Assembly (NCBI GenBank): GCA_029008875.1
Contig: JAQXJP010000038.1
Location: forward strand, 1-64,000
DNA: 64,000 nt
DNA from: Lachnospiraceae bacterium
GTDB lineage: Bacteria; Bacillota; Clostridia; Lachnospirales; Lachnospiraceae
Direction of reading: 5' to 3'
Shown here: piece after piece, positions 1 through 64,000 of the stretch
Layout: every line of letters begins with the position of its first letter
Numbering within the stretch: the stretch's first letter is position 1
The notes under the pieces: model-generated
Told to the model about the DNA's origin: nothing
The model's database searches: none
The model's input: the letters and a program-made list of their open reading frames with translations, nothing else
Position numbers and translations under genes: made by a program

Positions 1-1524
1 TTCCGGCATCTCATCCACTACAGCCAAACCGGTGGAAGTATAGGTAATCCAAACCTCCTTGTCCCCGGAAATGCCTGTGATTGCATAGTTTGCAGTCTGA
101 TTTCCGGTTCCCCAGGAACCATTGTTGAACAATCCCTGTACTTCGGTAATCTCCTTATCCAATCCTACATGATAAGAATACCAGCCGTCATTGTTCTCAT
201 CTGCGGGAATCTCACAACCTTTGCCATCATTCCCGGACATATAGTTTTCATATCCTGATATCGCATTCCAACTAGCGCCTGCACCGAATTTTGCATTTAC
301 CAGTTCCCAATTCAGTTCATTATGAAAATGAACACTTAAATCATTTAACCAATCCTGAGGTGCCTCATAGGAAGTCTTAATCACCTTTGCATTTTGTGCA
401 TCCACGAAGGTAACCCATGCTTCCCGGTCCTCTGACAAATCTACTTTAAAGTTGTCAGACTGGTTGGCATCTCCCCATGCACCGCAGTTGAACAATCCGT
501 TCACCTCAGTCACATCCCCGGGCAGCTTTGCGGAGTAGGTATACCATCCCTCATTTACCGCATCCTCTTCCACTGCAACACCAAACTGATTGCTCATGGC
601 ATCCTCGTATCCGGCGATTGCATTCCAAGAACTTCCGGATCCGAACTTGATGTTGGCATTTTCCCAATTCTTGTCATTCTTAATATGAATGATAAAATTC
701 TTAAATTCCGGATTCTCTTCGTTCTCGTCCGGATCCTCGAGAGGAACGGTCGTTACTGTCACATCTTTGGTCTCGTCATCCAAATCAATGGATAAGGTCA
801 CATTGGACTTTACATTCAATGATAACTGGCGATTGTCGCTGGTTCCCCAGGGCAGATTCCATGCCTTGTTCTCCGGATCCTGCAAGATCTTGTATGAATA
901 ATTTCCCTTTTCCACATTTTCATAGGTAATGGAATAGACGCTTGCATCGGAAGCATCCTGCTTCATGACATTCTTGTCATTTCCTTCCACTGCGATGGAC
1001 CATGCACTTCCGGTCAGTCCCGCATCTCCTGCTACCACAAAGATATTCTGAATTGCCGCTTCCTTGACCTCGTTCTCCTTGGAAGCTTCCATGTACCATA
1101 CACCGGCACCATCTGCCCCCGGCACAAAATAAGCTGCATCCAGATTCTGCTTTGCAATCTGGCTGTTCCAGCAGTTGTACTGATAGCCGGCCAGATTCAC
1201 AAACTGCATGCCCTGCACAGAGCCGGTCACTGTCACATATCCCCATCCGGACAAGCTATCGTCTTCAAGCAATGTGGGGTATGTCGTTCCGTCCCTCCAT
1301 GTGGTGGGGCGAAATGCATGTTCCGAGTCACCTTCCACAGTGGCGCCTCCCCATACATTCACGGCCCAATCTGTCGCACTTGCGCCTTCCGGAAGTTCAA
1401 AGTACAGCTTCACACTGTCGGCAGCGTTTACTGTGATTCTTCCGAAATCTGAAACGGAACTCATGGTAAACACCATGACAATCGCAAGCACAAAACTTAT
1501 GATTCGCTTCATGTTCTTTTTCAT
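1..1524 (-). CDS. Secreted carbohydrate-binding (probably starch-active) protein, N-terminal part, cut by window edge
   Basis: An open frame of 508 codons runs from an ATG at 1524 off the left edge with no stop. The start has a GGGAGAG ribosome site a few bases upstream. Residues 1-35 form a signal peptide (KKNMKR, then a hydrophobic core, cut near VNAAD). Residues 160-262 resemble the X25 type of beta-sandwich found in amylases and pullulanases (AWSIAVEG, GNYSYKI). Residues about 276-385 and 395-505 are two copies of one module, each with a NW start, GSSWNAI or GASWNAI, a GWY(S/T)Y block and GLFN.G.WG. These Trp-rich tandem repeats look like carbohydrate-binding modules. The catalytic domain, if any, lies outside the window, so the substrate is inferred. 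The gene is monocistronic at this end, with its own promoter at 1635-1663. Confidence 0.75.
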   Translation of the reverse strand, partial: MKKNMKRIISFVLAIVMVFTMSSVSDFGRITVNAADSVKLYFELPEGASATDWAVNVWGGATVEGDSEHAFRPTTWRDGTTYPTLLEDDSLSGWGYVTVTGSVQGMQFVNLAGYQYNCWNSQIAKQNLDAAYFVPGADGAGVWYMEASKENEVKEAAIQNIFVVAGDAGLTGSAWSIAVEGNDKNVMKQDASDASVYSITYENVEKGNYSYKILQDPENKAWNLPWGTSDNRQLSLNVKSNVTLSIDLDDETKDVTVTTVPLEDPDENEENPEFKNFIIHIKNDKNWENANIKFGSGSSWNAIAGYEDAMSNQFGVAVEEDAVNEGWYTYSAKLPGDVTEVNGLFNCGAWGDANQSDNFKVDLSEDREAWVTFVDAQNAKVIKTSYEAPQDWLNDLSVHFHNELNWELVNAKFGAGASWNAISGYENYMSGNDGKGCEIPADENNDGWYSYHVGLDKEITEVQGLFNNGSWGTGNQTANYAITGISGDKEVWITYTSTGLAVVDEMPE

Positions 1525-1634
1525 AATCTCTCCCTTTCCTTCTCCTTTTTCTTTCTTCTTTATTTTCACAGACACAGATTTCCTTTTGCACGCGAAGGCA
1601 CATGCACAAAACTTCCATTTCTGTGCCGAGTGTT

Positions 1635-1663
1635 ATTATAGGAAAAAACACATCATTTGGAAA
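1635..1663 (-). promoter_or_regulatory. Promoter of the secreted glycan-binding gene
   Basis: On the minus strand a perfect TATAAT (1635-1640) lies 17 bp from TTTCCA (1658-1663). This gives a leader of about 100 bases before the ATG at 1524. Confidence 0.55.
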
Positions 1664-1726
1664 TTGGACGAAACTTCAAATTATTCTACGTTTTTTTGTG
1701 CAAGAAAGAGAAATTGAGCAAATTTT

Positions 1727-1786
1727 CGAAACAAATCGTGAGTTTTTAGTTCTGAGGTCTCAAGCAAAATCACCAAATTTGTTTCG
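1727..1786. repeat. 10-bp inverted repeat upstream of the glycan-binding gene
   Basis: CGAAACAAAT at 1727-1736 is matched by its exact reverse complement at 1777-1786. A related CGAAAC also occurs near 1669, just upstream of the -35 box. The arms lie 60-150 bp upstream of the promoter and could bind a LacI/MalR-type or other sugar regulator. This is inference from position only. Confidence 0.35.
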
Positions 1787-1805
1787 GGAATTTTAGTAAA
1801 AAAGT

Positions 1806-1834
1806 CAAAAATAAAAAGGGGTAAAAATTACCCC
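1806..1834 (-). terminator. Intrinsic terminator overlapping the end of the 155-residue gene
   Basis: Minus-strand stem GGGGTAA / TTACCCC (1818-1834), three-base loop, followed by a T-rich tract. The stop codon of the upstream gene (1828-1830) lies inside the stem. Confidence 0.85.
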
Positions 1835-2295
1835 TGTTGTGTCAAATCGTCAATGGTCAGTACCCTCTCATCGGCATCCAGTTGCACCAATTCCGGATGG
1901 GCTTTTTTCGTCTCCAGAATGGTAAGCCACAGATTGTGTACGGAATAGGTGAGCATCTGGGAAGCCTCGACGGAGTACGGCATCAATGTGCTCAAGTCAA
2001 AGACCCGGATTCCCAGCGCCGGCAGGAAGATCATGTTGGTGGTCTTCTGCTTGCTCCCCGCCTGTGAAATCATCTCGTAGGAAATCATCAAAAACTCCTG
2101 CCCGTGATACTCACAGTAATAGGACACATAGCACTCGTCCACAGTCCAGTTCTCCCCCTCCGCCTGAATCTTCGGCTTATTGGCAGGATCGTTGTACTCG
2201 GTGGTGGACACATTCACTCTCCAATGTATTTTCCCGGCCTTGGTATCCTTCACCAGGTCGCCCAATTGACGCATCAAATCATTTTCTTTTTTCAT
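1828..2295 (-). CDS. Conserved hypothetical protein, 155 aa
   Basis: I do not recognise a named family. The protein is soluble, with no signal peptide or membrane segment. It opens with a charged helix (KKENDLMRQLGDLVKDT), continues with a mixed alpha/beta region containing YVSYYCEYHGQEFLMISYE, and ends in a helix. The composition is ordinary for a cytoplasmic protein. It stands alone between the signal-peptidase/sortase gene and the glycan-binding gene, with its own terminator over its stop codon. The ATG is preceded by AAGAGAGGAAATAATTC, a usable ribosome site. Function unknown. Confidence 0.7.
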   Translation of the reverse strand: MKKENDLMRQLGDLVKDTKAGKIHWRVNVSTTEYNDPANKPKIQAEGENWTVDECYVSYYCEYHGQEFLMISYEMISQAGSKQKTTNMIFLPALGIRVFDLSTLMPYSVEASQMLTYSVHNLWLTILETKKAHPELVQLDADERVLTIDDLTQQG

Positions 2296-2358
2296 GAATT
2301 ATTTCCTCTCTTGAATTACATTTCTTATATTAACCACTTATCATTCACTTGAATTTAC

Positions 2359-3648
2359 TCATTCATACTCATCCACACGCACCGCATGCACCACAAATCT
2401 CCGCCCCGTCGTGGAGCAGGTGGACAATGTGATAATCTTGTCCTCCGAGGTGGCCACCACATTGGTGTCCGCATAGGAGCTGCGATACAGACGATCCAAA
2501 AACCCCTGGAATTCTTCCCCCGGCGCAAAGGGCACCTGATATACAAAACTATCCTCTGCCACATCCTCGTATGCAAAAATCTGATATCGATACTTTTTAT
2601 CCCCGGTGATGATTTGGAAAAATGCATGGTCCGCATAGTAGTCCTTGTCCGAGCGATAATACTTTAATTTTCCAAACATGCTGAGATTGCGCATATTGTG
2701 ACCATAGATAATGGAATGGCTGTCCTCAAAACCCGGATTGTTTGCCCCTTCCAGAAAAATGGAGCCCGCCGTCGCCGCAGATCCGTCAAAGGCAGTGCGG
2801 AGATACTTTTCGTCCTCACCGGAATACATAACCGGATAACTGATATCCTCATTTTCGAAAAAAATCCAAGCGACCACATTCGGGTTCTCTCTCTGTAATT
2901 CCTCCAGTTCCACATCCACCATCCGATACCATTGTGTATCGTCGGTATCTTGATTTTCGCTGGTATATGTATCTTGCAATCCGCTGTACAATTCATTGGA
3001 GGAACCATAATTCGACATAATCCGATAAATATTCCAGCCCGCCACCGCCAGGATGATGATTCCGGCTCCAAATGCCACGGGAATCAGTGGATTGTTTTTC
3101 TTTTTACGGCTCTCCTGTTCCGGACGCTCCTCCCCGTTTGCCTCTTCTGACTTCCTGCTTTTCTCAAGCGCAGAGCCTGCAAGATTCATCACAATCGCAA
3201 GGCCAATGACTATCCCTGCGATAATCTTGCCCGAAGTTGCCGTAATAAACGCGGCCAAATTCCCCAGAACCGGAATGGTAAAATGCATTTTTCCAATGAC
3301 CCGGCTGTAAGGCACCGGCTGGAAATCCGGGCTCTCATTGGCATCTCCCTTGGTAATCAGCTCCTGCGCATCCCTGTCATTCTCCAGCACCCTATGGGTG
3401 ACAACTCCTCCCCCCGGAACCTGACTGGAAAAGGCAATGATATCTCCCGCCTGCAACTCCTGCGGAGATATTTCCCTGGTATAGACTGCACTTCCGATTG
3501 GAATTGCCGGCTCCATACTTCCACTGATGACATTATATACCTGATATCCCATAATTTTGGGGATGACAATGGAAAGACACAACAGTACAATTGCAATCAA
3601 AAGACAGTTGCTGAATCCCCTCAATATTTTCCCGAATTTATTGCGCAT
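2359..3648 (-). CDS. Signal peptidase I (SipW/ER type) fused to a class B sortase
   Basis: One 429-residue chain carries two processing enzymes. Residues about 13-33 are membrane-spanning. The signal peptidase part has the Ser of SGSMEP (S44), a His in THRV (H85) where bacterial LepB would have Lys, and the Asp pair of TKGDANESPD (D102, D108), which is the SipW/ER-type catalytic set. Two membrane segments follow near 125-155 and 188-206. The C-terminal part (about 235-429) is a class B sortase: IIYGHNM (H317), TLSTCS (C411) and GRRFVVHA (R416 or R417). I chose the ATG at 3648 because GGAGGAGAG lies 5 bp before it; an upstream ATG at 3669 has a weaker site. It has its own promoter and sits downstream of three genes whose signal peptides or folds fit SipW substrates and of one with a sortase motif, so it may both cut and anchor the same cargo. 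The fusion partner order is read directly; the cargo is inferred. Confidence 0.9.
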   Translation of the reverse strand: MRNKFGKILRGFSNCLLIAIVLLCLSIVIPKIMGYQVYNVISGSMEPAIPIGSAVYTREISPQELQAGDIIAFSSQVPGGGVVTHRVLENDRDAQELITKGDANESPDFQPVPYSRVIGKMHFTIPVLGNLAAFITATSGKIIAGIVIGLAIVMNLAGSALEKSRKSEEANGEERPEQESRKKKNNPLIPVAFGAGIIILAVAGWNIYRIMSNYGSSNELYSGLQDTYTSENQDTDDTQWYRMVDVELEELQRENPNVVAWIFFENEDISYPVMYSGEDEKYLRTAFDGSAATAGSIFLEGANNPGFEDSHSIIYGHNMRNLSMFGKLKYYRSDKDYYADHAFFQIITGDKKYRYQIFAYEDVAEDSFVYQVPFAPGEEFQGFLDRLYRSSYADTNVVATSEDKIITLSTCSTTGRRFVVHAVRVDEYE

Positions 3649-3695
3649 GGATTCTCTCCTCCACATCATTTCTCCGATTTGCTCTACACCAATAT

Positions 3696-3724
3696 ATTAT
3701 ACTTGTTCCATTTGTGAATATAAA
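3696..3724 (-). promoter_or_regulatory. Promoter of the signal peptidase-sortase gene
   Basis: TATAAT (3696-3701) with TTTATA (3719-3724) 17 bp upstream on the minus strand, 47 bp before the chosen ATG at 3648. Confidence 0.55.
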
Positions 3725-3790
3725 GTCCCATTTGAGCTAATTGACTCATTCTTTCCATATGAGATTGCCCCGCGTCCAAAATTCTTTCTC

Positions 3791-4190
3791 TTTGGGCATC
3801 ATTTTTTCATTTTGGGTATTTGGCCTCTTTCTTATCCATCCTCGCCCAAAAACTCTCCTCTTTTGGCGCCAAATTACAATGTTTGGGCATTTCCTCTCTT
3901 TTTTACCGATTTCCGCCCAAAATCCCTCCACTTTTGACGCCAAAATATCACTGTTTGGGTATTTCCACTCCTTTTTATCAGTTTCCGCCCAAAATATTGC
4001 GTTTTTCAAGGAAAAACAAGAAATTTTGGGCGCAATTGTACAAAAATAAGTTGGAAAACCCAAACCCGAGAAAATCGAATGCAATGACTCATATAATTGG
4101 GCATAATCAATCCTGAAATTGACTCCACGCCCAAACGCCTGAACATTTCAGCAAAAGCATAAATTTTCAGCCCAAACATAAATTTTCAGC
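3791..4190. repeat. Tandem 71-72 bp repeats with TTTGGGC/GCCCAAA blocks in a gene-free gap
   Basis: The gap between the promoter at 3724 and the terminator at 4213 has no convincing gene. It holds imperfect tandem repeats. TTTGGG starts units at 3811, 3882 and 3954 (spacing 71 and 72 bp), and each unit has a CCGCCCAAA-like block about 33 bp further on and, in the first two, a GGCGCCAAA-like block. An extra partial copy starts at 3791. Further scattered GCCCAAA or TTGGGC words and a 14-bp direct repeat (CATAAATTTTCAGC at 4158 and 4177) follow up to 4190. The repeats lie upstream of the sortase-fusion promoter, so that transcript should not include them. Function unknown. Confidence 0.7.
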
Positions 4191-4212
4191 GAGCCGACAC
4201 CTGGCTCTCATC

Positions 4213-4242
4213 AAAAAAACGGAGGCTGAATCACAGCCTCCG
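4213..4242 (-). terminator. Intrinsic terminator ending the pilus/TasA-like operon
   Basis: Minus-strand stem GGAGGCTG / CAGCCTCC (4221-4228, 4234-4241), five-base loop, then G and seven T. It lies 27 bp past the stop of the MucBP-like gene. Confidence 0.9.
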
Positions 4243-4268
4243 CCTTCTTATAGCATTTGACGCATTAT

Positions 4269-5351
4269 CTACTTTTCGTCTTTCCCGCTCTTGGTGTCAA
4301 CCTTTGCCAGCTTGCGTTTTCTGGACATTACCACGATGGTGGTAATTCCGGCAGCGGCAACCACCACAATCACACCTGCGATAATCGGTGCGGCATTCGT
4401 CAAGGTACTTGCAGCCTTGTCTGCAAGAGGAACATCCTCCTCATCCAAATCCACCACATCCTGGGTTACAAGCGGTGTCTCTTCATCCTCGATAACATTC
4501 TCATCTGCACCGGCATTTCCTGCATCTGCATTGTCATCCGCATTTGCGCCTGCATTCGCTCCTGCTCCTGCACCGGCTCCCGCTCCACCTGCGATGGCAG
4601 CTCCAGGAGTCACATTCTCCGCCGGAACCACTACGGTAGTGGTGGTGCCATCCTCATAGATATAGGTTGCCTCTCCGGTAATCGAATTGTAAATGACATT
4701 CACTCCCTTTGACGGGTGATACACAAAGGTGGCTACATTCTCCACATTTGGCTCTGAAGAAAGTGTCATATTCTTTCGAAAAGCATCCGGTAAATATCCG
4801 TCTACAGAGCGGAATGCAACCTGAATCTTCTCACCGGCATTTCCGATAAAGGTATCCGGAGAGAGAAGCTCATTACCACTTCCGTCCACATACTTTACGG
4901 TGTATTTGACCGGATTGGTGATAACGCCATATGCAACCACATACTCAGCATCCCCGGTAACAGCAATGATACCGGCATTGGTCTCATCATGTCCTGCCTG
5001 GCGAATTCCCTTTACGCTGTAGATGGTCTTGGACGCATCGATGCAGGATAACTTTCCGGCTTCATCAGTAAGCTTCAAGGATACTCCGTACGGAACATTC
5101 TTGATGTACATTACGGTATGATCTGCTGATAATTTGGTCTCAACCCCGGCCATTTTGGTGATATCCGCTTCCGTTGCACCGGTAATTGCCGCTGAAGTGA
5201 AGACGATATCCTCGGATCCCGTTGTAATGGTTACGTTGTATGTATAGCCATCCTTCTTGGGTGCTTCATCCGCAAAGACAGCGGTGCTTGAAGTTGCCAG
5301 AAATGTGAGAACTGCAGCAAACGCGATTGTGAATCTCTTGAAAGCCTTCAT
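4269..5351 (-). CDS. Surface protein with MucBP-like domain and C-terminal membrane anchor
   Basis: A 360-residue exported protein with a signal peptide (residues 1-27, cut after VFA). The middle has a MucBP-like stretch (KYTVKYVDGSGNELL, then GNAGEKIQV), the fold of mucin-binding surface repeats. A low-complexity Ala/Gly/Asn/Asp linker (about 240-270) leads to acidic EETPL and EEDVPLAD motifs, one membrane helix (about 316-340) and a basic tail. No canonical LPXTG is present; the EDVPLAD block sits where a sorting motif would be, so anchoring could be by the helix alone. The start codon overlaps the stop of the gene before it (TAATG) and has GGAGGTG upstream. It is the last gene of the operon before a strong terminator. 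A mucus-binding role is inference. Confidence 0.75.
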   Translation of the reverse strand: MKAFKRFTIAFAAVLTFLATSSTAVFADEAPKKDGYTYNVTITTGSEDIVFTSAAITGATEADITKMAGVETKLSADHTVMYIKNVPYGVSLKLTDEAGKLSCIDASKTIYSVKGIRQAGHDETNAGIIAVTGDAEYVVAYGVITNPVKYTVKYVDGSGNELLSPDTFIGNAGEKIQVAFRSVDGYLPDAFRKNMTLSSEPNVENVATFVYHPSKGVNVIYNSITGEATYIYEDGTTTTVVVPAENVTPGAAIAGGAGAGAGAGANAGANADDNADAGNAGADENVIEDEETPLVTQDVVDLDEEDVPLADKAASTLTNAAPIIAGVIVVVAAAGITTIVVMSRKRKLAKVDTKSGKDEK

Positions 5352-6145
5352 TACTGCACCTCCTCATTCTTCTGCTTCTTCATTGTTACAACTGCCCAAA
5401 TCATCAGTCCCGCACCCACAGCCAATGCTGCAAGGGAAATCACCAATGGTGTCAATACATCCCCAGTCTTGGGAGCAAGCGGAACACTCTGGTCAAAAAT
5501 TGTAATCACTTTATCTTTTCCCTTTACGGTAATAACCTGACCCGGAGTATAACGATTGACCACTTCATCCCTGGGGGCATCCTCCACACCAAACTGCATC
5601 TGAAGATCTGCCAGGGTGGTCATGTAGGAATTGTCCGTTGCACTACCATCCAGGGTAATCACCATAACAACCTTACCGCTCTGTCCGTTTGCGAGGTTTC
5701 CAAGGTAGATCATATCGTTGGCAGTCAACTGCTTCAGGCCGACTGCAGCCTCGTTCTCCGGCGAACCTACGATGAAGGAATTGTCCGCATTACCATAGAG
5801 ATAGGTTGTTGCCCCATCACTTCCCTGATAATACAGAGACACATTGTATGCTGCACCGGAAGCACTCTTGCCCTGAGTCTCCTCGAAGGACTTAAGGATT
5901 CCTGCAGACATGTAGTACATGGCATCATTTTTGCCGGTATTCTTCAAATCCACTGTAATCTGTGCGGTATCTCCCGGCATAATTCCGGAGAGTGTCTGCG
6001 ACAAATCGGCAGTGTCGTTGGAAATCTTGGAACCGTCATAGGTCACACCGGATGTGGTGGTTACGGTATCCGCCATAACAGTTGTTGTGATTCCAAAAGT
6101 CATAACCATTGCTGCAACGAGGCAGGCAATTTTCTTCATTTTCAT
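5351..6145 (-). CDS. TasA-like fibre protein with a sortase sorting signal (LAPKTG)
   Basis: A 264-residue secreted protein. Residues 1-25 are a signal peptide (cut near VMA-DT). The body has the beta-sandwich hallmarks seen in TasA/camelysin-like proteins (LSGIMPGDTAQITVDLKN, then YYMSAG). The C-terminus is a sorting signal: LAPKTG at 223-228, a hydrophobic helix and a basic MKKQK tail. It therefore looks like a TasA-type subunit made for covalent anchoring, joining the SipW-type and sortase systems in this locus. Which sortase uses it is not shown; the class B domain at 2359 and the two class C enzymes are candidates. The gene follows the neighbouring SipW-type gene by 14 bp and has GGAGGTAG upstream of its ATG. 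Confidence 0.78.
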   Translation of the reverse strand: MKMKKIACLVAAMVMTFGITTTVMADTVTTTSGVTYDGSKISNDTADLSQTLSGIMPGDTAQITVDLKNTGKNDAMYYMSAGILKSFEETQGKSASGAAYNVSLYYQGSDGATTYLYGNADNSFIVGSPENEAAVGLKQLTANDMIYLGNLANGQSGKVVMVITLDGSATDNSYMTTLADLQMQFGVEDAPRDEVVNRYTPGQVITVKGKDKVITIFDQSVPLAPKTGDVLTPLVISLAALAVGAGLMIWAVVTMKKQKNEEVQ

Positions 6146-6159
6146 ATTACGCTACCTCC

Positions 6160-6948
6160 TTACTCACCCAAATTGGTATCTTCGCTATCACCCAAATGAG
6201 AAACGCTGCTAATGCTTCCGTCACTATCCAAATTCAGTACAACACCCCAGGAAGCCTTCGCTGCATCCGCAGCATTGTGTGTCTGAAGCGCATCCACCTC
6301 GATATCCAAATCGAAGGACTTGCCATCGTAATCATAGGTGGTTGTGATATTGCCGGTTGTTCCGTTCTTGGTCACAATCTGGGTAACATCATTCTTTACG
6401 GAAATGGTACTTGTGATCGGGACATAATCCAAAGCCACAATATTGTTATCCTCATCCCGCTCCGGAGCTGCAACCACTGTCTTATAGTAGTACACCTCAC
6501 GCTCCTGCGTGCTTGCCGCCTCGTCCTTGTACCATGCACCGGAATCAGACATGGTGACATCAATCAATGCCGGATCCAGAGTAGTATCCTTCACAGTTCC
6601 ATCCTTCCAGCTCTTGGTGATAATGACGCGCACATAAGCATCATAGTTTCCATCGTTGGAAAAAGCAGTCTGCTCTGCATATGTCTTTCCGATTTGGAAG
6701 TTCTCGCCCTCCCCTACCAAAGTAGAGAGAAGCTTCCCTCCATCGGATACGGATACATATTCCGCCTTGTCATCCTTTGTCTGCAGTTCATATAAATCCA
6801 CGGACAAATCCGATACGCTCAAGTTGTATTGCATATTTTCGGTCTGGGTCAGCGCTGCTCTCGTGCTTCCCACTGCGCTGATTGCAAGAAGTGCAATCGC
6901 GGAACCGGCGATAATCGTTGTCTTGTTCAGAAGGAAATTCTTATTCAT
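6160..6948 (-). CDS. SipW-dependent-type secreted protein (TasA/camelysin-like)
   Basis: 262 residues. The N-terminus matches the SipW-type export signal: a short basic start, a hydrophobic core, then GSTRAALTQTENMQYNL, in which cleavage precedes an ALTxT block. The mature part is beta-rich (VSDLSVDLYELQ, NYDAYVRVIITKSW, SWGVVLNLDSDG) and has no membrane anchor or LPXTG, as expected for a fibre-forming or matrix subunit. Its ATG overlaps the stop of the previous gene (TAATG) and has AAGGAGGTAA upstream. The likely processing enzyme is the SipW-type peptidase domain encoded at 2359-3648. Family membership is read from the signal; amyloid-like fibre formation is known for TasA and only inferred here. 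Confidence 0.8.
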   Translation of the reverse strand: MNKNFLLNKTTIIAGSAIALLAISAVGSTRAALTQTENMQYNLSVSDLSVDLYELQTKDDKAEYVSVSDGGKLLSTLVGEGENFQIGKTYAEQTAFSNDGNYDAYVRVIITKSWKDGTVKDTTLDPALIDVTMSDSGAWYKDEAASTQEREVYYYKTVVAAPERDEDNNIVALDYVPITSTISVKNDVTQIVTKNGTTGNITTTYDYDGKSFDLDIEVDALQTHNAADAAKASWGVVLNLDSDGSISSVSHLGDSEDTNLGE

Positions 6949-7565
6949 TATTCGTTACCTCCTTCTACCTCGACATTGTCTGTCTCATCCCCGGAAGTGG
7001 TCTGCTCTTCCTCATCCTGGCTTCCATAGGAATCCACGTTGGAATACTGTGCCGCCTGGCTCCAATCCGCGTAAGGATTGCCCTCCGTATCATAGAGCAC
7101 CTTGGCAGATTCCGGAATGACAATCACGTTGAAGTCCGCGTACTCGTTCTCCCCGGTTTTAACAGCGCCGGAAGCATCAATGTTCAAAATCAACTGTGAT
7201 GTGCTATCCTCTGTAGTTGCCTCAGATTTTCCTTCCAGCACCTTGTTGTAGTAGTAATATCCATCCTTGAGGGTCCAATCCTCTTCAGAAGTCTTTTCCC
7301 CATCCACAGCCGCGGTAATTCCCTCCGGAAGCACCACCTGAACTCTCACGAAAGCCTTGGTAGCCATGTCATTATCAATCACGATAATCTTTTGCTGGCC
7401 CTCGCCGGATTCCTCAACGGTGCTGTGAGTATCATCAACGGCGATTTCAATGCTGCCGCTTGCGGATGCATAATCCGTAAAATAGGCCATTGCCGGTTTC
7501 ACCGAAAGTCCTGCAACAAGGATACCGGCGCAAGCCACAAGGGAAATCATCTTTTTCTTCATCAT
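6948..7565 (-). CDS. SipW-dependent-type secreted protein with AYFTD signal
   Basis: 205 residues. The signal region ends in AMAYFTDYASASGSIEIAV, the typical junction of SipW-processed proteins. The mature part has one beta domain (MATKAFVRVQVVLPEG, DGYYYYNKVLEGKSE) and an acidic C-terminal tail (QDEEEQTTSGDETDNVEVEGG) with no anchor. The related protein in the next gene suggests a two-subunit fibre. TAAGGAGGCGC upstream of the ATG gives a strong ribosome site. The final codon overlaps the next ATG, so the pair is translationally coupled. Confidence 0.8.
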   Translation of the reverse strand: MMKKKMISLVACAGILVAGLSVKPAMAYFTDYASASGSIEIAVDDTHSTVEESGEGQQKIIVIDNDMATKAFVRVQVVLPEGITAAVDGEKTSEEDWTLKDGYYYYNKVLEGKSEATTEDSTSQLILNIDASGAVKTGENEYADFNVIVIPESAKVLYDTEGNPYADWSQAAQYSNVDSYGSQDEEEQTTSGDETDNVEVEGGNE

Positions 7566-7584
7566 AATCTCTGCGCCTCCTTAA

Positions 7585-8685
7585 TTACTGTTCCACAACT
7601 TCTTCCGTGACAGGAATTTCTGCGGAACTGCTCCAAGTCCAGCTTCCCGTCATTTCGTCATCATTCGGTGTGTAGGTAAAGCGATTGACAACCGCTGTTC
7701 CGTTTCCGGTAAGTGTATCGTCGTAGGTGTTGGTAAAAGCTACGCTTGCAACACCGTCATTGTTTCCATCCTTCACAATCTGTGTTGTCGCTGTCGTGGA
7801 AGAAGTCGCCTTATAGGTCGCTCCTGTGTACACTTCCTCAACCGTCACCTTTGCGCCCGCCGGAATCCCTTCAATCACCGCCTGCTGTGTTCCCGCCTCG
7901 GAAAAATCAATGGTTACCACATTGCTGTACACCAGTTTTCCATCCTCTGAATCCCCGTTCAAGGAGGCATCCACTGCGGAATAATCCTTGTAAGCAGTCA
8001 CCTTATATACAAAGGAAGTTCCGTTCAAGGAAGTATTGAAGGTCTCCACGGTTTTGTTAATGACCAGATTGCCATACAGTTCTTGGTATTCCGGCTTCAA
8101 TACCGCACTCACATCATACTGCCATGCATCATTTGCCTCATCTGTCACAACAGCGTTGCCATTCGCATCATAGCTATAGTAATTGTTTCCCGGAACTGCA
8201 ACCAACGCCGGAGAAAACTCATAAGTGTATTCCTCTGTCTCAACCGGATCCACTACCATCAGGTACATTCCAAGCTTTCCTGTCTCGAGAGAAGCTGTCG
8301 TATCTGTACCACCCTGGATGGTTGCCTCTACCTGGTAGCACTTGGACAGTTCGCTATCTTCTGCTATCTCCGTCGCCATGGTGCTCCATTCTGAAGCAGT
8401 TGTCTTATCACTGATAATCCCTGCATCAAAGGAATCAACATTTCCGGTATATTCCCCAGACTCATTCACTGAAGCAACTTGATAAAATGTCACCTTGATG
8501 TCATTTACCTTCAATTCCTCGTAGGTATTTGACTCCGCAAGCCCCACCGTAATGGAAGCCTTCTGCTCGAAATCAATTGCCTTCGCGCCATACACCTTCG
8601 CAAGAGACAGACTTGACAACACAAGTGTCAAAGCAAGGGTCAGCACAACTGCGCTTCTCTTTTTCATAACAAACAATTTTTTCAA
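7585..8685 (-). CDS. Secreted pilin-like protein without a sorting signal
   Basis: 366 residues with a signal peptide (1-33, cut near VYGAKA). Residues about 40-200 resemble the N-terminal domain of Gram-positive pilins (VTFYQVASVNESGEY, LGMYLMVVDPV). Residues about 205-335 look like a Cna-B/isopeptide beta domain (NLVINKTVETFN, GAKVTVEEVYTG, VAFTNTYDD). The protein ends at EIPVTEEVVEQ with no LPXTG-like motif and no C-terminal membrane helix. Such a subunit could sit at a pilus position that needs no transpeptidation, be attached through another Lys, or be held noncovalently. The frame reads through without a break, so loss of an anchor by frameshift is not obvious. It follows the second class C sortase directly, in the same operon. 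Confidence 0.72.
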   Translation of the reverse strand: MKKLFVMKKRSAVVLTLALTLVLSSLSLAKVYGAKAIDFEQKASITVGLAESNTYEELKVNDIKVTFYQVASVNESGEYTGNVDSFDAGIISDKTTASEWSTMATEIAEDSELSKCYQVEATIQGGTDTTASLETGKLGMYLMVVDPVETEEYTYEFSPALVAVPGNNYYSYDANGNAVVTDEANDAWQYDVSAVLKPEYQELYGNLVINKTVETFNTSLNGTSFVYKVTAYKDYSAVDASLNGDSEDGKLVYSNVVTIDFSEAGTQQAVIEGIPAGAKVTVEEVYTGATYKATSSTTATTQIVKDGNNDGVASVAFTNTYDDTLTGNGTAVVNRFTYTPNDDEMTGSWTWSSSAEIPVTEEVVEQ

Positions 8686-9570
8686 TTATGAATCCTCCTT
8701 CACGCCCTTATTCCTTTTCCTGCGGAAAATCAATCGGAGCAAAAGTATCAATATCAAAGCCACAACCAGCCCGGCAATCAGGTACAGCATGTAATAATCC
8801 TTCACTGCCTCTACCACAACGCCGGCCGGAGTGTTATCATCCGTAATTTCTGTCGGTTCGTACGGAATACGGGTTCCGCGAACAATCAATCGATGGGTAT
8901 TCACACCGTAGGGTGTACATGTAAAAAGCGAAACATAATCCTCATTGTCATCGATGGCCAGAGCCTCTGACAGGGTGTCCATATCGGTACTCTCCACCAT
9001 AGGAAGTATCTGATCCACCTGGTAAGCCAAGGTCTCATCCAGCACTTTGATGTAGAACACATCCCCCTCCTCCAACTGATCCACATCCGTGAAAAGTTTG
9101 GAGGATGGCAATCCCCGATGGGCTGCCAACACACTGTGGGTTCCCTTTCCTCCGATGGGGAGGGAGGTTCCATTCAAATGCCCCACTCCGGTCTGGAGAA
9201 CGGAATCGGCAGTTCCATGATAGATGGAAAGCTTCACATTGATCTTGGGAATGGTGAGATAACCCATAATCCCATCGCCCCGAATATTGAGAGCCTGTCG
9301 GTAGGCGGACATCTCATTGTCCTCTTCGTCCTCCCCGAACACATCCCCATAGATGTTGTTCTCGGTAATGGTCGCATTCAATGCATTTGCCTGTTCCCAC
9401 TCCGTGGAAAAATCCTCCGGAGTCATAGCGGCAACCGTCTCCTGATAAGTGGAGATCAGTTGGTTTTGACGATATGTATTCCACTGATTGGAAATTGTAG
9501 GATATGTTAGTACTCCAAGCCCCACCAGAAAAAGCAGGGCAAACAAGTAACTCGCTATCTTTCTAAGCAT
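8686..9570 (-). CDS. Class C (pilin-polymerising) sortase, second copy
   Basis: 294 residues: N-terminal membrane helix (about 6-24), catalytic core and C-terminal helix (about 262-282), the two-anchor layout of class C sortases. Catalytic residues are H151 (LAAHRG), C218 (FTCTPYG) and R227 (NTHRLIVRG). The region before the core (FGEDEEDNEMSAYRQ, 78-92) stands where the lid with its Asp-Pro-aromatic motif normally lies, but no such motif is visible. It overlaps the end of the first sortase by 8 bp. It presumably works with the LPATG pilin and LPETG adhesin upstream; division of labour between the two copies is unknown. Confidence 0.93.
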   Translation of the reverse strand: MLRKIASYLFALLFLVGLGVLTYPTISNQWNTYRQNQLISTYQETVAAMTPEDFSTEWEQANALNATITENNIYGDVFGEDEEDNEMSAYRQALNIRGDGIMGYLTIPKINVKLSIYHGTADSVLQTGVGHLNGTSLPIGGKGTHSVLAAHRGLPSSKLFTDVDQLEEGDVFYIKVLDETLAYQVDQILPMVESTDMDTLSEALAIDDNEDYVSLFTCTPYGVNTHRLIVRGTRIPYEPTEITDDNTPAGVVVEAVKDYYMLYLIAGLVVALILILLLRLIFRRKRNKGVKEDS

Positions 9571-10435
9571 TTGTCCGACTATCCTTTTTTCTCAAGTAAC
9601 GATCCAGGAAGAACAAAGCCACAATAAATGCGATTGTCACCGCAAGACCAATCACAACCCAAAGTCCGTAATTGGTATGTAGGCTCACGCCGGCCAACGG
9701 CACAGTCTCCTCCTCAATCATGCCCTCCTCATAGGGAACACGATGACCGCGCACCAGCAAACGCTCTGTGTTGACTGCGTAAGGGGTACAGGTCAGCAGC
9801 GTGACCAAATCCTCTCCATCTTCCACCATAAGTGCGGAGGTGTCTTCCGGCTCAACCACCAGAATCTGATCCACCTCATAAGCAAGGGTCTGATCCAGTA
9901 CCTTGATGTAAAAATGATCGCCCTCTTCCATCAGATCCAAATCTGTAAAAAGAGATGCGCTGGGAAGTCCTCGGTGTGCGGACAAAACAGAATGTGTGCT
10001 CTCCCCTCCAATTGGGAGTGAACTTCCTTCCAGGTGTCCGGCTCCAATCTGAAGCACTTCCTCACTGGTTCCGTGAAAAACAGGAATCTTGATTCCAATC
10101 TTGGGAATCTCCACATATCCCATAATTCCGTCCCCATTCAGGTTCAGGCAGGACATGTATGACTCATCCTCCTCTTCTGCCGCTTCCGCCACCGCGAAAG
10201 AGTCCGGCAAAATACTGGGCACCAAATTGGAATTGTAGGTGCTGGCCATGCTGGCCTGCGCCTTGTAGTCGATCAGTTCCTCTTCATCGGCTTTCTCGAC
10301 GGCTTCCACATAGGTGGAAATCAATTGCTGTTGTCTGTGATTATTCCATATATTGGAGATAAGTGGATACAGCAGCAAGGACAAACCGGAGAGCATCAAC
10401 AATGCTATTCCCACTATTTTCAGTTTCTTATTCAT
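9563..10435 (-). CDS. Class C (pilin-polymerising) sortase, first copy
   Basis: 290 residues with helices at about 6-26 and 258-278. Catalytic residues H154 (LSAHRG), C216 (LLTCTPYA) and R225 (NTERLLVRG) are present. The likely lid segment contains PDSF (77-80) and a run of Glu but no Asp-Pro-aromatic motif. It shares much sequence with the sortase just downstream (HxGTxxxVLQxGxGHL, SLPIGG, STHSVL/GTHSVL), so the two are duplicates that have diverged. The gene begins after a hairpin that follows the pilin gene, which could lower its expression relative to pilin. AAGGAGAA lies upstream of the ATG. Confidence 0.93.
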   Translation of the reverse strand: MNKKLKIVGIALLMLSGLSLLLYPLISNIWNNHRQQQLISTYVEAVEKADEEELIDYKAQASMASTYNSNLVPSILPDSFAVAEAAEEEDESYMSCLNLNGDGIMGYVEIPKIGIKIPVFHGTSEEVLQIGAGHLEGSSLPIGGESTHSVLSAHRGLPSASLFTDLDLMEEGDHFYIKVLDQTLAYEVDQILVVEPEDTSALMVEDGEDLVTLLTCTPYAVNTERLLVRGHRVPYEEGMIEEETVPLAGVSLHTNYGLWVVIGLAVTIAFIVALFFLDRYLRKKDSRTNA

Positions 10436-10473
10436 CCGGGTTCTCCTTATTGTTGTATCCGTTATCAGTCCGC

Positions 10474-10491
10474 TAGGGGCGGTTCCCCGCC
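10474..10491 (-). other. Strong hairpin between pilin and sortase genes (no T tract)
   Basis: GGGGCGG paired with CCGCCCC, short loop, in the 84-bp gap after the pilin stop. On the minus strand it is followed by TAGCGGACTG, not by T residues. It is therefore better read as a processing/stabilising hairpin or weak attenuator that keeps pilin mRNA above sortase mRNA. Confidence 0.6.
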
Positions 10492-10519
10492 CCTTGTTGG
10501 ACCAATTAGCATTTTACAA

Positions 10520-11860
10520 TTAGCGAGCGTTCTTTCTTCTGGTTGCGAAGAATAATCCAGCTGCGATAACCATGATTGCTACACCTGCGATGGTGAAGAT
10601 TGTGGTACCGATACCACCGGTTGCAGGAAGAGCGGAAAGTGTAGTATCAATCATATAGGTTGATACACTAACATGTTCACTTGGTGTTTCAGCCTGCTCG
10701 ATGGTAGCAGATACATCCTGAGTGTTTACGGAATATCCTTCCGGAGCAACGGTCTCCTGGAAGAAGTATGTTCCCTCGTCAAGACCGGATACCTTAAGGG
10801 TTCCATCCTGGCCTGTTACAACAGATGTTGCATTTTCAATCTTTTCTACCCAGCCGGTAAATACATAGTTTGCATCAAAAGTTGCGTAATTCTTAACACC
10901 TTCTACCACTTCATATACAACAAAGGTTGCACCTGCAAGCTTTGTGTTGTCAGTAAGCACTTCGTTGTTATCATCAGAAGCATACTTTGTGAGGGTGATA
11001 TCACCGGTAAATCCTTTGATAACCTCAGATTTGTGAGCATCATCGTTCTTGTTGCTCCATGCCTGGTTCTCATAACCATTGTTTCCAGCAACAACAGCTG
11101 TGTATGTAAGAACTACAGTTGCGCCGGTCTTCTCAACCTGAGAACTTAAATCAACCGCATACTTCTCAGGTTCAGTTTCTGTTGCATCTATCTTAGTAAG
11201 CGTAGCGTTTGCAACCTCTGCACCTGCTACAGTTGCAGAAACAAGGGTCAAGTCTGTCAGGTTTGTCGGCTGATCGTATACTACGAATTCCTTATTTACT
11301 TCATTCTCAGCGAAATAAGGAACAGTAGTGGTAACGGTAAATGTTACCTCCTGACCTGCATGAACGAAAGTATCATCTGCTTCCTTATCTGTTTTGGAAT
11401 CATTACCCTTAGCAACAACAGTTGCATCAGCAACTACCATCAGGCCGTTGGCATTGTAATCATATGCCTTTGCAACCATCGGGTTGTAGGTAACACTCTC
11501 ACCGGTTGCAAGGATGAGGTAAGCGCCCGGCTCTGTCACTGCAAATTCAACTGCAACACCATTTTCAGATGTCTTTGTAGCCATAGCGGTTGCGGTTGCT
11601 GCAGCATTCTTCAAAGCGTCAAGGTCATACACTGCATTGCCGTTCTCGAAAGTAACGCCGCCTTTTGCCCAATCTGCAACTTTCCAGTTGCTGTTCTGGG
11701 AGTCAAGAGTAACCATCTTGTAAATGCTTACCTCGGTGTTTTCTCTGTCAGAGAAATTCTTAACAGTTACTTTGTTGGTGTCTGCAAAAACAGTTACGTT
11801 CATTGCAAACATCATTACCATTGCAAGAGCAAAGGCCAGAATCTTTTTCATTTTCTTCAT
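10520..11860 (-). CDS. Major pilin subunit with LPATG sorting signal
   Basis: 446 residues counted from the ATG at 11860, which has AAGGAGAG upstream; a longer frame from 11950 has no comparable site. Signal peptide 1-26 (cut after VFA). The body has pilin-type domains: an N-terminal domain (EVSIYKMVTLDSQ, PGAYLILATGE), a middle beta domain (VTFTVTTTVPYFA) and a Cna-B domain near the end (GATFVVYEVVEG, GTYFFQETVAPEGY), where the Glu of the E-box type QETVAPEGY suggests an isopeptide bond. Sorting signal LPATG is at 411-415, then a membrane helix and RRKNAR. The size and the two class C sortases downstream fit the shaft subunit. Its promoter region carries the same direct repeats as the adhesin gene (11983-12016). 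Confidence 0.9.
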   Translation of the reverse strand: MKKMKKILAFALAMVMMFAMNVTVFADTNKVTVKNFSDRENTEVSIYKMVTLDSQNSNWKVADWAKGGVTFENGNAVYDLDALKNAAATATAMATKTSENGVAVEFAVTEPGAYLILATGESVTYNPMVAKAYDYNANGLMVVADATVVAKGNDSKTDKEADDTFVHAGQEVTFTVTTTVPYFAENEVNKEFVVYDQPTNLTDLTLVSATVAGAEVANATLTKIDATETEPEKYAVDLSSQVEKTGATVVLTYTAVVAGNNGYENQAWSNKNDDAHKSEVIKGFTGDITLTKYASDDNNEVLTDNTKLAGATFVVYEVVEGVKNYATFDANYVFTGWVEKIENATSVVTGQDGTLKVSGLDEGTYFFQETVAPEGYSVNTQDVSATIEQAETPSEHVSVSTYMIDTTLSALPATGGIGTTIFTIAGVAIMVIAAGLFFATRRKNAR

Positions 11861-11982
11861 CGTTTTCTCTCCTTTTTGGGTTTTCCCCTTAATTAAAATT
11901 TTAATAATTTTATTAAATGGGAACAGGCTCAAAAGGTGAATTACTACCATGGGCGTTCCTTTTCCCTTAATAAACTAGTGAC

Positions 11983-12016
11983 ATTATGCCATCTTCCGGT
12001 AACACCGCAGTCACAC
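11983..12016 (-). promoter_or_regulatory. SARP-type promoter of the major pilin
   Basis: On the minus strand two 8-bp repeats, GTGTGACT (12016-12009) and GTGTTACC (12005-11998), lie 11 bp apart. They are followed after 9 bp by the -10 box CATAAT (11988-11983). No -35 hexamer is needed in this layout. The leader to the ATG is about 120 bases. 16 of 19 bases match the adhesin promoter element at 16228-16246. Confidence 0.7.
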
Positions 12017-12039
12017 GGTCGGCATTCGTTACCTTTTTC

Positions 12040-15000
12040 CTATTTCACGCTGTAAGCCTTACGTCTCATGAGGAAGATGAAAAGTGCTCCTCCCATCATC
12101 ATGAACATACCGGTAAAAGCGTACAGCAGGATTCCGCATCCTCCGGTCTCCGGAAGTGAGTAAACTGCTTCATCCTCAAAAATCAAAGTCTGTGTGAAAT
12201 CCTTACCGTTTTGCGACTTAATCAAATCGGTTGCGGCATCATACTTCCCGTTTGCAGTGTTGACTTTGAGTCCCACTGCTTTGCTTACTGTGATATTCCA
12301 TTCTGTAGTATCTACGGTGTATCCGGTTGGTGCCTCAATTTCCTTCAAGCTGTAAGTTCCATCCGGAATGCTTTCCACCAGTTTCTCCCCTGCATAAGAA
12401 TCATCGGAGTACCAAGCAACCACACCTTCACTTCCGCTTACCCCGTAGAAAGTAGCTGCGTCATTGTACAAGCGGAATTTTGCGCCCGCCAGTTTCAAAT
12501 CATTGTTGGTTGCGCTTGCCTTCACCAATTTCCAACTATAACGGTCGCGAACCTGCACTACCGGATGTTTGTACGTCTCTTCCACGCCGTTTCCTTTAAA
12601 CGTATAAGATACTTTTGCTTCATCATTGGAGCGGAAACCTGACTTTCCGGAAGATGTAATCGGATTATTATCCGCCGCATCGGTTCCCTCTTCACCTGTG
12701 TGAGGATATCCGGTTTTCGCATATTCCTCATACGCTTTTTCAGAGGCAACTACCTTGAAGGTCACGGAATAGGTGTATCCTTTACTCAATTCGTAGTTAT
12801 CCGGGAAATCCAGGACAACCGTCTTGTTATTGTAGCTTGCTGTTAATGTTTGGTCGTCAATCTTGTAGGTGGCGTTTGTCTCACCGAGCGCTCCTGCTGT
12901 GGAAGTTCCAACCTCGTTTCCGTCCTTATCCTTCACACTAATCTGGAATGTGCTTCCCTCAACGATGTCCACATACTGACTCAACTTATCTGTGATGATG
13001 ACATCGGAAGAATAGTAGGTGGTGGTAACTGTCCTTATCTCCACATCTTCCTTAATCTGTTCTGCGATCTTGCTGAACTCGCTCACTAATTCGGAAACAT
13101 CTTTATTAACCGTGCTCTTCTTTTGAGCATTGGAATTATTGGTGACATTTGTGAGTACTGTCAAACCGCTCATGTTGTTGTATACGTTGCTCACCAAATT
13201 GATTCCAACGGAATACATGGAATCGCATTTGATTGCCTCTGCACCCATAAGTGCACCATGATAATCCGTGTAGTTTGTACGGTTTCCTCCTCCGAGACAG
13301 GGTACGCCATCATTGCTCAAGTAATACTTTCCATCATCACAGTGACCAGACCAATCATGGTACCAACCACTGTGTTCCTTACACAAATGATAGGTCGGCT
13401 GTCCGTCTGTCAAGAAAATAACAATTTTTTGTGCATCCGCTCGAGCAGTTTTTATTTCGTTTCCTGCTTTTACCAATCCAGCCTGATAATTGGTCCCGCT
13501 ATCACAGGTTATTGTATTTACCTTTGCTTTTACAGAATTCGCATCTATCCATCCTTTTCCGGATTTTACAACAGCGTCATCTGAAAAAGTAATCAATTTC
13601 CATTGAGAATCAATATTTGTGTTTGAAGAAATCGAATCAACGAGTGTTGATGCAGCCGTTTTTGCTGTCGCCAAACGATTATTATCATTCATAGATCCGG
13701 AATTATCAAAGACAATCACAATATCAAGCTTTGCTTTTTCCGTAACAACCGTTGTATCCGTCACCGTGGTGGTAACCGTCTCCTCCGGTCCCTTGAAAGA
13801 CAATGTCAAATCATAGTCGTCCTCGTCCTTATTGTACTTAATTACTTTGGACAACTCGCTGTTTACGTCTGTAACAGTTGTCTTATTCAAAATATTCTTG
13901 AACTCGAATCTTGTACTTGCCGCATCGTTTACAGCACCGGTAGCAGTTCTTGCTTCCGCAGAATCCGCATTGAAAATGGTCTGAACCGCTCCGTTTACGG
14001 AAACCTTCGTGCTGAATTGATTCAAAACATAATTGTACTTGGAATTTGACACTCCGGTCTCTGTCACAGAGTAATTTCCGGATGTAAGATTCGCAAATAC
14101 CGCATACTCTCCACTCTTTAAGGTGAACTTACCATTGGCATCCGTATATCGAACGGTGCTGTCTGTGTTCAAGGTGTACGCTGCATTGGCAAGTGCTGTG
14201 CCGTTAGCATCCTTAACCACGAATTCATAATCGGAAGTATCGTCTGCTTCTGTCTCTGTCGCATTCTTTGAAACAAACAGACTTCCCTTCGGAATGGTCT
14301 GAAGGTTGAACTTCAGTTTACAATTGGACTGCTGATTTCCTCTCTCCATATAGTAAAACTTCATGGTATGGGTGGAAAAATCATCAAAGGTATTTCCGAC
14401 GAAGTCTTCTGTTGAAACCCCTGCGGCTTCAAACATATCCTTGATCGTGGTTGTGTACTCATTCTTTGCCGCCTTGTCAATGTATACCTGACCGGTTGCA
14501 AAGTTGATGGAACCTGACACGGTTCCGTGAATTCCACCGATATCCAAAACCAACACGTCATCGATGAATACCCACACATCATCGTCTCCGGAAAACTCAA
14601 AGACCATGTCCTTGTCATTGATTTTTCCACTTTGAGGCTGAACAAAGTCTGTCTCAACCGTCATGGCAAAATAGTGGTTAACCTCATCGCTGCCGAGAGT
14701 ATCGCCCACATTATTGGTATTTGAAGAATGTGCCTTTTCAAAACTTGTCAGTGGGAAAAAGCCCCCATCCGACATAGCTCCATTGTAAACAGTGAAATTA
14801 TTTTCACCCGCACATCCTGCCAGAGTCGCGAAATTGCTGGCACTGTCGTATTGATAATAGCCTTCCTCATCCTTCACAAACAGATAATTGGCATTCCGAT
14901 AACATTTCTTTGCATCGGCAATATCATTTTCATCGTAAAGATACTTTAGCGATTCGCCATTTCCCCATGAAGCCAACTGAGGATACCCATCGCTTCCAAG

Positions 15001-16146
15001 TTTATTGGCAACAATTCCCTGGGTGGCACCATATCCTGCTTCATATTTATTCTGCACCGGACTTCCACCCGTAGCACTATTCATAAATTTCAAATAATGG
15101 TTTTTATTGATTCCGTAACCTTCCCCATAATTTCCCAACGTGCCAATTGCTTCACTTACATTTCCCGGTACATTGGCTTTATAATCAAATACATTGATGT
15201 CAATCACATCCCTGGTATCAAGTGTCTCAATCTGATTAGAGACATCCTTATATACAAGGTAAAGATTAACATATTGAGTAGTATACTCCTGTTCTGTAAC
15301 AGTTTTCACAAGAGTACTTTCCCCATTATAGAAAGAAAGCGTTCTGGTACCATTCTGGCGTTCTGCCTTCATAGTCTGAACTTCTGTCCCGCCGTAGACA
15401 TAATCCAACATCGTCTTCTGATAGGAATATCCGCTGATTTCTCCTGCGTAATCGGAAAAAGTAATTGTGGAACCTTTTTTGAATTCGACGGTACTTGTTT
15501 GGGTTCCGTTTATCTCATTGCCGTATTCGTTGACATAACATGCAGTAATAACAAATTTTCTCGAGTTCGATGTCCACACCAGACTGAAGGCAGAGAAGCT
15601 CTCCGTCACGAACTCCACGCTGTCAACCGCATTTTCTTCCGTGGTATTTACGGTACTGTCCGCAGTCAGATCCTTCACCTCAACAGCATCATCGCTCTCT
15701 TCCAAATGCATAAGAGACACGCTGGCCTCAGCTGCGTTTTCCAATCCCTCCGGAATTGCTGCGCTCTTGTACTCCATGGATACAGCCACGCTTCCCTCCG
15801 GCTCGATCTCGTTTCCGTCCTGATCCACAAAACGGATATCATACGCCAGGAAACCTGCCACCTCATAATCATTTTCAGAAGCATCGCTCTCCAACTGAGC
15901 TTCCACCTCTTCGTATGCGGTTCCTTCCGTAATTGGGGTCACTTCAAGTTTTGCGTCAGAAGGAAGGACATCACTTTCTGCAGTTGCCTCTACCGATATC
16001 TCACTATCTTCATATGTATAGACTTTTTCTTCGCTTGTCTGTGTCTCCGCTACTTCCGTGGCAAGAGTGGATACATTTCCGCCCAGCACCATCCCAACAC
16101 AGAGCGTTAACACGATTAATCTTTTTATGAAAGGAACTTTCTTCAT
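12040..16146 (-). CDS. Large pilus tip adhesin: fibro-slime/PA14-like, vWA, Cna-B, LPETG
   Basis: 1368 residues. Signal peptide 1-30. Residues about 315-620 form a fibro-slime/PA14-like domain with DDDVWVFIDD (521-530) and GGIHG. A Cna-B-type domain follows (about 615-755). The vWA domain (about 805-1035) has an intact metal site start, DNSGS (814-818), and FLTDGQ (911-916); between its strands is an insert with three Cys (922, 936, 950) and several His and Asp. A C-terminal SpaA-like Cna-B (about 1203-1330: LAGAKFRLYND, GTYSLKEIEAPTGY) precedes LPETG (1331-1335), a membrane helix and RRK. This is the layout of tip adhesins that contact host or matrix. It is the first gene of the pilus operon, with a SARP-type promoter, and GGAGGAAAGG before the ATG. 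Confidence 0.92.
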   Translation of the reverse strand: MKKVPFIKRLIVLTLCVGMVLGGNVSTLATEVAETQTSEEKVYTYEDSEISVEATAESDVLPSDAKLEVTPITEGTAYEEVEAQLESDASENDYEVAGFLAYDIRFVDQDGNEIEPEGSVAVSMEYKSAAIPEGLENAAEASVSLMHLEESDDAVEVKDLTADSTVNTTEENAVDSVEFVTESFSAFSLVWTSNSRKFVITACYVNEYGNEINGTQTSTVEFKKGSTITFSDYAGEISGYSYQKTMLDYVYGGTEVQTMKAERQNGTRTLSFYNGESTLVKTVTEQEYTTQYVNLYLVYKDVSNQIETLDTRDVIDINVFDYKANVPGNVSEAIGTLGNYGEGYGINKNHYLKFMNSATGGSPVQNKYEAGYGATQGIVANKLGSDGYPQLASWGNGESLKYLYDENDIADAKKCYRNANYLFVKDEEGYYQYDSASNFATLAGCAGENNFTVYNGAMSDGGFFPLTSFEKAHSSNTNNVGDTLGSDEVNHYFAMTVETDFVQPQSGKINDKDMVFEFSGDDDVWVFIDDVLVLDIGGIHGTVSGSINFATGQVYIDKAAKNEYTTTIKDMFEAAGVSTEDFVGNTFDDFSTHTMKFYYMERGNQQSNCKLKFNLQTIPKGSLFVSKNATETEADDTSDYEFVVKDANGTALANAAYTLNTDSTVRYTDANGKFTLKSGEYAVFANLTSGNYSVTETGVSNSKYNYVLNQFSTKVSVNGAVQTIFNADSAEARTATGAVNDAASTRFEFKNILNKTTVTDVNSELSKVIKYNKDEDDYDLTLSFKGPEETVTTTVTDTTVVTEKAKLDIVIVFDNSGSMNDNNRLATAKTAASTLVDSISSNTNIDSQWKLITFSDDAVVKSGKGWIDANSVKAKVNTITCDSGTNYQAGLVKAGNEIKTARADAQKIVIFLTDGQPTYHLCKEHSGWYHDWSGHCDDGKYYLSNDGVPCLGGGNRTNYTDYHGALMGAEAIKCDSMYSVGINLVSNVYNNMSGLTVLTNVTNNSNAQKKSTVNKDVSELVSEFSKIAEQIKEDVEIRTVTTTYYSSDVIITDKLSQYVDIVEGSTFQISVKDKDGNEVGTSTAGALGETNATYKIDDQTLTASYNNKTVVLDFPDNYELSKGYTYSVTFKVVASEKAYEEYAKTGYPHTGEEGTDAADNNPITSSGKSGFRSNDEAKVSYTFKGNGVEETYKHPVVQVRDRYSWKLVKASATNNDLKLAGAKFRLYNDAATFYGVSGSEGVVAWYSDDSYAGEKLVESIPDGTYSLKEIEAPTGYTVDTTEWNITVSKAVGLKVNTANGKYDAATDLIKSQNGKDFTQTLIFEDEAVYSLPETGGCGILLYAFTGMFMMMGGALFIFLMRRKAYSVK

Positions 16147-16212
16147 GAACCCTTTCCTCCTATATATATGTCTGTGACCAATTAATATTATTCGTCTCGC
16201 TTAACGTTTAAC

Positions 16213-16246
16213 ACTATAAATGTCAATGGTCACACGGCGGTCACAC
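16213..16246 (-). promoter_or_regulatory. SARP-type promoter of the tip adhesin
   Basis: Minus-strand repeats GTGTGACC (16246-16239) and GTGTGACC (16235-16228) with an 11-bp period, then 9 bp, then the -10 box TATAGT (16218-16213). The same spacing is found at the pilin promoter. The heptamer/4-bp-spacer/8-9 bp to -10 arrangement is established for SARP activators such as ActII-ORF4 and DnrI. Confidence 0.72.
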
Positions 16247-16324
16247 AAGGTTAATTCGGTACCAAATAACCATAAACACATGACTTTTTCCTTTTGTGAG
16301 AAGCCACTTATCGACAAATTGCGT

Positions 16325-16361
16325 CAAAAAAAGACACTTCCTCAATCATCGGAAGTGTCTT
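16325..16361 (-). terminator. Intrinsic terminator of the SARP-like regulator
   Basis: 11-bp perfect stem AAGACACTTCC / GGAAGTGTCTT (16331-16341, 16351-16361) followed on the minus strand by TTTTTTGACG. It separates the regulator from the pilus operon. Confidence 0.88.
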
Positions 16362-16403
16362 ATAATCCTTTGTCCTATGTAAAAATAAATCTGTTCCTTT
16401 TCC

Positions 16404-17606
16404 CTAATCCACGAACTCTCCGTCGTTGGAAACCGGCTCGATATTCACACGAATATGCACGTTCTTGTACTTCGCATCGGTTTCATGGAGTTTTGAAATC
16501 AATCGGTTCGCCACAAGCATGGCCAGCTCTTCCGTAGTGGTGGGAAGCAGCATGATAAACTGCGTATCGCTGTACTTTGCCGCCACATCGCCTACGCGAA
16601 GAGACTTACGGATGGTTTGTTCCAGTGCGCTCATGGTCTGTTTCACGCGGAATTTTGCGACCTCGGCCGGATCTCCTTGATTGCCCTCTACCGTCAGGAG
16701 CAATAAATATTCTGAGATATTGGAGCGAATACTCTTTCTCGTCTCCAGATGATAGATTTCTTTAAAAATCGGATAACCGCAGAAGAATACACCTTCCGGC
16801 TCCTCCTCCACAATATCCTCATGCACCTCACTGATACTGTACGAATTCTGGCCTTTACTCATAGCGAGCAATTCTTCATATACCTTATTGAGAATTGTGG
16901 TCTTGCGCACTCCGAGTTCTTTTTCCATAATTTCCCTTGCCTTTTCATAGGATTCCAAAGCGAGGGAGATTTTTCCGCAGCGCATACGAGCCTCAATCTG
17001 GTAACAATACAACTGCTCATCCCCGCTCTCATATTTCAGAGCTTCGTTGCACAGACGATCCATTTTCTCATACTGCGCGGTCTTGATGTATAATTCAGAC
17101 AGTCCCTTGACGCAGGACAGGTACAACGAATGATAATAGGTATTGAGCGTCAAAATCCAGTGCAGATCCAACAGACAGGTGAGAAAATCACCCTGGAAAA
17201 TTGCAATCGCCTGCTCATACTTAATGATGGCATCCTCAAATACATTTTCGTTTTTGGCTTCGTTAATCAATTCCTCAAATTTCTCGATATCCAGATTCAC
17301 CTTGATATCCGAGTTCCAGCGATAGGAACCGCGGTCTGTAATGATATAGTCATTGCCGCCCTCAAACGCCTGGCCAAGGCTTTTGCGAAGTCGATACATA
17401 AGGTTTTTCAGCGCACCTGCCGGATTATCGGTTTCCTCCGCCTGCCAGATTGCCTCCGAGATATCATCCACCGTCAATGTTTTATCTCTATATAAGAGCA
17501 TATACATCAACAACTTGAACAACATATTCGAATGTAAACTGGCACTGTCGATTGTTTCGTTTCCATCTGTTATTTGAAAATTACCCAATGTGTTTACGGT
17601 TAACAT
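16404..17606 (-). CDS. SARP-like transcriptional activator: winged helix, BTAD, degenerate GGDEF
   Basis: 400 residues. Residues 1-100 form an OmpR-like winged helix (LGNFQITDGN, ALKNLMYRLRKSL, then a YRWN wing). Residues about 105-255 are a bacterial transcriptional activator domain of TPR-like helices (GLSELYIKTAQYEK, ALESYEKAREIMEKELG). Residues about 290-390 look like a GGDEF domain in length and order (IRKSLRVGDVAAKYSDTQFIMLLP), but the signature GG(D/E)EF is replaced by YSDTQF, so it should not make c-di-GMP. GGGAGG precedes the ATG. It lies immediately upstream of the pilus operon and is the obvious candidate to bind the 11-bp direct repeats at 16228 and 11998. There is no own promoter in the 28-bp gap before it, which contains a 10-bp palindrome CGTATATACG (17625-17634). 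Confidence 0.85.
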   Translation of the reverse strand: MLTVNTLGNFQITDGNETIDSASLHSNMLFKLLMYMLLYRDKTLTVDDISEAIWQAEETDNPAGALKNLMYRLRKSLGQAFEGGNDYIITDRGSYRWNSDIKVNLDIEKFEELINEAKNENVFEDAIIKYEQAIAIFQGDFLTCLLDLHWILTLNTYYHSLYLSCVKGLSELYIKTAQYEKMDRLCNEALKYESGDEQLYCYQIEARMRCGKISLALESYEKAREIMEKELGVRKTTILNKVYEELLAMSKGQNSYSISEVHEDIVEEEPEGVFFCGYPIFKEIYHLETRKSIRSNISEYLLLLTVEGNQGDPAEVAKFRVKQTMSALEQTIRKSLRVGDVAAKYSDTQFIMLLPTTTEELAMLVANRLISKLHETDAKYKNVHIRVNIEPVSNDGEFVD

Positions 17607-17634
17607 TCGTCATCCTCCCAGAATCGTATATACG

Positions 17635-18045
17635 TTACTCTTCGCCGCATCCCAGCTTCAACATCTCCGCAATATAGAAGTCCACAGCCTCCTTGGAATT
17701 GTCGAATTGGAATATCTCTCCCTCTTCTCCTTCTCGCCGAAGGAACACCTTATTGTAATTCAAATAAGAAATTTCTGCAAGAACCTTTCCGCGACTATCC
17801 CGTTTCTCACTGTGCATGACCGGACTATCCCCCTCCGGCATTTTCTCCACCGGCATCACCGGGATATCATCCGTTTCCACTTCCGCCTCGACTTCCACCG
17901 GAACTTCTTTCGTTGTCTTAGGTGATTCTTTCACCTGTTCCTCCGGTTCCGGCATCAGGGAAACCATCTCCACTTCGCCATCTCCGGCTTGAGCACCCCA
18001 GAAATCGAACATGCTCAATTGTCCGGACAACCCTTTTCTCGACAT
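17635..18045 (-). CDS. Conserved small hypothetical protein, 136 aa
   Basis: No family recognised. It starts with a Gln/Phe/Trp-rich motif (GQLSMFDFW, 7-15), then an acidic, Pro/Glu-rich low-complexity stretch (about 25-75), then a short folded domain (ISYLNYNKVFLRREGEEG, EAVDFYIAEMLKLG). No signal peptide or membrane helix. The N-terminal motif followed by a flexible acidic tether suggests a docking protein, but that is inference. It begins 4 bp after metF and is the last housekeeping gene before the SARP-like regulator. Confidence 0.7.
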   Translation of the reverse strand: MSRKGLSGQLSMFDFWGAQAGDGEVEMVSLMPEPEEQVKESPKTTKEVPVEVEAEVETDDIPVMPVEKMPEGDSPVMHSEKRDSRGKVLAEISYLNYNKVFLRREGEEGEIFQFDNSKEAVDFYIAEMLKLGCGEE

Positions 18046-18049
18046 AAGT

Positions 18050-18919
18050 TTACTCCCTAATATAAATATCAGACAAGTTATTTAAGATCTCTTCCAATAC
18101 ATCCGGCTTGTTCATAGAGTATATATGTACATGGTTCACACCGTTTGCCACAAGATCGATGATCTGTTCCGTCGCAAATGCCACGCCGGCCTGCCGCATC
18201 GCCTTGGGATCATCCCCAAACCGCTCCACAATCCGCAGGAACTTGGGCGGCACCATATTTCCCGACAATGCTCCCACCCGCTTGATCTGTGACTTGTTGG
18301 TAATCGGCATAATTCCCGCAACAATCGGCACATGAACCCCGACACGTCCCGCTTTCCAGAGAAAATTATACAGAATGTCATTGTCGAAAAACATCTGAGT
18401 TGTGAGATAATCACAGCCCGCTTCCACTTTTTCCCTCAAATGAATCAAGTCTTCCTGAATGGTTTCAGCCTCCGGGTGTCCCTCCGGATAGCATGCCCCA
18501 CCGATGCAAAAATCACCGGCCTCCTTGATCTCCGCGATCAATTCCGATGCGTGGTGATACTGGTTGGGCAGCGGGAAATCCGCATTTTCCGGAATATCTC
18601 CCCTAAGTGCCAGGATATTTTCAATTCCCTTCTCCTGCAGTTCCCGAATCACGGACTGTACCTTTTCCTTCGTGGAGGAGGCACAGGTCAGGTGTGCCAC
18701 TGCGGGAATTCCGCACTCCTTGATGGTTGCGGCAATTTCAACGGTATAGTCGCTGGTTCCTCCGGTTGCACCGTAGGTACAGCTCAAGTATGCCGGCTTT
18801 AATCTGGCCATGGTGGCTGCTGTCTCCTTGTAATTGGGAAGCATAACCTCCTTCTTCGGCGGAAACATCTCACATGATATGGTCACCTGATCACTGTTTA
18901 AAAGTTCCGAAATCTTCAT
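18050..18919 (-). CDS. metF: 5,10-methylenetetrahydrofolate reductase (MetF)
   Basis: 289 residues, the usual length. It reduces methylene-THF to methyl-THF for methionine synthesis or the methyl branch of the acetyl-CoA pathway, with FAD as cofactor. Seen motifs: SCEMFPPK with the catalytic Glu near the N-terminus, YLSCTYGATGG, HLTCAS, ALRGDIP, GGACYPEGHPEA and TQMFFDND. All fit the TIM-barrel MetF family. It lies in a tight operon with GreA-like, phosphopantetheinyl transferase and DegV genes and no Wood-Ljungdahl genes in view, so which pathway it serves cannot be told. No riboswitch is visible in the 26-bp upstream gap. Confidence 0.95.
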   Translation of the reverse strand: MKISELLNSDQVTISCEMFPPKKEVMLPNYKETAATMARLKPAYLSCTYGATGGTSDYTVEIAATIKECGIPAVAHLTCASSTKEKVQSVIRELQEKGIENILALRGDIPENADFPLPNQYHHASELIAEIKEAGDFCIGGACYPEGHPEAETIQEDLIHLREKVEAGCDYLTTQMFFDNDILYNFLWKAGRVGVHVPIVAGIMPITNKSQIKRVGALSGNMVPPKFLRIVERFGDDPKAMRQAGVAFATEQIIDLVANGVNHVHIYSMNKPDVLEEILNNLSDIYIRE

Positions 18920-18945
18920 AATTGTTCTAATCCTCTCCTGTGTCT

Positions 18946-19449
18946 CTAAAATTTGCGCAGTTCGTCCGTCCCGTCATCGCCGGTATTCTCTATGCTGCGT
19001 ATTTCCACAAAGTACGAGTAATCGTCATTCACCTTCACCTCGCAGCGATCCCCCACCTTGTGTCCCCAGATGGCTGATCCCAGGGGCGACTCCCTGCTGA
19101 TCAGATTCTTGAGGGAATTACTCCGCACCGTTGTCACCACGCGGTAGGTCTCCACCTCATCGTCATCCTCAAAATACAACTCCACGGTATTGTTCATTCC
19201 CACTTCGTCCTCCGCAGAGTCCTCCGACACAATGATAGCCGTCTTAATCATTTTCTCAAGATAGCGAATCCGTCTCTCATTTTCGTTCTTAAACTGCTTG
19301 GCAGCTTTATATTCGAAGTTCTCGCTCAGATCCCCTTGTGCCCGCGCCACCTTCACATCTTCCAGCGCCTGTTTGCGCACAACCAGAATCCGGTAATCGA
19401 TTTCCTCCTGCATTTTCTTGATATCTTTTTCCGTCAATTCATCATACAT
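18946..19449 (-). CDS. GreA/GreB-family transcription elongation factor
   Basis: 167 residues. The N-terminal coiled coil contains ARAQGDLSENFEYKAAK, the diagnostic Gre hairpin with the acidic tip residues that enter the RNA polymerase secondary channel to stimulate transcript cleavage. The C-terminal FKBP-like domain has ESPLGSAIWGHKVGD. The match to canonical GreA is good but not exact, and many Clostridia have a second GreA-like copy, so I leave the symbol empty. It is co-transcribed with the phosphopantetheinyl transferase (18-bp gap) and metF. Confidence 0.88.
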   Translation of the reverse strand: MYDELTEKDIKKMQEEIDYRILVVRKQALEDVKVARAQGDLSENFEYKAAKQFKNENERRIRYLEKMIKTAIIVSEDSAEDEVGMNNTVELYFEDDDEVETYRVVTTVRSNSLKNLISRESPLGSAIWGHKVGDRCEVKVNDDYSYFVEIRSIENTGDDGTDELRKF

Positions 19450-19467
19450 AGCTATCGTCTCCCTTTG

Positions 19468-20127
19468 CTATCGTACCATTTTCGGCTTTTTTAGGCAATC
19501 AAAAGTAATCTTCTCGATCTCCGTATTTTCTCTCCGTGGGCTCACACTCAACCAAAAAGACTCCTCCAACAATACACTGTGAAAGTTTTTATCGTCCATG
19601 GTATCGATGGACGCCAAATCCATGGCAATCCCCCGCCCGATTTGCTTGGCATAGGCTTCCTTCCTCGTCCACGTCCGCAGGAAAAAATCCACAGGCCGCT
19701 CCCCCGGAAGTTGTCCGACACCGGCCTCCTGCTGTGCCAACAGATTCTCGAATGCCGTTTTCTCCTCCGCGGAGAAGGCCTTTCTCGCAACGCCGGCCAT
19801 CTTTTTCAATTGCCGCGCTCCGATCATTCCCTGCCCGTCCGCAAACCGCGAGATAAGCTCCAAATCCACCCCAACGGGGTCGCAGGAAAAAGCAACCGCC
19901 GCATAATCCCCGGAATGGGTCACATTGGAATAGCGTCTCTCACTCTCCGTCAGTTTCTCCTCCCCAAACCGCTGCAGAAGTCCGGCGGCAAGGGAGCGCC
20001 GTCTATCCCCGTCAGACTTACAGCGGAGAACTTTTGCTCTCCGCTGCTCGCTTACCTTCGATAATTCATGTTCCCAATCGATAGCGCCCCGCAACGCTTC
20101 TATCGACATGTAGAAAATCGTTTGCAT
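19468..20127 (-). CDS. 4'-phosphopantetheinyl transferase (Sfp type)
   Basis: 219 residues. It transfers the phosphopantetheine arm from CoA to carrier proteins. The paired signature is present: VGVDLELI with the Mg-binding Asp and Glu, and TWTRKEAYAK with the second acidic residue and Lys. THSGDYAAVAF matches the conserved upstream block. Sfp-type enzymes usually serve peptide or polyketide synthetases; none is in the window, so the target carrier is unknown. The ATG has only a weak ribosome site and begins 4 bp after the DegV stop, so translational coupling is likely. Confidence 0.85.
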   Translation of the reverse strand: MQTIFYMSIEALRGAIDWEHELSKVSEQRRAKVLRCKSDGDRRRSLAAGLLQRFGEEKLTESERRYSNVTHSGDYAAVAFSCDPVGVDLELISRFADGQGMIGARQLKKMAGVARKAFSAEEKTAFENLLAQQEAGVGQLPGERPVDFFLRTWTRKEAYAKQIGRGIAMDLASIDTMDDKNFHSVLLEESFWLSVSPRRENTEIEKITFDCLKKPKMVR

Positions 20128-20131
20128 ATAA

Positions 20132-21019
20132 TTAATTCACTCTCTCCGCTCCCCAGAAGAACAATGCCACCGTTCCCGGTCCCGTATGACTTCCGATGGT
20201 GGTTCCGATATCGTTAATGAGTACTTTACCGTTCAACTTCGGGAATCGCTCCTCAATCATATCTGCGATCGCCTTGGCATCCTCGTAACAGTCAGAGTGG
20301 GACATGTAGCATTTCCCGGAATAATCCGTTCCGTCCTTCGCCAACTCCTCCATCTTCTTGACCATCTCAAGCATCACCTTTCTCTTGGTGCGCACCTTCT
20401 GTCTGGGAATCAATCTTCCTTCCAAGTCTACGTTCAGCAGCGGACAAATATTCATCACCTGGCCAACAAATCCTGCCGTCTTGCTGACACGACCGCCCTT
20501 GATAAAAAAGGTGAGGTCACTGGTGAAAAACCAATGGTTTAATTCTCTCTTATGGGCCTCGGCAAACTCATACAGCTCATCGATGCTCTTTCCCTCGTCC
20601 CTCATGTCCGCAAGGGTCTCCAAAAGCAATCCAAATCCGGAGGATGCAGCCAGCGAATCCACTATGTACAGCTTGCGGTCCGGATATTTTTCCTGCATAA
20701 TCTCCTGGGCAATCAACGCAGAATTGACAACGCCCGTGATTCCGGAAGACAGACATACATGGATGACATCCTTCCCCGCGGCAAGCATCGGCTCAAAATA
20801 CTCACAGAATTCGTCTGCGTTAATCTGATAGGTCTTGGTGTCTGCCCCATCCCGCATTGCCTGATAAAAATCCTTAAAATTCATGGACTGTCCCAAATCG
20901 TCCATGTACTGCTCCCCATCCAGTTCATAGTGGAAACAGATGTAGGAAATATTGCGTCTATCGAAATGCTCTTTTGTCAAGTCGGCGGTTGAGCATCCGC
21001 TCAATACATATTCACTCAT
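20132..21019 (-). CDS. DegV-family fatty-acid-binding protein
   Basis: 295 residues. DegV proteins bind fatty acids and, as FakB, hand them to the FakA kinase. Seen features: VCLSSGITGVVNSALIA, YIVDSLAASSGFG and FFIKGGRVSKTAGFVG, the core family motifs, and GTTIGSHTGPGTVALFFWG at the C-terminus. No FakA (DAK2) gene is in the window. The gene leads the small operon. A TATAAT-like -10 lies at 21057-21062 on the minus strand, without a good -35, and GGGGAGAAGC precedes the ATG. Confidence 0.92.
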   Translation of the reverse strand: MSEYVLSGCSTADLTKEHFDRRNISYICFHYELDGEQYMDDLGQSMNFKDFYQAMRDGADTKTYQINADEFCEYFEPMLAAGKDVIHVCLSSGITGVVNSALIAQEIMQEKYPDRKLYIVDSLAASSGFGLLLETLADMRDEGKSIDELYEFAEAHKRELNHWFFTSDLTFFIKGGRVSKTAGFVGQVMNICPLLNVDLEGRLIPRQKVRTKRKVMLEMVKKMEELAKDGTDYSGKCYMSHSDCYEDAKAIADMIEERFPKLNGKVLINDIGTTIGSHTGPGTVALFFWGAERVN

Positions 21020-21093
21020 GCTTCTCCCCTTTTCGTCGAAAAATTACTATAGAACATTATATCTGTTTTGCGGAATAAAATCTATGATTTTCT

Positions 21094-22263
21094 TTACAAA
21101 CCCATTTTTTCCGCAAACTCCCGGTCGGTCACCCCGAACATCACCATGTCCACGTACTTGTCCTCGTACTTTACCTCATCCCGCCGTATGCCCTCCACAT
21201 GACATGCCATGCTGCGCATCATGGCGGCAGAAGCCTCATTTCCCCAATTTGCATTGCATATCATCTTATGCATGCGAAGCTCGAAAAAGGCATAGCCCAG
21301 TATCATCCTAAGGGCCTCCGTTCCGTAGCCCTTGCCTCTGTGTTCCCTGCAGATGTAGATATTGTAAGAAAAACGCCCGTTGACATAATCGATTCCCACC
21401 AGATTGATATTGCCGATATATGTGCCCTCAGAGTCCACGATTGCGTAAGCGATGGAATCATTGTCCTCATTGAGATCCAGCAGTTCTTCCGCATCCGCAA
21501 AGACCTCATCGTCCTCCCCCATCTCCCTGCTGATGTAGAGCAATTGATCCTCTCTGCAATCCAGAATCTCACGGTTCGCCGCCAGAAACTCCTCCGTCAT
21601 TCCGGTAATTCGGATGCGCTCCGATTCCCAGTAGTAGGGAGTGCGGCGTATCTCCCCGGTGCCCGCCCCTGCTCCTGCACCTGCTCCGGCTCCTGCGCCG
21701 AGGGGGGATTGAAATTCCCGGGTTAGTTCCCGGCGGCTCACATTCCTTTCCCCGCGGTATTCCTCCTCCAGGATGGAAAAATAGTAGTTGCCATAATACC
21801 GGCCGTGGGAAAAATACATGTCGCTGCGAAAACCATCCTGGTTAAAACCAAGCTTTTGAATCAGGCCCGCATAGGCTTCGTTGCCCTCTATCAATTCACA
21901 GCAGGCCTTATGCATTCCCATCTCGTCAAAGACCAGCGACAGCAACCTCTCCCCCGCCTCGTAAGCATACCCTCTTCTCCTGTACCGGGGGAGGATGTGA
22001 ATCATGATGTCCGCGTGGCGATGTGCGGTCTCAATCCAATAGATTGCGGCATATCCCACCTCTTCCTTCCCGGAATTTGTGATGACATACCAATATTCCT
22101 CCCCCGCTTCACTGCATTCCTCCGAATACTCCAGCAGCTCCTCCACATACTTCTCTGTGACCGGCTGGGCAATCCCGTGGTCCGCCTGAAATCGGGAGGA
22201 GGTATCCTCCAGAATGTCACGCATCATATTCCGCTGTGCGAGCGATAATTTTTGAAGTTCCAT
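21094..22263 (-). CDS. Tandem GNAT acetyltransferase with Ala-Gly linker
   Basis: 389 residues from the ATG at 22263; a GTG two codons upstream is less well spaced from AAGGA. Two GNAT domains lie in tandem. The first (about 1-175) has ILPRYRRRGYAYEAGERLL and LIEGNEAYAGLIQKLGF. The second (about 205-389) has ICREHRGKGYGTEALRMIL and ANWGNEASAAMMRSM. Both keep the R/Q-x-x-G-x-G/A acetyl-CoA loop, so both could bind the cofactor. The linker is a short alternating Ala-Gly tract. The domains resemble RimJ/RimL-type enzymes that acetylate protein N-termini or small amines; the substrate is unknown. The gene appears to stand alone. Confidence 0.88.
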   Translation of the reverse strand: MELQKLSLAQRNMMRDILEDTSSRFQADHGIAQPVTEKYVEELLEYSEECSEAGEEYWYVITNSGKEEVGYAAIYWIETAHRHADIMIHILPRYRRRGYAYEAGERLLSLVFDEMGMHKACCELIEGNEAYAGLIQKLGFNQDGFRSDMYFSHGRYYGNYYFSILEEEYRGERNVSRRELTREFQSPLGAGAGAGAGAGAGTGEIRRTPYYWESERIRITGMTEEFLAANREILDCREDQLLYISREMGEDDEVFADAEELLDLNEDNDSIAYAIVDSEGTYIGNINLVGIDYVNGRFSYNIYICREHRGKGYGTEALRMILGYAFFELRMHKMICNANWGNEASAAMMRSMACHVEGIRRDEVKYEDKYVDMVMFGVTDREFAEKMGL

Positions 22264-22285
22264 AATCACAAAATCCTTCTCTATA

Positions 22286-22351
22286 AAAATCCCCCTGTGG
22301 CAATCTCTCTCTGCCGGATTTTGTCCGTCTGAAAAAAGGTTCTCACAGGGG
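22286..22351 (-). terminator. Probable terminator of the transporter operon (long loop)
   Basis: CCCCTGTG (22344-22351 on the minus strand) pairs with CACAGGGG (22292-22299) and is followed by GATTTTTAT. The loop of about 44 bases is longer than usual, so confidence is moderate. Confidence 0.5.
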
Positions 22352-22371
22352 TAAAAATGTCTTATGTATCG

Positions 22372-22995
22372 TTAACGATGATACACGCGGATGAACGTCT
22401 CAACAATTTCAATCAGCTGCTCGTAGCTCATGGAAGTGGTGTCCAGGCACAGATTGTAATTGCGGGCATCATTCCACTCTCCGCCGGTGTAGTAATGGTA
22501 GTAATCCGCACGGAATTTGTCAATCTTCTCAATCTTCTTGGCTGCTTCCTTGGCATCCAGCCCGTCCGCCTCCATCACGCGCTTGACGCAATCGTCCTTT
22601 GGCGCATAGCAGAACAGACGAATCACATTCGGATCATCCCGCAACACATAGTCCGCAGCTCTTCCGATGATGATACAGGATTCCGTCTTTGCCAACTCCT
22701 TGATAATTTTGGCCTGATAGTTAAACAGATTGTCATCGGATACGAAATCCGCACTCTCCGGCCCGATCACTCCGCCCTTGTACGGGTTCTTCTTGACGAT
22801 TCCGAACAGTGATGACTTGTTCAGCTTCTCATCCGCCTGACCGAACAGCGCCTCATTGATTCCGCTGTCATCGGAGGCCATGCGAAGAATCTCCCTGTCA
22901 TAGCAGTTGATTCCGAGCTTCTTTGCCAGCATTTTTGCCATGGTACGTCCACCGCTGCCATAGCTTCTGCCGATTGTAATAACTGTATTTGCCAT
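22372..22995 (-). CDS. Cytidylate kinase-like protein
   Basis: 207 residues of the cytidylate-kinase-like AAA family. The P-loop is ITIGRSYGSGGRTMAKMLA (6-24), and YDREILRMAS follows as in other members of this group. CIIIGRAADYVLRDD and the Arg-rich helix before it match the nucleotide kinase fold. These proteins are common in Clostridia and differ from the essential Cmk, so the substrate is uncertain. It begins 11 bp after livF, so it is the last gene of the amino acid transporter operon; the reason for that link is not known. Confidence 0.85.
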   Translation of the reverse strand: MANTVITIGRSYGSGGRTMAKMLAKKLGINCYDREILRMASDDSGINEALFGQADEKLNKSSLFGIVKKNPYKGGVIGPESADFVSDDNLFNYQAKIIKELAKTESCIIIGRAADYVLRDDPNVIRLFCYAPKDDCVKRVMEADGLDAKEAAKKIEKIDKFRADYYHYYTGGEWNDARNYNLCLDTTSMSYEQLIEIVETFIRVYHR

Positions 22996-23006
22996 ATCCG
23001 TCCCCC

Positions 23007-23717
23007 CTATTCTCCAAGATATGCCTTTTTAATAGAATCGTTGTTCATCATCTCCTTGGCGTCACCGGACAAGACGATATTGCCGGTCTCAAGGACATAT
23101 GCCCGGTCTGCAATACCAAGTGCCTTCTTCGCATTCTGCTCCACCAAAAGCACCGTGGTTCCGGAGGAAGAAATCTCACGGATAATACTGAAAATCTCCT
23201 CCACAAAAATCGGGGAAAGTCCCATGGAAGGCTCATCCATCAGGATGATGCTGGGCTTGGACATGAGCGCCCGGCCCATGGCAAGCATCTGCTGTTCTCC
23301 GCCGCTCAAGGTTCCAGCCAACTGGTTCTTGCGCTCCTCCAGACGGGGAAAACTCTTGTATACGCGCTGCAGAGACTCCTCAATCTCCTTCTTGTCCTTG
23401 CGGGTGTATGCCCCCATTCTCAGGTTCTCATACACGGACAGTTCCGCAAATACGCGGCGTCCCTCCGGCACATGCGCCATCCCCATGGATACAATCTTGT
23501 GCCCCGGAACCTTTGCGATATCCTGCCCCTCGAAAAGAATCTCTCCGGATGTGGGCTTCAGCATTCCGGTAATCGTCTGAAGAGTTGTGGTCTTGCCCGC
23601 TCCGTTGGCACCGATCAATGCGATGACCTCACCCTTATTTACTTCAAAGGAAATACCCTTCAGTGCCTGAATGACACCGTAATGTACCTCCAGATTTTTC
23701 ACTTCTAACATTGCCAT
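23007..23717 (-). CDS. livF: Branched-chain amino acid ABC transporter, ATP-binding protein LivF
   Basis: 236 residues, usual for LivF. Cytoplasmic ATPase with Walker A GANGAGKTT, signature LSGGEQQM and Walker B IILMDEPSMGL, then the H-loop-like VLLVEQN of the LivF subfamily. It pairs with LivG to power import of Leu, Ile, Val or related compounds through LivH/LivM. It starts 17 bp after livG. Confidence 0.94.
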   Translation of the reverse strand: MAMLEVKNLEVHYGVIQALKGISFEVNKGEVIALIGANGAGKTTTLQTITGMLKPTSGEILFEGQDIAKVPGHKIVSMGMAHVPEGRRVFAELSVYENLRMGAYTRKDKKEIEESLQRVYKSFPRLEERKNQLAGTLSGGEQQMLAMGRALMSKPSIILMDEPSMGLSPIFVEEIFSIIREISSSGTTVLLVEQNAKKALGIADRAYVLETGNIVLSGDAKEMMNNDSIKKAYLGE

Positions 23718-23734
23718 TTTTCTGTCCTCCCGGT

Positions 23735-24493
23735 CTACTCGCCCAAATATGCCTTGATAACCTGCGGGTCATTCAACACGTCACTGGTCTTACCCTGTGC
23801 CAACACCTGACCGAAGTTGAGCACGGTCAGCTCCTCGCAGATTCCGGATACCAATTTCATATCATGCTCAATCAGCAAAATGGTCATGTCAAACTCATCT
23901 CTGACAAAGTGGATGGTATCCATCAACTCCTTGGTCTCGTTGGGATTCATACCTGCCGCCGGCTCGTCCAGCAGCAACAATTTGGGATTGGTTGCCAGAG
24001 CTCTTGCGATCTCCAGCTTCCGCTGCTTTCCGTAGGGAAGGTTGGATGCCAAAAAGTCCGCTTCCTTATCCAAATCAAACACCCGAAGCAGTTCCATCGC
24101 CCGCTCATCCATCTCTCTCTCCACCTTGCGATATTTCGGGAGACGAAGAATTCCGGTCAATGTGGAATATTCCATCTGATTGTGCAACCCAATCTTGACA
24201 TTGTCCAACACGGACTGTGCGCTGAACAGACGGATATTCTGGAAGGTTCTGGCGATTCCCTCCTTGTTGATCTCTATGGTGTTTTTTCCGGTAATGTCCA
24301 CACCGTCCAACTTGATGGTGCCGTTATCCGGGGAATACACACCGGTCAGCATGTTAAATACGGTGGTTTTTCCGGCGCCGTTTGGACCGATCAAGCCGTA
24401 CAACTGCCCCTTTTCGATGGAGATATCAAACCCGTCCACCGCACGGAGTCCGCCAAAGGAGATTCCAAGATTTTGAACACTCAATAATGCCAT
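23735..24493 (-). CDS. livG: Branched-chain amino acid ABC transporter, ATP-binding protein LivG
   Basis: 252 residues from the ATG at 24493, chosen because GGAGGTAG lies 8 bp upstream; the open frame extends to 24556 inside livM without such a site. Walker A GPNGAGKTT, the LivG-type signature LPYGKQRKLEIARAL, Walker B LLLLDEPAAGMN and switch His in LLIEHDM are all present. RTFQNIRLF is typical of LivG. It starts 2 bp after the livM stop. Confidence 0.94.
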   Translation of the reverse strand: MALLSVQNLGISFGGLRAVDGFDISIEKGQLYGLIGPNGAGKTTVFNMLTGVYSPDNGTIKLDGVDITGKNTIEINKEGIARTFQNIRLFSAQSVLDNVKIGLHNQMEYSTLTGILRLPKYRKVEREMDERAMELLRVFDLDKEADFLASNLPYGKQRKLEIARALATNPKLLLLDEPAAGMNPNETKELMDTIHFVRDEFDMTILLIEHDMKLVSGICEELTVLNFGQVLAQGKTSDVLNDPQVIKAYLGE

Positions 24494-24495
24494 AA

Positions 24496-25575
24496 CTATG
24501 CTACCTCCTTTGTCTTTTTCTCTTTTTTGAATTTTGCAACCAACTTCTGTCTCCACTCGATTGCCTTCGGTGACCAGTTAAACAGCATCATCGCAATCAG
24601 GACAATGGAGTAAATCAACATGCGGTAATCGTAGAGTCCGCGGAGCACCTCCGGGAGCAGGGTCAGGATTGCCGCCGCAATGATGGAGCCTCGGAAGCTT
24701 CCCATTCCACCCAGCACAACGAATACCAGAATCATGATGGACATGTTGTATCCGAAGTTGGTCGGTGTGGCGGTGACTGTTGAGAGGTTATGCGCATAGA
24801 GCACGCCGCCGGCTCCCGCGATTGCTGCGGAGATGGTAAACGCCAACAGTTTAAACTTGGTCACGTTGATTCCCACCGCTTCCGCCGCGATGCGGTTGTC
24901 ACGGATTGCCATGACCGCGCGGCCGGTTCTGGAATTCACCAGATTGTACACCACAATCAACGCCAAAATCACGAGAATCACGCCAATGGTAAAACTGGAC
25001 AGATGAGGAATTCTGGAAATTCCCTTCGCCCCGTTAATCAGCCAGACACAATCCTCCTCCACGTCCATATTGTTGGCGTCGGAGATTGCAAAATGAAATC
25101 CGTTGCTGTCCTTGGCCACGAAAAGCACGTTGATGATATTCTTGATAATCTCACCGAATGCCAAGGTTACGATTGCCAGATAATCGCCTCTCAGGCGAAG
25201 TACCGGAATGGCAATCAGGAACCCGAATACCGCCGCCACAAGGATTCCCACCGCAAGGGCAATGACAAAAAGCAACACCTCGTTGGTGATTGTATCCTCG
25301 AGGAGTTTCGTCATAAAGGCACCGGAGAATGCACCCACACACATAAATCCCGCATGTCCAATGCTAAGCTCACCCAGGTAACCCACACAGAGATTCAAAC
25401 CGATTGCCACCAGAGAGTAGGTACAGATGGGAACCAGAAGTCCCTGTATCAGTGAGGAGATGGCGCCTCCGCTGATCAGAAGCTGAAGCACTACGTAGAC
25501 TACCACAACCATGGAAAAAGTGATAATCTCATCTCTCGTCTGTTTCTTCATTGTTTTCCAACTAAACTTTGCCAT
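24496..25575 (-). CDS. livM: Branched-chain amino acid ABC transporter permease LivM
   Basis: 359 residues with about nine to ten hydrophobic segments. Family markers are LNLCVGYLGELSIGHAGFM near the second helix and VAITLAFGEI-like VTLAFGEIIKNI, with GKEFK-type cytoplasmic loop replaced by RDNRIAAEAVGIN, the coupling helix that meets the ATPases. It has a basic C-terminal tail (KFKKEKKTK). It lies 14 bp after livH and forms the membrane heterodimer with it. Confidence 0.93.
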   Translation of the reverse strand: MAKFSWKTMKKQTRDEIITFSMVVVVYVVLQLLISGGAISSLIQGLLVPICTYSLVAIGLNLCVGYLGELSIGHAGFMCVGAFSGAFMTKLLEDTITNEVLLFVIALAVGILVAAVFGFLIAIPVLRLRGDYLAIVTLAFGEIIKNIINVLFVAKDSNGFHFAISDANNMDVEEDCVWLINGAKGISRIPHLSSFTIGVILVILALIVVYNLVNSRTGRAVMAIRDNRIAAEAVGINVTKFKLLAFTISAAIAGAGGVLYAHNLSTVTATPTNFGYNMSIMILVFVVLGGMGSFRGSIIAAAILTLLPEVLRGLYDYRMLIYSIVLIAMMLFNWSPKAIEWRQKLVAKFKKEKKTKEVA

Positions 25576-25589
25576 AATTCTTCCACCTC

Positions 25590-26471
25590 CTAAACTTTCT
25601 CATGAATCTTCTTGCCGAGAAGTCCGGTAGGTTTTACAAGAAGCACGATAATCAACACCGCAAACACAATCGCATCCGACAACTGGGAGGAAATATATGC
25701 GCGGCCCAAAATCTCAATCACACCAAGCAGAATACCGCCGATAAACGCTCCCGGGATGGAGCCGATCCCACCGAACACCGCAGCGGTGAAGGCTTTGATA
25801 CCGGGCATGGAGCCGGTGTAGGGAGAGAGGGTCGGATACGCGGAGCAAAAGAGCACTCCGGCAATTGCCGCAAGTCCCGATCCGATGGCGAAGGTGAGGG
25901 AAATGGTTCCGTTCACATTGATACCCATCAACTGTGCCGCATCCTTATCCTCGGATACCGCTCTCATGGCCTGACCTGCCTTCGTATATTTTACGAAGAG
26001 GGACAACGCAACCATAATCACGATACAAACCAGCACTGTCACAATGGTGGTTCCGGAAATGACAAGGCTGCCGCCCGCCAGAGTCAGCGCCGGAAGGGTT
26101 ACCACGTTGGTAAAAGCTTTCGTGTTCGCCCCAAAAATCAATAATGCAATATTCTGAAGGAAGTAGCTGACGCCGATTGCGGTAATCAAAACCGCAAGGG
26201 AAGTCGCTTTACGAAGCGGCTTGTACGCGATTTTTTCAATGACAATACCGAGAACGGTACAAATCAGTACGGACAATGTCACCGAAACGAGGGGGGACCA
26301 TCCCTGTCCGCTCATAGTCAAAAATACCACATAGCATCCAATCATAATGACGTCGCCGTGTGCAAAATTCAGCATCTTTGCGATACCGTATACCATGGTA
26401 TAGCCCAGAGCGATGATTGCATAGACACTTCCCAGACTAATTCCGTTGATTAGGTAGGTTAAAAAACTCAT
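25590..26471 (-). CDS. livH: Branched-chain amino acid ABC transporter permease LivH
   Basis: 293 residues, about eight membrane segments. Typical LivH start (INGISLGSVYAIIALGYTM), then MLNFAHGDV, the coupling motif RAVSEDKDAAQLMGIN and FGGIGSIPGAF. The gene follows a hairpin-plus-T element located after the binding-protein gene, so it is probably expressed by partial read-through at a lower level. Confidence 0.94.
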   Translation of the reverse strand: MSFLTYLINGISLGSVYAIIALGYTMVYGIAKMLNFAHGDVIMIGCYVVFLTMSGQGWSPLVSVTLSVLICTVLGIVIEKIAYKPLRKATSLAVLITAIGVSYFLQNIALLIFGANTKAFTNVVTLPALTLAGGSLVISGTTIVTVLVCIVIMVALSLFVKYTKAGQAMRAVSEDKDAAQLMGINVNGTISLTFAIGSGLAAIAGVLFCSAYPTLSPYTGSMPGIKAFTAAVFGGIGSIPGAFIGGILLGVIEILGRAYISSQLSDAIVFAVLIIVLLVKPTGLLGKKIHEKV

Positions 26472-26586
26472 AAGTAAACACCTCTATTCTCTCAAACTAA
26501 CTCACATTATATCATTGTGTTATTTCCGACACAAGAAAAACGAACCCCTTTTCACTTTCCTAAATACCCCTCCGATTTAGGAAAAT

Positions 26587-26635
26587 AAAAAAGGGTCACG
26601 CGAAAAGAGGCAGAGATCATTCTACCTCTTTTGCG
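26587..26635 (-). terminator. Leaky terminator between binding protein and permease genes
   Basis: Stem AAAAGAGG / CCTCTTTT (26603-26610, 26625-26632) within a longer imperfect GCG-flanked stem, then about 10 bp, then TTTTTTATTTT on the minus strand. The gap between stem and T tract suggests partial termination, which would favour the binding protein over the membrane parts. Confidence 0.6.
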
Positions 26636-26660
26636 CCAACCCCATTATTGGCCTGAAAGA

Positions 26661-27836
26661 TTAATCCATTGCAGCGTATGCGCCGTCCTTGATTACCATA
26701 GCCTTTGGAGCCTTACTTACGGCACCGTCTGCAGACCATGTCATTGCCTCACCGGTCAATCCGTCAACAGAAATGGTGGTCATTCCCTCTGCCATTGCAG
26801 TTCCGAGATCCTGTACACTCATATCCGGTGTCAGGTTCTGAGCCTCGATAACCGCCTTGATGATGTAGATTGCATCGTAAGCATCTGCAGCGAACTGAGA
26901 AGGAGTCTCGCCAAACTGTGCTTCATACTTCTCAACGAATGCCTGTGTTGCATCATCCTTTGCATCTGCTGCGAAAGGAGTTAAGAGCATAACGCCCTCT
27001 GCAAGGGTGGTATCAAAGTTCTCTACGGAAAGGATTCCGTCCATACCGTCCACACCAAAGAAGGTAGGAGCATATCCCATCTGGTTTGCCTGATTCAATA
27101 CGATGGAAGCTTCCTGATAGTAGAACGGAAGGAACAACAAATCAGCGCCCTCGCTCTGGCACTTCTGAAGCTGTGTAGAGAAGTCAGTCTTGGAATCTGC
27201 GGTAAATGCCTCGATTGCAACAACCTCAAGATTCTGTGCTTCTGCTTCCTTTACGAAGGTAGCTTCGATTCCGGAAGAATATACGTCAGAGCTGTCGTAG
27301 ATGATACCAATCTTGGTTCCCAGCTTGTTCTCTGCGATGTACTGTGCGGAAGCAGTTCCCTGGTTCGGGTCGGTAAAGCATACCTGGAATACATTGTCAT
27401 TGATAATTACATCTGTTGAAGAAGCAGACGGAGTAATCTGGAACATTCCGTCCTGTGCAGTCTTATCGGTCACCGCAATACAAGGAGTGGTTGTGGTGGT
27501 TCCCATGAGAATCTGCATTCCCCAGTCCTTCAAAGAGTTGTATGCGTTTACGGACTTCTCAGCGTCATGCTGGTCATCCTCGAACTTGTACTCAATCTGA
27601 TATCCGTTGATACCGCCTGCTGCATTGATCTCATCCACTGCAAGCTGTGCACCGTTCATAACTGCCTGACCGTAAAGTGCTGCGCCTCCGGTGGTAGGTC
27701 CGATGGCACCAATCTTAAATGCAGCCTCGCCGGATGCACCTGCCTCAGAACTTTCAGCTGCGGTTGAGCCACATCCCACAACACTTGCAACTGCAAGAGC
27801 AGCTACAAGAAGTACTGATAATAATTTCTTTTTCAT
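26661..27836 (-). CDS. livK: Branched-chain amino acid ABC transporter substrate-binding lipoprotein
   Basis: 391 residues. The N-terminus is a lipoprotein signal: KKK, hydrophobic core, then ASVVGC with Cys22 as the lipidated residue. The body is a Leu/Ile/Val-binding type I periplasmic fold: FKIGAIGPTTGGAALYGQAVMNGAQLAVDEINAAGG, then GTTTTTPCIAVTDKT and TPSASSTDVI in the ligand cleft, and VCFTDPNQGTASAQYIAE. It captures the amino acid on the outer membrane face and delivers it to LivHM. First gene of the operon, with promoter and leader hairpin at 27865-27931. The exact ligand cannot be told from sequence. Confidence 0.93.
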   Translation of the reverse strand: MKKKLLSVLLVAALAVASVVGCGSTAAESSEAGASGEAAFKIGAIGPTTGGAALYGQAVMNGAQLAVDEINAAGGINGYQIEYKFEDDQHDAEKSVNAYNSLKDWGMQILMGTTTTTPCIAVTDKTAQDGMFQITPSASSTDVIINDNVFQVCFTDPNQGTASAQYIAENKLGTKIGIIYDSSDVYSSGIEATFVKEAEAQNLEVVAIEAFTADSKTDFSTQLQKCQSEGADLLFLPFYYQEASIVLNQANQMGYAPTFFGVDGMDGILSVENFDTTLAEGVMLLTPFAADAKDDATQAFVEKYEAQFGETPSQFAADAYDAIYIIKAVIEAQNLTPDMSVQDLGTAMAEGMTTISVDGLTGEAMTWSADGAVSKAPKAMVIKDGAYAAMD

Positions 27837-27864
27837 CTCATAATCCTCCTGTTAGAAAAGTGTA

Positions 27865-27931
27865 GAAGGCGCCCTATACAGAACGCCTTCATCCTTGAAA
27901 AAATCATAGCAGATGCTGTTTTTTCAAACAA
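27865..27931 (-). promoter_or_regulatory. Promoter and leader hairpin of the liv operon
   Basis: Minus strand: TTGTTT (27926-27931), 17 bp, TATGAT (27903-27908). The leader has a 7-bp hairpin GAAGGCG / CGCCTTC (27865-27890) between the start site and the ribosome site. It may stabilise the transcript; no T tract follows. Confidence 0.55.
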
Positions 27932-28031
27932 TATTCACTTTATCCAAAATATAGAAAGCAATTAACATGTCGTTATGCAAAATGCCCATTTCCATAACCT
28001 GTAGGAATATTTTCAATAACTTTCGGAAATA

Positions 28032-30401
28032 TCACTCCTTCACAAGGGGAAAACTCAAGGTTACCTTGAACAAATCCCCGTCCACGAACAAATCCAGTTT
28101 TCCGTCCATGAGCAGTGTCAGGCTCTCCGCGATGGACAGTCCCAGCCCGTTGCCCTCCGTGTTTCTGGAGCTATCCCCTCTGGTAAATCGCTGCATCAAT
28201 TCCTCCGCAGTGATATTGAGTTGGTAACGTGACGTGTTGCGGAAGATCAAAACCGCCCTTTGCTCCTCCGCCTTTAGATCGATGTAGACCCTTGTCTGGG
28301 GCTGGGCATATTTGCATATATTGTTCATCAGGTTGTCGTAGACCCGGAAGAGATGCCTTCCGTCCGCCATGATAAACATGGGCTCCTCCGGAGCCGATAC
28401 CACAAGGTCCAGTTGGCGCTCTCGCATTTTTTCCTCATACTCTCCCGCTACCTGCTCCAGCATCACCTGTGCATCGCATTTTTCCATGTTCACCGTGAGA
28501 TTTCCGGTGGAAGCCTTGGATGCCTCCATCAAATCCTCGATGAGCTTTTTCAGTCGGGAGGATTGTCTGTCCAACACCTCCAGGTACTCCAACAGCACCG
28601 GGTCCTGGATGTCCTCCTTTTTCATCAAATCCACATAATTGATAATGGAAGTGAGCGGCGTCTTGATGTCATGGGACACGTTGGTGATCAGCTCCGTGCG
28701 AAAATGCTCACTCTTCATGCGCTCCTGAACAGCATTTGCAATTCCGTCACCAACGGAATTGATATTCGTGGCATGTTCCCGGAGCCCCGGAATCATGTGC
28801 TGCGTGTCGATGGGTTCCTCATAATTTCCGGATGCGATCCGCTCCCCCCCTTCGAACACCTTGGTAATCTGGGGAAGAATCAACACCACCGCCACGATTT
28901 CCAGCGCCTTCACACACAAGAACAGCTCTGCGCCCCCCGACGCCAGCACGGCCATATATTCAATCAGGGACAGTACTCCTACGGCTAGAAGCAACAACCA
29001 TTGTACCCCCAAATGCTTTACTCCGGCTCCCACCCAGTTGTGAAATACGCCCTTGCATTTTCTCCATAGGAACCGAAACGGCTTTGCCAGATAGTACACC
29101 AATGTGTATCGCCAGAAGTTCTTGCTCTTGATTCGCACGGAAAGACTCATGCAAAAGAGAATTCCGATGGCTATCCACGCCAGGGTAATCTCCACCTCCA
29201 GCAGAGCCAGCGTGGAGAGTTCCAACAGGTCTAGCGCGCTCAACAGCGCAGCAGATGCAACTCCCCCCAGAATGATCAATCCACAGCAGATGCCGCCGTA
29301 GATGGCAAAGGGCATCCGGTCCACCATGCGGGTGTGAATCTCCTCATCTTCCTTCCGCTGCCCGGCTGCCGCCATCAGAAAGATAAAGGAGGCCAGAAAC
29401 AGGATTACGCTGATTGCCTGAACGGGATTTTGAATTCTCCTCCATTTTTCGAGAAAATCCACCAGCTTCTGCGCTTCCCCAAAATAATCCCGGGTTCCGT
29501 TTGCAAACACCAGATTTTGCTCTGTCCGAGGTACCTTCATGTAGACCGTGTAGATTTCACCCTGACTTGCCACTCCGCTCCCGTAGGCAATCCGGTCCCG
29601 ATCAATCATGTAGTAGGATTCCCCGTTTATCATTTCTGCATAATCATCGGACACAACAACCATCTCAACCGTCTCGTCCGAATCGGTATCCTCTGCAACT
29701 GCTTCCTCCGCGGAGAAGGAAATCACCTCAAAGTCATAGTAGCACTCCTGGGGCACGGACAAATCCAAAGGAACATCGTTGAAATAGACGCGATTTGCCT
29801 CCTCAAACTGAAACACCTCCTGCTTATACTCGCAGTAATAGCGGCCGCTTCTCGTCAGCGTCACCTCATCCCATTCCTCATCGTAGAAGCTCTTCACAGG
29901 AAAATATCCCTCTGCCGTATCCCAATAAAACAGATTCGTTGTGGTCTCATACACCAATCGCTGAATATTGGTTACCGGGGTGCTGACATGGTTGGAGATG
30001 TAAGGCTCCCTCATCATGGCATCCAGCATATTATATATGAAGTAGTTATAATCACTTCCCTCCGCGGCGGATACCATATATTCATAATCGGATTGGCTCA
30101 CACCGGAGTTGCTTCCATAGATTCTGGCGCTTCCGCGATACACAGCGTACTCCAGATTGCCGCCCTCCAGACGGCTGTAATCCCCACCGTTATTCTCTCC
30201 GCCCCACAGGATCTCCGCCCCGTAGTTTGAGCACAAATTACTGAAAACCACCTGCTTCAGGCTCTCTTCCTCCGAGCCATTCTCCCCGATGGCCGCAAAC
30301 AGCATAAATCCCAACAGAGAGCACAGCACGCAAAACGCGCTGACCGTCGCCAAAACGGCGGCCCCTATCTTGGCCCAGTTTGATTTCATTAATCGCTTCA
30401 T
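28032..30401 (-). CDS. Membrane sensor histidine kinase
   Basis: 789 residues. One N-terminal membrane helix (about 12-36), a large outside region to about 330 with no domain I recognise, then several further helices (about 335-500), and a cytoplasmic kinase. H-box NVSHDIKTPLTS puts the phospho-His at 577; N-box NLMNNICKYA is near 690 and G-box GNGLGLS near 750. The multi-helix block after the sensor region is unusual. The start overlaps the regulator stop by 4 bp (ATGA), so the pair is coupled. No known target genes are adjacent; the signal is unknown. Confidence 0.9.
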   Translation of the reverse strand: MKRLMKSNWAKIGAAVLATVSAFCVLCSLLGFMLFAAIGENGSEEESLKQVVFSNLCSNYGAEILWGGENNGGDYSRLEGGNLEYAVYRGSARIYGSNSGVSQSDYEYMVSAAEGSDYNYFIYNMLDAMMREPYISNHVSTPVTNIQRLVYETTTNLFYWDTAEGYFPVKSFYDEEWDEVTLTRSGRYYCEYKQEVFQFEEANRVYFNDVPLDLSVPQECYYDFEVISFSAEEAVAEDTDSDETVEMVVVSDDYAEMINGESYYMIDRDRIAYGSGVASQGEIYTVYMKVPRTEQNLVFANGTRDYFGEAQKLVDFLEKWRRIQNPVQAISVILFLASFIFLMAAAGQRKEDEEIHTRMVDRMPFAIYGGICCGLIILGGVASAALLSALDLLELSTLALLEVEITLAWIAIGILFCMSLSVRIKSKNFWRYTLVYYLAKPFRFLWRKCKGVFHNWVGAGVKHLGVQWLLLLAVGVLSLIEYMAVLASGGAELFLCVKALEIVAVVLILPQITKVFEGGERIASGNYEEPIDTQHMIPGLREHATNINSVGDGIANAVQERMKSEHFRTELITNVSHDIKTPLTSIINYVDLMKKEDIQDPVLLEYLEVLDRQSSRLKKLIEDLMEASKASTGNLTVNMEKCDAQVMLEQVAGEYEEKMRERQLDLVVSAPEEPMFIMADGRHLFRVYDNLMNNICKYAQPQTRVYIDLKAEEQRAVLIFRNTSRYQLNITAEELMQRFTRGDSSRNTEGNGLGLSIAESLTLLMDGKLDLFVDGDLFKVTLSFPLVKE

Positions 30402-31090
30402 ACTTCACCTTCCATCTTGTAACCCCTTCCCCAGATTACCTTAAGGTATCTCGGTTCCGCCGGGTTATACTCAATTTTCTCCCTGAGATGACGAATATGT
30501 ACCGCAACCGTATTCTCTGTTCCGATTGCCACGTCCTTCCAGACTTTCTCGTAGATCTGCCCCGGGGAATACAACTGCCCCGGATTCTCCATCAAGAGTT
30601 TTAGAATGTCGTACTCTGTCTTGGTGAGATTCACAAGTTCCCCGTCCAGTGTCACCTGCTTTGCCTTGTCATCCAGCTCAATGCCGCCGATAACCAGCTT
30701 ATCATTTTTCACACAGCCGCTCCCCAGCTGCATGTATCTGCGGAGCTGTGATTTTACGCGGGCCTGCAGTTCCACCGGATTGAAGGGCTTCGTGATATAG
30801 TCATCCGCCCCCACCGTGAGCCCCAGTACCTTGTCCGTATCCTCGCTCTTTGCCGTCAGCATGATAACCGGCACATTGGAAAATTCACGGATCTTGACCA
30901 TGGCCTGAATCCCATCCATCTCGGGCATCATAATATCCATCAGTATCAGATGGATGTCCTCCTCCCGCACAATCCGTATGGCTTCTTTACCGTCGTAGGC
31001 ACAGAACACTCTGTACCCCTCACTGGTCAGGTAGATATTCAATGCCGATACAATATCCTTTTCATCATCGCAAACTAATATGTTATACAT
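30398..31090 (-). CDS. OmpR-family response regulator
   Basis: 230 residues from the ATG at 31090 with GGAGGAAAAA directly upstream; the longer frame to 31132 lacks a ribosome site. Receiver domain with DDE (8-10), phospho-Asp D52 (LMDIMMPEMDG), Thr in MLTAKSE and Lys in ITKPFNP. The C-terminal winged helix has LTKTEYDILKLLMENPGQ and VWGRGYKMEG-like ending. Partner of the histidine kinase that overlaps it. A GC-rich imperfect hairpin lies in the leader near 31108-31131. Confidence 0.93.
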   Translation of the reverse strand: MYNILVCDDEKDIVSALNIYLTSEGYRVFCAYDGKEAIRIVREEDIHLILMDIMMPEMDGIQAMVKIREFSNVPVIMLTAKSEDTDKVLGLTVGADDYITKPFNPVELQARVKSQLRRYMQLGSGCVKNDKLVIGGIELDDKAKQVTLDGELVNLTKTEYDILKLLMENPGQLYSPGQIYEKVWKDVAIGTENTVAVHIRHLREKIEYNPAEPRYLKVIWGRGYKMEGEV

Positions 31091-31320
31091 TTTTTCCTCC
31101 GGAGTGTCTCGGTCGCCCCCGGTGGAGACCAACCGATATTTTATGATTCATCATAAGCCCATTGTAGCGGTTTTTATATTAATTTCCAATGAGGTATCTC
31201 ATTAAGATTTCTTTAAGAAAACGCGAAAATAAATGGTACTCTCTTCCCATTTACAGAATTGTTGGAACAAGTTACCATACCATTGTTGTATATCATTGCA
31301 AAAGAAGGAGGACATTAGTT

Positions 31321-31641
31321 ATGTCAAAAAAGGCAACGGGAATTGTATCTTATCTTTCATTAATCGGATGGATTATCGCATTCTGCGCAGGAGACAAAGA
31401 GGGTGCTAAGTTCCATTTGAACCAGTCACTTGTATTGCTTCTTGCAAACCTGGCAGTTAGCGTTCTCTCAGGAATCATCAGCGCAGTATTGGGCGGAAGC
31501 ATCATCGGTGCTATCTTCTCTCTGTTGTTTGCTGTAGTTAACATCTTCTTGTTTGTATGCTGGATTCTTGGTCTTGTAGCTGCTTGCAAGGAAGAGGAGA
31601 AGGAGATTCCACTTCTTGGTTCTATCAAGATTTTGAAGTAA
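31321..31641 (+). CDS. Small DUF4870-like membrane protein
   Basis: 106 residues from the ATG at 31321, which has AAGGAGGACATTAGTT upstream; the frame is open from 31189 but without a site. Three hydrophobic segments: GIVSYLSLIGWIIAFC, LNQSLVLLLANLAVSVLS and IFSLLFAVVNIFLFVCWILGLVAAC. The block DKEGAKFHLNQ between the first two matches the DUF4870 pattern. The function of this family is unknown. It is one of only three plus-strand genes in the window, is transcribed away from the two-component system, and ends in a strong two-way terminator. Confidence 0.82.
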   Translation: MSKKATGIVSYLSLIGWIIAFCAGDKEGAKFHLNQSLVLLLANLAVSVLSGIISAVLGGSIIGAIFSLLFAVVNIFLFVCWILGLVAACKEEEKEIPLLGSIKILK

Positions 31642-31676
31642 TTACTTAAAAACATTTTGTTGTTATGACAAAAAGT

Positions 31677-31704
31677 ACCCCTCATCCGATTTCGGATGAG
31701 GGGT
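31677..31704. terminator. Bidirectional intrinsic terminator
   Basis: 13-bp perfect stem ACCCCTCATCCGA / TCGGATGAGGGGT with T-rich tracts on both sides (CTTCTTTTTCC on the plus strand, ACTTTTTG on the minus strand). It ends the DUF4870-like gene and the convergent feoB. Confidence 0.92.
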
Positions 31705-31741
31705 CTTCTTTTTCCTTTCTTTCGTCCCCATTGATTTCCTG

Positions 31742-34081
31742 CTACATCAACAGAGACCCTATTCCATACACGAGAAATGCTGCAATCCACGCCACAAAGC
31801 ACTGCCAGAAGACGACGCCAATCGCCCATCTGCGCCCCATCTCTCTTCGGATGGAGGCGATAGCTGCCACACAGGGAGTGTAGAGCAGACTGAACACCAA
31901 AAGCGCTGCCGCCGATGCGGTGGTGAGCGCTCCGGTCACATTTCCGCCAAACAGGATCTCCAGGGTGGATACCACACTCTCCTTCGCCATAAATCCGCTG
32001 ATCAGGGAGGTACAAATCCTCCAATCCCCCAATCCGAGAGGCACAAAAAGCGGAACCAGGATTCCGGAAATGACGGCCAATATACTGTCCTGGGAATCCG
32101 TAACCAGTCTCAGATGCAGGTCAAAGCTCTGCAAAAACCAGATGATAATGGTGGCAATCAAAATCACGGAAAAAGCTTTCTGTAGAAAGTCCTTTGCTTT
32201 TTCCCATAAAAGCTGTGCCACATTGCGCACCCCTGGCAGACGATAATTGGGAAGCTCCATCACAAATGGAACCGCCTCCCCCTTAAAGAGAATCTTCCGG
32301 TACAGGCAGGCGACGAGAATTCCCACTGCAATTCCAAGCAGATAAAGGCCCATCATCACAAGCCCACCGTGCTCCGGGAAAAAGGCATTTACAAAGAAGG
32401 CGTATATGGGCAACTTCGCCGTGCAGCTCATATAGGGAGTCAGAAGAATGGTCATCTTGCGATCCCGCTCGCTGGGCAGAGTTCTGGTAGACATGACCGC
32501 AGGGACCGTACATCCAAAACCAATCAGCATAGGAACAATACTTCTGCCGGAGAGACCGATTTTTCGGAGCAATTTATCCATGAAAAAGGCAACTCTTGCT
32601 ATGTATCCGCTGTCCTCCATCAAGGACAGGAAGAAAAACAGAGTGACCACAATCGGAAGGAAGCTCAAAACGGATCCCACACCGGAAAAAATGCCGTCGA
32701 TGATGAGCCCCTGCAACACCTCATTCACCCCCACACTCTCCATTCCGGCCTTGGTGAGAATGGTCAGTTCCTGGATTCCCATCTCCAAAAGACCCTGGAG
32801 CCATGCCCCGATGACATTGAAGGTGAGATAAAAAATTGTAAGCATAATTATAATAAAACAGGGAATTGCCGTATATTTTCCCGTCAGGATTCTATCTATT
32901 TTTTCACTTCGAACCCGCTCTTTGCTTTCCTTGGGCTTCACCACCGTCTTCTCGCAGACCTTCTGGATATAGGCGAAGCGCATATCCGCAATGGCTGCAC
33001 TCCGATCCAGCCCGCGCTCCTTCTCCATCTGAAGCACAATGTGCTCCAGCATCTCCTCCTCATTGTCGTCCAGTTCCAGCTGCCGCAGAATCAGTTCATC
33101 CCCCTCAATTACCTTGCTGGCCGCAAAGCGCACGGGAAGATTGGCCCTCTTTGCATGATCCTCAATCAGATGGATCACCGCATGGATGCAGCGATGCACC
33201 GCTCCGCCGTAGTCATTCTCATCACAGAAATCCTGCCGGCTCGGACGTTCCTGATATTTTGCAATGTGGACAGCATGACGAATCAACTCATGGACCCCCT
33301 CATTCTTGGCAGCGGAGATAGCCACTACCGGAACCCCCAGCATCGCTTCCATCCCGTTGATATCGATGGATCCGGAATTACCTGTCACCTCATCCATCAT
33401 ATTCAGCGCCACAACCATGGGGATATTCATCTCCAACAGCTGCATGGTCAGATACAGATTTCGCTCGATATTTGTGGCATCCACAATATTGATGATTGCC
33501 TTGGGATTTTCGTTCAGCACAAAATTCCGGGATACTATCTCTTCACTGCTGTAGGGCGACATGGAATAAATGCCGGGAAGATCCGTAACCAGGGTGTTAT
33601 CATATCCGCGAATGGGACCATCCTTCCGGTCCACTGTCACCCCCGGGAAATTGCCCACATGCTGATTGGCTCCCGTCAGCTGGTTGAACAGGGTGGTTTT
33701 TCCACAGTTCTGATTTCCCATCAGGGCATAGGTCAGAAGGGTTCCCTCCGGAACGCACTCCCCATCCCCCTTGAGATGGTACTTTCCCTCCTCTCCCAAG
33801 CCGGGATGCGCTGTTTTGGATACACTCTTGGCGCCCTCATGCTTTTTGCTTCTCTCCGAAATGGGCTCAATCTCAATTTCCATTGCATCCGCCATGCGAA
33901 GAGTCAGCTCATATCCGTGAATTTGCAGTTCCATGGGGTCTCCCATGGGTGCCAGCTTCACAACGGTAACTTCCGCGCCGGGAATCACACCCATATCCAA
34001 AAAATGCTGGCGAAGGGCCCCCTCGCCGCCTACGTTTCTGATTACCGCACTCTTCCCAACTTCCAATTCCTTTAACGTCAT
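31742..34081 (-). CDS. feoB: Ferrous iron transporter: FeoA-FeoB fusion
   Basis: 779 residues. Residues 1-75 are an SH3-like FeoA domain (LKELEVGKSAVIRNV, MGVIPGAEVTVVKLAPMGDP), fused through a linker to FeoB. The G domain has G1 GNQNCGKTT (122-130), G3 DLPG (167-170) and G4 ALNMMDE. The membrane part has the Fe-pathway gates FGCTVPAVMSTRTL and MSCTAKLPIY. It imports Fe(II) in anaerobes. FeoA-FeoB fusions are known in Firmicutes; here the linker (about 75-115) is long and charged. The promoter with a 10-bp palindrome is at 34121-34149. Confidence 0.95.
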   Translation of the reverse strand: MTLKELEVGKSAVIRNVGGEGALRQHFLDMGVIPGAEVTVVKLAPMGDPMELQIHGYELTLRMADAMEIEIEPISERSKKHEGAKSVSKTAHPGLGEEGKYHLKGDGECVPEGTLLTYALMGNQNCGKTTLFNQLTGANQHVGNFPGVTVDRKDGPIRGYDNTLVTDLPGIYSMSPYSSEEIVSRNFVLNENPKAIINIVDATNIERNLYLTMQLLEMNIPMVVALNMMDEVTGNSGSIDINGMEAMLGVPVVAISAAKNEGVHELIRHAVHIAKYQERPSRQDFCDENDYGGAVHRCIHAVIHLIEDHAKRANLPVRFAASKVIEGDELILRQLELDDNEEEMLEHIVLQMEKERGLDRSAAIADMRFAYIQKVCEKTVVKPKESKERVRSEKIDRILTGKYTAIPCFIIIMLTIFYLTFNVIGAWLQGLLEMGIQELTILTKAGMESVGVNEVLQGLIIDGIFSGVGSVLSFLPIVVTLFFFLSLMEDSGYIARVAFFMDKLLRKIGLSGRSIVPMLIGFGCTVPAVMSTRTLPSERDRKMTILLTPYMSCTAKLPIYAFFVNAFFPEHGGLVMMGLYLLGIAVGILVACLYRKILFKGEAVPFVMELPNYRLPGVRNVAQLLWEKAKDFLQKAFSVILIATIIIWFLQSFDLHLRLVTDSQDSILAVISGILVPLFVPLGLGDWRICTSLISGFMAKESVVSTLEILFGGNVTGALTTASAAALLVFSLLYTPCVAAIASIRREMGRRWAIGVVFWQCFVAWIAAFLVYGIGSLLM

Positions 34082-34120
34082 AATGCTTCCTCTTTTATAT
34101 ACTTTCTATTTCTGTTAGTT

Positions 34121-34149
34121 AGTGTAGTCACCTGACACTTTTTTGTCAA
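34121..34149 (-). promoter_or_regulatory. feoB promoter with overlapping palindrome
   Basis: Minus strand: perfect TTGACA (34144-34149), 17 bp, TACACT (34121-34126). The palindrome GTCAGGTGAC sits in the spacer next to the -10, inside arms AGTGT / ACACT. This is a good place for a metal-sensing repressor such as a DtxR-type protein; the regulator is not identified. Confidence 0.65.
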
Positions 34150-34270
34150 TAAAGCAAAAAATAGAGTGATTATCCGAGGGAGATATGGTACACTTGATTT
34201 CGTAAAGTCAAAAAGGCAGGAAACTTTATATTGTTAGTTTCCCAATTGGAAATAGAAAGAGGAATACCAT

Positions 34271-35734
34271 ATGAAAATCGGATTTGACAACCAAAAATAT
34301 TTAACCATGCAGTCGGAGCATATCCGGGAGCGCATCAGCCATTTCGGGGACAAGCTGTACCTGGAATTCGGCGGCAAGCTCTTTGATGACTACCATGCCT
34401 CCCGCGTTCTCCCGGGATTCGCCCCGGACAGTAAGCTGCAGATGCTGCTCCAATTGGCTGATCAGGCGGAGATTATCATCTCCATCAACGCAGCAGATAT
34501 CGAGCGCAACAAAGTGCGCCATGACTTGGGCATCACCTATGATCAGGACGTTCTCCGACTGATTCAGGTGTACCGCGAGAAGGGTCTGTATGTCAGCAGC
34601 GTGGTGATCACCCGCTACACCGGGCAGGCTTCCGCCAACCTCTTCCAGACCAAACTGGAGCATCAGGGAATTCATGTGTACCATCACTATCCGATTGAAG
34701 GATATCCCAACAACATCTCCCACATCGTGAGCGATGAGGGATACGGGAAAAATGAGTACGTAGAGACCACCCGGCCCCTTGTGGTGGTAACCGCACCTGG
34801 TCCGGGAAGCGGCAAGATGGCCACCTGCCTCTCCCAGCTCTACCACGAGAATAAGCGAGGCATCAAGGCCGGATACGCCAAGTTCGAGACCTTCCCCATC
34901 TGGAATCTCCCGCTCAAGCATCCGGTGAACCTGGCCTATGAGGCGGCAACCGCCGATCTGAACGACGTCAACATGATCGACCCCTTCCACCTGGAAGCCT
35001 ACGGTGTCACCACGGTAAACTATAATCGTGACGTGGAGATCTATCCGGTTCTCGCTGCCATGTTCGAAGGAATCTACGGATATTGTCCCTATCAGTCCCC
35101 CACCGACATGGGTGTCAACATGGCGGGAAACTGTATCATTGATGATGAAGTGTGCCAGGAGGCTTCCAAACAGGAAATCATCCGCCGTTACTTCCAATCC
35201 CTCAACCGGCTCAGCATGGATGAGGCCACCAAGGAGGAGGTCTACAAGCAGGAGTTATTGCTCCAGCAGGCAAAGATTACCCCGGATTATCGCCCGGTTG
35301 TCCCCGCGGCCAACGAGAAAGCCGAAGCCACCGGCAATCCGGCCGCTGCAATCGAATTGCCGGACGGCACAATTGTAACCGGAAAAACCAGCGACCTGTT
35401 GGGAGCCTGCGCATCCGTGCTGCTCAATGCCATCAAAATCCTGGGCGGAATTGACGATTCCATCGATCTTCTCTCCCCCACCTACATTGAACCGGTGCAG
35501 AGATTGAAAACCCAATATTTGGGTGGCCGCAACCCCCGCCTTCACACGGATGAGGTATTGATTGCGCTGTCCACCTGTGCGGTGAACGACCCCAACGCCC
35601 AGTGTGCTCTGGAGCAGCTTCCCAAACTCAAGGGATGTCAGTTGCATGCCACCGTACACCTCTCTGCGGCGGATTTGAACACCTTCAAAAAACTTGGAAT
35701 TGAGGTGACCTACCCTGCAACGAATGTGTTGTAG
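34271..35734 (+). CDS. DUF1846 family protein
   Basis: 487 residues, the usual length. Motifs MKIGFDNQKYL at the start, VTAPGPGSGKMATCLSQLYH (a P-loop-like Gly-rich segment near 174-193), FPIWNLPLKHPVNLAYEAATADL and GVNMAGN fit the widespread DUF1846 family. The biochemical role of the family is not settled as far as I know. ATG preceded by AGAGGAATACC. It is monocistronic, divergent from feoB and convergent with the PucR-type regulator. I see no strong terminator in the short gap after it. Confidence 0.9.
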   Translation: MKIGFDNQKYLTMQSEHIRERISHFGDKLYLEFGGKLFDDYHASRVLPGFAPDSKLQMLLQLADQAEIIISINAADIERNKVRHDLGITYDQDVLRLIQVYREKGLYVSSVVITRYTGQASANLFQTKLEHQGIHVYHHYPIEGYPNNISHIVSDEGYGKNEYVETTRPLVVVTAPGPGSGKMATCLSQLYHENKRGIKAGYAKFETFPIWNLPLKHPVNLAYEAATADLNDVNMIDPFHLEAYGVTTVNYNRDVEIYPVLAAMFEGIYGYCPYQSPTDMGVNMAGNCIIDDEVCQEASKQEIIRRYFQSLNRLSMDEATKEEVYKQELLLQQAKITPDYRPVVPAANEKAEATGNPAAAIELPDGTIVTGKTSDLLGACASVLLNAIKILGGIDDSIDLLSPTYIEPVQRLKTQYLGGRNPRLHTDEVLIALSTCAVNDPNAQCALEQLPKLKGCQLHATVHLSAADLNTFKKLGIEVTYPATNVL

Positions 35735-35768
35735 GAAAATATACCACAGCAGAATATGTACAAGCATT

Positions 35769-36923
35769 TTACAGCATATCACGGATTAGTAAGGCGATTT
35801 GATAAGGCAGGCGTTCCTCCGGTGTTGTCAAATCGGTGCCCAACAGTTTTTTGATATTGTTGACACGATAGATAACCGTATTTCGGTGGGTGAACATTTC
35901 CCCGGCAATCGCCTGAATACTGCCATTGTGCTTTAAATACAACCGCAGCGTCTCCACATAGTCGGAATGATGTCTGCGGTCGTATTCTTCTAATGGAGCC
36001 AGGCACTCTTCTTCCATCTCCCGAAGCATTTCCCGATCCCGGGCCATATACAGCAATCGCTGTAACCCCATCTCATCAAAATACACCACCTTCTTCTCTT
36101 TTTGCATAGCCATACGGCAGGCGGCGGAAGCTCTCTCATAGCTCACCGTAAGTCTGGACACATCCTTCACCACGCTTCCGACTCCCACACAAAGAGGAGA
36201 TTCCGGCATACGCTTTGTGGCACGGCGCATCATCCCCTCCACCAGTTTGCGCACAAACTCCTCCGGGACCGCATTCACCACCAGGACAAAATAGGAATTG
36301 TAATAGAAGAAACTGCCATTGTGGGTGATATCTTCCAGGTACATCTGAATCCGGTAGGATAACTTCTGCCGTTCCACCGTATCCATCTCATCCAGCCCCT
36401 CCTGTGCAATGAGCACAACTTGAAAAGTTCCGTCCACATCGAAATAGGGCAACAGCTCCTTCCGGTATTGTTCCCCATTGTCCGGCTGTTCCATGGCACA
36501 AATCAACGCGTTTGTAATCTGTTCATCCGCACTGCCCTGCAGAAAAATACGGATACTGAAATCCTTCATCATATCCGCCAGATGCACTTCCCACGGAACC
36601 GTGAGCAGCGGGAAATCGTTCTCGTCACAATAGGCTAACGCACTCTGGGGAATCTCTGAGATATAGTTTCCCACATTCACAATCAATCCGGCCGCATGGT
36701 GATTCACCAACTCCCGCAACAGTTCCAACAGTTTCTCCTCCGTGGGGAATCCAAGCCCCGTGGTAACCGCAAGCTCTTTTCCCCAGAAATTCTGGATGAT
36801 GGTAGTGTCCTCCAGCAGATGGCACCAACTGATGGAATTGGACCACCCGTTTTGTCCTCCGCAGAATTTCATGTGGTAGCGTTCCTGCGAAATCAGCATC
36901 ATGTCCTGCACTGTAAAACTCAT
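35769..36923 (-). CDS. PucR/CdaR-type transcriptional regulator
   Basis: 384 residues. An N-terminal PucR ligand-type domain (TVQDMMLISQ, LEDTTIIQNFWGKELAVTTGLGF, ALAYCDENDFPLLTVPWE) is followed by a GGDEF-like linker region and a C-terminal helix-turn-helix of the PucR type (NGSIQAIAGEMFTHRNTVIYRVNNIKKLLG). Relatives control purine, amino acid or sugar acid use. Start ATG with GGGGAGGTGC. The only divergent neighbour is a 52-residue small protein gene at 37163, which could be a target; that is inference from position. Confidence 0.88.
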   Translation of the reverse strand: MSFTVQDMMLISQERYHMKFCGGQNGWSNSISWCHLLEDTTIIQNFWGKELAVTTGLGFPTEEKLLELLRELVNHHAAGLIVNVGNYISEIPQSALAYCDENDFPLLTVPWEVHLADMMKDFSIRIFLQGSADEQITNALICAMEQPDNGEQYRKELLPYFDVDGTFQVVLIAQEGLDEMDTVERQKLSYRIQMYLEDITHNGSFFYYNSYFVLVVNAVPEEFVRKLVEGMMRRATKRMPESPLCVGVGSVVKDVSRLTVSYERASAACRMAMQKEKKVVYFDEMGLQRLLYMARDREMLREMEEECLAPLEEYDRRHHSDYVETLRLYLKHNGSIQAIAGEMFTHRNTVIYRVNNIKKLLGTDLTTPEERLPYQIALLIRDML

Positions 36924-37094
36924 AATCGCACCTCCCCTGTTTCTGACTATTCACATCAAAGATTTTTCTGTCTCATAAAATTTCTTCTGTCTCATCAAGA
37001 TTCTTCCTCTTGACTATTACTCTTCTATCTGTATCATACTACTTTTCGTACTATGAGTACATATTTTTATGATAATTTTTGTTCTATTGCACCA

Positions 37095-37122
37095 TTGAAA
37101 TCATTCATATATGTACTATGAT
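37095..37122 (+). promoter_or_regulatory. Promoter of the 52-residue small protein
   Basis: TTGAAA (37095-37100), 16 bp, TATGAT (37117-37122), 40 bp before the ATG. Confidence 0.5.
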
Positions 37123-37162
37123 ATAAGTAAGAAGTGACAAAAATCTAAAGGAGGTCAAGCGT

Positions 37163-37321
37163 ATGAGTACATTTTCAACTGTTGATTACCCAACAACAAA
37201 CTACACACCGGATTGGATTTCCGCAGAGCGTTATATGTATTGTGATAATTTCTTGGATGATATGTTGAAGCCGGTACATCAGAGCATGGCCGTCTTCCTC
37301 AAAAAGCTTTTCCACAGATGA
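37163..37321 (+). CDS. Small protein, 52 aa, with perfect ribosome site
   Basis: Not a member of any family I know. ATG at 37163 follows AAAGGAGGTCAAGCGT, one of the best ribosome sites in the window. The product begins MSTFSTVDYPTTNYTPDW and ends in an amphipathic basic helix (MAVFLKKLFHR). Tyr, Asp and Trp are frequent; there is no signal peptide. It has its own promoter and ends about 90 bp before a two-way terminator, so it is a real transcription unit of its own. It could be a small regulator or secreted peptide; nothing more can be said. Confidence 0.65.
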   Translation: MSTFSTVDYPTTNYTPDWISAERYMYCDNFLDDMLKPVHQSMAVFLKKLFHR

Positions 37322-37407
37322 CAAGTATGCTGCCGATAGCAAGCTATATCACAGATAACAAGCTTATCACAGACAAATGAATTGTTGGCGATATCCAAAA
37401 GACATAG

Positions 37408-37433
37408 AAACAGGGCTGGTAACAGCCCTGTTT
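37408..37433. terminator. Bidirectional terminator after the small protein and the WYL genes
   Basis: Perfect 11-bp stem AAACAGGGCTG / CAGCCCTGTTT with GTAA loop, short T-rich tails on both strands. It lies 2 bp past the stop of the WYL gene. Confidence 0.85.
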
Positions 37434-37434
37434 C

Positions 37435-38388
37435 TTAACAATAATATTCTAATCTCTTTTTTGCGCTCTCGATGATTTCCTCTCTCAAATCTTTGGGTTC
37501 GATTACCAAAATCGAACTTCCATAACTATTCACCCAATTTCTAAAACTGTTCATACCGATTACATCATCTTCAAAATAGAGTTGGTCCCCCTCCTGAGTC
37601 CATACCCCGTTTACTCTGGACGCCAAATCCCGCTTTACTTTGTGCTGCACATTCGCTTCATTGCGGATCAAAATTTTCACATGAACTTTTGGTCCCACTT
37701 CCATTCCCCAAATATTGGGCAACTGATCCAATGCGCTTTTATCTTTGATTTCAACCTTTTCCTCCGAAATCTCATAATTTCGGATTCTATCCAAGCGAAG
37801 GGCAACAATGCTCCCACGACTAATTGTGACCACATAATACAAATCATCCATTGCATTATGAACTAGCTCCAATGGTTGGATTATGGAAAAAACCATCTTT
37901 CCGTCACGCGTCTTGTAGGTAACCCGAATCGTTTCCCCATCCTGTATAATCTGATTTAACTGTTCCACCTTAACCTGCATGTTTGCACGCGCCTGATTGT
38001 ACATGGGTTTTATTACATAATTCTTGTGAATCGGACCTATTTCAAATTGTTCTCCGTCCAAAAATTCATTCAGACACGAAAACTCAAGTTCACTTAATGG
38101 CAAATACACCTCATTGCGGTAAATCGCACTTGCGCAAAGCAAAATATCATCACCATGTCCGCTCTCCAAAAGTGAAACAATGTCATCCAGATCTTCCTCA
38201 TCCTTTGCGAAAAAGGTAATCCCACACTCCTTGTGCGTATGTAGCATTACAATATCTTTCCGCACAACAGAAACCGGGACATCCAATATTCCTGCAATAT
38301 CACCGATTGTGTAGCATGCGCGCTCTGCCTGGAAAAGAGCAAGTATCATATTTAACCGATAAATAGAATTTAAACTATTTCCACTCAT
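37435..38388 (-). CDS. WYL-domain transcriptional regulator, second of a pair
   Basis: 317 residues from the ATG at 38388 (GGAGGAGGAAGT upstream; overlaps the previous stop as ATGA). A winged helix at the N-terminus (SIYRLNMILALFQAERACYTIGDIAGILDVPVSVVRKDI) precedes a WYL domain (QDGETIRVTYKTRDGKMVF, VHNAMDDLYYVVTISRGSIVALRLDRIRNYEI). WYL domains bind nucleic acid or nucleotide ligands and sit in regulators of stress and defence genes. It is the last gene of the first phospho-signalling operon. Confidence 0.85.
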   Translation of the reverse strand: MSGNSLNSIYRLNMILALFQAERACYTIGDIAGILDVPVSVVRKDIVMLHTHKECGITFFAKDEEDLDDIVSLLESGHGDDILLCASAIYRNEVYLPLSELEFSCLNEFLDGEQFEIGPIHKNYVIKPMYNQARANMQVKVEQLNQIIQDGETIRVTYKTRDGKMVFSIIQPLELVHNAMDDLYYVVTISRGSIVALRLDRIRNYEISEEKVEIKDKSALDQLPNIWGMEVGPKVHVKILIRNEANVQHKVKRDLASRVNGVWTQEGDQLYFEDDVIGMNSFRNWVNSYGSSILVIEPKDLREEIIESAKKRLEYYC

Positions 38389-39608
38389 ACTTCCTCCTCC
38401 AATTGCCTGTATGCATCCACTATCCGCTGCGCAGATTCTTTCATGATACCTCGCAAGCTTTCCGGCTCTAACACGCGACAATTATATCCAAAACGTCTTA
38501 AATACGCTGCGAAGTCATAGATGCCGCTGATCTCATCCTCGTAATAAAGAACGCCGTTTTCCTCTGTAAGGCTTGCCTTTGGTCTGTTCACAAGCAGGCG
38601 ATTCAGTTTTTCTTTAATTGCAAAAATATGATCAAATTCGACTCTCACATGCACCGGTTCCTCCACGGATATCGAGAACATGGAGTCTATAATATCACGG
38701 TAAAACTCGTTTCTGAAAATACAATTTCTCTGTTCCGCTATCTCAATTTTATTGATAGTCCCATATTGGATGATGATTCGATTTCCCTCACACTCCCCCA
38801 AGAGATAAAGTTGATCTTTATCTACGGAATACACCACATTCCCGACAAAGAAAGGTATCGTATTCACCTGGCCTGCATGATTTTGATAGGTAATAATCAG
38901 TCCCTTTTCCTCAAACGGGTACTGATTTAATTCATCCAACAACGATTCCAGTTTCCCCGCGTTTTCAAAACTCTTATTGTACACAACATAAGCCGAAGGC
39001 GAGGCATCCTCATCTTCGGGTTCATTAAATAACGCAATCGTTAACTTTTTTTGTATCTGTTTCAGCACCTGCTCATGATGATGTCTCTTTGAACAAGTCT
39101 CCAATAAATTCAATAATTCTATCGCATCCGATGAGGTCAATGCCAGTTGCAACAAAGCATTGCCTGAAATACTGTATTTGTCACCTATGGCAACAACCAT
39201 CCGCGCCTCTGTCAATTCATCCAACGCAGTCTGTATGGTCTTAATGTCTGCCCGGGTGCCATCATGATTGTATTTTTGCAGCTGTTTTCCCAATTCAGCC
39301 ACGGTGTACCCGTTACTGCTGTTTTGTAAAATCAACATCAGAAACAGTTTTCTTATCTTCTGCGCATCCGAAGCTTCAAAGTATCCCTTGGGTTCTTCCG
39401 TCTCCTCTTTCTTCAGAACATATCCCTGTTTGGCTTTGATTCCCTTTATTATGTATCCTTGCCGACACAGTTCCTTGATGTCCATCTGCATAGAGCGTTC
39501 ACTTATCTGATAGGTGTTCATCAGATATTCATAGGTGCAACAATCATTGTTCAAAAGATCGTTTAGTATATTCTGTCTGCGTGCTTCCCCTGCTTTCATC
39601 TTCGCCAT
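38385..39608 (-). CDS. WYL-domain transcriptional regulator, first of a pair
   Basis: 407 residues. The N-terminal helix-turn-helix has NDCCTYEYLMNTYQISERSMQMDIKELCRQGY. A further helical region leads to a WYL-type domain (EKGLIITYQNHAGQVNTIPFFVGNVVYSVDKDQLYLLGECEGNRIIIQYGTINKIEI) and a WCX-like C-terminal part. It differs clearly from its partner downstream, so the two may form a heterodimer as other WYL pairs do. Both are good candidates to bind the shared AAAAGYGCAAAA promoter element, one copy of which drives their own operon. Confidence 0.82.
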   Translation of the reverse strand: MAKMKAGEARRQNILNDLLNNDCCTYEYLMNTYQISERSMQMDIKELCRQGYIIKGIKAKQGYVLKKEETEEPKGYFEASDAQKIRKLFLMLILQNSSNGYTVAELGKQLQKYNHDGTRADIKTIQTALDELTEARMVVAIGDKYSISGNALLQLALTSSDAIELLNLLETCSKRHHHEQVLKQIQKKLTIALFNEPEDEDASPSAYVVYNKSFENAGKLESLLDELNQYPFEEKGLIITYQNHAGQVNTIPFFVGNVVYSVDKDQLYLLGECEGNRIIIQYGTINKIEIAEQRNCIFRNEFYRDIIDSMFSISVEEPVHVRVEFDHIFAIKEKLNRLLVNRPKASLTEENGVLYYEDEISGIYDFAAYLRRFGYNCRVLEPESLRGIMKESAQRIVDAYRQLEEEV

Positions 39609-39627
39609 ATCTCATCCTCCTGCAATT

Positions 39628-41028
39628 CTATGAAAATAGCATGGAGAGTGCCCACAAAATCACCAAAAAGCCACCGCATGCTCCAATCGTATAACAAAGC
39701 TTGGACCAATCATTCTGATTACTTCCAACATCCAGCTGTACCATCTCTCCCTGCGAATTCTTTTTGGCAGAGACAACATATGCTTTGTCATCCCGCTCCA
39801 AGTCAGATCCTTCCTCCTCAGTCACCGGTTCTGCTTTAATAATCTCAATCGAATTTTCTATCGACTGCTCCTCTTCAATTGTCACAACCTCCGGCTCCTC
39901 GAAAACTTCAGTTTGCTCCTCTTCAATTGCAAGAATCATCTCATAACGTCTGATTACCTCTTCCGGCGACAACTGCATTTTCCCAAACTCATACTGCGTC
40001 AGCCACAAATCACCTCCGGCATCCACCACAAAATCGGACTCTCTGAACTCGGCGGAAATATTTGGATTATTTTGCAAGGCAGTTACAATCTTCTTAAGTT
40101 GATACAGTAAGTCCTTTTTGATTTCATTATCTGCCTGATGCGCCTTTACATAACTATATAATTTTTGACCTGCCACCCTTTCTGTCACAATGTAGCAGGC
40201 ATTGTTTTTTAATATCACATCCTCCGTTCTGACGATACCGTTGCCAACCACTCTAAGTAAATATTCTTTGCTTTCTCGAAATATATCCAAAAGATCTGTT
40301 CTGGGCAAAATTTCTTTGATAGAAACCTCCCTCTGCGTCTTCCCGTCTCGGCCTGCAAACAAACGATACTCTTTTTCTTCCTCCACTAATTCTAACACCA
40401 CATACTTGTTGTCATAGCCTAAGGTATTGCCCACTTTCAGTTTCAATGTTTCGTATGTCGGCCGGACCATGTCAACCGGAATCTTTTTTAAGGCCAAAAG
40501 CAATTCGCCCAAGGTATCCATATAGTGCAAAACTGTAGGAAAATCGTCCAATTCCTCCCTGGTAGCGTTCTTGTAGGTATCTGTTCCGTGTGCATAATTG
40601 TTGCGTTTCTTCCGAACGGTATTGATATCCTTAGGAAGCACGATTCCAAGCATTTCGAGAATTACGGTTTTTCCGTAATAACCATGACCGATTTTCTCAT
40701 CAAAATCTATGACAACTCCTTGCTCAATAAATCGGTATATTCCGTTCTGCCATGCTTTTTCCCGTTCTCTTGGGATACGTTCCAAATTTCCTTTTTGATT
40801 ATTGGTTCGGAACATATCTTCAATCCAATTATCCATGACAAACTCGGTCAGATTAAATGCCTGCACAAGACATTTCTCATATACTTGTTTATCGCCATGC
40901 TCATTCACATCGGAGCAGACAGAAAGCCACTTGTCCAAAATTGCTTTCTTGCTAACGTACAAACGTCTATTCTTGTCTTCCGCTTCGTCCTTACAGACTT
41001 TAATCGTATAATTGGTTTTCTCTGCCAC
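39628..41028 (-). CDS. HEPN-like plus pseudokinase membrane protein
   Basis: 466 residues, no named family. Residues about 1-190 are helical and contain RNNYAH (142-147), the RNxxxH form of the HEPN ribonuclease motif. Residues about 200-370 look like a protein kinase lobe (KYVVLELVEEEKEYRLFAGRD, EVSIKEI, ACYIVTERVAG) but the HRD and DFG motifs are not present, so kinase activity is unlikely. An acidic linker (about 370-440) leads to one C-terminal membrane helix. The protein is probably tail-anchored with both domains in the cytoplasm. It sits between FHA and WYL genes, 17 bp from the FHA gene. Confidence 0.75.
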   Translation of the reverse strand: MAEKTNYTIKVCKDEAEDKNRRLYVSKKAILDKWLSVCSDVNEHGDKQVYEKCLVQAFNLTEFVMDNWIEDMFRTNNQKGNLERIPREREKAWQNGIYRFIEQGVVIDFDEKIGHGYYGKTVILEMLGIVLPKDINTVRKKRNNYAHGTDTYKNATREELDDFPTVLHYMDTLGELLLALKKIPVDMVRPTYETLKLKVGNTLGYDNKYVVLELVEEEKEYRLFAGRDGKTQREVSIKEILPRTDLLDIFRESKEYLLRVVGNGIVRTEDVILKNNACYIVTERVAGQKLYSYVKAHQADNEIKKDLLYQLKKIVTALQNNPNISAEFRESDFVVDAGGDLWLTQYEFGKMQLSPEEVIRRYEMILAIEEEQTEVFEEPEVVTIEEEQSIENSIEIIKAEPVTEEEGSDLERDDKAYVVSAKKNSQGEMVQLDVGSNQNDWSKLCYTIGACGGFLVILWALSMLFS

Positions 41029-41045
41029 CGGTATTCTCCCATACG

Positions 41046-41420
41046 CTATTTTACCTTAAACAGAACCTCCCTGGATGCCAGATAAAACATATCACCCTTT
41101 TGGAGCAGAACCGGCGAACCTTCCCGCACACGCGTTCCATCTGCCAAAAAAGTTCCGTAAGAGGAGTTTAAGTCCTTTAGGAGCAACCCGTCCTTCTGCG
41201 GCACCACCTCACAGTGTATGCGGCTGATTCCTCTCGCATCCTCCGGAAAAACCATGTTGCAGTTTCGAATGTTACGTCCAAAAATGATCGGTCTGTCACA
41301 CTTTAGTGCCACACAACCATGGGGTCCTGCAACTTCTTCCAGATACCACTCCTGCTCTTCCTTTTCCAGTTCCTCCAACGAAATCATTGGAGGGACCGAA
41401 ATATCCCGTGCCGTATACAT
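41046..41420 (-). CDS. Small FHA-domain protein
   Basis: 124 residues, almost all FHA domain. Phosphothreonine-binding residues are in place: FGRNIRNCNMVF, GISRIHCEV and LNSSYGTFLADG. No other domain. It would read a phosphothreonine made by the kinase at 45725, which is inference from the cluster. Its ATG lies 2 bp after the stop of the previous FHA gene. Confidence 0.92.
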   Translation of the reverse strand: MYTARDISVPPMISLEELEKEEQEWYLEEVAGPHGCVALKCDRPIIFGRNIRNCNMVFPEDARGISRIHCEVVPQKDGLLLKDLNSSYGTFLADGTRVREGSPVLLQKGDMFYLASREVLFKVK

Positions 41421-41422
41421 AT

Positions 41423-42037
41423 CTACTCCACTTCCTTCTCAAAGGTCTGATCCCAGTCAAATCCCTCTCCACAGAAAGGAATAAATACGAACTTTGTTAC
41501 TCCAAGCTCGATTATATCATAAGCTTTCAATTCTGTGATAGAGAAAATAGCATTTTCATTCACACGGACAAGGTTTTTTCCTGTCCCGGGTTTAAAATAG
41601 AATTTCTTACTCCGTGTATCGTAAGAGATGACTGCGTGATTCTCTTTGGAAATGGTATCATCCCCGCTAATGCAGATGCTCATTCTTCGGCTTCTTCCGA
41701 TAAAATTGTTATCGGAATGGATGCGATAATCCGTTCCCTTTAATGTGCCTGTCACCGCAACCAGCCAGCCTACTACGGGATCCATTCCCTTTTCCTTCAT
41801 GTATGCGGACTCCGTTCTATCCTCCTCATCGTAATCGTAGGCATCACTATCACCCCTCGTAGCAGAAGCTTTATGCCCTCCTGCCTCGGTGGGAGTGAAC
41901 TCATCTTCATCGTCATCCGCTCCTCTGGTCAAGTCGAGCTGTTTATTTGCCTCCTCCCCATAACAGTACGGGCATCTTTCATGCTCCCTCGGATCATATG
42001 TATGTCCATTCTTACAGAATTCCAATACTCTAGCCAT
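41423..42037 (-). CDS. FHA-domain protein with zinc-ribbon-like N-terminus
   Basis: 204 residues. The first 25 residues hold FCKNGHTYDPREHERCPYC, a CxNGH...CPxC zinc-binding-like motif. An acidic, flexible stretch (about 35-80) follows, then an FHA domain (about 90-195: FIGRSRRMSICIS, TISKENHAVISYD). The loop normally reading SxNG is replaced by KNLVRVNE. A related protein with the same plan is encoded at 51364. This is the first gene of the operon driven by the element at 42079-42115. Confidence 0.88.
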   Translation of the reverse strand: MARVLEFCKNGHTYDPREHERCPYCYGEEANKQLDLTRGADDDEDEFTPTEAGGHKASATRGDSDAYDYDEEDRTESAYMKEKGMDPVVGWLVAVTGTLKGTDYRIHSDNNFIGRSRRMSICISGDDTISKENHAVISYDTRSKKFYFKPGTGKNLVRVNENAIFSITELKAYDIIELGVTKFVFIPFCGEGFDWDQTFEKEVE

Positions 42038-42078
42038 TTTTGTTCCCTCTCTTTCAATTGTTTGTTTTTGATATCTTT

Positions 42079-42115
42079 ATCTTAACTGCTACATAGGGAA
42101 TTATTTTGCACTTTT
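42079..42115 (-). promoter_or_regulatory. Island promoter element, copy 1 (FHA operon)
   Basis: Minus strand AAAAGTGCAAAA (starting 42115), 19 bp, TAAGAT as -10 (42084-42079), 41 bp before the ATG. Same offset in all five copies; no TTGACA-like -35. Confidence 0.78.
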
Positions 42116-43649
42116 ATTCCCAGGAAATTCGGTATTCAAAAGCCCCAATATAGATAATATCCTCCTGATGCACCTGCGTTTCGACAGTGACGAGAATTCC
42201 ATTCAAAAACGTTCCGTTGGTGGAATCCAAATCCCTTAGATACATTTTCCCCTTTTCCATACGCAGTTCACAATGCATTCCGGACACCTGATGATCCTCT
42301 GCAATGACAAGACCTGCACTCTTTCTGCGTCCGATAACCAGCGTATCTTCGCATTCTGCCGTCAAAATCCGCGTTGCTACCGGTCCCACCTCTGTGAGAG
42401 TCACCATTACAGGCTTATGCAGCTCTGACTTTGTTTCTGTTTCCGGTTCCTCGTCCTGACCTGCCCTCGTTGCGGAAATGTCCTCCAACGCATACTCAGG
42501 CACTTCCTTTTCGCTGTTTTCTTCTAAAGGTTTCCTCTTATGCAGAATAGCAACTCCAAGTCCGGCCATTGCGGCAACTGCTGCAACTAAAATTATCACA
42601 TATACCGCTTTCGAAGAATTATGAGTGTTCTCCACATCTGTCTCTTCTACCTCTGTCCCATTTTGTTCCGGACTCTCTTCCTGCAGTTTTTCCGTTATCA
42701 CAGCAGAGATTTCATGGGAAGGAATCTGGCAGGAATCGCCCTGTATCATTTCTTCTCCCACCTGCAGTTCTACACTTAATGTTACGTTGGAACCATTGGG
42801 CACAAAATCTTCCAACGCAATCTCAACCACTACGCCGCCATGGGAAAACTCCAAAAAAGCATCTGCGATGGCCTCATTGTCAAGTCCCCCATCTTCATAG
42901 CGAATATGTACTCCTCCGGCTGCATTTTCCGTGAAACTTTTCATCACCTTATCCGGTGCGTCCTCACTGCCTGCCGTCGTCTGCTTCCAAGGCATTGCCA
43001 ACGTACAGATGGGAATATTCTCTCTCCTAATTGCATCGCGCACATCTTCAAAGAGAATGCCGTTTTTCTGGTCATCCATTCCGTCCGAAATAATTACAAG
43101 ACACTTCTTCTGATGGCAGTTCTCCTCTGCCGTCAAAATCTTCAGTGCCTCCCTGACCGCCAGATACAGGTTGGTATCCTCCCTCGTGCGTTCCATTGCC
43201 TGAATCAGCTCGAGCAATGCATTCTTATCCGATATGAAATCCGTCTTCACGATTTCATTGCGAATCTCAACGATTGAGATATTGTCCTGCTCCCCTTTCT
43301 TTTCCACCAGTTTCGTCAGAATCTCTCTGGTATTTGCAACATCCTCATCCGTCACGGAGCCGGACACATCCACCAGCACAAGATAGGACACCCCTTCATC
43401 GGTATCTGCAAAAGGAGTTACCTTCTCTGCCGTGTAAACCGAATCTCCAAGAATAATGTTTAAATTATCCTCCTTTATTGCAGTATCACTGTCCGAGTTC
43501 AAATAGATTCGCATTGCATTTTCTGTCAGGTCATAGCCTTCTATATTAATTTTTTTCACATCCGACGCATATGTCACAGTTGCTCCGAGCACAGACATTA
43601 CAAGCAGAACACAAATTCCCCACACCCATTTTCTTAATTTGCTTTTCAT
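42114..43649 (-). CDS. Extracellular vWA domain joined through the membrane to a cytoplasmic FHA domain
   Basis: 511 residues. Signal peptide 1-29. Outside: a vWA domain (about 85-285) with an intact metal site DVSGS (94-98), Thr in EDTNLYLAV and VIISDGMDD. One membrane helix (about 347-368). Inside: an acidic linker and an FHA domain (about 430-511: VIGRRKSAGLVIAEDHQVSGMHCEL, LDSTNGTFLNG). A protein that binds a ligand outside and a phosphothreonine inside could pass a signal either way. It overlaps the RDD-FHA gene by 4 bp. Confidence 0.9.
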   Translation of the reverse strand: MKSKLRKWVWGICVLLVMSVLGATVTYASDVKKINIEGYDLTENAMRIYLNSDSDTAIKEDNLNIILGDSVYTAEKVTPFADTDEGVSYLVLVDVSGSVTDEDVANTREILTKLVEKKGEQDNISIVEIRNEIVKTDFISDKNALLELIQAMERTREDTNLYLAVREALKILTAEENCHQKKCLVIISDGMDDQKNGILFEDVRDAIRRENIPICTLAMPWKQTTAGSEDAPDKVMKSFTENAAGGVHIRYEDGGLDNEAIADAFLEFSHGGVVVEIALEDFVPNGSNVTLSVELQVGEEMIQGDSCQIPSHEISAVITEKLQEESPEQNGTEVEETDVENTHNSSKAVYVIILVAAVAAMAGLGVAILHKRKPLEENSEKEVPEYALEDISATRAGQDEEPETETKSELHKPVMVTLTEVGPVATRILTAECEDTLVIGRRKSAGLVIAEDHQVSGMHCELRMEKGKMYLRDLDSTNGTFLNGILVTVETQVHQEDIIYIGAFEYRISWE

Positions 43650-44479
43650 AACTTTTTCCCCACTCTAAATTGTTCGCTCTGTCCAAGCGAAAATGCTTCC
43701 CCTTCTTCCAACAGCACTGCTTTCCCTGCCGGTATTCTGGATCCGTCCTCTAAAAACGTTCCGTAAGAAGACTCCAGATCTGTCAAAATATATGTGTCAT
43801 CCGCCTCACGATACGCAACCGAGCAATGACGTCTGCTGATACGCGGCGCATCTTCTTCAAACACCAGATTACAGGTGGTGGAACGTCCCAACGTCACTTT
43901 TCTGGTCAGCGGAATAAATGTGTCTTCGTACATTCCTGACACACCGTAAAGGCCAGGCACCGGCTCCTGCTCCCGGGTCGCAACTTTTTTCTCCTCTTTC
44001 ACTTCCCCGCTTACATTCTCGTCCCCTTCATCCCTCTTATCCGATTTGCAAGTATTTACTGTGGTAGCCCCAACCATATCATGAATTGCATATCCCTTGT
44101 TTATGAACGGAACAAGAAAATAAATGCCTGCAATGACTATGGTGATAATCCAAATATTTGGGAACATGACAATGATAAGGATTGGCATCGTCTTTACCAG
44201 GTTACGCACTACAAAGTCAACCGCAGAAGGCCTCTTCCCGTTTTTTCCGACAACCTGTTCCTTCACGATTTTTCTTCCCAGTGTCTGTCCATCGTTGGTC
44301 AAATCCATAACTGCCATATAGAAAAAGAGCAAAATTGGGAATATAATTGCATAGTTTCGTATTTCTTTTCCCGCAATGCTTGCTGCTGAGAACATGAATA
44401 TTGCTGCTACAACCGCAGTCACTCCCATATCAATCAGCCCTGCAACAATTCTTTTTCCCATACCTTCTTGTCTCTTCAT
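43646..44479 (-). CDS. RDD-type membrane protein with FHA domain
   Basis: 277 residues. The N-terminal half (about 1-150) is an RDD domain with four hydrophobic segments and the conserved Arg and Asp residues (GKRIVAGLIDMGV, DGQTLGRKIV). A charged linker with Lys/Glu leads to an FHA domain (about 190-277: LGRSTTCNLVFEEDAPRISRRHCSV, LESSYGTFLEDG). The RDD part may carry a transport or anchoring role. It overlaps the vWA-FHA gene (ATGA) and follows a 42-residue small membrane protein by one base. Confidence 0.9.
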   Translation of the reverse strand: MKRQEGMGKRIVAGLIDMGVTAVVAAIFMFSAASIAGKEIRNYAIIFPILLFFYMAVMDLTNDGQTLGRKIVKEQVVGKNGKRPSAVDFVVRNLVKTMPILIIVMFPNIWIITIVIAGIYFLVPFINKGYAIHDMVGATTVNTCKSDKRDEGDENVSGEVKEEKKVATREQEPVPGLYGVSGMYEDTFIPLTRKVTLGRSTTCNLVFEEDAPRISRRHCSVAYREADDTYILTDLESSYGTFLEDGSRIPAGKAVLLEEGEAFSLGQSEQFRVGKKL

Positions 44480-44480
44480 C

Positions 44481-44609
44481 TTATTCTTCCACCTTTTCTC
44501 TTTCTCTTCTTTCCAGATTTTCCTCTTCCGTCCGCAACTGTATCAATTGAATCAATCGTCGTCCGGCAAACAACATACACAGGATTCCTGTCATAATACA
44601 AATATTCAT
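44481..44609 (-). CDS. Small membrane protein, 42 aa
   Basis: A short open frame between two operon genes: ATG at 44609 with GAGGGGGCGTG upstream, stop one base before the RDD-FHA start. The product begins with a membrane helix (MNICIMTGILCMLFAG) and ends in a highly charged helix (LRTEEENLERREREKVEE). The fit to the operon spacing and the ribosome site support it as real. Its partner is unknown; single-helix proteins of this kind often assist a membrane complex. Confidence 0.6.
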   Translation of the reverse strand: MNICIMTGILCMLFAGRRLIQLIQLRTEEENLERREREKVEE

Positions 44610-44624
44610 CTTGCACGCCCCCTC

Positions 44625-45203
44625 TTATATCACGGATAAAAATGACAAAAGCATCAGAATCACAAAGCCCCAGATGACCACTACCAGAATGCTATCGATG
44701 ATACTCTTCTTTTTCTTTGGCACCGTGGTGGGCCTTGCCGGTGTGCATGCTGTCGATCTGGGTCTCCCATCCCTGCTACTGCTGCGCTGTTTTTCTGCCT
44801 TATACTTCTTTACCGTTTGATCCTTCAAATAGTAATTTACCATTTTGTAGGATTCTTCATAGAGAAGCTCATACATGAGCACCAACTGCTGTCTTGTAAT
44901 CGTCTCCCCCGGATGAGAGCTTAGATTTCCATAATCAATCAAGGTGCCAAAGTTTCTCTGAGAGTTCCGGCTTATAATTCGATTTCTTCTCGCCGCATTA
45001 AAGTTTTTCCTGAAAGATCCATCACTCTGGATTCCATACTTAATCAGGCACTCCTTCATTAATCCCTCTGCCACCTGGCGCATCGCATTTCCTGCCATCT
45101 TCATTTCGGACGGATTCTTAGCTGCCAGTATCATCCCTTCCGCCGAAACAGCGGTTTCATAGAATTTCGGATACCCGCTTAAATGTGTAAAATTCGTTCT
45201 CAT
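44625..45203 (-). CDS. Tail-anchored DUF4145-like protein
   Basis: 192 residues. Residues about 1-130 are helical and resemble DUF4145/HEPN-type proteins (AGNAMRQVAEGLMKECL, IDYGNLSSHPGETI), with Gly where catalytic HEPN proteins have Arg. A basic, disordered stretch (about 135-165: SSSRDGRPRSTACTPARPTT) leads to a C-terminal membrane helix. Tail-anchored, cytoplasmic domain. It opens the second operon, driven by the element at 45252-45288. Confidence 0.78.
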   Translation of the reverse strand: MRTNFTHLSGYPKFYETAVSAEGMILAAKNPSEMKMAGNAMRQVAEGLMKECLIKYGIQSDGSFRKNFNAARRNRIISRNSQRNFGTLIDYGNLSSHPGETITRQQLVLMYELLYEESYKMVNYYLKDQTVKKYKAEKQRSSSRDGRPRSTACTPARPTTVPKKKKSIIDSILVVVIWGFVILMLLSFLSVI

Positions 45204-45251
45204 ATTCCCCTCTCCTCTATAGTGATTTCACATTTTCTTTTTGTTATCTTC

Positions 45252-45288
45252 ATTATAGAGAAGAGGTTATAAATAATTTTGCGCTTTT
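45252..45288 (-). promoter_or_regulatory. Island promoter element, copy 2 (DUF4145/RDD/vWA operon)
   Basis: AAAAGCGCAAAA from 45288, 19 bp, perfect TATAAT (45257-45252), 48 bp before the ATG. The element begins on the stop codon of the gene upstream. Confidence 0.8.
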
Positions 45289-45707
45289 TATTGTTCGATC
45301 AGAATCCAACTCTCAATGGCCGCTTTCTTCCATTCCGCCTTCAGTTCATCCGATATCTGAGGGCTTGGAAAAATGGTGTTGTTGAAGTAATCAAGGAGTT
45401 CGAAGCGGTTTACCGTAATCTTCAACCCTTTATCTAATTTGAAAATAAAAGTATGAAATCCATGTCCTTTTTCATCAAAGCATTTACAATATTGTTCTAA
45501 ATACTTCTCACGATCTTCTTTGTATCCATCATTCTTCCAAAGGTAGACTAAATCCTTCCTCATCAATTCAATCTGTAAGGCAATCTGTGCCTCCGTAGGA
45601 TTTTTCCAGAAAAGAAGCGCTCCTTCTTTTTGGGACAGTTGAACCAATGTTACACTTAACCCAATGCCAACTATAACAGCTATACAAATTGCTAAAATTA
45701 CTATCAT
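45288..45707 (-). CDS. Membrane-anchored hypothetical protein, 139 aa
   Basis: No family recognised. An N-terminal membrane helix (about 2-24) is followed by a 115-residue domain with Trp and Tyr (LFWKNPTEAQIALQIELM, YLEQYCKCFDEKGHGFHTFIFKL, TVNRFELLDYFNNTIF). It lies 17 bp downstream of the Ser/Thr kinase gene, so it belongs to the kinase operon and may be a partner or substrate; that is inference from position. Confidence 0.7.
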   Translation of the reverse strand: MIVILAICIAVIVGIGLSVTLVQLSQKEGALLFWKNPTEAQIALQIELMRKDLVYLWKNDGYKEDREKYLEQYCKCFDEKGHGFHTFIFKLDKGLKITVNRFELLDYFNNTIFPSPQISDELKAEWKKAAIESWILIEQ

Positions 45708-45724
45708 ATAACCTTCCTCCTTTA

Positions 45725-46957
45725 TTACCTATAGTATACGCCAATGAATATCCACAAAAGGACACCAAGCACCAAATAACCACATGAGATTATGTTTTGT
45801 TTATTTCTGATTGTCCTTAACTGTGCCTTCACCTTCATGCGCTCCATCGCCACTTTTTGCGGATCCACCGGTGCCTTCGGAGAGCTTTCTGTCTTCTGCT
45901 CTTTTTCCTCCTTGCTTTCCTCCGAAGTCTTCTCTCCCTGACTCTCCGGTTGAGGATTACTCGCCTCCTCATAATCGGCATGACTCTCCTCATAAAACGC
46001 CTTCATCAGCTCCTCAACGGACTGAATTCTGTTCTCCGGATATACTGCAAGTCCTTTTAAAAGTGTTGTCTCCATTGTAGCCGATATTTCTACCCCGTAT
46101 TCCCGCGGTGCAACCAAATCATCTTCTCGTCGCCGGTCTCCGGCTAGTGGCATCCTTCTTCCTGTGATACAGATATAAATTGTGGCACACAGTGCATAGA
46201 CGTCCGTCCATGGCCCCTGCTTCATCTTCTCACTATCCTGCTCAATCGGAGTATAGAAGCTCTTGGAATATATCGACATGGTATGTCCATCGAGCGTATC
46301 TCTGGCTGTGCCAAAATCAATCAGGTGAACCGTTTTGAGATCCTTGCTAATCATAATGTTATCCGGGCTGATATCACGGTGGATAATATTTTCCCTGTGG
46401 ATTTTAGTCAAAGTCTCCATCAAGGGCCGAAACAACTTCAGCACCTCCTCCATGCTCATGCAACCATCCCCGGAATTCTTGAGGGTCTTTAAGTATTTCT
46501 TTAATGTCATCCCTTCAATATAATCCATGACGATATAGGCTGTACCGTTTTCGACAAAGAAATCCCGCACGGAAACCACGCCCTTTTCATTACGAAACTT
46601 TGCCAGACGTCTTGCTTCGTTGATGACTTTATTCTTTTCCTTCTCGAAGGCTTCCTCCGCATCCTCATTGTAAGGATACAAGGTCATTCCATCTTCCGCC
46701 TCTCTCCCTACTAAGCCTTTGGGACAGAATTCTTTGATTGCCACGCGGATTTCCAAGGCCAGATCAAAACCGATATAGGTAATTCCAAAACCGCCCTCAC
46801 CGATGACATTCCCCACTAAGTATTTTCCATTCAGAATACTGCGCACCGGAAGATGCATATTTCCATTATCCGAATCTTTAGCTCCACAGCTTGTGCAGAC
46901 ACCGCTTTCATTCAAAGTTCCTTCCATACATTTCATACAAAAATGATTGATATTCAT
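45725..46957 (-). CDS. Ser/Thr protein kinase with zinc ribbon and C-terminal membrane helix
   Basis: 410 residues from the ATG at 46957 (GAGGAGGAAGATT upstream). N-terminal zinc ribbon with C7, C10, C21, C24. Kinase domain about 45-330: Gly loop GEGGFG (53-58), Lys75 in VAIKE, HRD (193-195) with the Asn of SPDN, DFG (214-216). The APE motif is changed to TPIEQ, as in many bacterial zinc-ribbon kinases. A Glu-rich linker and a membrane helix (about 391-408) follow, with almost nothing outside, so it is not itself a receptor. It is the only kinase here with all key residues, hence the likely source of phosphothreonine for the FHA proteins. It has a separate promoter. Confidence 0.93.
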   Translation of the reverse strand: MNINHFCMKCMEGTLNESGVCTSCGAKDSDNGNMHLPVRSILNGKYLVGNVIGEGGFGITYIGFDLALEIRVAIKEFCPKGLVGREAEDGMTLYPYNEDAEEAFEKEKNKVINEARRLAKFRNEKGVVSVRDFFVENGTAYIVMDYIEGMTLKKYLKTLKNSGDGCMSMEEVLKLFRPLMETLTKIHRENIIHRDISPDNIMISKDLKTVHLIDFGTARDTLDGHTMSIYSKSFYTPIEQDSEKMKQGPWTDVYALCATIYICITGRRMPLAGDRRREDDLVAPREYGVEISATMETTLLKGLAVYPENRIQSVEELMKAFYEESHADYEEASNPQPESQGEKTSEESKEEKEQKTESSPKAPVDPQKVAMERMKVKAQLRTIRNKQNIISCGYLVLGVLLWIFIGVYYR

Positions 46958-46989
46958 AATCTTCCTCCTCATTTGCGAATCCACGCTTT

Positions 46990-47019
46990 ATTATAATATT
47001 AACTTCCTCTTCGCCACAA
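46990..47019 (-). promoter_or_regulatory. Kinase operon promoter (different from the island element)
   Basis: TTGTGG (47014-47019), 18 bp, TATAAT (46990-46995). No AAAAGYGCAAAA word nearby. Confidence 0.5.
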
Positions 47020-47021
47020 CA

Positions 47022-48542
47022 TTATTCTTCCAGTTCCAAAATCCGCTCCCTGAAGGTATCCAATTTATCTATTTTCATATTCAAATCGGAACCTGTTGAG
47101 TAATTGATAATACTCACAACTCCAACAAGATTTCCCCTGTAATCCACCATTGCCGTCCCACTCATTCCATGCTTTGCACCTCTGGTGGTCTCGATACAGG
47201 TATTGGTATAGTCATATCCCTTAAAACTTACCGATTCGGTAATCTTTTTTAATGTAACTTTCTTGATCACATCGTCGAAGCCGAATCCCCAGTTCGCGCA
47301 ACACTCAATGAGTGGTTCCCCACTTTTCAGTTTAGAATAAATATCCAAATCCACGGATATCTGTTTCAGATTTACTAGCGTGTCATGGGGAACGATTTCC
47401 GTCGGAATTCGAAACAGCACAATTTCATTGGAACTCGCCAATCGAACGTAGTCAATGGTTGTGTTGACAATCGCGTCATCATAGAAAACAATGTTCGTTT
47501 CCTCTTTCAGATTCCGCGTCACATGCTCCACCGAAATACAGTAAATGTACTCCGGTCCAATCTCAACAATAAATCCGGATCCCCCAAAATTCTCTGTGCG
47601 AAGGTTTATAAGTGTTGGTCTCACCAACTCCAAAGATTGATCATAATCCGGCTCTTCCAACGGTTCATAACAAAAGAATCCCTGCTCACACAAAAAATTC
47701 AATTCTTCCTCTGACAGTTTCTGTTCGTCCAGCTGCGCATAAGTTTCCACATCGCCTTCTTCGCAGACGTAGATTACAGCTTCCTTGCTGGCAGAAAGCC
47801 CGTTGTGGTCCTGCACTGTGTATACAATTTCATAGGCTCCTTCCGTATCCCCATCAAGGTCCGTTGCCGCCTCAATTTCTTCTGTAAGGAAACCATCTTC
47901 CAAGTCCCATGCAATTACACCCCCAAGCACATCATACTCTGTCCCCTTGACAATATATCGATCCCACACTCCCAGTAATGTCGGTGGGACATCTGCCATC
48001 ACTGTAAGTTCCGTATCTGTGTAATTGCCTGAGGCATCTTCCGCTCGAATGCAAATATGGTAATTCCCTGCTTCTGAAAAGGAAACCTCTGTTGTCTGTT
48101 CCCCATTGTATTCTAGGAAATAGGTATTCACTTCTCCTGATAAATCGGAAACGCCGCTGATAAAAGTATCGACACCGTACTCTGCATCAACCGCAAGACA
48201 GGGTATGTCATCCCACTTTTCAACAGTTGGTGCCGTGGTATCCTCCACACGAATCAGATATGTATATTTCCGATAAAGAGCCTTACAATAGACCTTATAC
48301 TGTCCCGGATTGGTTTCGTCCATCTCTGTGGTGTCCAGGACCGCCCGCTCGAGTATCCATTCCTTTCCGACGAGATAGTCATCAACCTCCGTGCTGATTG
48401 GAGTACCCAATTCAACCGTGGTTTCTTTGAATACCTGTTCTACATGGAACTGCCTCTCCAAAACAGCGAGTCCCAAAATACCGATACACACAATTACAAA
48501 AGTAGCACATCGAATGAACAGTTTCTTTTTTTCTTCTTTCAT
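47022..48542 (-). CDS. Membrane-anchored Ig-like plus trypsin-fold protein with altered triad
   Basis: 506 residues, one N-terminal membrane helix (about 10-28), rest outside. Residues about 95-260 hold Ig-like DUF5011-type modules (DTTAPTVEKW, AEDASGNYTDTEL, VYTVQDHNGLSAS). Residues about 315-500 are a trypsin/HtrA-like fold: GGSGFIV, H340 in SVEHV, S461 in GMSGTA, and VGVVS. Where the catalytic Asp normally stands the segment reads SNEIVLFRI, so Glu373 or Asn372 takes its place. Activity may be weak or lost; it could be a sensor or an atypical protease. First gene after the element at 48593-48629. Confidence 0.78.
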   Translation of the reverse strand: MKEEKKKLFIRCATFVIVCIGILGLAVLERQFHVEQVFKETTVELGTPISTEVDDYLVGKEWILERAVLDTTEMDETNPGQYKVYCKALYRKYTYLIRVEDTTAPTVEKWDDIPCLAVDAEYGVDTFISGVSDLSGEVNTYFLEYNGEQTTEVSFSEAGNYHICIRAEDASGNYTDTELTVMADVPPTLLGVWDRYIVKGTEYDVLGGVIAWDLEDGFLTEEIEAATDLDGDTEGAYEIVYTVQDHNGLSASKEAVIYVCEEGDVETYAQLDEQKLSEEELNFLCEQGFFCYEPLEEPDYDQSLELVRPTLINLRTENFGGSGFIVEIGPEYIYCISVEHVTRNLKEETNIVFYDDAIVNTTIDYVRLASSNEIVLFRIPTEIVPHDTLVNLKQISVDLDIYSKLKSGEPLIECCANWGFGFDDVIKKVTLKKITESVSFKGYDYTNTCIETTRGAKHGMSGTAMVDYRGNLVGVVSIINYSTGSDLNMKIDKLDTFRERILELEE

Positions 48543-48592
48543 AAGTTTCTTCCTCCGTTGTAAATAATAGTTTCTCTCTTCTATCTAGGAAA

Positions 48593-48629
48593 ATTGTAGC
48601 AACGCGGTCAGAAACTTTTTTGCGCTTTT
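48593..48629 (-). promoter_or_regulatory. Island promoter element, copy 3 (Ig/trypsin gene)
   Basis: AAAAGCGCAAAA from 48629, 19 bp, TACAAT (48598-48593), 50 bp before the ATG. Confidence 0.78.
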
Positions 48630-48633
48630 CTCC

Positions 48634-48657
48634 AAAAAAGAGTAGGTTCCCCTACCC
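48634..48657 (-). terminator. Probable terminator of the PP2C/FHA operon
   Basis: GTAGG / CCTAC stem with GGAA loop (48642-48655), flanked by a further imperfect pair, then TC and TTTTTT on the minus strand. Located just upstream of island promoter copy 3. Confidence 0.6.
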
Positions 48658-48669
48658 TTTTCATGTCCT

Positions 48670-49914
48670 CTATTCCTTGCGCCATGTGACGCTATCATAC
48701 AACTCTTGGTTAACAATGTTGACTTCCACCTGCTCTCCGTTTTCTACTACAACGGACAAAACCAGATTGTTGTTGGGATCATAATAATCCTTCTGATAAC
48801 TATCATCCGAATTATCTCCCATTATATATTTATTGTAGGATGTCCAGCCTTCTGCAGGGTAATCTTCGGCAAAATAGGCCTCTTCCGTCTCTCCGTCAAT
48901 CACATTCCATTTTTGCACAATATTTTCCCCTGCCTGATACATTGTAGAAGTATAAGTATTCTCCGACTCAAATGTTGTTTGAATCGTTTTTCCGTCATCA
49001 TAATAATCCGTTCTTGCAATCTCGGAACCCTCATAAATATACACATCTGACGAAAGATTCCCGGATTCATCATAATATTTAAGTATTTCCGTATCTTTCC
49101 CTTTTGGATACGTGCCGCATACCAATAATCTTCCGGAAGAATCGTACTTCTCCTGCTTGACTATGACACCATCCTCCACCGTGATAATCATGTATCCTCC
49201 ATCTTCCTGCTTTTCCTTATATGTTCGATTATTTTTGTAATAATTTGAATATCCTATCAGGAAAGCCATCGCAAGAATTAATGCTGCCAGACCGAATACC
49301 AGCTTCACCATATTAGATTTCTTTGGCTTCTCGGATTTTACGGATGTTTTCGCCACGTGGACTTCTTCCAGTATTTCTTCCTGTGTTTCATCCGACATCT
49401 CTTTCGGTGGGGTCACCTTCTCCGGTTGCGGTGCGGATTGCGAAGATATACGCTCCTCCTGCGCTTTCACACAGTCCATAACAATATACACCGTATCATT
49501 CTCGCGAAAGAGATCCAAAATAGACACCCCATCCCTCTCGTTGTAATTCCGGGCCTCTTCCCTTGCCTCCCCGATGAATTTTTCCTCTTCCTTTTCAAAG
49601 GTCTCCCGTTTTTCCTCGTCACAGAGTAAAACGGTCAATTCGTCGTTTTCGTCTCGTCTGACATATTGTGCCGGAAAAAATTCCTTAATTGCCACAGATA
49701 TTTGCAGTGCCAAATCATATGCGATATAGACAATCCCGAGACTGCCTTCTCCTGTGGCTCTTCCAATCAGATATCTCCCATTCAATATGGTGCGCATCGG
49801 CAAATGATTGGGATGACATATAATCTCGCTTTCGTTTTTCCCGCAAGCAACACATTTTCCATTTTCATCCAATTTTTCCCGCATGCAATTCATACAAATT
49901 TTTCTTATGTTCAT
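48670..49914 (-). CDS. Zinc-ribbon, kinase N-lobe only, membrane helix and outside domain
   Basis: 414 residues from the ATG at 49914; a GTG at 49929 is in frame. The start is parallel to the active kinase: zinc ribbon C7, C10, C21, C24, then LPMRTILNGRYLIGRATGEGSLGIVYIAYD-type N-lobe with Lys77 in VAIKE. The lobe stops at the hinge (VYIVMDCVK, near 149): the whole C-lobe with HRD and DFG is missing. A Pro/Glu/Lys linker, a membrane helix (203-221) and an outside domain (about 235-414) follow, with MORN- or YwqK-like Tyr/Asp/Gly repeats (YDSSGRLLVCG, YYDESGNLSSD). No frameshift is visible, so this looks like a stable design, not decay. Confidence 0.8.
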   Translation of the reverse strand: MNIRKICMNCMREKLDENGKCVACGKNESEIICHPNHLPMRTILNGRYLIGRATGEGSLGIVYIAYDLALQISVAIKEFFPAQYVRRDENDELTVLLCDEEKRETFEKEEEKFIGEAREEARNYNERDGVSILDLFRENDTVYIVMDCVKAQEERISSQSAPQPEKVTPPKEMSDETQEEILEEVHVAKTSVKSEKPKKSNMVKLVFGLAALILAMAFLIGYSNYYKNNRTYKEKQEDGGYMIITVEDGVIVKQEKYDSSGRLLVCGTYPKGKDTEILKYYDESGNLSSDVYIYEGSEIARTDYYDDGKTIQTTFESENTYTSTMYQAGENIVQKWNVIDGETEEAYFAEDYPAEGWTSYNKYIMGDNSDDSYQKDYYDPNNNLVLSVVVENGEQVEVNIVNQELYDSVTWRKE

Positions 49915-49932
49915 CCTGCTTCCCCACACCTT

Positions 49933-50502
49933 CTATTCGAATACAACCGCTATGGCCGAATAGCTATCGTCAAATGTTTCCATGCGCAAGCCGATTCTTG
50001 TCGACAAATAAGAAATCCAAGCCTGTGCAGTCTCCGATTTTGAAAAGTCAATTAATATATCCTGTTCTTCCACATATTTCCAGAACCCTTCCGTAGCCAA
50101 GATCAACGCTTCATCCTGTCTGGGAATATATTTGCGGCATAGAATCGTCTCTCTTGCTTCCCTAATAATTCTGCCTTCAGAGATCTCGTAGAGCCTATTA
50201 TTTCCTGCATCAGCGATTCCAATTGATTTGCCATCCAAAATTAAAATGGTAACCGACAACTTTCTTGAAATACCAAGCGCCTTCTCAAGGCATTCTGTCA
50301 AACGCTCCCGCGTTAACACCGAGTTCTGCTCCCATACATTGATAATGCTTACCGCCATGTCTTCCACATCTTTGGGGTCAGTCTCTTTCGATGCATCCAC
50401 TGCAACAATCATCATCCCATCCCCATATGATTTCTGAACAATACATTCCGTGTCTACCGTATGACTGCCCAGCCTTTTACATCCGCTAATAGTTGCTTTC
50501 AT
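49933..50502 (-). CDS. Degenerate PP2C-like protein
   Basis: 189 residues from the ATG at 50502. It follows the PP2C order in short form: MIVAVDAS where DGMGG is expected, LSVTILILDGKSIGIADAGNNRLYEI for the central strands, ALILATEGFWKYV for the ASDG region, and SYSAIAVVF at the end. The metal-binding Asp residues are mostly lost. It is probably a pseudophosphatase that binds without cutting. It lies 17 bp after the active-looking PP2C gene. Confidence 0.72.
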   Translation of the reverse strand: MKATISGCKRLGSHTVDTECIVQKSYGDGMMIVAVDASKETDPKDVEDMAVSIINVWEQNSVLTRERLTECLEKALGISRKLSVTILILDGKSIGIADAGNNRLYEISEGRIIREARETILCRKYIPRQDEALILATEGFWKYVEEQDILIDFSKSETAQAWISYLSTRIGLRMETFDDSYSAIAVVFE

Positions 50503-50519
50503 CCTTGTTCTCCCCCATA

Positions 50520-51374
50520 TCACTTACATTTGATTATGACGCCGGTATAATTATCCTGCTTCGGGTTGGCCGCCTGCTCGATTGCCTCACGCATATTCTT
50601 TGCCGCATTGCCAGCTTCCGATTGCAAAATTCTCTTCATTGTCTCCTCAGAAAGAGTTCCAAAAACGCCATCTGATGCCAACAATAGAATATCGTTCTTT
50701 TCCAAAAGAAGTGGTCGGAGAGAAACGTCATACAAATCCAACTCTTCTATCCCGATATAACTGGTAAGTCCGGACTTTCCGATTATGTCCTGATAAGACT
50801 CCAGATCGATTTCTTCCTTCGCAAGCCTTTCAATCATCTTGCTTTTCACATTGTGCTCTCGATTCAGCTGATACATCTTCCCGGCTCTCAACAGATAGAT
50901 TCTGCTGTCTCCAACCGCAAGGAAGTGCAATCGATTCCCGCGAATCAACGCCGCCAAAAGAGTAGAACCGCTCTCATCCTCATCGGACTCTTGCTGAAGT
51001 TGTTTTGCCCGTCCATCGATAAATGAAAGCATGGATTGCAATTCTTCCGTCCCATCCCCCAGATGAAAAGGCAATACTTTTTCATAAAATTCCATGGCTG
51101 CCCTGGTTACAACGGCACTCATCTCAGCCCCGTTCATCATGCCGCCCATTCCATCGGCGACCACCGCCAAAAAACCCCTCTCCTCTATCATTTCGACATT
51201 GTTGTAATCAGACACATAGAAACTGTCCTCCTGTTGTCTTCTTCTTCCGATTCCTTGAAAATTACTAATTTCTAAATACAGATCTCGGTGACATATTCCT
51301 GAACGATTCCCCCCCAACCTTCTTTTGAAAAAATCCAAAAAAGACCTCTTATTGCTATCGTTATCACTCTTCAT
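50520..51374 (-). CDS. PP2C-type Ser/Thr protein phosphatase
   Basis: 284 residues from the ATG at 51374 (GGGAGG upstream). All PP2C blocks are present: QQEDSF, VVADGMGG, SGSTLLAAL, AVGDSRIYLL, LLASDGVFG and a final QDNYTGVII, so two-metal catalysis is expected. No membrane helix. An N-terminal basic segment (FLDFFKRRLGG) could touch membrane. It would reverse phosphorylation by the kinase at 45725. The start overlaps the FHA gene upstream by 11 bp, which suggests coupling. Confidence 0.93.
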   Translation of the reverse strand: MKSDNDSNKRSFLDFFKRRLGGNRSGICHRDLYLEISNFQGIGRRRQQEDSFYVSDYNNVEMIEERGFLAVVADGMGGMMNGAEMSAVVTRAAMEFYEKVLPFHLGDGTEELQSMLSFIDGRAKQLQQESDEDESGSTLLAALIRGNRLHFLAVGDSRIYLLRAGKMYQLNREHNVKSKMIERLAKEEIDLESYQDIIGKSGLTSYIGIEELDLYDVSLRPLLLEKNDILLLASDGVFGTLSEETMKRILQSEAGNAAKNMREAIEQAANPKQDNYTGVIIKCK

Positions 51375-51918
51375 TCCAATCCTCCCATCTAAAGTTGTCG
51401 CCACACAGAGGTGCAAAGACTAATTTCATGGAGCCGATTTCAATACAGTCACGATTATGCAATTCTACCGTTTCAAATACGGGATTTCCATTGATATAGT
51501 CAATGCTTCTTCCTATTTCCGGGGAATAATAATACTTCTTCGCTTTGTCATCATAACTGATGGATGCATGATTCACTCTGGAGATGGTCTTATCTCCCTG
51601 AATACAAATATCCATGGACCGATCACGCCCGATGAAATTGCGTCCATATAGAATTTTGTAATCTTTTCCCTTTCCTTCACCATCAACACAGACCAACCAC
51701 CCCGCTATTGGTTGAAATCCAATCTTCTTCACTGCTTCAGCTACCGTTACGTCCTCATTCCCGTCCTCCGGCACATGATACCCACGTACCACACGGCGCA
51801 TTTCCGCGGAACCTGCGGTTTCTCCCCCATTCTTTTTACAAGTAGGGCACTCGGAATATTTCTCCGGATTGTAGTAATGTCCTTTTTTACAAATTCTTAA
51901 ATCTCCTGGATTAGCCAT
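51364..51918 (-). CDS. FHA-domain protein with zinc-ribbon-like N-terminus
   Basis: 184 residues, same plan as the protein at 41423: CKKGHYYNPEKYSECPTCKK, a short linker, then FHA (about 85-175: FIGRDRSMDICIQ, TISRVNHASISYD, then SIDYINGNPVF). The two share enough to be paralogues (IAGWLVCV/VVGWLVAV, KLVFAPLCG/KFVFIPFCG). The Arg and Ser for phosphothreonine contact are kept. It is in one operon with the PP2C genes. Confidence 0.88.
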   Translation of the reverse strand: MANPGDLRICKKGHYYNPEKYSECPTCKKNGGETAGSAEMRRVVRGYHVPEDGNEDVTVAEAVKKIGFQPIAGWLVCVDGEGKGKDYKILYGRNFIGRDRSMDICIQGDKTISRVNHASISYDDKAKKYYYSPEIGRSIDYINGNPVFETVELHNRDCIEIGSMKLVFAPLCGDNFRWEDWNEE

Positions 51919-51968
51919 AATTTTTACCCTTTCTCTTCTTCCTTTTTTATGCTCTCATTCGACAAAAC

Positions 51969-52340
51969 TTACTGCCCCATGTACTGATTATGCTGTGATA
52001 TGTACTGCTGTGTTTGTTGCCATTGTTGCTCAAATTCCTGCTGTTTTTGCTGCACATATTGCTCCGATTGTTGTCTCTGTTGCTCAAACTGTTGCTGCTC
52101 CTCGGCTATCAACTGTCTTGTCTGCTCAATCCTTTGACGTTGCAGCTCCATGTCTTCTTTTGCCGCTTGAATTCCCTGATCCACCTGCTCTTGGCGCAAT
52201 TGTTGCTCCTGCTGTAATCTGTTCGTCTCCTCCTGCATACTCCGGCTGATATTCAGATACATCAGGAAGCCCATCCCTTTCCAAGCCATAAATGCCAAAA
52301 GCATAATCATTATCACTTTTCCAATTGTCATTTTTCTCAT
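51969..52340 (-). CDS. Membrane-anchored Gln-rich coiled-coil protein
   Basis: 123 residues. One membrane helix near the N-terminus (about 9-30), then a long Gln/Glu-rich coiled coil to the end (QEETNRLQQEQQLRQEQ, QQFEQQRQQSEQ). No enzyme domain. The helix and coil suggest a scaffold or spacer; the side of the membrane is uncertain. First gene of the FHA/PP2C operon, with the island element at 52390-52426. Confidence 0.8.
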   Translation of the reverse strand: MRKMTIGKVIMIMLLAFMAWKGMGFLMYLNISRSMQEETNRLQQEQQLRQEQVDQGIQAAKEDMELQRQRIEQTRQLIAEEQQQFEQQRQQSEQYVQQKQQEFEQQWQQTQQYISQHNQYMGQ

Positions 52341-52389
52341 CTTACATTTCCTCCTGATAATTAATGTGTTAATGTTTCTTTCTGCATTT

Positions 52390-52426
52390 ATCTTATCAAG
52401 GCTCTAGAAATTTTTTTTGCACTTTT
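52390..52426 (-). promoter_or_regulatory. Island promoter element, copy 4 (FHA/PP2C operon)
   Basis: AAAAGTGCAAAA from 52426, 19 bp, TAAGAT (52395-52390), 49 bp before the ATG. Confidence 0.78.
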
Positions 52427-52484
52427 TAGTATACCAGTTTCATTATAGTACTAATTTCCCGAGTAGCACAACGCTTTTCAGCAA

Positions 52485-53231
52485 TTATTGGGTTTTCGAA
52501 TTATAGGAAATAACCGTTCGTCCTCGATTGAATTCCTCTTCGCCAATCAAAAGGTAGTCATCCGTTCCGTTCGAATCGTTCCATGTAACATCCACATAAT
52601 AATAAGTTCCATCGATCAACACGCGGTTCCATGCATGCGTGCTGGTTGCTGTTGGGCTGCCATATCCTCTGATGTAATCCGTCGGAACTCCGGCGGTATT
52701 CATTAAGTCCTTAAATGCATTGGCATATCCCTGACAACGTCCCCTCCCTACTAAAATTGCTTGGCGCGTCGTATAGTAATCGGTATCATATGTCATGTGG
52801 TCACACAGGTATTGGTTTACGGCACGCACCTTTTCGAAATCATCCATATCCGGTGTGATAATCTGTGACACTACCCACTGGCACAACTCGTCTTTGGACA
52901 TTTCCGAGGGATTCTTTTCCTGTACTGTTTCCTCCTGTACTATTTCCTCTTGTACAGCTTCCCCTTGTACTGCTTCTTGTTGTACCATTTCCTGCTGCTC
53001 GGTTTCCCGCAATGCAGTTTTCTGCTGCACGGTTTCTTGGATAATCATTTCCTGGGAAACGACTGCCTGCTCGCAGATCACAGAATCCTCTAGGAAGGAG
53101 AAAACCTGTCCATTCAGCCGGATTCCACAGTCGGATTGGCCGATATAAAACAATCCGACTGCCAGCGTTATGTATAGAATCAACTGCTTTTCTGTTTTCT
53201 TGATCTGATTATTAATTAATGCAAGATTCAT
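52485..53231 (-). CDS. Membrane-anchored transglutaminase-like protein
   Basis: 248 residues. Membrane helix at 16-34, a Val/Gln/Glu repeat linker (about 60-105, five-residue steps such as VQQEA, VQGEA, VQEEI, VQEET), then a transglutaminase core with Cys166 (GRGRCQGYA), His199 (STHAWN) and Asp214 (VDVTWND). All three catalytic residues are kept, so it could act as a peptidase or crosslinker outside the cell. It follows the TPR gene by 24 bp in the operon headed by element copy 5. Confidence 0.88.
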   Translation of the reverse strand: MNLALINNQIKKTEKQLILYITLAVGLFYIGQSDCGIRLNGQVFSFLEDSVICEQAVVSQEMIIQETVQQKTALRETEQQEMVQQEAVQGEAVQEEIVQEETVQEKNPSEMSKDELCQWVVSQIITPDMDDFEKVRAVNQYLCDHMTYDTDYYTTRQAILVGRGRCQGYANAFKDLMNTAGVPTDYIRGYGSPTATSTHAWNRVLIDGTYYYVDVTWNDSNGTDDYLLIGEEEFNRGRTVISYNSKTQ

Positions 53232-53255
53232 GATTTTCTCCTTCCTGAATATTCT

Positions 53256-55337
53256 CTATTCTGCTTTTTTGCGCCGAATTATGAGGGCAGAAACAACTCC
53301 TATGAGAATCACTACAACACCTACACCTGCTACTGCCCAAATGGTATTGCCGGCAAATCCCTCTTCACTCTCCTGTTCCGCGGACTGTCCGACAGTTTCC
53401 GTCACTTCCTCATTCAGCACTTTTATCCCTGCCATCTCACAAAACTGCTCATCCGTAAGCAGATTTTTAAGTTCGCAGTCATGTACGATTTCCCGTGCTG
53501 AACTTGGACAATTATCCAGCAGGTACTGATAGATTTCTCTCGCTTTGTCAAAGCGGCCCAGGATGCTTTCCGCTATCAGCAAATCCGTATCCTCATATGC
53601 ATACTGGATACTGTCAATATCTGCGATTACCTCATCCGCCCCTTCCATTCCAAGGGCAGTAAGGGCTGCGGCTTTATATGCCTTTGCCTTCAAGGAGTCC
53701 GGGGCTTCTTTCAAATACTGATCAGCATAATTTAGTAATGCTTCGTAGTCCTCTTCCTGGTATGCAATCAGCATATAGTAGTAAGCGACATCATCTGTTC
53801 CTCCTTCTGAGAGATAATAGTCAATCTCAGTGCGTGCCTGATCATACTGACCTGACTGAATATAGCATTCTGCCATGTTGAGTATGCTAACCCTTGCATG
53901 AGCTTCCTTGAAATTGTTTTCATACATTGCTACTGCCATCTCATAATCCTGATTGTAGTAATAACAATTTCCCAACCCATTATTGGCATAATAGCTTAGT
54001 ATTCCCGCCTGATTTAATGCCTTTTTGTAGTATGGCAGAGCCTCCTCATACCGACCCAAACCGCATAGCAAAGAGCCAACTGTTTGCAAATAATAGTAAT
54101 TGTCTCCATCTTCTTCCAGACATCCCAAAAAGTAAGACAGATAACTTTCCAATGTTGTCTGCGTCATGTAAGAGGTATCAATGCTATCGCTTAACATGAG
54201 AGCCTGCATTTCCTTTGTTTGTGGCCACCCCGGGTATTCAGACAGAATCTGTAGTGCTTCCTCTGCCGTGATGTCTTTCCGGTACATAATGGTGTAGTTG
54301 TATGCCTTAAGATAGGTATCATCCATCTGGATTACTTCCCGGTATATATCCGATACCTCATCCAGCTTGCCACTTTTTCTTGCTACAACTGCAAGATTCC
54401 CCTTCGTACCGTTTGCCTCCGGATTCAATGCAACAACTTTTTCAAACAGTTCCTTTGCATCTTCATACTGTCCGAGTCCATCACAATAGATCGCTCCCAA
54501 TTTGTTCATCGACGCGGTATCCGTTGGATTTTCCAAGAGAATTTCCTCATACAGCGAAGCAGCTTCCTTTGCTAACCCCATACTGTAATAGGTATCTGCC
54601 TTTAAGCTTCGCAGATCCGCCCCTTCTTCGTTTTCCGCCTTCTCACAATATTGCAGAGCCTCTTCATAGTAGTCGTAGTCGGAAAGGGTATCGACGATTT
54701 CTTCATAGGTATATCCGCTCAAATAATTTGAGACAATGGTTTCCACATCACTCAATTTCCATTCCAATTCCAACGCCGCCATCTTTTCCCGATAATAATC
54801 TACATCACCATCTACCGCACACATCTCCTCATAGGCTTGCGCAGCTTTATCCGTCATTCCCAAATTCTTATAGCAATCCCCGATGGCTCTCAGATAGGTT
54901 GCTCTTATGGGGTCTTCGTCACCATAGCTGTTCAGAATATCCTTATATATTTCAATTGCCTTGTCATACTGCTTACAGCTTACCAACGCGTCCCCATAGA
55001 TGGATGCCATATAATTATCGGCACACCCCAGTTCCACTGCTTCGAAATAATATTTTTCGACATACCAGTATTCCTTTGCATTAAACATACTTTTGATTTT
55101 CTGTTCAAAGATAGCATCCGTTCCCCCTCCTTCCTGTATCAGTTCGTAAGCTTGATCATACAGTTCATTTGCTTTGTAATGGAAACCTTGCTCTTCTTCA
55201 CTTTTCCCGGCATTCCACAGTTCCGCCGCATCCGCCGCAAATACGGTTGCTATATTTCCAAGCAACATAGCACTTGCTAACATTCCTGCTACCATTGTTC
55301 TCATTGTTACTCTCTTCTTTGCTAATTTTTTTTTCAT
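53256..55337 (-). CDS. TPR-repeat surface protein with C-terminal membrane anchor
   Basis: 693 residues from the ATG at 55337 (AGGAGTGATTATT upstream). Signal peptide to about residue 34 (VFAADA), about 15 TPR-like helical pairs (AIEIYKDILNSYGDED, ALPYYKKALNQAG, ASLYEEILLENPTDTASMNKLGAIY) and a membrane helix near the C-terminus (AVAGVGVVVILIGVVSALI) with RRKK. The repeats are outside the cell, anchored by the helix, and would serve as a protein-binding scaffold. It leads the operon with the transglutaminase-like gene. Confidence 0.9.
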   Translation of the reverse strand: MKKKLAKKRVTMRTMVAGMLASAMLLGNIATVFAADAAELWNAGKSEEEQGFHYKANELYDQAYELIQEGGGTDAIFEQKIKSMFNAKEYWYVEKYYFEAVELGCADNYMASIYGDALVSCKQYDKAIEIYKDILNSYGDEDPIRATYLRAIGDCYKNLGMTDKAAQAYEEMCAVDGDVDYYREKMAALELEWKLSDVETIVSNYLSGYTYEEIVDTLSDYDYYEEALQYCEKAENEEGADLRSLKADTYYSMGLAKEAASLYEEILLENPTDTASMNKLGAIYCDGLGQYEDAKELFEKVVALNPEANGTKGNLAVVARKSGKLDEVSDIYREVIQMDDTYLKAYNYTIMYRKDITAEEALQILSEYPGWPQTKEMQALMLSDSIDTSYMTQTTLESYLSYFLGCLEEDGDNYYYLQTVGSLLCGLGRYEEALPYYKKALNQAGILSYYANNGLGNCYYYNQDYEMAVAMYENNFKEAHARVSILNMAECYIQSGQYDQARTEIDYYLSEGGTDDVAYYYMLIAYQEEDYEALLNYADQYLKEAPDSLKAKAYKAAALTALGMEGADEVIADIDSIQYAYEDTDLLIAESILGRFDKAREIYQYLLDNCPSSAREIVHDCELKNLLTDEQFCEMAGIKVLNEEVTETVGQSAEQESEEGFAGNTIWAVAGVGVVVILIGVVSALIIRRKKAE

Positions 55338-55382
55338 AATAATCACTCCTTCATTAATAAGATTTATCTTGTTTACAAGGTC

Positions 55383-55419
55383 ATCATATAGGAATCTTTG
55401 GAAATTTTTTTGCACTTTT
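55383..55419 (-). promoter_or_regulatory. Island promoter element, copy 5 (TPR/transglutaminase operon)
   Basis: AAAAGTGCAAAA from 55419, 19 bp, TATGAT (55388-55383), 45 bp before the ATG. Confidence 0.8.
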
Positions 55420-55437
55420 TACTGTTGCACTTTTCTA

Positions 55438-55476
55438 TAAAAAAAGACCACCGATTCGCATAAGAATCGATGGTCT
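55438..55476 (-). terminator. Terminator of the Cys-rich small protein gene
   Basis: 13-bp stem AGACCATCGATTC / GAATCGGTGGTCT with one G-T pair, then TTTTTTT on the minus strand. Confidence 0.88.
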
Positions 55477-55510
55477 GTCCATTAAATCAAGTATTCCGTT
55501 TTCCTATTAT

Positions 55511-55753
55511 CTACATCCGCTCCAACAGGGAGATTATCTTGTCGTAATTCTCCGGCTTATGTGGAAAAGTGCACTGGGAGCAATCCCTTTGGATTTTGCC
55601 ACCCTGTCCGCATTCTCCCGGTGTCCCGGGACATTTTTCCAATCGATACAGTGGACAATAGCAGAACAGGCAGTTGAACTCCTCCCCCATTCCTTCATGA
55701 CAGGGATAATATTTGCAATCTTTGTTCTTAAAATAGCGATGTGAATGCTCCAT
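55511..55753 (-). CDS. Cysteine-rich small protein
   Basis: 80 residues with ten Cys in pairs (CKYYPCHEG, CLFCYCPLY, CPGTPGECGQGG, CSQCTFPH), matching the cysteine-rich small domain family. Such proteins bind metal and are often found near cobalamin genes, none of which is here. No signal peptide. Stands between the TPR operon and the TgpA-like gene, with its own terminator. Confidence 0.85.
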   Translation of the reverse strand: MEHSHRYFKNKDCKYYPCHEGMGEEFNCLFCYCPLYRLEKCPGTPGECGQGGKIQRDCSQCTFPHKPENYDKIISLLERM

Positions 55754-55809
55754 TTTTGTTATTCCTTATCCAAACAAATTATTTTCAATCCAATTATTCT
55801 CACCCAATA

Positions 55810-58266
55810 TTATTTCTTCTCCAGCGTCCTTCGATAGATTCCAAGACAGAATGCCGCATCCATCTCGGTCATCTCTTCCTTGGAGAAAGCCGCTTGTTTC
55901 ACAAGCTTCATATATCTGTCCCAATCCTCTTTGGGCACCTGGGGATACAACTTCTCCAAGGTCAACGCATACTCGGCATCGGTCAGGCTCTTTCCCATTC
56001 CAGCCCAGGTCTTTTTCAACCTCTTGTATATTCTCCGATTGATCATCCTTACACTCTTTCGGTAATGTTCCCGCTTCAACTCCCGGCGAAGCAATTCCCT
56101 TTGCTTCATAATTTGGGTCTGATAGGCTCTGACAAATCCCCAGACAACTCCACCGGCGATAACCATTCCAATCAGTATCGAAAGGATTCTCCGGATCAAG
56201 GAACCATTCTCTGACTTATTTCCACCTCCGGATTCCGCCCCATTCATCGCTTGATTTCCATCACCGGTCCCAGAATCCCCTGTCCCGGATTCATTTCCCG
56301 ACTGTGTTCCTTCACCGGAGCCGGACTCCCCCCCTGTCGAGGTACCATCCGGCGTTTCATCCCCCTGCCCAGAACCATCTTGCGCAGAATCATCCTGCGG
56401 GGACCCGGTCTGCGAAGCCTCCGTCTCCGACGCCCCGCTTGTCTGTGTATCCGAACTATCCGAAGCCCCCGCCCCGGTGCCTTCTCCTGCTCCTCCGTAG
56501 CCCGGAGTCATCTCCACAGGAATCCATCCCACATTGTCCAGATAGATTTCCGCCCATGCGTGGGCATCGTGATCATACACCTCCGTGGGGATGCCATCCC
56601 CCAAATGATCGTTAAATTCCTGCGTCTTTATCACATAGCCGCTGGCATAACGGGCCGGAACACCCTGTGCCCGAAGCAGGCAGACCGCCGCGCTGGCAAA
56701 ATGATTACAATATCCCTTATGTCCGGTGGATAAAAAATATTCTATGGCATCCTCACCCGCAGATAGTTCATCCAGTTCCAAACTGTATGAGCATTGTTGG
56801 GCCAGCGCTTTGCGCACTGCATTTGCCATCTCTACTCGATAGTAATTTCCCGGTTCCTCGGAGATTTCCTCCACCTGCTCTTCCCCCAGCCACGTCACGG
56901 CGCTAGGCACAGCCTCGGGGACATCCATATAATGCTCCGCCACATAGGCATTGTACCAATCCCAGAATTCTTGATTCTGTGATGTTCCATAGAGGCTGTA
57001 GGACCGGTTTCCATCCCCCTGATAACTGTACATTCCCTGGGAGGAAATGTTCGTTTTCTCCGTATAGATGCCGTCCCCGGCGCAGTTCTCCAACAGAGAT
57101 TTCGGATAGTCGCTGTAATAAAATCCCCCGAGATTGTGGTATTCCTCCGTGGAATAGGTGATGGTATACCACGCACTTCTTCCCACACAAGCTCGGTATG
57201 GATTCCGAAGAATTGTGTTGCGCGCGTACTCCAACGAATATCCGGCAACACTGCAGGCCAATGAAAAATCCGACTCGTCCGTCCTCCAGTTGTGATTGAT
57301 ATATTCGCTGCCAAAAAAATTCTGCAGATACAGGTTATCCCGAATGTAGGTTTCTCCCTCCACGGTACAGATTACCTTGCCCTCGTATTCCGGAGTCTTG
57401 TTGCTCACATCGTGTTTTTCCGGGGTTGTCCCCTGCAACAGCCGCATCATGGAATCGAAATCCTTCAGATTGCTCTCCCACTGCCAGATTTTCTTCTGCA
57501 GCGGCATATGGTAAGAAAAGGTCTTCATTTTCGTCGCTGTAAAAAGAAACATGGAAAAAAGCATGATTCCCAACATGGCCAGGCATGCCGCCGCAACTCC
57601 CCAGATCTCATACGCTCTCCTGCTTCGTCTATGGGATGCCGTCTCCCATCCGCTCACTCCTCCGAATGGATTTTCCTCCCCCAATCCATAGACAAAAAGC
57701 CACAGCACCGCCGCCTGCAACAGCACCCATACGCCTGGGCTTTGCCCGATGTACAAAAGCGCCATCACCGGAAAAACCACTGGCAAAAAGTAAGTCCAAC
57801 GGATTCCCAGGCATTTGTGGATGGCGTAGGCCAACAGAATCATCAGCATGATTGCCCCAAAGCAGACAAATGCCACGTTTTGCAAATCCAAGTTCTCGTA
57901 GACCATACCCTTTTGATAGAATTTTCCCACCAGATTCAGGTAGCAGCCCCAAGTGTTGATAGCTCCCGACCAAACGCGCTGCCTGTTTGACACCAAGTAA
58001 ATCAAGAATCCGCCCACCGGAAGAAGGGAGGCAAAACGGTTCCACATTTCCCCCAACACAACCGCCAGCGCAAGAATTCCAAGCCCCGACACGACATACG
58101 GGGAGGTTGGTTGTACCTCCGGAAGCAGTTGCTTCCACATGCCAAAACAAATGCTCTCAAGCAGAAAAAGGGTAGCCAAATGAATCACCCCTTGACGGAT
58201 GATGTGATTCTTTTGATCTCTCTTTTTCAACCATACAACATCTCTTGCCATGTCTTTTTCTATCAC
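55810..58266 (-). CDS. TgpA-like membrane transglutaminase (DUF3488/DUF4129 type)
   Basis: 818 residues. About seven to eight N-terminal membrane helices, an outside transglutaminase core with Cys in HKGYCNHFASA, His in HDAHAWAEIY and Asp-type region WIPVEMTPGYG, then a Ser/Thr/Gly-rich linker (about 595-690), one more helix and a cytoplasmic DUF4129-like tail. GTG at 58266 is the annotated start; ATG at 58251 is possible, and neither has a strong ribosome site. It belongs with DUF58 and MoxR upstream, a known envelope-associated trio whose exact job is unsettled. Confidence 0.9.
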   Translation of the reverse strand: MIEKDMARDVVWLKKRDQKNHIIRQGVIHLATLFLLESICFGMWKQLLPEVQPTSPYVVSGLGILALAVVLGEMWNRFASLLPVGGFLIYLVSNRQRVWSGAINTWGCYLNLVGKFYQKGMVYENLDLQNVAFVCFGAIMLMILLAYAIHKCLGIRWTYFLPVVFPVMALLYIGQSPGVWVLLQAAVLWLFVYGLGEENPFGGVSGWETASHRRSRRAYEIWGVAAACLAMLGIMLFSMFLFTATKMKTFSYHMPLQKKIWQWESNLKDFDSMMRLLQGTTPEKHDVSNKTPEYEGKVICTVEGETYIRDNLYLQNFFGSEYINHNWRTDESDFSLACSVAGYSLEYARNTILRNPYRACVGRSAWYTITYSTEEYHNLGGFYYSDYPKSLLENCAGDGIYTEKTNISSQGMYSYQGDGNRSYSLYGTSQNQEFWDWYNAYVAEHYMDVPEAVPSAVTWLGEEQVEEISEEPGNYYRVEMANAVRKALAQQCSYSLELDELSAGEDAIEYFLSTGHKGYCNHFASAAVCLLRAQGVPARYASGYVIKTQEFNDHLGDGIPTEVYDHDAHAWAEIYLDNVGWIPVEMTPGYGGAGEGTGAGASDSSDTQTSGASETEASQTGSPQDDSAQDGSGQGDETPDGTSTGGESGSGEGTQSGNESGTGDSGTGDGNQAMNGAESGGGNKSENGSLIRRILSILIGMVIAGGVVWGFVRAYQTQIMKQRELLRRELKREHYRKSVRMINRRIYKRLKKTWAGMGKSLTDAEYALTLEKLYPQVPKEDWDRYMKLVKQAAFSKEEMTEMDAAFCLGIYRRTLEKK

Positions 58267-58341
58267 CTATCTGAGACAATCCCTTTTTGATTCCTGCGCA
58301 ACAGTTGCCCCTGTAATACCCCTGTCACTGCATCTATACTA

Positions 58342-59391
58342 TTACAACTGCAACTCCAGCATTTCCCGCCTGCCGTCCTGCCTGTTTACTTTCACTTCTC
58401 TCCCGTTTAGCCGTACTCGCTCCCGGTCCAGGGCAAGAGCATACAGATAATGCTCTCCCCGATATTTTTCCAGATAAAACTCCTGCAACTGTTTCGTATC
58501 CGCCTCCTGCATATCCTGCATCAAAAGAACCAGCGCACTGTAATAACTCTCCTCGTCGCTGACTCTCATACGAATCAAATCGTTCTCGCTCCTGCTCTGC
58601 CACACCACATAGTGGGGACACTCCGCATCCATCAGGGAGAACATAATGCTTGCGGCGAGCGCCAACCGCGATCCCCCCACCAGCAGAATCAGGGGACACG
58701 CCTTAGGCTGACTGTATTCCCGCACCATCAGATCATCCGCCTTGGCCGACAGTTTCCAGTGGATGCTCTGCAGCTTATCCCCGGGGCGGTATTCTCTCAC
58801 CGCGAAGGTCTCACTGTTGTCCTGCCCCGGCCGCTTCTCATCGTACTCCTCGGCATCCCCATAAAAATTTCTGACCGCTTCTCCAAGGCTTACCGGAATA
58901 TCCCACACCTTGGGCAACACAACCGCGTGGTCCACTGCATATGATTTCCTTCCAAGTGAAAAGAGCCCCATGAAATCATAGATTCGTACCCGGAGTATCC
59001 GAAACTCATAGTTTCCGGTCTCACGGAAAGAAACCTCATATTCCATGCGGTTCTCCCCGCGCATCACTTCCCCGGTGCGAAGCCATATGGTTTTTCCCTT
59101 TTTTGCCAGCGTGTTTCTGTACCATACCTTCACACGGCATTTGCGCAGGGGAAAACGGGAAGAATTCCTCATTACCAGATGCACCCCCACCGGCTGTCCC
59201 TCCTCCGCAATTCCCAGGGGAATCTCCATGAGAAACTGCACTTTTCTCATGGCCACACCCAGATTCACCAGCGAGAAAAGCACCAGCACTGCCATGCCCA
59301 CCCCCAGCATTCCGAAGGCCACGCTCTCGTACAAGATACTGACAAATAAAAACAGAATGGCCGCCCCCAAAGCGGCAATATAGCTAACCAC
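58342..59391 (-). CDS. DUF58 protein
   Basis: 349 residues. Two N-terminal helices (about 2-40), then a beta region (ENRMEYEVSFRETGNYEFRILRVRIYDFMGLF) and the DUF58 core DKLQSIHWKLSAKADDLMVREY (about 200-221), followed by a vWA-like part. It starts at GTG 59391 and overlaps the MoxR stop by 8 bp, so it is coupled to that ATPase, its usual partner. Confidence 0.9.
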   Translation of the reverse strand: MVSYIAALGAAILFLFVSILYESVAFGMLGVGMAVLVLFSLVNLGVAMRKVQFLMEIPLGIAEEGQPVGVHLVMRNSSRFPLRKCRVKVWYRNTLAKKGKTIWLRTGEVMRGENRMEYEVSFRETGNYEFRILRVRIYDFMGLFSLGRKSYAVDHAVVLPKVWDIPVSLGEAVRNFYGDAEEYDEKRPGQDNSETFAVREYRPGDKLQSIHWKLSAKADDLMVREYSQPKACPLILLVGGSRLALAASIMFSLMDAECPHYVVWQSRSENDLIRMRVSDEESYYSALVLLMQDMQEADTKQLQEFYLEKYRGEHYLYALALDRERVRLNGREVKVNRQDGRREMLELQL

Positions 59392-60346
59392 GATACTTTT
59401 CCCTCTCCATATACGAGGTGGGCTGCTTCACATGGGATAAGACATCCTTGAGAATGGCTTCCTCGCTGACCTTTGCCACCCGGGCCTTGGTATTACGCAC
59501 AATGCGATGTCTGCAGACATCCAGAAAAACATCCGTCACATCATCCGGAGTGACATAGTTTCTCCCCTGCAAAAAAGCCCACGCTTTCGTCATGCGCACA
59601 CAGGCGATGGTTCCTCTGGGGCTGATTCCTAACTCCACATAGTCATTCTCCCTTGTATTTTTCATAAGGTAGGCAATGTAGGTGTAGATGTGATCGTGCA
59701 TAAACACATTTTCCACCGCCTCCATCAGTTTCAGCAACTCGGATGCCCCAATCACCCGCTCCACTCCGTCCGCCATGCGGCCATTGCTCTTGCCCTTGGC
59801 AATCTCCACCTCACTGGCAACGCTGGGATAGCCCATGCTCATGCAAATCATGAAACGGTCCAACTGGGATTCCGGAAGCAGCTGAGTTCCCGCGCTTCCC
59901 TTGGGATTTTCCGTCGCCATGACAATAAAAGGCTGTGGAACATCCTTGGTCTCCCCGTCTATAGTCACTTTCCCCTCCTCCATCACCTCCAGGAGGGCGG
60001 ACTGGGTCTTGGGGGAAGTCCGGTTGATTTCATCCGCCAAAAACAGGTTGCACATCACACTGCCCGGCTGATAGGTGAATTGCCCGGTTTCCTTGTCATA
60101 CATGTGAAATCCCAAAATATCCGCCGGCATCACATCCGGCGTAAACTGCACCCGGTGATTGTTCAAGTCCATGGCCTTAGAAAAAGCCAGGGCAAGCGTC
60201 GTCTTTCCCACCCCCGGCACGTCCTCCACCAAAATATGTCCACCTGCCAAAATGGCGGCGAAGGCTTTCACAATACATTCGTCCTTGCCGGATACCGCCT
60301 TTTTCACTTCCTCAATTACCAACTGCGCTGTCCGCTTTTCATCCAT
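59384..60346 (-). CDS. MoxR-family AAA+ ATPase
   Basis: 320 residues from the ATG at 60346; GGGAGG lies about 11 bp upstream, and a GTG frame to 60379 is possible. Walker A VEDVPGVGKTTLAL, HRVQFTPDVMPADILGF, Walker B LFLADEINRTSPKTQSALLE and sensor MATENPKG are all as in MoxR. These chaperone-like ATPases act on vWA proteins such as DUF58. First gene of the trio; a TATAAT lies at 60456-60461 without a good -35. Confidence 0.94.
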   Translation of the reverse strand: MDEKRTAQLVIEEVKKAVSGKDECIVKAFAAILAGGHILVEDVPGVGKTTLALAFSKAMDLNNHRVQFTPDVMPADILGFHMYDKETGQFTYQPGSVMCNLFLADEINRTSPKTQSALLEVMEEGKVTIDGETKDVPQPFIVMATENPKGSAGTQLLPESQLDRFMICMSMGYPSVASEVEIAKGKSNGRMADGVERVIGASELLKLMEAVENVFMHDHIYTYIAYLMKNTRENDYVELGISPRGTIACVRMTKAWAFLQGRNYVTPDDVTDVFLDVCRHRIVRNTKARVAKVSEEAILKDVLSHVKQPTSYMEREKYRG

Positions 60347-60474
60347 CCTTTTCCTAACCTCCCATAACACTTTCCACACCGGTGATGTCCTTCACCACTT
60401 CGCTTGCAATGATGAATCCGTTTCTATCCCACATACCTCTTGATTCACTCTCACCATTATACCCTATTTCCAAG

Positions 60475-60500
60475 AAAAAAGGGGCTGTTTTTACAGCCCC
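60475..60500 (-). terminator. Terminator of the chemoreceptor gene
   Basis: GGGGCTG / CAGCCCC stem (60481-60487, 60494-60500) followed by TTTTTT on the minus strand. Confidence 0.88.
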
Positions 60501-60524
60501 TTTGGATGGTTAAATAAAAATGTC

Positions 60525-62222
60525 CTAGAACTTGAATTTCTGGGTTTGCTGAGACAGCAACTCACTTAATTCGTTCAGAAGTTCCGTCTCCTCCTTGCAA
60601 TGATCGATGGTTCCGGTCAATACGTTCATGGTTGCGCTGGTCTCCTGGGTGGAAGCAGCGTTCTCCTCCGCAATTGCTGCCAGCTGTTCAATCACATTGC
60701 TGACATCCGTCTTCAGAGAATTGATGATGTTGGTCTGCTTCAGAATATCCTCGGAAGCGTTGGAAACCTGAATCATCTCTCCGGTCAATCCCTCAAAGGA
60801 ATGCTTGGTCTCATCCAATTTCTGAAGCTGTAACTCCGACTCGCGGTTCAACTCCTCCATCTTGTCAACGCTCTCCCTTGCGTTGCCCATCAGTTCCATT
60901 GCCACCGCATCAATCTCTGCGGCTCTTGCTGCGGAATCCTCTGCCAGCTTGCGAATCTCCTCTGCTACTACCGCGAAACCTCTTCCGGACTCTCCGGCTC
61001 TTGCAGCCTCAATGCTTGCATTCAAAGACAACAGGTTGGTCTGGCTTGCAATATCCTGAATCAGCGCAACCGCCGTCTTAATCTTCTCGGAAGACTCGTT
61101 GGTTGTATTAATCTGTTCAAGCACCTGATTCAGATAGATGGATGTGCGGTTATTAATCTCAATCAGTTCCTGGAGCATTCCGTTGGATTCTTCCGCCAGA
61201 GTGTTCATGTTGGCGATGGATTCCTCCAATACGTTCACTGCAGCGCTGTTGGATTCGATGGCATTACCGATATTGAGCACATGATCGCTGGCTGAAGTTG
61301 TCTCCTGCGCCTGGGAAGTACTTCCCAGTGCAATCTCTTCCACCGCACTGTTCACATTGGAAATTCCATCCACAATATCCTTAAACTGCAATTCAAACTG
61401 ATTGTTGCTGGACGCCAGTTGATCGCCCTGATCCTTAATTATCTCCACAATGCCGCGCAGTTCATCATGCATATGGCCAACCGCCCGGCTCATCATTCCG
61501 ATTTCGTCATTCCTCTTATCCAATTTGGCCTGCTGCGCGTTGGGAGTCAAATCCAGACTTGCTGTCTTCTCCACAATCTCCGTAAGTACACCGATACAAG
61601 AAATCATGTGATTCAGAATCATTGCACTGGATACCATCAACAGAATCATGACGATGACACCGGTGGCAACCATGGTGCTGGCCAACTGATTGATGGTGGC
61701 AAAAGCGTCACTCTCATCCGCGGAGATAACCAATATGTAGGATCCTGCCTTATCAATGTAGTATGCTGCGTACTTGGTAACGCCCTTAAAATCATATTCG
61801 ATACAAGCAGGCTCATCGATAATGCCCTGGCCTAAATCCGCGACCAGCTTGGTTACCACCGCATTCTCCACCGGCTGTCCAATCTTCTCCGCCGTGGGAT
61901 GATACAACATGGTGCCGTCGGCGGAAACCAGATATGCATAGCTGGAATCCATATCCCTGATTCCCACATCCTTGAACATGGAGGTCATATAGTTTGTGTT
62001 CTCCAACACATTTCCCGCACTCATGGCAATGGTGGTATCCAAAATATATCCGTAATCCTCGGCCTGCGTCAGCATGTAATTCTGTGTCACCTGCTTGATA
62101 TCCTTCTTCATCATAGGAATGGTAATAATCAAATTAATTACCGTCACGAAGAGCATTCCAAACAACACAATCACCATGATTTTGAATTTCATCGAACTCG
62201 TGAATTTTACCTTTTTCCCCAT
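60525..62222 (-). CDS. Methyl-accepting chemotaxis protein with Cache sensor
   Basis: 565 residues. Helices at about 13-33 and 190-212 bracket an outside Cache-type domain ([38 protein letters not shown]). A HAMP region and a long coiled signalling domain follow, with the conserved tip [27 protein letters not shown]. It would control CheA in response to a small molecule, ligand unknown. AGAAGGAGAG precedes the ATG. Strong promoter at 62273-62301. Confidence 0.94.
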
Positions 62223-62272
62223 TGTTAACTCTCCTTCTTGTCTTAGGAAATATAAAAAATTACTACAGGGAA

Positions 62273-62301
62273 ATTATAGCACTATATCTAATTATTCGCA
62301 A
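62273..62301 (-). promoter_or_regulatory. Promoter of the chemoreceptor gene
   Basis: TTGCGA (62296-62301), 17 bp, TATAAT (62273-62278) on the minus strand. Confidence 0.65.
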
Positions 62302-62374
62302 TATTTCGCAGGAAAACTATTCATAATATCCAAAGATTTTTTGACGAATCCTGTCACAATTTGTCGTTCAAATG

Positions 62375-64000
62375 CTATTTTTCATCCGGGACAATCAACT
62401 GCTTCGGAAGCCACTTGATCAAAAGCTTCTTCAATCGCTTGATCTCCACCGGTTTCTCCGTGAAATCGTCGATTCCGGCGCGCAGGAATTTCTCTTTGGT
62501 CAGTTCAGAATCATCCCCGGAGAGGGCGATAATCGGAACCGACCTAAAGTAATCTGACCTGGACTCATCGGTCTGTCCCACTGCCATAGCACGAATTTTG
62601 GTGGTTGCCTCCACCCCATCCATGTAAGGCATCATATAATCCATGAAAATCGCATGATACTCATTCTTGCCCACCAATTCAATGGCCTTTTCTCCCGAGG
62701 AAGCGGTGTCTACCGTCATGCCGATAGGTGCAAGCAGTTCCTCCGTAATCATAAGGTTCAGAGGAGTGTCGTCCACAATCAGGATTCTGGCATCCGGAGC
62801 TCTAAATTGCTCCTCCTCCTGCCAAGCCTGCTTACTCACACCGGAAGCGGACGTCACCTCAATTCCGGACGCCACCCCCTGCCAGATGGTAAAGTAAAAT
62901 TCGGATCCTTTTCCGTATTCACTCTGCACACACAGCTGACCACCCATCATGGAGATAAAATCTCTGGAGATGGAGAGCCCAAGCCCGGTGCCCTCCTTGC
63001 TGTGATTTTTCTTGGTGTCCACCTGGGTGAAGGCGTTGCCCAGCTTGTGCAGATCCTCCGGCCGGATTCCCTGTCCGGAATCCCTCACGGAAAATCGCAA
63101 AAGTCTCCTTCCGATCTCCTCCTCCACACAGGAAATGCCAAGCTTCACATATCCCTCTTCCGTGAACTTTACTGCATTGTTCATCAGGTTGATCAGAATC
63201 TGACGGATGCGAAGACTGTCTCCCACAAGATACTGTGGCACATCATCCTCAATCTCGTAGATGAGGTGAATCGGTTTGCTTCCGATGCGGTTCTCGATAA
63301 TCATCTTCACATCCTCTGCCATAGGACGCAGCTCATAGGCATCCTCCACAATCTCCATCTTACCCGCCTCAATCTTGGACTGATCCAGGATATCGTTGAC
63401 AATCATAACCAGGGCCGCCCCGGAATTCTTGATGTTTTTGAGATACTTCTCCTGCTTGCTGTTCAGACTCTCCGGTTCCCGAAGCAACAGGTCCGTCATG
63501 CCCACAACCGCATTCATGGGTGTGCGAATCTCATGGGACACCACCGACAGGAACGCTGATTTGGAAGCGTTTGCCGCCTCCGCAATCTCCTTCTGCTCCT
63601 GCAGTTCTCTCATGTAGTGATAGTGGTCCGTATCGTCCACCAACACGTAAACCTTTCCCTGGGGACTTCCGTTTTGTGACAGCTGCTGCACCTCAGGGGA
63701 ATAGATTCTGTCCCCAATTTCGATTGGCTCATCCTTCTCGATGGCCCGCTCAAAAGCCGCCACAACGGAAAGCGCATCCTTTTTCCAAACATCAAAAACT
63801 GCCTTGGCCGGTTTGTTGCAATACTCAATCTCCCCTTCATTATTCACCGCGAAGATTGCCTCGGACACCTCGTCCACCACGTATTCCTTTGCCAGCTGCA
63901 GGGTATCCAGGAGCCCATATCGGAAAATCGCTACATACATGAAGATGGTTCCGATGGAATATCCCAGCACCGTAATGTCATAATTCTTGGTAATTCCGGT
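62375..64000 (-). CDS. Hybrid histidine kinase with receiver domain, cut by window edge
   Basis: The frame is open from the stop at 62375 to the right edge (542 codons with no upstream stop), so the true start lies outside; the GTG at 63970 is not the start. At the edge is the end of a membrane region (ITVLGYSIGTIFMYVAIFRYGL) like a 7TM histidine kinase N-terminus. A PAS-like part follows (SEAIFAVNNEGEIEYCN), then H-box SVVSHEIRTPMNAV, N-box LMNNAVKFTEEG, G-box EGTGLGLS and a C-terminal receiver (LIVDDTPLN, MDYMMPYMDG with phospho-Asp, LSGDDSE). The last Lys block is FTEKPVE. Its transcript is separate from the chemoreceptor gene next to it. Confidence 0.92.
   Translation of the reverse strand, partial: TGITKNYDITVLGYSIGTIFMYVAIFRYGLLDTLQLAKEYVVDEVSEAIFAVNNEGEIEYCNKPAKAVFDVWKKDALSVVAAFERAIEKDEPIEIGDRIYSPEVQQLSQNGSPQGKVYVLVDDTDHYHYMRELQEQKEIAEAANASKSAFLSVVSHEIRTPMNAVVGMTDLLLREPESLNSKQEKYLKNIKNSGAALVMIVNDILDQSKIEAGKMEIVEDAYELRPMAEDVKMIIENRIGSKPIHLIYEIEDDVPQYLVGDSLRIRQILINLMNNAVKFTEEGYVKLGISCVEEEIGRRLLRFSVRDSGQGIRPEDLHKLGNAFTQVDTKKNHSKEGTGLGLSISRDFISMMGGQLCVQSEYGKGSEFYFTIWQGVASGIEVTSASGVSKQAWQEEEQFRAPDARILIVDDTPLNLMITEELLAPIGMTVDTASSGEKAIELVGKNEYHAIFMDYMMPYMDGVEATTKIRAMAVGQTDESRSDYFRSVPIIALSGDDSELTKEKFLRAGIDDFTEKPVEIKRLKKLLIKWLPKQLIVPDEK

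Follow-up and report, generated by a model that had tools for sequence, protein, structure and literature searches.

A shared promoter element at five operons of a Lachnospiraceae gene island, with a pair of WYL proteins as its candidate readers

Five operons of a gene island in a Lachnospiraceae genome begin with the same promoter element, a conserved stretch of 19 bases at a fixed distance from a predicted -10 hexamer. The existence of this shared element is secure. From sequence comparison, structure models and analogy with characterized regulators, we think it probable that two WYL proteins encoded in the last of these operons, here called WYL2 and WYL1, bind the element as a pair, recruit the housekeeping polymerase to promoters without a -35 box and turn on the island, their own operon included.

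The island occupies 55.4-37.4 kb of the window, that is, of the 64,000-nt stretch of DNA that was analyzed. Its 18 genes taken as real all lie on the minus strand, between two terminator-like hairpins. The features are as follows, in the direction of transcription.

55445..55476, minus strand: terminator-like hairpin, 13 pairs and a T run, before the island
55423..55434, minus strand: partial tandem copy AAAAGTGCAACA, 15 bases upstream of copy 1
55401..55419, minus strand: element copy 1, identical to AAAAGTGCAAAAAAATTTC; predicted -10 TATGAT at 55383-55388; heads the TPR-transglutaminase operon
53256..55337, minus strand: TPR protein; its start is the RBS-preceded ATG downstream of copy 1
52485..53231, minus strand: transglutaminase-core protein, common to all four loci alongside WYL2 and the element
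52408..52426, minus strand: element copy 2, 2 bases off consensus; predicted -10 TAAGAT at 52390-52395; heads operon B
48670..52340, minus strand: operon B, encoding a 123-aa protein, FHA, PP2C and PP2C-like proteins and a protein with a kinase-like N-terminal part
48611..48629, minus strand: element copy 3, 1 base off consensus; predicted -10 TACAAT at 48593-48598; heads operon C
45288..48542, minus strand: operon C, encoding an Ig-like surface-type protein, a Ser/Thr kinase and a 139-aa protein
45270..45288, minus strand: element copy 4, 3 bases off; predicted -10 TATAAT at 45252-45257; its first base is the last of the preceding stop; heads operon D
42114..45203, minus strand: operon D, encoding DUF4145, RDD-FHA and VWA-FHA proteins
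42097..42115, minus strand: element copy 5, 2 bases off; predicted -10 TAAGAT at 42079-42084; lies over the preceding stop; heads operon E
39628..42037, minus strand: first part of operon E, encoding FHA, FHA and HEPN-like/kinase-like proteins (HEPN and kinase matches both under the Pfam cut-off)
38385..39608, minus strand: WYL2 regulator, 407 aa, operon E; wHTH, predicted second wHTH, degenerate WYL and WCX; candidate element reader
37435..38388, minus strand: WYL1 regulator, 317 aa with the ATG start used by database entry P0036 and its homologues, operon E; predicted wHTH, WYL with RLDR, and WCX; candidate partner and sensor
37406..37435, minus strand: terminator-like hairpin, 13 pairs, past WYL1 at the island end

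G+C content is 41-46% at 38-56 kb, compared with 48-52% at 56-64 kb. Low G+C is not unique to the island, and the part of the window at 10-18 kb also has 44-45%. PADLOC returned general kinase and WYL matches for the island, together with weak matches to Cas3c, Csx1/Csm6 and a PDC phosphatase model. Because these matches are general or weak, a defence role remains a guess.

The initial annotation had described AAAAGYGCAAAA, followed by an AT-rich run, at 42115, 45288, 48629, 52426 and 55419 of the minus strand and nowhere else in the window. Exact copies of this 12-mer were indeed found at all five positions, all on the minus strand, and they are the only exact copies in the 64,000 nt; when up to one mismatch is allowed, the window contains 8 matches, compared with 1.10 expected in shuffles. 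The proposed geometry was also confirmed. Counted from the first A, a TANNAT hexamer begins at position 32 and thus fills positions 32-37 in all five copies, and the distance from this -10 to the start codon, claimed to be 41-50 bp, is 41 bases (42115), 48 (45288), 50 (48629), 49 (52426) and 45 (55419). At the 52426 promoter, an ATG 42 bases past the -10 meets a stop at once, and the open frame begins at 49. Rather than 12 bases and a loosely defined AT-rich run, the conserved stretch proved to be 19 bases long.

The five promoters were also said to lack a TTGACA-like -35. The best match to this hexamer is 2/6 in each of them (spacers 15-19), and 34% of random positions in the window match equally poorly. 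Therefore, the absence of a -35 is real, but each single promoter is unremarkable in this respect. A standard promoter scan of 37000-56000 listed none of the five element promoters. Since the boxes at 42115 and 45288 share bases with the stop codon of the gene upstream, these two are possibly internal promoters of longer transcripts.

The whole-genome search was based on the assembly of the organism itself (43 contigs, 93% complete, 2.63 Mb). The spaced pattern AAAAGYGCAAAA-N19-TANNAT has five matches among its 2,634,885 bases, and these are the heads of the five island operons. The exact 12-mer occurs 10 times, with 5 copies within the island; its density in the rest of the genome predicts 0.025 copies there (P ~9e-11). 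As a search handle, the 12-mer alone was rejected as too loose: its five other copies lie in or near genes unlike those of the island, and none has a -10 at the proper place.

Homology searches listed 34 homologues of WYL2 (itself included) and 29 of WYL1. Relatives of WYL2 are found at 15 loci among species-representative genomes, and three of them exceed 40% identity: 84% in G359 (locus L026), 58% in G360 (L027) and 44% in G361 (L028), all titled Lachnospiraceae metagenome-assembled genomes (MAGs). All three genomes contain the box, with 8 sites in G360, 2 in G361 and 1 in G359. Together with the 5 sites of our genome, these 16 full sites in four genomes define the 19-base consensus AAAAGTGCAAAAAAATTTC, from which our five copies differ by 0, 1, 2, 2 and 3 bases.

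With the -10 hexamer set as -12 to -7, the element extends from -43 to -25, and on account of this span it occupies the place of the -35 box. The hexamer starts at position 32 in 14/16 sites and at 33 in the other two, which have a spacer of 13 instead of 12 bases. No palindrome was found in the 21-base consensus (best 4/7 or 4/9 pairs), and the element is accordingly asymmetric. Across the 16 sites, information is high at -43 to -25 and at the -10, and it falls to 0-0.63 bits at the 12 positions between, so that the box is conserved base by base rather than copied as a block. This pattern bears on the idea that the repeats mark boundaries of shuffled or duplicated operon modules and are kept by recombination rather than regulation. 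The comparison with G360 lends that idea some support, in that operon order differs between the two genomes and yet the TPR, DUF4145, FHA-E1 and FHA-B2 modules keep the box. However, recombination explains neither the low information between element and hexamer nor the -10 at its fixed distance, followed 36-73 bases on by a start codon with its RBS-like stretch in 17/19 sites examined, and we consider it very improbable.

The initial annotation had suggested looking for the element beside the same genes in related genomes, and it occurs there with WYL2 in the three genomes, at re-ordered homologous operons. On contig C21 of G360, five full boxes, with weaker ones at 62028 and 63901, lie among operons homologous to those of the window, in the units FHA-WYL2-WYL1, TPR-transglutaminase, DUF4145-RDD/FHA-VWA/FHA, FHA-FHA-HEPN/kinase and FHA-PP2C-PP2C-like-kinase, with a second kinase behind a weak box. 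On contig C68 of the same genome, three boxes head a kinase pair and two units whose first genes are unlike the window proteins; the 27.6 kb examined on this contig encode no WYL relative, which points to action in trans. The G361 locus is a mini-island, with one box before genes for a small protein, PP2C, kinase and WYL2, and another before transglutaminase. In G359, a single box precedes TPR-transglutaminase, followed by WYL2 and WYL1, and the 331 bases ahead of WYL2 contain no box. The WYL2-WYL1 pair is therefore present in G359 and G360 as well; in G361, no WYL1 was seen within the 40 kb examined, and the WYL2 frame is 356 aa, compared with 410 in the close homologue P0028. Common to all four loci are the box, WYL2 and transglutaminase.

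Tail positions 13-19 were left out of the search that collected the relatives' sites and thus provide a cleaner test. The tails of the 11 relatives' sites at WYL2-type loci or in the kinase cluster of G360 are 0-3 bases off AAATTTC (six at 0), and those of the 4 matched places elsewhere in the 15 genomes are 4-6 bases off. Of these 11 sites, eight immediately precede a homologue of an island gene, one precedes a small gene whose operon contains such homologues, and two fall within the C68 cluster.

Frequent occurrence of the element at unrelated genes, which would have spoken against a dedicated regulon, was not seen. The extended pattern is present in 2/396 other genomes of the family, with one match each (reversed control, 1). 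A looser pattern matched in 6/199 genomes (reversed control, 2) and, within the genus, in 1/59 (reversed control, 2); these genome sets partly overlap the set of 396. None of the seven background matches to the looser pattern fits the tail pattern, itself drawn from island sites, and the tail of one of them (L017) is 3 bases off AAATTTC, as near as the weakest island sites. Viral contigs contain four pattern matches and no relative of WYL2.

In the 12 genomes with distant WYL2 relatives, we found no copy at a comparable operon that combines a properly placed -10 with at most one mismatch to the 12-mer. The 19-base element is likewise absent from comparable operons at 8 of the 12 distant loci (L029-L034, L037, L039) and in G004 and G197, with L039 and G004 representing one and the same contig; L035, L036, L038 and L040 were covered by the 12-mer search only. 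Two looser matches, one in L029 at 7912 (four mismatches, with a -10) and one in G197 (three mismatches, no -10), were attributed to chance. At three mismatches, the 19-mer is unspecific and matches all 12 genomes searched; at one mismatch or fewer, it matches in the four box-bearing genomes and in none of the other eight. G360 has a one-mismatch 19-mer site at genes unlike the island's (C33:1683), and matches with up to 2 mismatches to the 12-mer occur at such genes at G360:C21:78133, G360:C68:47895 and G359:C20:50841. The FHA family failed as an island marker, being present in 10/12 genomes. WYL2 itself is rare: among 62 genomes of the genus, it is encoded in our genome alone, in 1/7 of the G360 genus and in 1/138 of the G359 genus, and among 299 genomes of the family, it was found in our genome and as two weak matches. 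The island is therefore scattered, which fits horizontal transfer.

These distributions support, by association with the WYL2 gene in three other genomes, the earlier proposal of a shared activator site with the WYL proteins as its readers, and suggest that WYL2, probably together with WYL1, reads the element. Alternatively, the reader could be another factor, such as an unlinked regulator or an alternative sigma factor, with the WYL genes as mere passengers of the island. Such a factor is compatible with the FHA, kinase and transglutaminase genes, which also travel with the box. We nevertheless regard it as quite unlikely. The -10 hexamers are of the housekeeping type, a conserved stretch of 19 bases is longer than expected if only sigma-4 made contact, and no sigma-factor domain was matched in the 18 island proteins scanned. 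Moreover, WYL2 is the only one of six proteins scanned around the two G361 boxes with a match to a DNA-binding domain, and the pattern is as scarce in the genus and family as described above.

The two regulators are encoded by different, adjacent WYL genes that overlap (37435-38388 and 38385-39608). In both proteins, the WCX domain (PF25583) scores above the cut-off. The WYL domain (PF13280) does so in WYL1; the corresponding region of WYL2 has no Pfam match and is covered by PADLOC WYL profiles and fold matches. HTH_11 reaches 23.8 bits in WYL2, just below the cut-off of 25, and 35.2 bits, above it, in the G361 relative. For the N terminus of WYL1, Pfam gives no HTH, and the helices and strands of a winged helix are seen in the structure model only. 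On this combination of sequence and modeled structure, WYL1 and WYL2 can both be assigned to the class A WYL transcription factors (HTH-WYL-WCX), which are common in Firmicutes (PMC6789036). The RLDR of WYL1 was aligned to that of PafBC in a weak match (sequence E 0.0088), and WYL2 has QYGT at this position.

The structure models of WYL2 and WYL1 have mean pLDDT values of 78 and 79 and pTM values of 0.49 and 0.54, and the arrangement of their domains is therefore uncertain. Fold matches (32 per list, E <=0.001) have TM-scores by query length of 0.21-0.46. The best matches in the PDB are PafBC on polymerase and DriD for the WYL2 model, and DriD and PafBC for the WYL1 model. The best ranks of CapW and BrxR are 16 and 18 in the WYL2 list and 22 and 13 in the WYL1 list. 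Single PafBC and DriD entries stand below BrxR in the list for WYL1.

CapW and BrxR are repressors. They are WYL proteins that regulate neighboring immune or restriction genes, and their presence among the fold matches of both island proteins raises the question of whether the element is an operator, with the WYL pair as a repressor that sits over the -35 region until induction releases it. A protein at -43 to -25 would block polymerase. The promoter design, however, favors an activator: the 2/6 matches to the -35 would leave little activity to repress, the fixed spacing to the -10 in 14/16 sites is needed for contact by an activator and not by a repressor, and in both lists, the best DriD and PafBC entries rank above the best CapW or BrxR entry. 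Activation is therefore the better of the two readings, and we judge repression to be unlikely. WYL-type repressors are the subject of a work cited, by its title, in PMC13373217.

Three characterized WYL activators can be compared. In several promoters of Caulobacter crescentus, DriD sites overlap a poor -35 (1-2/6 matches), and their distance from the -10 is constant; structures of DriD with polymerase place two DNA-binding domains on either side of the -35 (PMC12340889). The island shares with DriD the wHTH-WYL-WCX architecture and, as judged from sequence, a site over the -35 at a near-constant distance from the -10. It differs in that DriD binds as a homodimer to the pseudo-palindrome ATACGAC-N7-GTCGTAT, whereas here the site is asymmetric and two different WYL proteins are present, and in that a second winged helix is predicted in WYL2 at the place of the three-helix bundle of DriD. 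In mycobacteria, PafBC activates housekeeping-sigma promoters without use of a -35 (PMC11804915, PMC6789036); the HTH of PafB reads a -26 motif and that of PafC holds sigma-4 (PMC11804915). PafBC resembles the island pair in being two unlike WYL proteins encoded together. Compared by position alone, the island element includes -28 to -25 but reaches to -43. SiwR of Mycobacterium smegmatis, likewise a WYL protein, activates the operon next to it from a 19-bp site within the core promoter; unlike the island element, this site is an imperfect palindrome between the -35 and -10 regions, with GGA at -26 (PMC10693628). The island layout is thus nearest to DriD in the place of the site and nearest to PafBC in having two unlike subunits.

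In gene content, the island resembles the kinase-PP2C-vWA neighborhoods of PMC7159879, in which genes for an active kinase, a PP2C phosphatase and vWA proteins lie together. Those are actinobacterial GTPase systems, however, and the accessible parts of that report describe neither a shared promoter box nor a WYL pair. A full-text literature search (for the 12-mer, and for WYL with the island domains), assessed by title and abstract, returned no description of the island or the box. The literal 12-mer turned up in two papers whose titles concern eukaryotes.

In the preferred reading, the first winged helix of WYL2 would read the element. This domain is conserved above the second in two of the three box-bearing relatives: compared with G360, 13/15 residues of the recognition helix are identical, with 54/66 in the first wHTH and 41/74 in the second, and compared with G361, the values are 11/15, 35/65 and 20/74. 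In six distant relatives, 2-6/15 residues of the recognition helix match (4/11 in the G197 one). In the nearest relative, from G359, the domains are alike (78-96%), and the helix (87%) is no better kept than the second wHTH (86%), which counts against WYL2 as the reader. Placed on the element, a WYL protein may straddle the -35 region as DriD does, and element-bound WYL2, probably with WYL1, would recruit the housekeeping RNA polymerase. WYL1 retains the RLDR motif of the WYL groove and is the likely sensor; going by DriD and PafBC, its ligand may be single-stranded nucleic acid. One of the boxes heads the operon that contains the WYL genes themselves, which would make the circuit self-amplifying.

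Several other observations count against this explanation. The link between WYL2 and the box is an association in four genomes, three of them MAGs. The transglutaminase gene co-occurs with the box as strictly as WYL2 does, although a DNA-binding domain was not found in its product. The asymmetry of the element is unlike the DriD and SiwR sites, and the CapW and BrxR fold matches weigh against an activator. The single box of G359, the near-island tail of L017, the C33:1683 site and the three looser 12-mer matches at genes unlike the island's also count on this side. Finally, with no WYL1 seen within the 40 kb of G361 and a shorter WYL2 frame there, it is less certain that the pair is needed.

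A more specific version, which we put forward tentatively and consider rather unlikely, is that WYL2 and WYL1 together form an asymmetric substitute for a -35 box, with unlike winged helices, possibly three, on one oriented 19-base element, and that the kinase, PP2C and FHA proteins feed back on them by phosphorylation. If true, the island would be a self-amplifying, movable phospho-signalling unit whose regulon operons can join by gaining a single box, and a WYL pair of this kind would have been found outside actinobacteria and proteobacteria.

The shared element groups five unannotated promoters into a defined candidate regulon, supplies a short sequence to test and a named candidate for its regulator, and occurs as natural variants in three other genomes. 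The element also serves as a search handle for further island members, as the second G360 cluster illustrates. If WYL2 and WYL1 do activate these promoters, WYL activation at the core promoter, described in Caulobacter and mycobacteria, would extend to an island of kinase, phosphatase and FHA genes with Lachnospiraceae as its named relatives.

The larger of the two WYL regulators of the island, WYL2 (window 38385-39608), is predicted to carry a second winged helix at residues 82-147, between the N-terminal winged helix and the WYL domain, whereas DriD, the WYL activator of Caulobacter crescentus, has a three-helix bundle at that place. The WYL2 frame of another Lachnospiraceae genome, G361 (L066:1805-2875), stops early, at 356 aa; its close homologue P0028 is 410 aa long.

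In the related genome G360, an additional copy of the promoter element lies directly 3' of the WYL1 stop codon (G360:C21:48794; L058), 109 bases upstream of the box of the TPR operon. A hairpin-like stretch comes after this copy, and its position 32 reads TATACT, not TANNWT. A second cluster in G360, with three boxes (G360:C68:35395-42604; L060), encodes two Ser/Thr kinases, and a heavy-metal P-type ATPase and a MATE transporter are located between its boxes. No WYL relative was found near this cluster in the 27.6 kb read.

Distant WYL regulators (loci L029-L034, L037, L039 and L103) adjoin cargo quite unlike that of the island, including very large proteins and, at L037, a kinase-like protein. 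Adjacent WYL2-like/WYL1-like pairs are frequent at these loci, which may have separate boxes of their own.

Two other proteins are encoded among the island kinases:

39628-41028, minus strand, HEPN-like protein (RiboL-PSP, below cut-off)
44625-45203, minus strand, DUF4145 protein

PADLOC gave general matches (PD-T4-6, mad6) for the island kinase. The island may have a role in defence.
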